Virus record (IMG/VR): IMGVR_UViG_3300025652_000646
Location: 1 to 21,870 of that record
Direction: 5' to 3' (one strand)
DNA: 21,870 nucleotides
From: a virus
The notes beneath the pieces were generated by a model that was not told the origin of the DNA, made no database searches, and saw only the letters and a list, made by a program, of their open reading frames with translations. Positions within the stretch are counted from its first letter, which is position 1. Each line of letters starts with the position of its first letter. Of this stretch, positions 1-21,870 are shown one piece after another. A program made the translations under genes and the position numbers.

Positions 1-1271
1 ATTCTAACTTCCTTAAGCCCCCCTTGATGACCTTCCCTTATGGTCAGGAGCTACGTAACTTGGTTGGTTCTGCAAGAGATACTATTATTGCAAGCCCAGA
101 GCTATCGACCTTAGCTAATGAGTTTGGCGGTGTTACTAACACAGCTGCGTTCCTTAATGCTGTTAGAGAGCCTGCTCTTATTGAAACTCTTGGTGCTGAC
201 CTAGTAAACTTTGCAGCTATGGCTAAGCAAGCAGCTAACGTTTCAGCTATGTTTGGTTTACCTATAGAAACTGTGAGCCCTGCGGGAGGAACTATTAGCT
301 TTGGTGGTAAGTCTTACATAAGAACTGGTAGGGAAATTAAACCTAGGATACTTAGGACTAGAGTGAGAGAAGCTGTCGAAGAAGGTGTTACGTACAGAGA
401 GGCTAGTAAGGCATCTGCTACAACTATTCTGCAGAGACAACTAGCAGCTGCTAAGGAAGCAGGTAACCTTGATATGGTTAGAGCTATTGAAGCTAAGCTA
501 GGTAAGGGTTCTACCTTCAGTGCTAAAAGTACTATTGCTGAGAAAGAAAAGTTCTTTGACCCTACTGCAGAAAGAGGTGGACGCATGGGTGCTGTTGCAT
601 CTGGGCAGATACTACCTTCTCTTGCACAGTCTGTAGATGGATCTACTATTGCTCAGTTGTTTTCTAACGAAAGTATGAACGGACTTAACAACGAGACTGG
701 TTCTGATCCTTATATTTTACCTATCTTTGATGCTGTTATTACTGACCTAGGTTCCTTTGAGGCTGTAGAAAGAAAGATTAATCAGATCTTCTATCGGAAC
801 GTAACTCAGAGCAAGATGCTTGATGGTTTAATGGAAAGCTTAAACAACAACATCAACGCTGGTATTAAAGTGTACAAGCAGATGGCAAACTCTAAAGGCA
901 ATGAAGCTATTGATGAAGTCTTTGATGGTAACGTAGCTGATATGGTTGTTGACTTGCTTGAGAAAAACTTTAAGGACTCAGATGGTAAGGTAATAGGGTC
1001 TGCTCAGTTCCTTATTAATAAGCTTAAGCTGAAAGGCAAAGAGAAGGTTAACGTTGACAGGACTTACAAGAACTTGTTTGAAGCTCAGATGTACTTAATG
1101 AATAAGCTATATGAAAACCTGCAAGCGGACTTTGGTAATATGGTTTTACTAGCTATGACTAGGAACAAACAGTTACAAGCTAAGGTTGCAAAGGAAGAGC
1201 AGAAGATAATGCAGTATGAGATGGACCCCGGCATTAACGTGAACTTCTTAGGCTTCTTACCTTCTAACTAA
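1..1271 (+). CDS. C-terminal part of a single-subunit RNA polymerase, probably N4-like virion RNAP (5' end outside window)
   Basis: The frame is open from base 3 to tandem TAA stops at 1269-1274, so the gene begins upstream; the first TTG/ATG codons (24-29) are internal. The first residues read KPPLMTFPYG, which fits motif B of single-subunit RNAPs (K-x7-YG; T7 K631 to Y639-G640). About 195 residues later comes SGQILPSLAQSVDGS, which aligns with T7 SGIAPNFVHSQDGS just before motif C. PIFDAV follows, giving a candidate motif C aspartate (T7 D812). VSPAGG is reminiscent of T7 VTPDGFPV. The B-to-C distance, about 230 residues, is much longer than in T7 and closer to N4 vRNAP (Y678 to D951). Only about 180 residues follow motif C, so the large C-terminal domain of N4 vRNAP is absent. 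The polymerase call is fairly secure; virion packaging is inferred. Confidence 0.7.
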   Translation, partial: SNFLKPPLMTFPYGQELRNLVGSARDTIIASPELSTLANEFGGVTNTAAFLNAVREPALIETLGADLVNFAAMAKQAANVSAMFGLPIETVSPAGGTISFGGKSYIRTGREIKPRILRTRVREAVEEGVTYREASKASATTILQRQLAAAKEAGNLDMVRAIEAKLGKGSTFSAKSTIAEKEKFFDPTAERGGRMGAVASGQILPSLAQSVDGSTIAQLFSNESMNGLNNETGSDPYILPIFDAVITDLGSFEAVERKINQIFYRNVTQSKMLDGLMESLNNNINAGIKVYKQMANSKGNEAIDEVFDGNVADMVVDLLEKNFKDSDGKVIGSAQFLINKLKLKGKEKVNVDRTYKNLFEAQMYLMNKLYENLQADFGNMVLLAMTRNKQLQAKVAKEEQKIMQYEMDPGINVNFLGFLPSN

Positions 1272-1277
1272 TAACTA

Positions 1278-1308
1278 TAAAAAAAGAGGGACCCGTAAGG
1301 GCCCCTCG
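1278..1308 (-). terminator. Intrinsic terminator ending the leftward replication operon
   Basis: On the - strand, GAGGGGCCC, loop TTAC and GGGTCCCTC form a 9-bp stem with one C-A mismatch, followed at once by seven T. It lies just past the stop of the last leftward gene (1315). It resembles the terminator at 12721-12746 in stem sequence and A/T tract. Confidence 0.75.
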
Positions 1309-1314
1309 GTATTA

Positions 1315-1584
1315 CTATTGAACCCCTTTATTGGGGTTCTTTTTTTTGTACTCTGCTATGTTAGCACGACCACGGTTAGCTAGCTCTGTTGACATAGCTT
1401 TAGCTTTCTCTTCACCGTAACCTTGGTCTACATACTCAACAAAGTTGTTAGCTTCAATGCGCTTTACGATAGCCTCATTGATCTCTGGGGTGTACGCTAA
1501 GGCTGGGTCTAAGCCCAGCTCCTCTACGTAATCCATATCATCAATGCCTTCACCGCTTAAAATATTGTGTGACTTATTACTCAT
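1315..1584 (-). CDS. Hypothetical protein, 89 aa, last gene of the leftward operon
   Basis: This is a small protein with an acidic first third (GEGIDDMDYVEELGLD) and a basic end (EYKKKNPNK). No family was recognised. It is supported as a gene by the SD-like GAGGTAGGG before the ATG and by a TAATG overlap with the stop of the gene before it, which implies coupled translation. Its 3' end overlaps the + strand terminator at 1320-1347, and its own leftward terminator follows at 1278-1308. The N-terminal half looks helical; there are no membrane segments or cysteines. Confidence 0.7.
   Translation of the reverse strand: MSNKSHNILSGEGIDDMDYVEELGLDPALAYTPEINEAIVKRIEANNFVEYVDQGYGEEKAKAMSTELANRGRANIAEYKKKNPNKGVQ
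1320..1347 (+). terminator. Intrinsic terminator of the rightward polymerase gene
   Basis: GAACCCC (1320-1326), loop TTTATT and GGGGTTC (1333-1339) form a perfect 7-bp stem, followed by eight T (1340-1347). This is a textbook rho-independent terminator for the + strand gene ending at 1271. It sits inside the last codons of the opposing gene 1315-1584, so that protein's C-terminal residues (KNPNKGVQ) are encoded by the terminator. Confidence 0.85.
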
Positions 1585-1787
1585 TACCCTACCTCGTCGT
1601 ATACTTTACCAATGGAGAGGTTAACAAAGGGCACTAGAACTATTATACCTTCCATGCACATTGCCTTAACATCTCCTGTGTTATTGTTCATTGTCCATAC
1701 AGGCCGTGAGTCTACAAACTCAAGGTCCATACCAACACCCATTCTAAAATCTAGACTTATAATATAATTACCAATACCAAAGTTCAT
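1584..1787 (-). CDS. Hypothetical protein, 67 aa
   Basis: This small protein starts MNFGIGNYIISLDFRMGVG and has alternating hydrophobic residues that suggest a compact beta fold. No family was recognised. The stop of the MazG-like gene lies directly against its ATG, with an AAGGA SD inside the end of that gene; its own stop overlaps the next ATG as TAATG. The tight coupling on both sides supports a real gene. No signal peptide is seen. Function unknown. Confidence 0.65.
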   Translation of the reverse strand: MNFGIGNYIISLDFRMGVGMDLEFVDSRPVWTMNNNTGDVKAMCMEGIIVLVPFVNLSIGKVYDEVG

Positions 1788-2114
1788 TTATTTATCCTTA
1801 ACGAATATGCCATCAACCATTCGTCCAGTTCGTTTACTGATAACCTCGTAAGCTTCATCGAGGCACTCATATAGATTAGTATTCCAAAGCCTTGCTTGCA
1901 TAATAAGTGTAACAAGTATGTCACCGATAGCATCTACAGCCTCCACCTTATCTTCAGCTAGGATTGCATCAAGCAACTCAGCTACTTCTTCTTCTGTCTT
2001 AGAGAACTGCTTGAGCTTACGCTGTTTAGTAGCTTCTCCCCCTGTTAGGATACCTTTATCATACCCCCAGTCTACTACTTTATTTTCTAAGTCTTCCATA
2101 ATCTCAAAGCTCAT
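1788..2114 (-). CDS. MazG-like NTP pyrophosphohydrolase
   Basis: At 108 aa this has the length of phage MazG-like all-alpha NTP pyrophosphatases, which hydrolyse (d)NTPs to monophosphates and may alter nucleotide pools or alarmone levels. Residues 40-48 (TEEEVAELL) give the first acidic metal-binding helix, and residues 58-65 (EAVDAIGD) give the second with the expected E-x2-D-x3-D spacing. The end ECLDEAYEVISKRTGR is typical of the family. SD TAGGAG lies 8 bases before the ATG. It overlaps the preceding 74-aa gene by 11 bases. Its place in the same operon as RNR and DNA polymerase fits a role in nucleotide metabolism. The exact substrate is not evident. Confidence 0.8.
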   Translation of the reverse strand: MSFEIMEDLENKVVDWGYDKGILTGGEATKQRKLKQFSKTEEEVAELLDAILAEDKVEAVDAIGDILVTLIMQARLWNTNLYECLDEAYEVISKRTGRMVDGIFVKDK

Positions 2115-2328
2115 CGTCTTCTCCTAGTATTGATCCAATTGCTATCTGGTTTGCATAGATGTTGAGTGCTCCAACCATAGACAGGTTGGTTACTCTACCG
2201 TTGTATTTATCGAGTACACACTGAAGGTCCCTAAGGAGACCCTCTTCGTCCTTCAGGTCCTCAACAGTTTTTATACGGGCTTCTGTGTTAATGACACCCG
2301 GCATTGTTACTACTTTATCATCAGTCAT
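2104..2328 (-). CDS. Hypothetical protein, 74 aa
   Basis: A small, mainly acidic protein ending GEDDEL, with a central helical region (GLLRDLQCVLDKYNG). No family was recognised. SD AAGGA lies 7 bases before the ATG. It begins 13 bases after the RNAP stop and overlaps the MazG-like gene by 11 bases. Its position between the polymerase and MazG-like genes suggests co-expression only, not a function. Confidence 0.65.
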   Translation of the reverse strand: MTDDKVVTMPGVINTEARIKTVEDLKDEEGLLRDLQCVLDKYNGRVTNLSMVGALNIYANQIAIGSILGEDDEL

Positions 2329-2341
2329 TTTAAATCCTTAC

Positions 2342-4438
2342 TTAAGAAAAGAAATAGTCTGAGCTAACAACCTCTTCTATCTTGAGGTCCCCCAGCTCTG
2401 GTTGTGTTACGTTGTAGTCCTTAAAGTTTTCTATCAACATCGACTCTATCCTGTTAAAGAAGTTGTCGCAGTTGTATAGCATAGCGAACTGCCACTTAGT
2501 ATGCTCTACTAGTTTGTCTACATCACAGGCATGGGTAGAGAAGGAGTCATGTATAGCCCCGAAGTTCCCCGAGAATGTCTCGATTACCTTAGCCATGTGT
2601 GCAGCATCCATAGAGTGTACAAAGTTAGGTGAACACCCAGAAGCAAAGGATCTCCTGCAAGGTATCAGGTCACCGTCCTTAGTTGTTACAGGTATCTTAA
2701 TGCTATGTCCTACTTGCCCTAGCCCACGTATTGTACCACGGATAGTCATGTTCTTCTGCTTCCATACTTCATACATCACAGGGAACCCTGAGGGTGTAGT
2801 CCATTGGAGACAAGTCTCACCACTACTAATGATGAAGTCAGTTACTTTCTGTAGAAACTTCATGGTCTTTAGGGGACCTACACAAGTATCGTTGATAGCT
2901 AGGATTAGATTCTTTGCAAGCAAGTCGCAGTCGTCTTTAGTTATCTTGTACTTCTTAGTGTACCCTTCAGTCTTACAATCGTAGTACATGTTCTCTGCTA
3001 TCTTCCTTTGACCTGCAGAGTATGCACGAGTCATAGACCCACGCTTTGCTATGCCCTTGCGGATAGCCTTCATAGGTATATCCCTACTAGCAAACCACTC
3101 CGGCATACGTTCAATCAATCTCTTAGCTACCTGTACGTAGAAATCCTTCTGGATCTTCTGGGGTACAATAGATACTAACTCCCCTGCTTGACTGTCTTTA
3201 GACATAGCAGCTAGGTGTTGCCATCCATTGTTACTTCCGTCTACTGGTATAGGTAGTCGTGACATGTAGTCACCCTCTGACTTTGAGTACCCTAGCAGCT
3301 CGAGGCAACACGCCAGTAGAGTCACTGGTTTCTCCGCTTCCACCTTGAACCTTAGGTTCTCCGCATCCGCTATCAGTGCCTCTAGGTTCTGCAGTGTCCA
3401 CTGTGCTCTGTCCTTCAGTGTCATTTTGTCTACTGAAATAGTATCCAGACCTTCGTCTTGCAAGTGCAGTTTGTAGTCTTCGGTTAGCCAGTTTAATTTG
3501 TCAAGCTCCTCTATTGTATATGATTGATTGTATGAACAAGCAGTGTGTATGCATAGCCAGTAGTACCCACGCTCATCCATTGGTTTAGCTATAGCAAACT
3601 CAAAGAGTCCCTTAGATAAGTCAGACCCTTGGAAGTTTAGGAAGGGTTCGGTGTAGTAAACTCTGCCACGGTAGTCACATTCAACTGCCTGATAGAACTC
3701 CTTGTCCCCGATAGCCCTAGCCTTGTTGAGAATAAACTTCATCTCGATACGCTTAGACTTACCCTTGTCAGACTTGTCTTCCATATCTATGAACTTAGTT
3801 ACGTTATCCCTTAAGGCTTTCACTAGGTCCACGTTAAGGTGCCAGGGAACCTGCTGTAGCTTCTCTAATGCTTTGACAAAGGGTTGGTCAAGGCACTGGC
3901 TAAAGTCCCTCTCAGAGGTCATACGTTTGATATACGGCCTCTTGGTTATAGGGTTCCTTAGCTTCTCTATGTTAGGGAACCTACGGAAGCTAGTGCCCAG
4001 TAGGGTAGAACCCTCATAGCATGGTGGTATATCTCCGAGATCCTCCCATGTTTCTGTTAGATAGATTACATAAGGGGCACGATACCCTTCGTACTCCCTC
4101 TCTATTTCTATGTATTTAAGGTGTAGTAAAGCTTCAATGAACAAGTCACCAACAGAGAACAACTCTGTATAGGTACTGTTACTGATACCAATCCTTGACA
4201 CAACAGCTAACCCTATTGAAGTAGACGTAGCAGTAAGCTTGAATGCTTTGTTGCTAGTCCTACGGGACCTAAGGAATACTGATTGAGCTGCCTGTACTGC
4301 AGCTACAACTAGCTCCTCATGGTCCACACCATACTCAAGGTGTCTGTTAAGCAGGGATATACCGGCATGGTTCCGTCCTTTGGAACCGTCTCGGTTACTC
4401 CTTATATACTCAGCTACTCTATGTATAGCATTAGTCAT
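2342..4438 (-). CDS. T7-like DNA-directed RNA polymerase, single subunit
   Basis: This 698-aa phage RNAP would transcribe phage genes from its own promoters. Visible motifs are DYRGRV (255-260, T7 D421-R425 region), FNFQGSDLSKGL, motif A with catalytic D400 (VDGSNNGWQHLAAM), motif B with K465 and Y473 (KRGSMTRAY), TPSGFPV (548-554), SPNFVHSMDAAH and motif C H630-D631 (AIHDSF). The end SDYFFS matches the T7 'foot' (SDFAFA). It is about 185 residues shorter than T7 RNAP, nearly all lost before residue 255, so the N-terminal promoter/RNA-binding domain is reduced, as in N4 RNAPII. Motif B reads YS instead of the usual YG. SD GGGAG precedes the ATG, which directly follows the primase-helicase stop. 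It is intact and single-chain, unlike the split N4 enzyme. Confidence 0.96.
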   Translation of the reverse strand: MTNAIHRVAEYIRSNRDGSKGRNHAGISLLNRHLEYGVDHEELVVAAVQAAQSVFLRSRRTSNKAFKLTATSTSIGLAVVSRIGISNSTYTELFSVGDLFIEALLHLKYIEIEREYEGYRAPYVIYLTETWEDLGDIPPCYEGSTLLGTSFRRFPNIEKLRNPITKRPYIKRMTSERDFSQCLDQPFVKALEKLQQVPWHLNVDLVKALRDNVTKFIDMEDKSDKGKSKRIEMKFILNKARAIGDKEFYQAVECDYRGRVYYTEPFLNFQGSDLSKGLFEFAIAKPMDERGYYWLCIHTACSYNQSYTIEELDKLNWLTEDYKLHLQDEGLDTISVDKMTLKDRAQWTLQNLEALIADAENLRFKVEAEKPVTLLACCLELLGYSKSEGDYMSRLPIPVDGSNNGWQHLAAMSKDSQAGELVSIVPQKIQKDFYVQVAKRLIERMPEWFASRDIPMKAIRKGIAKRGSMTRAYSAGQRKIAENMYYDCKTEGYTKKYKITKDDCDLLAKNLILAINDTCVGPLKTMKFLQKVTDFIISSGETCLQWTTPSGFPVMYEVWKQKNMTIRGTIRGLGQVGHSIKIPVTTKDGDLIPCRRSFASGCSPNFVHSMDAAHMAKVIETFSGNFGAIHDSFSTHACDVDKLVEHTKWQFAMLYNCDNFFNRIESMLIENFKDYNVTQPELGDLKIEEVVSSDYFFS

Positions 4439-6061
4439 CTATGCTCCCGCATTGTAGTCTAAGAAATCTACTTGACCTTTAAGCCTCTTGGTTTTCTGGT
4501 CGTAGTAAGCTGAACCACAGTCACCTGTAAGCCCTGTAAATCTGGACTTGAGTACCCGTAGTTTAATTGTATTACGTTCATCCTCATTCTCTGCAATAAG
4601 ATTACGTGCAAAGGTGATGATGTCAAAGCTAATCTGTTTGATAGAACCTGAACCCTTGATGTCATCAATAGAAGCTAGGTGCCCCTCTTCGAAAGACTTA
4701 CCCATTGACTTACGTAGGTGAGAGATAACTCCCAACCATACGTCATGCTTCTTAACAATCTTAAGTAGCCCAGACATTACCGAGTCGATAGCTTCGTTGC
4801 CTGTCTTACCATCAGCACCTTCCGATACTGCAATAGTAATGTGGTCTAGTACTAGGTACTTACAACCTAACAGACATAGGTTTTCTATTTGATCTATAAG
4901 AGAACTATCAGATACAGAGCCGTTGTGATCAAGCATAATAATACGCCCATCTCCAAAGACTTTATCAAACGCTCTTCTCTCCGCCTCTTCACTAGGCTCT
5001 TCTCCTGTAAACATTTGTATGAATTTCTGTGCGCTATCACCAATAGATTCCTCTAGTGATATAACACCTATGTTATCTTCGGTAGTTTCCTTAAGCTCCA
5101 TGATGATCTCCTTAATCATGGTTGACTTACCACTACCAGTACCTGAAGTAAACAAAGTAATCTCACCCATACGCATACCTTCAAGCTTATCGTTAAGACC
5201 TGAGAGACACTTAGGGTACGGGACAGATGTAGTTTGTTTACGTTTAGAGAACTCTTCCCAGATAGACTCACCACGTACAATGCTAGCAGGTGAGTATGGT
5301 TGTGCATTCCAGAAGGCATTTACAATACCACTGTGACCATGCTTGATGAGTGTATCACATGGATCATTCTCTGCAAGGTGAGCTACCTTGACTTTATCCC
5401 AACCAATAATCTTAGCTGCATTGTCAATAGCCTTATCGCCAGCTTCATCTTTGTCAAACATAAGAATGATTGAGTCGAATGAACGCACCCACTCACGGTT
5501 AGCTACGAGGGGCTTGAGGTTGCTTGATGATGGTAAGGATACTACCGGGTAGATAGTTTTGTTCTGAAGTAGGAATGCTTGAGCTACTGCCATAGCATCC
5601 AGTTCACCCTCTGTGATTACTAGGTTACGTCCACCCGGTTGGAACGTAGACTGTCCGAATAGTTCTATGCCATCCATGTCACCCTTAGCTCGGAAGTCCT
5701 TAGGTAGATTACGGATCTTGTAAGCTGAGGTCTTACCCTTCTTGGTATACGGATAGTAGTGAGACTCGATAGTACCATCAGCATTGTAGGATACACGCAT
5801 GTTGAAGTGTGCTGCTACTTGCTTAGTGATACCACGTTCCTGTACACCACGGGTGTCATAGGAATCTATAGTGTTGATGTCTTCTACTTTATTAGACGTA
5901 TGGGATTCTTGCATAGTATATTCTCTTTCTTTATCAAATGTAATTTTATCACAGACGAAGCACTTACCAATACCATTGGAGTACATACCGACACCATCGG
6001 ATGACCCACAATGTTTACAGGCTACGTGCCCAACAAATCTATCTTTCTTCATTACGACCAC
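4439..6061 (-). CDS. T7 gp4-like DNA primase-helicase
   Basis: This bifunctional replisome protein primes the lagging strand and unwinds DNA as a hexamer. Domains in order: a Cys4 zinc-binding primase domain (C15, C18, C34, C37); a TOPRIM primase core with EGELDA (151-156) and FDKDEAGD (202-209); and a RecA-like helicase with Walker A SGTGSGKST (306-314), Walker B YLVLDH (D406) and ISH (H448). Its 540 aa is close to T7 gp4A (566 aa). The annotated start is GTG (6061); ATG at 6052, three codons in, is equally likely. The C-terminus (VDFLDYNAGA) is only weakly acidic compared with the T7 tail that binds polymerase. M50 offers a possible internal start for a helicase-only form. Confidence 0.96.
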   Translation of the reverse strand: MVVMKKDRFVGHVACKHCGSSDGVGMYSNGIGKCFVCDKITFDKEREYTMQESHTSNKVEDINTIDSYDTRGVQERGITKQVAAHFNMRVSYNADGTIESHYYPYTKKGKTSAYKIRNLPKDFRAKGDMDGIELFGQSTFQPGGRNLVITEGELDAMAVAQAFLLQNKTIYPVVSLPSSSNLKPLVANREWVRSFDSIILMFDKDEAGDKAIDNAAKIIGWDKVKVAHLAENDPCDTLIKHGHSGIVNAFWNAQPYSPASIVRGESIWEEFSKRKQTTSVPYPKCLSGLNDKLEGMRMGEITLFTSGTGSGKSTMIKEIIMELKETTEDNIGVISLEESIGDSAQKFIQMFTGEEPSEEAERRAFDKVFGDGRIIMLDHNGSVSDSSLIDQIENLCLLGCKYLVLDHITIAVSEGADGKTGNEAIDSVMSGLLKIVKKHDVWLGVISHLRKSMGKSFEEGHLASIDDIKGSGSIKQISFDIITFARNLIAENEDERNTIKLRVLKSRFTGLTGDCGSAYYDQKTKRLKGQVDFLDYNAGA

Positions 6062-6070
6062 CGCTCTTCT

Positions 6071-6607
6071 TTAAGGTTCTTTATCATCCGTCTTTTCTTC
6101 TTCGACGCTTGCTTCTTCTGAATCCTTTCTGCTTTCTGCTTGTTCTTCTCGTACAGTGAGGTAGACTCTGTCGAGTCTTGCGATTGTTTCATCATCTATC
6201 TCTTCTTTAGGTATAAATTTAATGGCACCTATCTGCCTGTTAAGGAACACAGGGTTACCGTTAGCATACTTCTGAGTTAGTACATCCAGATACCATTGTA
6301 CTTTTACTTCACCAGCTGAGAGACCCCCTCTTGTTTCAAAGAGTTGTAACATCTCAAAGGTAAAGTACTCAGTCCCAAGTTCTTTTATCAGGTTATTGAT
6401 GTGCTTAGAGGAACTACTATATGTTTTCCAATTAGACACACGCCTATCCTTTCCTTTACTGTACATGTGGAATTGTTTACGTCCAATGTACCGTGTTGGA
6501 TTATCAGGGTGTGTGCATTGTATCATATAGATAAACCCAAAGTACTTATCGAAGTCAAAGGGATCACCAATGTAATCCCAATGCCCTAAGTCCTGCTTAA
6601 TAGTCAT
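6071..6607 (-). CDS. GIY-YIG endonuclease family protein
   Basis: The start is set at ATG 6607 (178 aa) because AAAGGAG lies 9 bases upstream; an ATG at 6664 would give a longer overlap with no SD. Residues 24-29 GFIYMI and 39-46 RYIGRKQF are the GIY and YIG elements. WKTYSSSSKHINNLI (60-74) follows, then a candidate catalytic Glu (E100, GEVKVQW) and a late Asn (FLNRQIG, N123), in the usual family order. The last 25 residues are a Glu/Asp/Lys-rich tail. The protein should cut DNA. It may be a homing-type or host-degrading nuclease; the sequence does not decide. It overlaps the preceding gene by 11 bases and sits between exonuclease and primase-helicase. Confidence 0.75.
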   Translation of the reverse strand: MTIKQDLGHWDYIGDPFDFDKYFGFIYMIQCTHPDNPTRYIGRKQFHMYSKGKDRRVSNWKTYSSSSKHINNLIKELGTEYFTFEMLQLFETRGGLSAGEVKVQWYLDVLTQKYANGNPVFLNRQIGAIKFIPKEEIDDETIARLDRVYLTVREEQAESRKDSEEASVEEEKTDDKEP

Positions 6608-6797
6608 GCTCTTCATCTCCTTTGTACCACATGGATATATAAAAGAACTCTCCATACTCGTCAATCTTTGACTTAGGATAGCCCTGTTCCATATACCATT
6701 TCTTCTTGTCGTCCCATGACATCTTCATGTAACCTTCAGGCACATCCTTAGGGAATCCATAACGCCATCCTTCAGGTGGATCAACTATTAGAGTCAT
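6597..6797 (-). CDS. Conserved small phage protein, 66 aa
   Basis: It starts MTLIVDPPEGWRYGFPKDVP. The DPPxGWRYGFPK pattern is one I recognise from many small phage proteins of unknown role. It is rich in aromatic residues (W, Y, F) and is probably a compact soluble protein. It begins with an ATGA overlap with the exonuclease stop and has GAGG 10 bases upstream. Its end overlaps the GIY-YIG start. No function can be given. Confidence 0.75.
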   Translation of the reverse strand: MTLIVDPPEGWRYGFPKDVPEGYMKMSWDDKKKWYMEQGYPKSKIDEYGEFFYISMWYKGDEEHDY

Positions 6798-7558
6798 CGT
6801 AAGTTACCCTCCCCATAGACTTCTTCGATAGTCATCTCACGAAAGTCATCCCACTTCCTACGCATATAGATTAGGTTGAAGCATAGCTGTAGCTTTTCTT
6901 TCCATTCCCTTGGGTGCTTCTCACGCCATGTCTTACGTACCACATCTAGCATACCTTCCGCTGGCACATCCTTCAGCAACTTCTCTGCTGTCTTAGGACC
7001 TACACCTCTGAGACCTTGGATATTATCTGAGGCATCTCCGGTCAGTAGTTGTTTGCATAGTAGGTAGTGGCCCTGATCTGCATCCGTATGATACAGTGTC
7101 TTCTTGTTGAAGTTGTAGTGCCACCCGGGTACCATGTCAATGTCCTTATCTACGTGAGCTATGACAAAGGAAGTACCCATCTGCTCAGCTTCAGTAGCCC
7201 AGATAGATACCACATCATCTGCCTCACAGTTATCAGACTGAACACAGTTAGTATCCCAACAGTACTGGTACAGGTTAGCTAGTCTATCCTTGACTTGTGG
7301 GTCCATCTCAGTCTTGGTACGTGTAGCCTTGTAATCATCGGTTAAGTCATACCTAAAGTTACCCTTACCCTTGACTGCAACATACCCCTTACGACTACCG
7401 GTGTCCCTCATAACAGCTAGCAAAGCTAGGTCAAAGGTACTGGCAGCTTGTGAGTCTGAGTTAGTAGTGTAAGCAATACGGTATAACATAGAGTCACCGT
7501 CAATGAAACACTTATCAAATTCAAACTCTTCTGTTTCTTTATTAGTGAACGTCAGCAT
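6794..7558 (-). CDS. 5'-3' exonuclease, FEN/Pol I 5'-nuclease family
   Basis: A 254-aa nuclease that probably does the job of T7 gp6: removing RNA primers and degrading host DNA 5' to 3'. Metal-binding acidic residues appear in order: DGD (20-22), CEADD (111-115), HVDKDID (135-141) and TGDASDN (173-179). GLRGVGPKTAEKLL (182-195) is the helix-hairpin-helix DNA-binding element of the family. YKATR (76-80) matches the conserved basic arch motif. SD GGAG lies 6 bases before the ATG, and the start overlaps the end of the DNA polymerase gene by 17 bases. No key residue is missing. Confidence 0.93.
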   Translation of the reverse strand: MLTFTNKETEEFEFDKCFIDGDSMLYRIAYTTNSDSQAASTFDLALLAVMRDTGSRKGYVAVKGKGNFRYDLTDDYKATRTKTEMDPQVKDRLANLYQYCWDTNCVQSDNCEADDVVSIWATEAEQMGTSFVIAHVDKDIDMVPGWHYNFNKKTLYHTDADQGHYLLCKQLLTGDASDNIQGLRGVGPKTAEKLLKDVPAEGMLDVVRKTWREKHPREWKEKLQLCFNLIYMRRKWDDFREMTIEEVYGEGNLR

Positions 7559-9374
7559 AACTATCTCCTATCTCTCCATCACCATCCATACACATTACAC
7601 CAAAAGCTTTAGGTGCTTCTTTAAAAGACTCAACGCAGATTTCTTTTACTCGTTCAGCATCTTTCTCTTTAGATACAAACACTGTCTCATCATGGTAGAA
7701 CAAAGCAGGGTATGCTTGTAAGTTCTCTTCTTTAATCTTACGATGAGCATAAACCAGTGCAGCCTTACAAGTAATACCTTCAAGGGTTTGGAGTAAGTAG
7801 TTAAGTGTCTGGTGTTCAGACCCTACCATAATCCTACGACCATCAGCCCCCATAATAAACCCATGACCAGTCTTCATAAGTGAGTGTCGGTACTCTTCCT
7901 CAAGGTTATCCTTAAGAACCTTAAGTCCCGGTAGGGTAGCCTTGAACTTCTCATCAGCTTCCTTACCAATCTTAGCAGACTTCTTACCAGAGATAGCTTC
8001 ACCTAGCTTAGCATGACCTGCACCAAACAGATAGGCATAGATGAAAGTCTTAGCTCCCGGCCTACTGATACCTAGTACATCTGCATTGCGTTGGTGTACA
8101 TCACCATTGATTACTTCATTGGTAAATGATTCGTCTCCAATGTAATGACATAGACCCCTGAACTGATTACCTGCAGAGTCAGCACCAATAACTTTATTAC
8201 CAGACTCACAGGTTAGTAGGCTTCGTAACTCCTTACCGTATGGTGCATAGACACCCGGTATGTTAACGATAGTACGGTGCCTGCATCGGAAGGATGGGGT
8301 GCCAATGGTGAACATAGAACCATGGAGCCTGCCGTCATTGTAACGTTCAGGGTCTCTGACTTCTTCTATCCAACCTTCTACTGTACCCAAACGATTACGT
8401 AGCATGTAGTAGTCGCTGATAAGTTTACCTAACTCACCTAAAGGTTTCAGGGAAGTGTCAGTTAGCTTAGGGCTTTTGCGTACCCACTTACCTTTGATCT
8501 TCTTAACAGTCCAGTCATCAGGCTTCCACCCTCTGTCCAGCAAGAACTTCTTAACCTCTGCCATCTGACCAATATTAATATCTAGTATATCAATCTTAGT
8601 ATATGGACCTGCAATCATACCTTCAGAAGCTTTTATATCTTCTTCTAGTTTAAACCAATCAGTAATTCTTTTGTAGTAAGACCCATCTTTCTTAGTGATC
8701 TGTTCTACTTCCTTGTCTCCACGCATTACTGTGACCTTACCAAGCTGAGGGTTAATCTCATTCTCGATGTGCTCCATACGATCTATTAGATGCTCGTATA
8801 GTTCTTCAGCTTTCTCCATGTTAAAGACCCAACCTTTCTCTGTGATCTCTGCATTAACCATAGCAAAGTCATGCTCTAACTTTAGAGCCTCTAAGAACTT
8901 AGGGTTTTGTTTCATTAAGATAGACGCTTCCTTAGATACATGTTCGTACACCTTAACATTCAGGTCTACGTCACGTATACAGTAAGTCAACATCTCTTGG
9001 CTGTAGCAAGTCCAGTCTTCATGCTCACCCTTAGGGTACTCAAAGAACCCACCCCAACCTTTCAATCCATGAAGGTGACCTCGTGTATACTTACACAGTT
9101 GAGACATTAGGAAAGTATCCCATACTCGGGTATCCTCTGCAGGTATCCAACCAGTTAGCTTCTTAAGAACAGGCAAGTCAAAGCCTATGATGTTGTGACC
9201 TGCAATAACTTTGGCATTAGACATAAGGTCTAGTCCCTCAGATACATCAGGTAAGTTATCATCGTAGTCAGAGAAGCAATGCTCTTCTTTAGTTTGGACA
9301 TCTATCAAAACAAGACACCAGATCTTGTCAGGGAAGAGGCCATTGGTTTCTATATCAAATACATATTTACTCAT
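7542..9374 (-). CDS. Family A (T7-like) DNA polymerase with 3'-5' exonuclease
   Basis: The replicative polymerase, 610 aa against 704 in T7. The exonuclease domain has FDIET (D7, E9), NIIGFDLP (D66) and YCIRDVD (D135). The polymerase domain has motif A ADSAGNQFRGL (D399), motif B KTFIYAYLFGAG (K442, Y446) and motif C YHDETV (H561-D562-E563). Two oddities are visible. The glutamate that follows the motif A aspartate by five (T7 E480, Klenow E710, the ribonucleotide-excluding steric gate) is Q404. The thumb region (about 210-310) is short, so a T7-style thioredoxin-binding insertion is probably absent. SD GGAG lies 5 bases before the ATG. Confidence 0.95.
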   Translation of the reverse strand: MSKYVFDIETNGLFPDKIWCLVLIDVQTKEEHCFSDYDDNLPDVSEGLDLMSNAKVIAGHNIIGFDLPVLKKLTGWIPAEDTRVWDTFLMSQLCKYTRGHLHGLKGWGGFFEYPKGEHEDWTCYSQEMLTYCIRDVDLNVKVYEHVSKEASILMKQNPKFLEALKLEHDFAMVNAEITEKGWVFNMEKAEELYEHLIDRMEHIENEINPQLGKVTVMRGDKEVEQITKKDGSYYKRITDWFKLEEDIKASEGMIAGPYTKIDILDINIGQMAEVKKFLLDRGWKPDDWTVKKIKGKWVRKSPKLTDTSLKPLGELGKLISDYYMLRNRLGTVEGWIEEVRDPERYNDGRLHGSMFTIGTPSFRCRHRTIVNIPGVYAPYGKELRSLLTCESGNKVIGADSAGNQFRGLCHYIGDESFTNEVINGDVHQRNADVLGISRPGAKTFIYAYLFGAGHAKLGEAISGKKSAKIGKEADEKFKATLPGLKVLKDNLEEEYRHSLMKTGHGFIMGADGRRIMVGSEHQTLNYLLQTLEGITCKAALVYAHRKIKEENLQAYPALFYHDETVFVSKEKDAERVKEICVESFKEAPKAFGVMCMDGDGEIGDSYADVH

Positions 9375-9426
9375 GTTATCTCCAGCGAGCAGTTTAATGA
9401 CAATGCTCAGGTCGTTATAGGGAGTA

Positions 9427-11280
9427 TTAGTATGTTAGTTCACAGGCTCCGCCTGCACAAGCAGCCTCACCACTGAGGTCTGTCTTGTCTTCTACTTCTT
9501 TCACTTGAGTTAGGTCGATACCAGTAAGCGCACTCTCCATGATGCGGTAACGTTCTTCAGAGATGTCCTCGAAGGGAGCCTGAATGTACGTGCCACCATC
9601 ATAAGGTAGTACAGAGATACCGTTGTAAGTGTATCGGTTCTTCCACATCCACTCACCTACCAGTTCCCACTCATCTTCTTTCAATGAGATAGTACATGAT
9701 ACGTTGTGTGAGTTCTGCCCATCTTGATGACCCGGTGCTACCCACTCAGTGTTGTACCTACGTACTCGATCAAGTAGTTGCAAGGGGCTTTCAGTTCTTA
9801 GGATAGAACCTTCAGGTGCAGCTTGAGGTATTTCAATTACAGCTTGCTCCGCAGGGTTGAAGTACTCGTCTTCCACCAGCTCCGGATGGTGCTCAGCAAA
9901 GTATCCATATAAGGCTTCGTTCTTACCAACACGTTGACGACGAATATAAAAGTCATTATGCCAAGCGTGAATACCAGAACTACTACCAAGGACGCAAGAG
10001 CTTGTACCAGACGGCTTAATGGTAGTTGTCCTTGCTGCAGGATTAATGCCCAACGCATTCGCCACTCTTCGATTCTCTTTATTAACTTCATTAGCTGCTT
10101 CCTCTAAGTCATAGTTAAGTACAGTACCAGACCCAATGCCTGTCATACCTACACCAATCAATGCATCACGTTGACAAGTCTCTTGCCATTCAGGACGTAG
10201 GTAATGGAAGTCAGTATAACCTGCTTGCAATGTACCAATCAATGAGGCAGCTCGTGCTCGCTCATTCAAGTCCTTCTGTGATTCAATGTTAGATGCATTC
10301 AACTCTGTAAGGTTACACATCTGGTATGGACGTAGACCAATCTCACAGCAAGGGTTAGTCCCCCAGTCTTTGTCGTTGGTGAAGTAAAGCCCCGGCTCCC
10401 CAGAGCCCGAGAGTTCCACACGTTCCCATAGTTTATCAAAGGCATCCTTGGTAATCTTATTACGCAGCATCACAGCTGAGTTGTTAGATCTTGCACGTTG
10501 TGGATTCTCTTCCCACCATGAGCCAGCCTTACATGCCAGCATATCATTGTCATCCATAGAGAACAAGGAGATCATAGCAGCTCGACGGATACCACCAGTC
10601 AGTACTGCATCTGCAATGTAACACATCATGTCATGGACTTCTAACGTCCCTAGGTTACGTCCAATAGCTTGGTCTAGTACAGACCGTAGCTTATGTAAGC
10701 AATCCTTAAGGGGCTGTGGACCCGGAGCTTTACCACCAGTAGTGATAAGCATAGCACCCTTAGGTCGGATGTCACGGAAGTCAAACTCTACATCCATGGT
10801 GTTGTTGAAGTATGATTCACATAGCACCTTGATTGCATCAGCCCACCCTTCGATGTTATCTGATACTAAGAACCTACGCTTACGGACCTTAGGCCCTGCT
10901 ACTTCTGGCAGCTTACGTACATGATGACGTTGTACTGAGTACCCCACACCAGTACCACCAAGCAACAGGAACATAGACTCAGCGAAAGCTTCAGGGCTTT
11001 CGATAGGTAAGTATGCACAGTTGTAGATACGGTTAGGGGCTAGCTCAATAGGAGCACCACCGAACTGAAGGGATCTCATGGATGGTAGGATCTTCTTATC
11101 GTATACATACTTGTATGCTTTCTCAATCTCTTTCTTGAACTTAGGATACTTACGTTGGTGCATCTCTTTGTTACGTGTTACTAGTTCATCCCATGTTTCC
11201 CTACGCTCTAGCTCTGGTACATACTTAGCGTACTTAGAAAATACTGTGATGTCTGATAAGATTTTATTTGATGTATTCAT
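9427..11280 (-). CDS. Class II (adenosylcobalamin-dependent) ribonucleotide reductase, monomeric type
   Basis: Makes deoxyribonucleotides using coenzyme B12, with no second subunit. Cysteines match Lactobacillus leichmannii RTPR: C88 (YNCAYLPI) for C119, C311 (NPCCEIGL) for thiyl C408, C322 (MCNL) for C419 at identical spacing, E313 for E410, and a C-terminal CAGGAC (C608, C613) for C731/C736. PSGTSSCVLGSSSG is the family's phosphate-binding loop. At 617 aa it is about 120 shorter than RTPR. Of this, 66 residues are lost between C88 and C311, where the monomeric enzyme carries its effector-binding insertion. The C-terminal cysteine pair would be recharged by a thioredoxin, and a candidate is encoded in the same operon. 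It overlaps the endonuclease VII stop by 4 bases (ATGA). Confidence 0.93.
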   Translation of the reverse strand: MNTSNKILSDITVFSKYAKYVPELERRETWDELVTRNKEMHQRKYPKFKKEIEKAYKYVYDKKILPSMRSLQFGGAPIELAPNRIYNCAYLPIESPEAFAESMFLLLGGTGVGYSVQRHHVRKLPEVAGPKVRKRRFLVSDNIEGWADAIKVLCESYFNNTMDVEFDFRDIRPKGAMLITTGGKAPGPQPLKDCLHKLRSVLDQAIGRNLGTLEVHDMMCYIADAVLTGGIRRAAMISLFSMDDNDMLACKAGSWWEENPQRARSNNSAVMLRNKITKDAFDKLWERVELSGSGEPGLYFTNDKDWGTNPCCEIGLRPYQMCNLTELNASNIESQKDLNERARAASLIGTLQAGYTDFHYLRPEWQETCQRDALIGVGMTGIGSGTVLNYDLEEAANEVNKENRRVANALGINPAARTTTIKPSGTSSCVLGSSSGIHAWHNDFYIRRQRVGKNEALYGYFAEHHPELVEDEYFNPAEQAVIEIPQAAPEGSILRTESPLQLLDRVRRYNTEWVAPGHQDGQNSHNVSCTISLKEDEWELVGEWMWKNRYTYNGISVLPYDGGTYIQAPFEDISEERYRIMESALTGIDLTQVKEVEDKTDLSGEAACAGGACELTY

Positions 11281-11651
11281 TCTCTACCTTTCTTTAAATA
11301 AGTTCTGATTCTATCAAGCGCACCGAAGTCATCCTTCAGCCCACCGAGAGTACGGTTGCAAGAGTGACATAGCCACCCTCTAAATTTACTAGTTAAGTGG
11401 TCATGGTCTAGTGCCCATGGGGATTTGTTAGTGCCACCACATCCCGCAGCTTCTTCTGCATTACGTAAACAGATAGGGCATTGGTAGTCGTCATCAGGGT
11501 AGTCCACTTCTACTCGTAGCTTTTGACGTACTTTAGCTACAGACCTAACGCATAGTTTACAGGTTGTCTTACGGTACCCACGACCGCTCTCCATTGAAAA
11601 CTCTTCTACGTTTTTCTTTACGCCACACTTGTTACATATTTTGTATTCCAT
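11277..11651 (-). CDS. Recombination endonuclease VII-like protein
   Basis: The 124-aa protein contains ALDHDH (80-85), RGWLCHSCN (91-99) and LGGLKDD, the signature of the T4 endonuclease VII (gp49) His-Me nuclease family, which resolves Holliday junctions and branched DNA. Zinc ligands C58-x2-C61 and C95-x2-C98 flank the DHDH site, as in T4. A second Cys4 cluster (C6, C9, C31, C34) at the N-terminus probably forms an extra zinc ribbon. No T7 gp3-type resolvase is present in the window, so this may fill that role before packaging. A free-standing HNH homing enzyme is the main alternative. SD AGAGGA lies 6 bases before the ATG. Confidence 0.85.
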   Translation of the reverse strand: MEYKICNKCGVKKNVEEFSMESGRGYRKTTCKLCVRSVAKVRQKLRVEVDYPDDDYQCPICLRNAEEAAGCGGTNKSPWALDHDHLTSKFRGWLCHSCNRTLGGLKDDFGALDRIRTYLKKGRE

Positions 11652-11653
11652 TA

Positions 11654-11824
11654 TCAGTCCTCTATTAGAATGCAGTCTTCTTTAGAGATGAAGTTGATGT
11701 AACCTTCAGGCTCTCTGGACTCGTACTCTGCCCCTGTATCACCAGCAAAGGGTACTAACTCCCCGACTAGGGAGCTGTACCATTTCTTTTCGTCATTACA
11801 TTTTACTATCTTTAGACTTGCCAT
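11654..11824 (-). CDS. Small phage protein, 56 aa
   Basis: The start is set at ATG 11824 (MASLKIVKCNDEKKWYSSL) because AAAGGAG lies 6 bases upstream; a frame from 11920 has no such site and reads through the neighbouring gene. The protein is short and looks like a beta-rich SH3-like fold (WYSSLVGELVPF, EGYINFI), similar in feel to small phage proteins that begin this way. No function recognised. It overlaps the 54-aa gene by 29 bases and ends 3 bases before the endonuclease VII ATG. Confidence 0.65.
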   Translation of the reverse strand: MASLKIVKCNDEKKWYSSLVGELVPFAGDTGAEYESREPEGYINFISKEDCILIED

Positions 11825-11960
11825 TCTTATCTCCTTTCTTTTGGCGAGCCGCAGGCGAGGAGGCATCTTCCGGCTTAGGCTTTCTAAATATATTATCAAA
11901 GTTATTCTCAAAGGTACCACGATCAGACATTGGCCTTGGCTTTGAACCTTTACCGTTCAT
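11796..11960 (-). CDS. Small basic phage protein, 54 aa (MNGKGSKPRP family)
   Basis: A gene too short for usual ORF length cut-offs. It starts MNGKGSKPRPMSDRGTFENN, closely matching a small protein seen in many T7-like and other phages (GKGSKPRP followed by F..N.D.IF). The middle reads FDNIF and the end is Lys/Ser-rich. SD TAGGAG lies 8 bases before the ATG. It overlaps the following 56-aa gene by 29 bases in another frame and begins one base after the stop of the 87-aa gene. The role is unknown; the charge suggests nucleic-acid or protein binding. Confidence 0.75.
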   Translation of the reverse strand: MNGKGSKPRPMSDRGTFENNFDNIFRKPKPEDASSPAARQKKGDKNGKSKDSKM

Positions 11961-11961
11961 A

Positions 11962-12225
11962 TTATTCTCCTAACATATCATCAATTAGAGTTGCGTAACC
12001 TGCAATGTCATGCCAGCTATCAGCATAGTTAGGATCACCGTTAAGGATACGGGCTGTCTTATGTTGTATCATTTCAAGAGATTCTTTCTGTGCTGCAGAT
12101 AATCTTTTCCATCCGGGTGTTGCTTGCATTACAGCTTTAAGTGACTGGCATAAAGTACTTTGCCCTTCGAAGCTACCGTACCTACTGCCTCTTTCCTTTA
12201 GAGTTTTATTAGTTACTAGGTTCAT
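11962..12225 (-). CDS. DUF6378-like conserved phage protein, 87 aa
   Basis: The pattern ERGSRYGSFEGQ (residues 11-22), then QKESLEMIQHKTARILNGD and YADSWHDIAGYATL, is a widespread phage protein family that I recognise as DUF6378. It is all-helical; the conserved E, H and D positions recall MazG-like or dATP-binding folds, but no activity is established. SD AAGGAG lies 6 bases before the ATG. It overlaps the preceding gene by 17 bases. Confidence 0.85.
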   Translation of the reverse strand: MNLVTNKTLKERGSRYGSFEGQSTLCQSLKAVMQATPGWKRLSAAQKESLEMIQHKTARILNGDPNYADSWHDIAGYATLIDDMLGE

Positions 12226-12394
12226 CAGCTGCTCCTTCTAAACCTTGGATACAATCTAACACATAAGCTGCTAGTTGGAATGCTTTGCTTTCTTCGTTGA
12301 CCATCTCCATGTTGTCGGATGAAAAGCTTACGGCTACGTTGGCTTCACCTTCTTCGTTGATAACATCTTTAAGTTTAACAGTATACTCACTCAT
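12209..12394 (-). CDS. Hypothetical acidic protein, 61 aa
   Basis: A small acidic protein (MSEYTVKLKDVINEEGEANV) with a predicted N-terminal beta pair and a C-terminal helix (ESKAFQLAAYVLDCIQ). No family was recognised. The ATG overlaps the stop of the thioredoxin-like gene as TAATG, with GGAGG about 10 bases upstream, which supports coupled translation. Function unknown. Confidence 0.65.
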   Translation of the reverse strand: MSEYTVKLKDVINEEGEANVAVSFSSDNMEMVNEESKAFQLAAYVLDCIQGLEGAADEPSN

Positions 12395-12660
12395 TATTTA
12401 TTTCCTCCAGCGTTAATAAAACCTTTGATCGCACCATCGCTGTGCATAGCACCCCGTAGTACGTCTTGTACTGCATCATCTTTGAGTACAAGGATAGCAG
12501 GGATTGCCCTGATGTCGTACTCTTTGGCTTGTTGCATGCCTTCTTCTGTGCTTGTGTCAACCTCAGTTACTTTGTCGGTTAGCTCAAGGTGTTTGATTCT
12601 GTTTTTCAATTGGCTACAGGCTGGACAATTTGGGCCTGTAAATAGTAGCATGGTTTGCAT
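12394..12660 (-). CDS. Thioredoxin/glutaredoxin-like protein
   Basis: The start is set at ATG 12660 (88 aa, MQTMLLFTGPNCPACSQL) because AAGGAG lies just upstream; a start at 12687 would add nine residues and fall in a palindrome. The redox site is CPAC (C12, C15), and RAIPAILVL carries the cis-proline (P54). It is shorter than E. coli thioredoxin (about 108 aa) and closer to glutaredoxin-sized phage redoxins. It is the first gene of the leftward operon that also encodes RNR, so its likely job is to reduce the RNR C-terminal cysteine pair. A DNA polymerase processivity role as in T7 is less likely, because the polymerase seems to lack the binding insertion. Confidence 0.85.
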   Translation of the reverse strand: MQTMLLFTGPNCPACSQLKNRIKHLELTDKVTEVDTSTEEGMQQAKEYDIRAIPAILVLKDDAVQDVLRGAMHSDGAIKGFINAGGNK

Positions 12661-12672
12661 GTGACTCCTTGC

Positions 12673-12713
12673 GTTGTCGGTTGGCATAAAAATGCCAGTG
12701 AGTGTTGTCGGTT
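12673..12713. repeat. Palindrome flanked by 10-bp direct repeats before the leftward operon
   Basis: GTTGTCGGTT occurs at 12673-12682 and again at 12704-12713. Between them lies the inverted repeat TGGCAT-AAAA-ATGCCA (12682-12697). The element fills the short gap between the terminator at 12721 and the first gene of the replication operon (ATG 12660), where a promoter or operator is expected. Confidence 0.6.
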
Positions 12714-12720
12714 TCGCAAT

Positions 12721-12746
12721 TAAAAAGAGGACCCCGGAGGGCCCTC
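12721..12746 (-). terminator. Intrinsic terminator after the 44-aa membrane protein gene
   Basis: On the - strand, GAGGGCCC, loop TCCG and GGGTCCTC form an 8-bp stem with one G-U pair, followed by TTTTTA. It starts 5 bases past the stop at 12752. Stem and tail are close to the terminator at 1278-1308, so the replication operon is bracketed by two similar terminators. Confidence 0.8.
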
Positions 12747-12751
12747 GTGTG

Positions 12752-12886
12752 TTACATTCTTACAATATATAGTACAGTGTACATTAACAATGAACCTATC
12801 AGGAAACCCTGAAAGAATAGAGCAGCTAGTTCGTAAGCTCTGTACTCATTTAGTTTGTCACGTACTTTATTTATTAAGTCTTTCAT
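12752..12886 (-). CDS. Small membrane protein, 44 aa, possible holin
   Basis: A gene below usual length cut-offs. It begins MKDLINKVRDKLNEYRAYEL, a charged amphipathic helix, followed by one hydrophobic stretch of about 23 residues (about 20-42) and a short basic end (VRM). The ATG overlaps the preceding stop as ATGA, and AAAAGG lies 8 bases upstream. It is the last gene before an intrinsic terminator. A small one-span protein beside a possible small terminase subunit recalls T7 holin gp17.5 next to gp18, so a holin is a fair guess. Another membrane role is equally open. Confidence 0.6.
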   Translation of the reverse strand: MKDLINKVRDKLNEYRAYELAALFFQGFLIGSLLMYTVLYIVRM

Positions 12887-13317
12887 TGCGATAACCTTTT
12901 CATTTCTTCAGCCAGTTCTTCATCTGTTAGATCTGTATAGTCAAAGTTTGTATTGACGTTCTCAGTTCTCTGTAGTTTAGGCTGTTCGTATTCAGCAACA
13001 ATAGAAGCAAGTCGAGATGCCTCTACCATATCGTCAGCTGATATAGCTTTAATCATAGCAAGTTTCATTACAGTTAATCCCTTAGGTATAGAGTCAACGA
13101 GACTATCCGATAAGTTATTTACCAGAGCGAGTACATCTTTCATGTTCTCTTTCATTTCATTGTTACGTATACGTGCCTCATCTGCTTTCTCTTTCATCAT
13201 CGCCATGTGTTCTTTATCATGCCGTGGTTTAAGATTTGCTAACGAGTTGGGGTGTATCTTCTTCTTACCATCAGCTATATCATCTTGAGTGTAAGTCTTT
13301 TCCATTAAGTTCTCCAT
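12883..13317 (-). CDS. Possible small terminase subunit, 144 aa
   Basis: Features that recall phage small terminase subunits are HPNSLANLKP near the N-terminus, a long helical middle (MMKEKADEARIRNNEMKENM), a segment DMVEASRLASIVAEYEQPK like the usual 'helix then GxP' region, and the end DLTDEELAEEMKRL. Together these are suggestive, not decisive. Two starts have SD sites: ATG 13317 (AGAGGA, 8 bases) and ATG 13305 (GGAG, 6 bases; 140 aa). The gene starts right after a candidate phage promoter, and its start codon touches a 10-bp inverted repeat. It forms a two-gene unit with the 44-aa membrane protein. Confidence 0.5.
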   Translation of the reverse strand: MENLMEKTYTQDDIADGKKKIHPNSLANLKPRHDKEHMAMMKEKADEARIRNNEMKENMKDVLALVNNLSDSLVDSIPKGLTVMKLAMIKAISADDMVEASRLASIVAEYEQPKLQRTENVNTNFDYTDLTDEELAEEMKRLSQ

Positions 13318-13353
13318 CTAGGTAATCCTCTATAAGGTACTATATTACCTAGA
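13317..13353. repeat. Perfect 10-bp inverted repeat around promoter/SD of the terminase-like gene
   Basis: TCTAGGTAAT (13317-13326) and ATTACCTAGA (13344-13353) are exact inverted copies separated by 17 bases. The spacer contains most of the 17-base repeated candidate promoter and, in the leftward transcript, the AGAGGA SD. The left arm ends at the first base of the ATG at 13317. In RNA read through from upstream, the SD would sit in the loop of this hairpin. Confidence 0.7.
13328..13344 (-). promoter_or_regulatory. Candidate phage promoter, leftward copy
   Basis: The - strand reads TATAGTACCTTATAGAG. The same 17 bases occur exactly once more, at 21805-21821 on the + strand, also outside genes. 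The TTATAGAGGA end resembles the T7 promoter core (CTATAGGGAGA), so transcription would start near the G of TATAG and run into the terminase-like gene. The assignment rests on the repeat and the resemblance; the phage RNAP consensus is not known. Confidence 0.45.
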
Positions 13354-13394
13354 AGGTTCTTAAGGATAGCTCACAGGCTCTAAGAGCAAAGGTA

Positions 13395-13438
13395 AAGAGA
13401 CCCTATGCATTGGTATTACTTTACACATAGAGTCTCTT
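13395..13438 (-). terminator. Long hairpin after the SSB gene, possible terminator or RNase III site
   Basis: AAGAGACCCTATG (13395-13407) pairs with CATAGAGTCTCTT (13426-13438). In the leftward RNA this is a 13-bp stem with a single G-U pair and an 18-base loop, followed by a weak TTTACCTTT tract. It lies between the SSB stop (13583) and the candidate promoter at 13344. Confidence 0.5.
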
Positions 13439-13582
13439 AGACGGGAATGTATTAGCTTCTATCCCATATATCGAGTAGAAGTAATGCTAGTATTGCAAAT
13501 GGTAGTAGAAGTATGATGATACTTTCTCCAACCTATTCCCTTTGGGTAGTTAGTTTACATATTAAACAGTAAACCATTACCT

Positions 13583-14050
13583 TTAGAACTCAGAGTCATC
13601 AGCCTCTGTACCTTCAATATCAAAGTCAACTGAACCAGTGTACTCAATTAGATTAGTGACTTGAATTGCAGTCATAATAGTTGAGATACCTTGGCGACCA
13701 GCTACATCGTACTCTCTACGATATACTTTGACGTTACCTTTAGAACCATTACCAATCTTGATCTTAGGGTTGATTGGTTGTTTCTGACTATCAACCAGTA
13801 CTACCGGGTCATTTTCTGTACCATCTTTACGCAAAGCTTTACGCTTTAGGTTGACAGCTACACGACTTGGATCATCTTTGACAGGCTTAACAGAACCATA
13901 TCCCTCTAACTCTTCTGCACGATCAGCAGGAGCTACGATCTGACACTCCCATTGGAGAGTACCAAATGGATCAGTAGGGTTTTCAGGATCTACCTTTACG
14001 TAGTTAAGAGTTACGTCACGGATGATTGAAGTTCCAAGAATTGCAGTCAT
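13583..14050 (-). CDS. Single-stranded DNA-binding protein, T7 gp2.5-like
   Basis: A 155-aa protein with an acidic tail ending in phenylalanine (EGTEADDSEF), the hallmark of phage gp2.5-type SSBs whose tail contacts polymerase and helicase. The body is beta-rich and consistent with an OB fold; IKIGNGSKGNVKVYRREYD is typical of phage SSB relatives. It would coat unwound single strands during replication and recombination. AAAAGG lies 8 bases before the ATG. It is separated from the GGCT-like gene by 71 bases and followed by about 265 non-coding bases holding a hairpin and promoter, so it probably ends a transcript. Confidence 0.8.
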   Translation of the reverse strand: MTAILGTSIIRDVTLNYVKVDPENPTDPFGTLQWECQIVAPADRAEELEGYGSVKPVKDDPSRVAVNLKRKALRKDGTENDPVVLVDSQKQPINPKIKIGNGSKGNVKVYRREYDVAGRQGISTIMTAIQVTNLIEYTGSVDFDIEGTEADDSEF

Positions 14051-14121
14051 AATTATTACCTTTTAATTTAGATTAAGTTACGTTGATGCTCTTGCTCTAG
14101 GTATGTTTATGTCCGCTTGGT

Positions 14122-14508
14122 TTAGAGTAAATCTTTTAGCTTGGGCTTGTAACCTTTCCAGTTACCAGACTCTACCAAATCACTATCCGCATAACGATAG
14201 TTCTCAAGGGTGTACATATATGCATCACCATGCGGGGTAGATACTGTGGTTCTATCATAAAAGTTAGTCTCACTCTTACCACTATAACCTTCAAGTCTAT
14301 CAAGACGTTCCATAGTTTTATTGTCAACTTCATACACTTCAGTAAACACATGGGTATGACCTTTACGTACACCGGGGAATGCTCCGAGTGAGAACATCTC
14401 ATAGCCCGGAACCCAATGGGTCCCAAGCTTTTCAGATCCCTCAAGGATTCGGTGATTACCAAACCCCTCTCGGAGTGAACCGTACACTGCTACTTTATTC
14501 ATCGCCAC
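14122..14508 (-). CDS. Gamma-glutamylcyclotransferase-like (GGCT/AIG2 fold) protein
   Basis: The 128-aa protein starts with the family's VAVYGSLREG (residues 7-15), has LDRLEGY with the expected catalytic glutamate (E73), then AYMYTLE (96-102) and the late SGNWKGY. Such enzymes cleave gamma-glutamyl amines to 5-oxoproline, or make or break gamma-glutamylamine bonds. The start is taken as GTG 14508 because GAGG lies 7 bases upstream; ATG 14502 is two codons in. It overlaps the ATP-grasp gene by 14 bases and is the last gene of the amidoligase island. A role in trimming or releasing gamma-glutamyl adducts is inferred. Confidence 0.88.
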   Translation of the reverse strand: MAMNKVAVYGSLREGFGNHRILEGSEKLGTHWVPGYEMFSLGAFPGVRKGHTHVFTEVYEVDNKTMERLDRLEGYSGKSETNFYDRTTVSTPHGDAYMYTLENYRYADSDLVESGNWKGYKPKLKDLL

Positions 14509-15673
14509 TTTCGTACCTCGCTAGGTGTGAAGGGTGAACCCAGAAAGGCAGGGGAAGTTCATCACCATTTTTCCAAGTAGATATTTGAACCCAGTCTGTA
14601 GTTGGGTGCATGGTTTCAATTGTAAATATTCTTCGTCGTCTTTCAGCGTTAGTTGACTCAAGGAATAAGTAATTCAAAGCTTCATTACCTGATCTATCAT
14701 GTAACCAGCTATTAGATAGTTCGTGTATAGCTTCTACATCTAAGCTTAACATAGTGCCATCTTCATAACAACCTTCAACATTAATAGAGACGTACCCTTC
14801 GCTACCTATAGCGTTAGGGGAATCAGATCTACTGTTAGATATTTCTTTATCCCAAGGAGTAACCTGATCACCAGCAAGCAAAGCTTTAAGTGCAGTTTTG
14901 TAGCGTTGCAATGTAGTAGCGCCACTGACAGAGCATGCAGTGTTGACTTCTATTACGGTAGCTTTTTGTCGTCTCTCGTTCCAGATAACATCTGCTGCAC
15001 CGAAGTCTAAGTCCAATGCTTTGACTGCCTTGATACCCTCAAGTAGGACAGACTCATCCGGGTCTAGGTCTTGAACAGTAAATACAAAACCATTACTGTG
15101 GTTACGAACTTGATAGTTTACTTCTTCTGTTCGAGATAAAGGTACACATTTCTTTTGTACAAAGAAAGCTACCCCATCCATTACATGAACACGATACTCA
15201 TCACGCTTCTTAACATACTTAGTGTACAGTAAAGAGCTAGGTAAAGCTTGCGAAGCTATAACGTCATCGTCATAGTTTACAACAGTTAGTCCTTCACCTG
15301 AGTGACCTTGAAGCACAGCACGACATACCACATCGTTACCATCACGATACCACTTAGAAGCTTCAGACTTCTTTGTAGTCCACTCTGGAATACTAACAGG
15401 ATCATCAGGGTTAGCTACGTTGTATTCGCTTATAGCTTGAAAGAACTCGCCCTTATGGGATGCCTTACGTACATTTGCACTCTTATTAATTATTCGAGTA
15501 GAAGGTAAGTGAGACAAGCTTGTAGTAGAGTTACCCCAATTAATAATGGTACGCTCACTGTTGTCTCTTACGTTTGAGCCCTCAAGTTTCATACGTTTGA
15601 AACCAAGGGATGTTGCTAAGGTTGAAGCCGATTCACTACCAGTATTGTAAGGTAGGATTAATGTATTAGACAT
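14495..15673 (-). CDS. ATP-grasp ligase
   Basis: The 392-aa protein has ATP-grasp elements in order: a glycine-rich loop LQGHSGEGLTVV (121-132), TKYVKKRDEYRVHV (151-164) with K152, E159 and R161 as candidate nucleotide contacts, and AADVIW...VIEVN (226-244) with metal ligands D228, E242 and N244. DEYRVHV recalls RimK and D-Ala-D-Ala ligase relatives. These enzymes join a carboxylate to an amine through an acyl-phosphate, usually making peptide-like bonds. About 120 C-terminal residues lie beyond the core and show no known motif. SD GGAG lies 7 bases before the ATG, and the start overlaps the glutamine amidotransferase gene by 8 bases. The substrate is unknown. Confidence 0.88.
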   Translation of the reverse strand: MSNTLILPYNTGSESASTLATSLGFKRMKLEGSNVRDNSERTIINWGNSTTSLSHLPSTRIINKSANVRKASHKGEFFQAISEYNVANPDDPVSIPEWTTKKSEASKWYRDGNDVVCRAVLQGHSGEGLTVVNYDDDVIASQALPSSLLYTKYVKKRDEYRVHVMDGVAFFVQKKCVPLSRTEEVNYQVRNHSNGFVFTVQDLDPDESVLLEGIKAVKALDLDFGAADVIWNERRQKATVIEVNTACSVSGATTLQRYKTALKALLAGDQVTPWDKEISNSRSDSPNAIGSEGYVSINVEGCYEDGTMLSLDVEAIHELSNSWLHDRSGNEALNYLFLESTNAERRRRIFTIETMHPTTDWVQISTWKNGDELPLPFWVHPSHLARYESGDE

Positions 15674-16796
15674 GCGCTTGCTCCGATATAATGTTTACAT
15701 GATTAGTACCTAGCGCTTTATTTACTAGGTCTTCCTTGCCCTTGTTATTCTTATCGTTATCTACTACTTCAATAAGCCAAGGGTCTCTTACTACAATAGT
15801 ATCTACTCCGTTATCTCTTACCATACTTTGAACAAGACCAGTATAATAACCAGCAAGAGAATCGTTTGGCTGAGCGTAGGATTTAACAGATACTTTAGTA
15901 CCTTCAGTCATACAACCATACAGCGTACCTTTAGTTTTAGATTCAAAAGTATCAGGTAGTCCGTGACTATAGAACTCTATGATCTCACCTACCTTTAGCT
16001 TATAGTTGCTCAGTACTGGGTAAGTTTTGTAGTTACTTGCACTAGGGTATGCCCAACTATCATAGGTAGTTTTTGCAACTTTCGGTGCAGGCTTTGGTTG
16101 TAACTTAACTTTACGAAATGCTACTTGACATTCACCTTTTACATCAAAGTCAAAAGACTGGAGGTTACCTGCCTTAAGTTCTGTTATAGTATAGTCAATG
16201 TTGTTACGACTAAGTATAGCTTCCAACAGTAACTCTTCTGACGAGTAGTAGTACACATCACGGGAAGTATTGTGAGCTACATACATAGGACGCTCATCGT
16301 TACGTACAATATAAAACTTACATTCGAAATCATTCCACCAAGTAAGAGCGAAAGCTCCCTTGAGTTTACTGATAACATCTTCAGGGTCTTCAGCTAACCC
16401 CATAGCATACGCAATGTTCTCACTATCCACAGCAAAGTTCTTGTAATCAGGAAGATTACTCTGGGTTGTTAACGTACCATTGTGAGCTAGCGTTACATTA
16501 CCGTATGTAAATGGGTGAGCATTCTGATCATTGATAGCACCTTGAGTAGCGTATCTATTATGACCAAGCAAGAAGTCAGTTACAACTGTACCAGAGATCT
16601 TCTCACCTGCCTTTAGTTGAAGGAAGTCTGTTGAATTTACAGACTTTTTGTATGTCTGAACTACATTATCAGCACCATTGATAGAGACACCAGTACTGTG
16701 AGGACCACGAAGTGCATCCACAAATAACAATTGTTTAAACACTTTGGCATCTACAAAGTTGATACCAGTACCTACTACACCTACTAAACCGCACAT
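15666..16796 (-). CDS. Class II glutamine amidotransferase (Ntn hydrolase)
   Basis: A 376-aa protein whose first ~190 residues form a GATase II domain. C2 directly after Met is the nucleophile; LRGPHSTGV (29-37), GHNRYATQG with R81, NAHPF (92-96), AHNGTL with N106-G107, and D124 match the GlmS/PurF glutamine-binding site. It should release ammonia from glutamine. The remaining ~180 residues resemble neither the GlmS isomerase nor the PurF transferase domain, so the ammonia is probably passed to a partner such as the amidoligases. SD AAAGGA lies 7 bases before the ATG. The start overlaps the first amidoligase gene by 13 bases. Confidence 0.9.
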   Translation of the reverse strand: MCGLVGVVGTGINFVDAKVFKQLLFVDALRGPHSTGVSINGADNVVQTYKKSVNSTDFLQLKAGEKISGTVVTDFLLGHNRYATQGAINDQNAHPFTYGNVTLAHNGTLTTQSNLPDYKNFAVDSENIAYAMGLAEDPEDVISKLKGAFALTWWNDFECKFYIVRNDERPMYVAHNTSRDVYYYSSEELLLEAILSRNNIDYTITELKAGNLQSFDFDVKGECQVAFRKVKLQPKPAPKVAKTTYDSWAYPSASNYKTYPVLSNYKLKVGEIIEFYSHGLPDTFESKTKGTLYGCMTEGTKVSVKSYAQPNDSLAGYYTGLVQSMVRDNGVDTIVVRDPWLIEVVDNDKNNKGKEDLVNKALGTNHVNIISEQAHV

Positions 16797-17689
16797 AATT
16801 TATCCTTTACTTTTTCCAATTGGGAATGACCGTTGTTGTTTCTTTTGATTTCATTGTGATGATAGAGCATCGGGGAGTTATGAATTAGATTCTCTGCAAT
16901 CCAGATGCTTTCATACATTACATCTTCTATCCCTACAAACTGGGAGATGTTAGCATTTACCAGATCTTCACCGAAGATAGCCGACAATACAGCATGAGGA
17001 CCTTGACTGCTCATCATATTAGGGAAGTGAGTGACTGAAGTTCTGGGGTTTATCACATACTCTTTTAGCTTGAGCAGGTGGTTTATCCAGTTAACTAGCA
17101 CATCTTTACTACAAGTACCACGGTGACCTCGGAACTCAAGGGACCCGAAGGTAGACAATGCAGTAAGGTTTAGTGCAGTATACTTAGTCCATCTTCTGTT
17201 GATAAGCTCAGGTCCACCCTCAAGTATATCACACAGCTGACTTACTTGATGCTGTCCACGGTATAATGAGAGAGCATAGATGTTGTCTGCTCTTTCGGTA
17301 CCACATATACTGAAGAGGTAAGGTTCTACGATAGCATACAAGATCAGTAGTTCTTTTACTTGATGCCAAGTCATATCTCTTGCATCTACGTGGACATGAA
17401 CAGATGTACGTAGGGTGTGGACACACTCGGTTTCAAACAGGGTATCCTGAAGGGATGCTAGCCTATTGCATGCAGACAAGCCACCAATAGGACCCTTGAA
17501 TACGTACTCTACACCGTTGTTACGTAGTGACCCATCTCTGGTACACTTCCATCCGTTGATTGATGGTGGGTTTGGTAGGTTCTCTACCTCAACCTCAACA
17601 CCTATCTTGGTATTACTTATTAGGTCACCTAGTCTAACTTGAGGTGCGGCAGGTTCCCTAAGGTTGAACAAAGATTGAATAGTTTCCAC
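16784..17689 (-). CDS. Amidoligase family protein (glutamine synthetase/GCS-like fold)
   Basis: The 301-aa protein has IGVEVEVENL (29-38) with acidic metal ligands, TRDGSL...GVEYVFKGP (50-67), SVHVHVDA (96-103) and KYTALNLTALSTFGSLEFRGHRG (169-191). These are the conserved blocks of the PF12224 amidoligase family, which uses ATP to form amide bonds between carboxyl and amino groups. The start is GTG at 17689, with GGAGGG about 10 bases upstream; no ATG is near. It overlaps the 222-aa gene by 32 bases and the GATase gene by 13. It is only distantly similar to the second amidoligase at 18323-19123, so the two probably act on different substrates or steps. Confidence 0.88.
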   Translation of the reverse strand: METIQSLFNLREPAAPQVRLGDLISNTKIGVEVEVENLPNPPSINGWKCTRDGSLRNNGVEYVFKGPIGGLSACNRLASLQDTLFETECVHTLRTSVHVHVDARDMTWHQVKELLILYAIVEPYLFSICGTERADNIYALSLYRGQHQVSQLCDILEGGPELINRRWTKYTALNLTALSTFGSLEFRGHRGTCSKDVLVNWINHLLKLKEYVINPRTSVTHFPNMMSSQGPHAVLSAIFGEDLVNANISQFVGIEDVMYESIWIAENLIHNSPMLYHHNEIKRNNNGHSQLEKVKDKLCAV

Positions 17690-18326
17690 TTGGAATAACC
17701 CTCCGTATCATTGGAACAATATGTGATAAGTCTTCAGGGATTGTAAGGGCAGTGCCATCATACACACCTACGATGTTTGTTTTATACATAAGCACTGGCT
17801 TATCCACTTCACATGTATTACATACAGCAAAGTAAGGTGACACAGCTCGTGATATAAATTCACCAGACCCTACAGTTTCAACGGCTTCGAAGTAATCTGT
17901 AAAGGTAGGTTCATAGATAGCATCAACAACTGAATCAGTTATGTGCAAACCGTATGGACTTAGCATTTCAAATACGCAGATACTATGAGCTCTCGTATCA
18001 AGCAACGATAACCGTAAGCCTTTCTTCCATTGGCGTACAGCTTTGCGTGATACAAACCATGAATGCTTTTTGTAGTTCACATTACCTAGCGTAGGGAAAT
18101 CAAGACATACTTCAGTTTGTTTATCTTCAAGGTTTATATATCGTAGCTCACCATTACTCTTTCGTATTAGTAAAAGAGCTTCATCATCGTGGCCCATAGT
18201 AACAGACTCAACGAACCCAGTATACCATCCGTCATCATCAACAGTTTTGAATCTCAGATAAGTTCCAGTATACGTGGAGTTTATATCTGAAAGAGTCATT
18301 GCTGCTAAGGTTGGTTCTCTAATCAT
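17658..18326 (-). CDS. Hypothetical protein of the amidoligase island, 222 aa
   Basis: Not recognised. It is soluble, rich in beta-type segments, with a CNTCEVDKPVLMY stretch (one CxxC) in the last third and a basic patch SRKAVRQWKKGLRLSLL near the middle. The start is secure: ATG 18326 has GGAGG 4 bases upstream and overlaps the stop of the second amidoligase as ATGA. It lies between the two amidoligase genes and overlaps the first by 32 bases, so it is almost certainly co-translated with them. It could be an adaptor, a substrate-binding protein or the modified target. None of these is shown by the sequence. Confidence 0.75.
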   Translation of the reverse strand: MIREPTLAAMTLSDINSTYTGTYLRFKTVDDDGWYTGFVESVTMGHDDEALLLIRKSNGELRYINLEDKQTEVCLDFPTLGNVNYKKHSWFVSRKAVRQWKKGLRLSLLDTRAHSICVFEMLSPYGLHITDSVVDAIYEPTFTDYFEAVETVGSGEFISRAVSPYFAVCNTCEVDKPVLMYKTNIVGVYDGTALTIPEDLSHIVPMIRRVIPSGNYSIFVQP

Positions 18327-19123
18327 ACAACCTCCAGACCTAGTTCGTATACTACATCAGTAGCTGATGAAGCATCGCTTCGATTAATGATACGCTTGAC
18401 TTCTTTAGAATCATAAGCTTCCATGAACTCAGGTAACCTATGTAAGTTTGAAGTACACCATAAAGTCCTGTCGTATACCCATGACGTAAGCTCATCAGAG
18501 TTAAGCCAGAAGTTACTAAGGGTACGGTACTCAACACCGTAGTCTTTATGTCGCATTGAACCTGCCTTACCGTACAGCCTACGTCTCTGCTTATCACTAT
18601 CAATAAGGACAGAAGGTATGCCGATAGCATAGTCCATCATCTTGATAAGACTTACATTAGTAAAGTGATCAGGGTCTTGATAACCTACATGAACATGACC
18701 ACCAGCTGTACGTAGGTTAACCTTGTCACCTTTAGGGCGAGGCATAACCTTATTGTCCCAAGCATTCCACTCGGAACTACAACCAAACTCCATGGCATCA
18801 GGACCAAAGCTATCTAGTTCTTGAGTTGTGAACTTGTGGCTTGGTATGATGACAGGTTGTAAGTCATTGTTTTGTAAGATGTTTTTAAGTTCATGCATAA
18901 CATTAGTAATGTTGCATACAAACTCTATCTTACTTTTAGCTGGGTTGATGTTGAACTCAGCGAGTACGTTATCCTCTTGAACACCACCGTCTGTAACAGG
19001 ACGAGGGTACTCTTTACTACCACCAACTCTGCCAATTGCAGATGTGATAGTACCACTCATGTCAGCCACAAAGACCTCAGGGTCTGCACCGACAGTTACG
19101 TTTTCCAACTTGGATAGTTGCAT
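18323..19123 (-). CDS. phiEco32-like COOH-NH2 ligase type 2 (second amidoligase)
   Basis: The 266-aa protein matches the family I know as phage phiEco32-like COOH.NH2 ligase type 2 (PF14395). Visible blocks are VGADPEVFVA (11-20), GGVQEDNVLAEFNINPA (46-62), TAGGHVHVGY (139-148) and RRRLYGKAGSMRHKDYGVEY (180-199). Acidic residues D14, E16, E50, E56 and E198 and histidines H143 and H145 are candidate metal and nucleotide ligands of a glutamine-synthetase-like fold. The start has AGAGG 9 bases upstream and lies 4 bases after the end of the 298-aa gene. The family is known mostly from phages and its substrate has not been established as far as I know. Confidence 0.9.
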   Translation of the reverse strand: MQLSKLENVTVGADPEVFVADMSGTITSAIGRVGGSKEYPRPVTDGGVQEDNVLAEFNINPAKSKIEFVCNITNVMHELKNILQNNDLQPVIIPSHKFTTQELDSFGPDAMEFGCSSEWNAWDNKVMPRPKGDKVNLRTAGGHVHVGYQDPDHFTNVSLIKMMDYAIGIPSVLIDSDKQRRRLYGKAGSMRHKDYGVEYRTLSNFWLNSDELTSWVYDRTLWCTSNLHRLPEFMEAYDSKEVKRIINRSDASSATDVVYELGLEVV

Positions 19124-19127
19124 TGCA

Positions 19128-20024
19128 TTATGCCTCTAGTAGTTTAGCTAATTCTTGTACGTTTACTTCGATACCATGACACCTATGGGAGTACATTGCT
19201 TGATAGATATGATGATGAGTAGATACCTTACGACCGCCATCAACTTCATTGTTATACACAATTACTTGAAGGTTACCTTGCTTACCAGCTCTTGCAGGTT
19301 TCTTACAGAAGAACCTACCCAATGCTTTATCAGAGGACAGAGGATGTCTGCTGTATTTAGATACCTTAGACATTAAAGGTTGGACACCACTGTACAGTTT
19401 CTCATCGTAATCATCACACAACAACCTGTTAAGCATAAGCTTAGCGGACTTAAGGGTGAAGTGTTCAGGATATACGATTGTACTTTCGCTTGAAGAAAGC
19501 ATTGACATCCTGTATGAACCTTCGTTCTCATGGTCATTGAATCTATTTAATGTGAATGCCATTACGAAAGCAGTGTCTGGATGTATACCTTCATCTTCAA
19601 CCAGATCAATCCAGTCTCTTACGATACCCACTTGAAACTGTGGGGCTCTAAGGAGAAACAAGATAGACATAACTCTATCTGCTGGGAAGTTTGCTGATAC
19701 TTTAAACCCATCCTTCATTGCCTGATGGGTTGTTGGTGTCACGGAAAGAACATCTGTCACAAAGCGAAGAGTCATTAGATAGTCCCACCACTTGTAACAG
19801 TCATCCCATGTTATGTTACCATTCATAATGATCTGGTCTATCTGAGCGTTAGCATCGTAGTCCCATTGCCTCTCAAGGAAAGGTAAGTACCGTATGTTTC
19901 TGATACGTATACTATCTTCTTTATCTCTACGGTTTACTGCAGAGTTAACTGCAGCAAAGCATGGCTTGCTCATCATACGAACAATAGTCATGTCAGATTT
20001 TTCTACTTCAAATGAACATCCCAT
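19128..20024 (-). CDS. Hypothetical helical protein of the amidoligase island, 298 aa
   Basis: Not recognised. It appears mostly helical, with many Trp and Tyr residues in the first half (QWDYDANAQIDQIIMNG, WDDCYKWWDYLM) and a basic segment RFFCKKPARAGKQGN near the end, then VSTHHHIYQAMYSHRCHG, a His/Cys cluster that could bind metal. SD AGAGG lies 8 bases before the ATG. It is the first large gene of the island, directly before the phiEco32-like ligase. Co-occurrence in other phage genomes with the ligases would tell if it belongs to the pathway. Confidence 0.75.
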   Translation of the reverse strand: MGCSFEVEKSDMTIVRMMSKPCFAAVNSAVNRRDKEDSIRIRNIRYLPFLERQWDYDANAQIDQIIMNGNITWDDCYKWWDYLMTLRFVTDVLSVTPTTHQAMKDGFKVSANFPADRVMSILFLLRAPQFQVGIVRDWIDLVEDEGIHPDTAFVMAFTLNRFNDHENEGSYRMSMLSSSESTIVYPEHFTLKSAKLMLNRLLCDDYDEKLYSGVQPLMSKVSKYSRHPLSSDKALGRFFCKKPARAGKQGNLQVIVYNNEVDGGRKVSTHHHIYQAMYSHRCHGIEVNVQELAKLLEA

Positions 20025-20027
20025 TTG

Positions 20028-20120
20028 TTATTCCTCTTGGTCTGGATATTTTAGTATAAGCCACACTACAAATATTGCAGCTGTGTTAAAGATTAAGACG
20101 TAGTCATGCCACTGGTCCAT
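20028..20120 (-). CDS. Tiny membrane protein, 30 aa
   Basis: A gene below usual length cut-offs. It starts MDQWHDYVLIFNTAAIFVVW, has one predicted membrane span (about residues 7-23) and a charged end (KYPDQEE). A strong SD, GGGGGAG, lies 5 bases before the ATG. It overlaps the 37-aa gene by 17 bases and ends 3 bases before the 298-aa gene. Its end supplies the AGAGG used by that gene. The role is unknown. Confidence 0.55.
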   Translation of the reverse strand: MDQWHDYVLIFNTAAIFVVWLILKYPDQEE

Positions 20121-20217
20121 TGATACTCCCCCAGAACATAGCAGCTACTAAGGTTAGACTACCACAGATTACAAGGGTAGCAAGGATAGAGTCAATTACT
20201 TTAGAGTATTTCCACAT
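20104..20217 (-). CDS. Tiny membrane protein, 37 aa
   Basis: A gene below usual length cut-offs. It starts MWKYSKVIDSILATLVICGS and has one span (about residues 8-29). The ATG overlaps the stop of the HTH gene as TAATG, and GAGG lies 8 bases upstream. It is followed by the second tiny membrane protein in an overlapping frame. The pair recalls small lysis or host-takeover membrane proteins of phages; no family is assigned. Confidence 0.55.
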   Translation of the reverse strand: MWKYSKVIDSILATLVICGSLTLVAAMFWGSINGPVA

Positions 20218-20492
20218 TAGATTAGCCTCATACGTAGGTGTTGTTGAGAGAGTTTATCAGCTCGGGACTCACAGCGTTCTATGACAAGAGCCTCATGCCT
20301 ATGGTCTGCTGACTGAGTCTTATCAATGTCACGTACATGCCTGTCTTGCAGAACTTGTACATGTTGAAGACGATTGCTAAGGGTACTACGATTGATACCA
20401 GTGATGAGCGCTAGCTCACTAAGGGCATACAGGGCACCATGTATTAGACGTTCATGGCTTGATTCATTACGATACATTTTGATGCTTGGCAT
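20217..20492 (-). CDS. Small helix-turn-helix-like protein, 91 aa
   Basis: The start is set at ATG 20492 (MPSIKMYRNESSHERL) because TGGAG lies 7 bases upstream; a frame open to 20615 runs through the terminator and the end of the previous gene. Residues 23-42 (ALSELALITGINRSTLSNRL) fit a helix-turn-helix: a helix, a glycine turn, then a recognition helix. The rest is rich in Arg, His and Gln (QDRHVRDIDK, SADHRHEALVIER). It is probably a DNA-binding regulator of the island or a small phage switch protein. It starts about 50 bases past a terminator, so it probably opens a new transcript. Confidence 0.6.
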   Translation of the reverse strand: MPSIKMYRNESSHERLIHGALYALSELALITGINRSTLSNRLQHVQVLQDRHVRDIDKTQSADHRHEALVIERCESRADKLSQQHLRMRLI

Positions 20493-20540
20493 TTGCTTTC
20501 TCCACTTGGTTTGCCCACACATTATGTCGGTGAACTGTAA

Positions 20541-20581
20541 TAAAAGAGGCCCGATAGAACTCCGAAGAGTCCTACCGAGCC
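20541..20581 (-). terminator. Intrinsic terminator with a C(UUCG)G tetraloop
   Basis: On the - strand GGCTCGGTAGGACTC, loop TTCG, and GAGTTCTATCGGGCC form a 15-bp stem with three G-U pairs, then TCTTTTATT. The loop is the extra-stable cUUCGg type. It lies about 12 bases after the stop of the SSB-like gene (20593). Confidence 0.85.
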
Positions 20582-20592
20582 AAGGGGAACAG

Positions 20593-21072
20593 TTAGAACG
20601 GGGAATCAGCAGCAACTGTCATACTATCACCTAACAGCATAGCAGATAGTGCATCTTGAGCTGACTTCTTGACGTTGAACGTAGTAGCACGAACAGCAAC
20701 AAGCTTGACGTTCTTACCAGCTTCATACGGAGTACCATCCTTACGAGTACCAGCAGGGTATTCAGTCACATTGAACAGCATGTGAGCTTTAGAACCATCT
20801 GCTAGGTCATCGAGGATAGGATTACCATCCATATCAGCTACGAAGTCTTCAGCAACACTAGACTCAACACCATTGTATTCAGCCGAAGTAGAGTACCAGT
20901 GACCACCATCACTAGCAGCCTTGAGACCTAAGTCAGCAACACCATCACCAGTGAGTACAGCACCGAACTGCTTACCGTAACGACCTTGATAAGATCTGCG
21001 AAGCTTACATGCAGAGATCGAAACGTCTTTAAGTACAACTTGAGTTACTACAGGCTTAGTTAATTTAGCCAT
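20593..21072 (-). CDS. Probable second ssDNA-binding (OB-fold) protein, 159 aa
   Basis: The start is set at ATG 21072 (MAKLTKPVVTQVVLKDVSIS); AAGGA lies 9 bases upstream. The open frame to 21210 reads through a hairpin and a neighbouring gene. The body is beta-rich with segments like KAHMLFNVTEYPAGTRKDG and GKNVKLVAVRAT, which recall phage SSB relatives. The last residues ADSPF end in phenylalanine, as SSB tails do, but the tail is short and only weakly acidic. It is a stand-alone unit with a strong terminator, so it is probably highly expressed. A plain DNA-binding or unrelated early protein remains possible. The leader before its ATG resembles that of the gp2.5-like gene. Confidence 0.5.
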   Translation of the reverse strand: MAKLTKPVVTQVVLKDVSISACKLRRSYQGRYGKQFGAVLTGDGVADLGLKAASDGGHWYSTSAEYNGVESSVAEDFVADMDGNPILDDLADGSKAHMLFNVTEYPAGTRKDGTPYEAGKNVKLVAVRATTFNVKKSAQDALSAMLLGDSMTVAADSPF

Positions 21073-21115
21073 AACATATTTTCCTTTTGGTTTAGATTTA
21101 ATAAATAAATAGAAT

Positions 21116-21132
21116 AGTGCCACTAAGGCACT
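21116..21132 (-). terminator. Short hairpin between 43-aa gene and SSB-like gene
   Basis: AGTGCC (21116-21121) pairs with GGCACT (21127-21132) around a 5-base loop. On the - strand it is followed by ATTCTATTTATTTATT, a weak U-rich tail, so it could be an attenuating terminator or an mRNA-stabilising hairpin ahead of the SSB-like gene. Confidence 0.4.
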
Positions 21133-21152
21133 CCTAACGAGCCGCAGGCGAG
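21130..21152. repeat. Copy of dispersed repeat ACTCCTAACGAGCC-AGGCGAG
   Basis: ACTCCTAACGAGCC at 21130-21143 recurs exactly at 21650-21663, and both are followed within three bases by AGGCGAG. The inner 15 bases CGAGCCGCAGGCGAG (21138-21152) also occur at 11845-11859 inside the 54-aa gene. Confidence 0.6.
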
Positions 21153-21160
21153 CAAGCAAC

Positions 21161-21292
21161 CTACAGGCCATGTGCGGAATAATGGTACATGCCACGTACA
21201 TACACACCACGGACTATACGACATAGCCCAAGGTCAGCAACACGTACACACTCTCCAACTTGGTACCTACGGGTAGATGCGAAGTGCTTCAT
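21161..21292 (-). CDS. Hypothetical small basic protein, 43 aa
   Basis: A gene below usual length cut-offs. It starts MKHFASTRRYQVGECVRVAD and is basic, with several Arg and Tyr residues; the VGECVRVADLGLCRIVRG part looks like a small beta barrel. The ATG overlaps the stop of the 63-aa gene as ATGA, and GGAGG lies 8 bases upstream, so a real gene is likely. No family recognised. Confidence 0.55.
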   Translation of the reverse strand: MKHFASTRRYQVGECVRVADLGLCRIVRGVYVRGMYHYSAHGL

Positions 21293-21480
21293 CCCCGTAA
21301 CCTCCTACGTAGTTCATCACTAGACATACGAGATGCACCACGTTTAACAGTATGATTAGGAGAACACGGAAACAACTTGACCATGAACTCGGTAGCAGCG
21401 AAGGCACAGATAACTGCAGCCCAACCACCAATCATACACACTATCAGTAACCCATAAGGGTCAGATAATATAGCATCCAT
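21289..21480 (-). CDS. Small membrane protein, 63 aa
   Basis: It starts MDAILSDPYGLLIVCMIGGW. One membrane span (about residues 9-34) is followed by a basic cytoplasm-like tail (HTVKRGASRMSSDELRRRLRG). GGAGG lies 7 bases before the ATG. It is the first leftward gene after the repeat-rich non-coding region, a position where phages often keep early host-takeover genes. The function is unknown. Confidence 0.65.
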   Translation of the reverse strand: MDAILSDPYGLLIVCMIGGWAAVICAFAATEFMVKLFPCSPNHTVKRGASRMSSDELRRRLRG

Positions 21481-21870
21481 AAGGATACCTCCATTGCCCC
21501 CTAAGGAGCCTTAGTGAGAGAGAGTATGTGTGTACCCTCCGGGTTACTTACGGAGCTCTAAGGGAGCTTTAGGGAGCTACCCTGAGGTACCCCCGAGACC
21601 CCTCTCCACTAGCAGGATTCTCAGGGATCTCTAGGGACTACCCTGTAAGACTCCTAACGAGCCCTAAGGCGAGAGGATACCATCAGGATAGCAGAGGAAT
21701 CTGGGAGAGTCTTGAGGGATCTGAGGGGGGTAGAGACTACAATCAGGGTACCCATATAACCAGGGCTTATCTATGTACTCCCTAAAGACCCTTTTAAATC
21801 CTATTATAGTACCTTATAGAGAGAGAGAATACGTAGGAAGTTATACCTAACGGTAGAGCTTACCCGACAG
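21481..21870. other. Repeat-rich non-coding region
   Basis: About 390 bases with no convincing gene on either strand. It holds many short related words: a near-palindrome CTAAGGAGCCTTAG (21501-21514), tandem TAAGGGAGCT/TTAGGGAGCT, two ~30-base imperfect copies ending in CTACCCTG (21577-21584 and 21638-21645, 61 apart), the ACTCCTAACGAGCC repeat (21650-21663), and GGGTACC-type palindromes. A rightward candidate promoter sits at 21805-21821. It probably separates leftward and rightward transcription and may carry early promoters, an origin or packaging signals. Confidence 0.6.
21805..21821 (+). promoter_or_regulatory. Candidate phage promoter, rightward copy
   Basis: TATAGTACCTTATAGAG, identical over 17 bases to the - strand at 13344-13328. 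It is followed by AGAGAGAAT, a purine-rich start like that of T7 promoters. It points out of the window to the right, where rightward (structural) genes could begin. Confidence 0.45.

Follow-up and report, generated by a model that had tools for sequence, protein, structure and literature searches.

Phage amidoligase cassettes were predicted by Iyer et al. 2009, as cited in PMC5498523 and PMC10580990, and go in the literature by the name 'peptidoglycan modification cassette'. The sequence-only reading of our locus had drawn the same link to the amidoligase neighbourhoods of Iyer and Aravind, and the published papers say likewise of the cassette. About 310 sequenced phages of the phiEco32, LUZ24, PA11/RIO-1 and crAss-like lineages carry it, including E. 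coli BASEL phages that infect K-12 with restored O-antigen and phages of P. aeruginosa. Two amidoligases, a class II glutamine amidotransferase (GATase) and an ATP-grasp ligase are present in all 53 of the 53 records compared, and are contiguous almost everywhere.

LUZ24-, phiEco32- and PA11-like cassettes hold the same five enzymes as the window analysed here (a marine phage fragment, taken as the whole 21,870 bp of a linear virus record), mostly in equal order and with replication genes adjoining; the order in UFV-P2 and GAP52 is COOH-NH2 ligase, unknown, amidoligase, GATase, ATP-grasp and GGACT. The window differs from these cassettes in a COOH-NH2 ligase of only 36–45% identity, in overlapping genes without inserted ORFs, in a C-terminal extension of the ATP-grasp enzyme, and in a phage that has an RNA polymerase of T7 type together with a ribonucleotide reductase (RNR) of class II. 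The cassette is already known in kind, its gene set being usual for several groups of podoviruses. In the window the COOH-NH2 ligase (PF14395) and Amidoligase_2 (PF12224) share one gene block, and class II GATase, ATP-grasp and GGCT all lie in one gene run. Our analysis adds the membership of the 222- and 298-aa proteins, the exchange of GGACT with Peptidase_C26 (C26), an argument from restriction digests against dense base modification, and a doubt about Phage-ZRK32.

Parts of the cassette also resemble cellular systems. The Puu putrescine pathway (gamma-glutamylpolyamine ligase PuuA and hydrolase PuuD) likewise combines a glutamine-synthetase-fold ligase with an enzyme that removes a gamma-glutamyl group, and C26 enzymes of related cassettes hit the PuuD model. 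The cassette differs in having no oxidase or aldehyde dehydrogenase among its seven genes and in adding a second ligase, an ATP-grasp enzyme and an amidotransferase, and the window carries GGACT in place of C26. Butirosin side-chain protection, in which an ATP-grasp ligase (BtrJ) is joined by an AIG2-like cyclotransferase (BtrG) that takes off a protecting gamma-glutamyl group, offers a possible parallel; the cassette lacks an acyl carrier protein and polyketide/aminoglycoside genes. By profile, the nearest family of the cassette ATP-grasp is that of the RimK and MptN alpha-L-glutamate ligases.

Gene layout and context

The cassette consists of seven leftward ORFs (14122-20024, minus strand; Table 1), and an ORF check bears out the earlier description of consecutive genes that overlap or nearly touch. 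They run head to tail with overlaps of 4–32 nt or one 4-nt gap: 5′ to 3′ on the minus strand, the 298-aa gene is separated by the 4-nt gap from the COOH-NH2 ligase, which overlaps the 222-aa gene by 4 nt, followed by overlaps of 32 nt into Amidoligase_2, 13 nt into the GATase, 8 nt into ATP-grasp and 14 nt into GGACT. A RiPP precursor inside the window's cassette was rejected, as the overlapping genes leave no room for one.

At 5.9 kb the cassette makes up 27% of the fragment. Because related contigs reach 52–54 kb, its share of a whole genome is about 11%, and the large share pointed out earlier is nothing special, the set being standard in about 310 phage records. The gp2.5-like gene is the next one downstream and co-directional; we treat it as context outside the proposed pathway. 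With ssDNA-binding, RNR, PolA and primase-helicase genes as neighbours, the cassette has an early/replication location. Terminator-like sites are not above chance in number in this region, the site at 20548..20581 having the longest stem. No cassette protein matched a PADLOC model, and Rfam and tRNA scans found nothing.

Table 1. Features of the cassette and its surroundings in the window.
Feature	Position	Strand	Best family match or location
Terminator-like stem, 8 pairs (6 GC)	12727..12746	-	downstream of cassette unit
gp2.5-like ssDNA-binding protein	13583..14050	-	phrog_112 1e-7
GGACT / AIG2-like gamma-glutamyl cyclotransferase, 128 aa	14122..14508	-	PF06094 8e-23
RimK-like ATP-grasp ligase, 392 aa	14495..15673	-	phrog_2599 9e-73
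Class II glutamine amidotransferase (GATase), 376 aa	15666..16796	-	PF13522 (GATase_6) 8e-15; phrog_4736 2e-79
Amidoligase_2, glutamine-synthetase fold, 301 aa, GTG start	16784..17689	-	PF12224 6e-6; phrog_7469 9e-54
222-aa core protein	17658..18326	-	phrog_11055 8e-14
phiEco32-type COOH-NH2 ligase, glutamine-synthetase fold, 266 aa	18323..19123	-	PF14395 2e-12; phrog_3815 1e-87
298-aa protein heading cassette	19128..20024	-	profile link to RIO-1_7 cluster E 4e-10
Terminator-like stem, 15 pairs, T-rich tail	20548..20581	-	upstream of cassette

Conserved enzymes and two further members

Pfam and PHROG matches agree with the enzyme calls of the sequence-only reading (two amidoligases, one of them phiEco32-like, an ATP-grasp ligase, a GATase and a GGCT-like enzyme). 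In alignments of 38–57 non-redundant relatives per enzyme, the catalytic residues of all five are conserved. This conservation shows the cassette enzymes to be real, active-looking genes with catalytic residues intact; we know of no measured activity for any enzyme of the set.

The GGACT gene has a GTG start with an ATG two codons on, and its product matches the YtfP-like solved relative 1xhs (6e-17). It carries the features of a GGACT-type cyclotransferase: Y9-G10 of the YGSL motif are conserved, E73 occupies the catalytic Glu position (conserved in 37/38), and the Pfam match is above the cut-off. In the ATP-grasp enzyme D228, E242 and N244 are conserved in 57/57, a profile search brings up solved alpha-L-glutamate ligases of the RimK type (6e-9), and the best NCBIfam matches are the MptN and RimK models. 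Its score is far under the curated RimK cut-off (25.8 versus 143.4 bits), and by these profiles the enzyme is RimK-like, not RimK; its C-terminal extension (~280–392) has no match. The GATase has a PurF-like match in the PDB and the N-terminal Cys nucleophile (C2, 51/55) and glutamine-site Arg/Asn/Gly/Asp of class II (Ntn) enzymes (R81, N106, G107 and D124, 55/55). Its C-terminal part (~200–376), described earlier as a novel domain, has no Pfam match.

Amidoligase_2 matches PF12224 above the family cut-off, and E32, E34, H98, H100, E185 and R187 are conserved in 55/55. The COOH-NH2 ligase, present in 312 phage records, conserves D14, E16, H143, E198 and R200 in 52/52 and H145 in 51/52. No credible solved relative was found for either amidoligase, and a match to a GCS-like (glutamate-cysteine ligase) model below cut-off (E 0.022) only hints at gamma-glutamyl specificity of the COOH-NH2 ligase.

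The two remaining proteins had been listed as unknowns for a neighbourhood search, their conserved place in the cassette being missed. Direct tblastn gave only two weak matches for the 222-aa protein, and profile iteration extended its family to 81 loci, positioned between the two amidoligases; on this evidence it is a core cassette member outside the crAss-like group. The AlphaFold model (pLDDT 93.4) has only Tudor/SH3-like small-barrel matches for its N-terminal half (Foldseek best E 9e-3; VIA Z 6.3, rmsd 3.6 over 89 residues; rows from the phage collection were left out of the structure-model alignments), which is suggestive of such a barrel at the level of fold only. The 298-aa protein had no direct tblastn match among phages and was linked by profiles only, grouping with GAP52 gp029, Kuravirus and RIO-1_7 members; by these profiles its family also heads the cassette of phiEco32-like and RIO-1-like phages. 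C22 and R126 are invariant. Foldseek and VIA-align found nothing credible and no PDB match for its model (pLDDT 88), and its gyrase-like rows, which reach Z 4.4 across 76 residues, lie within the range of common arrangements. A LysW-like carrier role was dropped for both proteins because neither has a conserved acidic C-terminal tail. They give any reconstitution two named, uncharacterised members.

Exchange of GGACT and C26

Among the 53 cassette records, 26 have GGACT only, 16 C26 only, 11 both and none neither (Fisher p 1.2e-6, uncorrected for relatedness). A second set of 20 records, which includes close relatives, divides into 11, 7, 2 and 0. Pooled, GGACT alone occurs in 37, PuuD-like C26 alone in 23 and both in 13, so that, as in the Puu pathway, a gamma-glutamyl-removing enzyme is always present (73/73). 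The two also exchange in place. Between the 298-aa family gene and the GATase stands C26 in L053 and seven others and GGACT in RIO-1; upstream of the GATase stands C26 in PA11 and GGACT in Vibrio phage 275E43-1. The sequence-only reading had missed that GGACT can trade places with a gamma-glutamyl hydrolase of PuuD type. The C26 triad C86/H186/E188 is conserved in 31/31, and the best NCBIfam matches are gamma-glutamyl-CDP-amidate and gamma-Glu-GABA hydrolases.

The same-slot swap and the 73/73 presence therefore point to gamma-glutamyl chemistry that ends in removal of gamma-glutamate. The complementarity reflects few independent switches, as just 3 changes on the tree account for C26 and 6 for GGACT, and the paired test is underpowered. 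As relatives of class I amidotransferases, C26 proteins could have an ammonia-supplying role in place of gamma-glutamate removal. The exchange amounts to a testable chemical statement, namely that cassette phages need one gamma-glutamyl-cleaving enzyme.

A candidate pathway and its rivals

We give roughly even odds (about 0.5) to the seven genes forming one phage pathway that makes, then trims, a gamma-glutamyl amide, with the product used in host takeover. Gene content, gene order, intact active sites and the constant GGACT or C26 are observed; we infer which reactions take place and in what sequence, and that they yield a peptide tag or small amidated peptide for use in host takeover. The cassette would probably be co-expressed with the replication genes. 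The COOH-NH2 ligase would activate the side-chain carboxylate of glutamate with ATP and join it to an amine X, giving gamma-Glu-X, and the RimK-like enzyme would attach a further residue, probably glutamate, through an alpha link. A second amide would come from Amidoligase_2, which would cap a carboxylate using ammonia that the class II amidotransferase releases. The 222-aa protein likely acts as a scaffold for the ligases or as a subunit that binds their substrate. GGACT would remove the gamma-glutamyl group as 5-oxoproline, freeing the amine of the finished product, and in relatives the PuuD-like C26 in its place would release it as glutamate. Small molecules, host proteins and wall precursors all come into question as the target. 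A bolder and rather improbable form of this pathway is a virus-specific biosynthesis in at least four phage lineages, in which gamma-glutamyl acts as a protecting group, deprotection always requires an enzyme but either GGACT or a PuuD-like C26 will serve, and a new amidated glutamyl peptide serves host takeover or anti-defence; we know of no viral example of such a protect-and-release pathway.

The target list of the sequence-only reading survives in part. Wall, protein and small-molecule targets are indistinguishable by sequence. The published reading, that unusual amide linkages on cytoplasmic wall precursors modify the peptidoglycan or surface and let the infected cell resist superinfection, is credited to Iyer et al. 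and Hardies et al. in PMC5498523 and PMC10580990. The isolates among the records examined infect Gram-negative hosts. Stem peptides contain gamma-glutamyl and amide linkages, which counts for a wall target, but the conserved block has no wall hydrolase, transferase or flippase, the ATP-grasp enzyme is RimK-like and not D-Ala-D-Ala-ligase-like, and a literature search found no experiment on peptidoglycan modification by the cassette; we consider this reading somewhat unlikely. RimK tags ribosomal protein S6, and the RimK-like ligase and amidoligases might similarly tag a protein of the host or the phage, for instance a subunit of the ribosome or of a polymerase, with a (poly)glutamyl or amidated group. 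The closest solved structures and best NCBIfam models of the ATP-grasp enzyme, and the early-region position beside replication genes, agree with such a tag. Two more ligases, an amidotransferase and a cyclotransferase exceed the needs of a one-step tag, however, and no target or recognition domain was found save the putative Tudor-like fold of the 222-aa protein. We consider protein modification unlikely.

Decoration of phage nucleobases against restriction draws on cassette-bearing Gordonclarkvirinae, published as 'remarkably resistant' to restriction-modification without a known modification pathway; phiEco32 nevertheless has 12 EcoRI, 36 EcoRV, 9 EcoKI and 118 EcoP1I sites. Published digests, which are of LUZ24-like relatives and not of the window's phage, disfavour dense base modification, also on the earlier target list: EcoRI, HindIII, Sau3A and AluI cut the virion DNA of LUZ24-like phages, and BamHI cuts that of phage Delta. 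In the same groups as the digested phages, p2-10_Or1 and PaP3 bear the cassette's GGACT, and Kuraviruses have other modification candidates (dCTP deaminase, nucleotidyltransferase, thymidylate synthase). We regard DNA hypermodification as very unlikely.

Least credible is auxiliary nitrogen metabolism, in which the genes would aid host ammonium or nitrate assimilation, as claimed for Phage-ZRK32, whose preparations had reported effects on growth (PMC10945688). The phage and host assignment is in doubt because the record is partial, flagged UNVERIFIED and 82–87% identical to Pseudomonas phage SCYZ1 (47 kb); the single published functional claim for the cassette needs re-examination. The unit includes neither a glutamine synthetase nor a transporter, and the COOH-NH2 ligase, which occurs in just 2 cellular genomes out of about 85,000, is unlike host-acquired genes in this respect.

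Membership in a known phage cassette

The seven island ORFs listed in the sequence-only reading are all present, and neighboring ORFs overlap by 4–32 nt or lie 4 nt apart. Pfam and PHROGs matches identify GGACT (the gamma-glutamylcyclotransferase-like enzyme), a class II glutamine amidotransferase (GATase, PurF-like), an Amidoligase_2 and a phiEco32-type COOH-NH2 ligase, and the ATP-grasp protein matches phrog_2599. The ATP-grasp is nearest to the MptN/RimK alpha-L-glutamate ligases in NCBIfam and PDB profiles, at a score far below the RimK cut-off, and no credible solved relative of the COOH-NH2 ligase or Amidoligase_2 was found by sequence. Inactive sites had been named in advance as grounds for abandoning the reading; the expected catalytic positions are conserved in alignments of relatives reduced to 70% identity. 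These are R81, N106, G107 and D124 (55/55) and C2 (51/55) of the GATase, D228, E242 and N244 of the ATP-grasp (57/57), E32, E34, H98, H100, E185 and R187 of Amidoligase_2 (55/55), D14, E16, H143, E198 and R200 of the COOH-NH2 ligase (52/52), and E73 of GGACT (37/38). Judged from sequence, the island genes are real and active-looking.

The island belongs to a cassette type already described. Of 50,697 phage records, 312 carry the COOH-NH2 ligase and 308 the ATP-grasp, in nearly identical genera. UFV-P2 and GAP52 carry the cassette in the same gene order as the window, whereas the versions in RIO-1, PA11, CW02 and a crAss-like Cellulophaga phage are rearranged. Among ~85,000 cellular genomes the COOH-NH2 ligase is found on two contigs only, so it is essentially viral. 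Both contigs, of 46 and 64 kb, belong to metagenome-assembled genomes (MAGs) labelled Patescibacteria and Thaumarchaeota, and are possibly mis-binned phage genomes. In LUZ24-like relatives, a gene for a Band 7/SPFH membrane-associated protein lies upstream of the cassette, a few genes away; this gene was not seen in the window.

Both proteins without assigned function recur in relatives' cassettes. In profile searches over ~100 loci, most layouts have the 222-aa family sitting between the two amidoligases. No member was found in the crAss-like layout, nor did the profile find one in most LUZ24-like loci; these have a ~530-nt gap holding a 180–190-aa gene with weak alignment to the family. The confident AlphaFold model (pLDDT 93) has an N-terminal half that, on weak structure matches, resembles a Tudor/SH3-like barrel. 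For the 298-aa protein, tblastn found no phage relative; clustering and profile comparison group it with GAP52 gp029 and Kuravirus proteins, and with the RIO-1_7 cluster (profile E 4e-10), and the family heads the cassette in the RIO-1-like layout too. Its model is also confident (pLDDT 88), with no credible match in the PDB. By these comparisons, both proteins are cassette members.

Exchange of GGACT and C26

In many relatives, a Peptidase_C26 gene (C26, PuuD-like) adjoins the GATase or COOH-NH2 ligase. Its Cys-His-Glu is kept in 31/31, and among NCBIfam models it best fits those for gamma-glutamyl-CDP-amidate hydrolase and gamma-Glu-GABA hydrolase. GGACT is present in 37 and C26 in 27 of 53 cassette-bearing records (GGACT only 26, C26 only 16, both 11, neither 0; Fisher p 1.2e-6, relatedness ignored). 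Another 20 named records, close relatives among them, give 11, 7, 2 and 0. The two also share a slot: eight loci of the RIO-1-like layout read 298-aa family, C26, GATase, and RIO-1 itself reads 298-aa family, GGACT, GATase. The slot is swapped again between PA11 (C26) and Vibrio phage 275E43-1 (GGACT). Mapped onto a tree built from four concatenated proteins, GGACT shows five to six changes and C26 three; a paired test cannot reach significance. We take the pattern as good, though not final, evidence that the cassette requires a step removing a gamma-glutamyl group, the caveat being that the C26 fold is common to class I amidotransferases. The interest lies in this exchange, which makes cassette function testable, and in that function itself.

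Mechanism and target

The Puu pathway, butirosin BtrJ/BtrG and CDP-amidate synthesis offer mechanistic precedents. In our best reading, glutamate would be joined via its gamma-carboxylate to an amine, the RimK-like enzyme would add a further alpha-linked ligation, the product would be amidated with ammonia derived from glutamine, and the gamma-glutamyl group would then be released; both reactions and order are inferred.

DNA bases, one target offered by the sequence-only reading, fare poorly. Gordonclarkvirinae resist restriction despite the richness of phiEco32 in sites. However, published digests show LUZ24-like virion DNA cut by EcoRI, HindIII, Sau3A, AluI and BamHI, and kuraviruses have other nucleotide-metabolism candidates; dense modification by the cassette is therefore unlikely. 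Relatives of phiEco32 are reported to be strongly restriction-resistant by no known mechanism, which leaves a protection of some kind. In phiEco32, EcoRV, EcoKI and EcoP1I site numbers are normal or high, and there are 12 EcoRI sites. A nitrogen-metabolism (AMG) role rests on Phage-ZRK32 (21.9 kb), published as a "chronic Planctomycetes phage" (PMC10945688). Its GenBank record (OP650935.1, Poriferisphaera phage ZRK32) is partial and flagged UNVERIFIED, and over 1–8000 and 9500–17200 it is 82–87% identical to Pseudomonas fluorescens phage SCYZ1 (47.5 kb). By sequence it looks like about half the genome of a LUZ24-like Pseudomonas phage, which calls both host and nitrogen role into question. The targets left are the wall, a protein or a free small molecule; two papers use the name "peptidoglycan modification cassette", citing Iyer et al. 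and Hardies et al. 2013, and propose superinfection exclusion (PMC5498523, PMC10580990).

Surroundings of the island

The record is linear (21,870 bp). The island lies upstream of a leftward replication and polymerase run that includes T7-type RNA polymerase, primase-helicase, 5′-3′ exonuclease, family A polymerase and ribonucleotide reductase; endonuclease VII and thioredoxin-like genes are also leftward. The RNA polymerase is nearest to that of Roseobacter phage CRP-7 (37%); a search of that phage for the COOH-NH2 ligase gave no match. Terminator-like sites in the region are no more frequent than in shuffles, and the two flanking the island unit are the richest in GC pairs.

Features of the window and of one LUZ24-like relative
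Feature	Record	Position	Strand	Remark
415-aa gene	window	24-1271	+	sole large rightward gene, convergent to the rest; no Pfam or PHROGs match; perhaps edge of virion gene block
SegE-like GIY-YIG endonuclease	window	6071-6664	-	between exonuclease and primase-helicase genes; likely a mobile homing gene
Class II (B12-dependent) ribonucleotide reductase	window	9427-11280	-	
Terminator-like stem	window	12746-12727	-	one flank of island unit
Terminator-like stem	window	20581-20548	-	other flank of island unit
Band 7/SPFH protein	L003	10092-10922		

The top PHROG of the GIY-YIG endonuclease is, oddly, labelled "NAD synthetase". The B12-dependent reductase and a T7-type RNA polymerase occur together in this phage.
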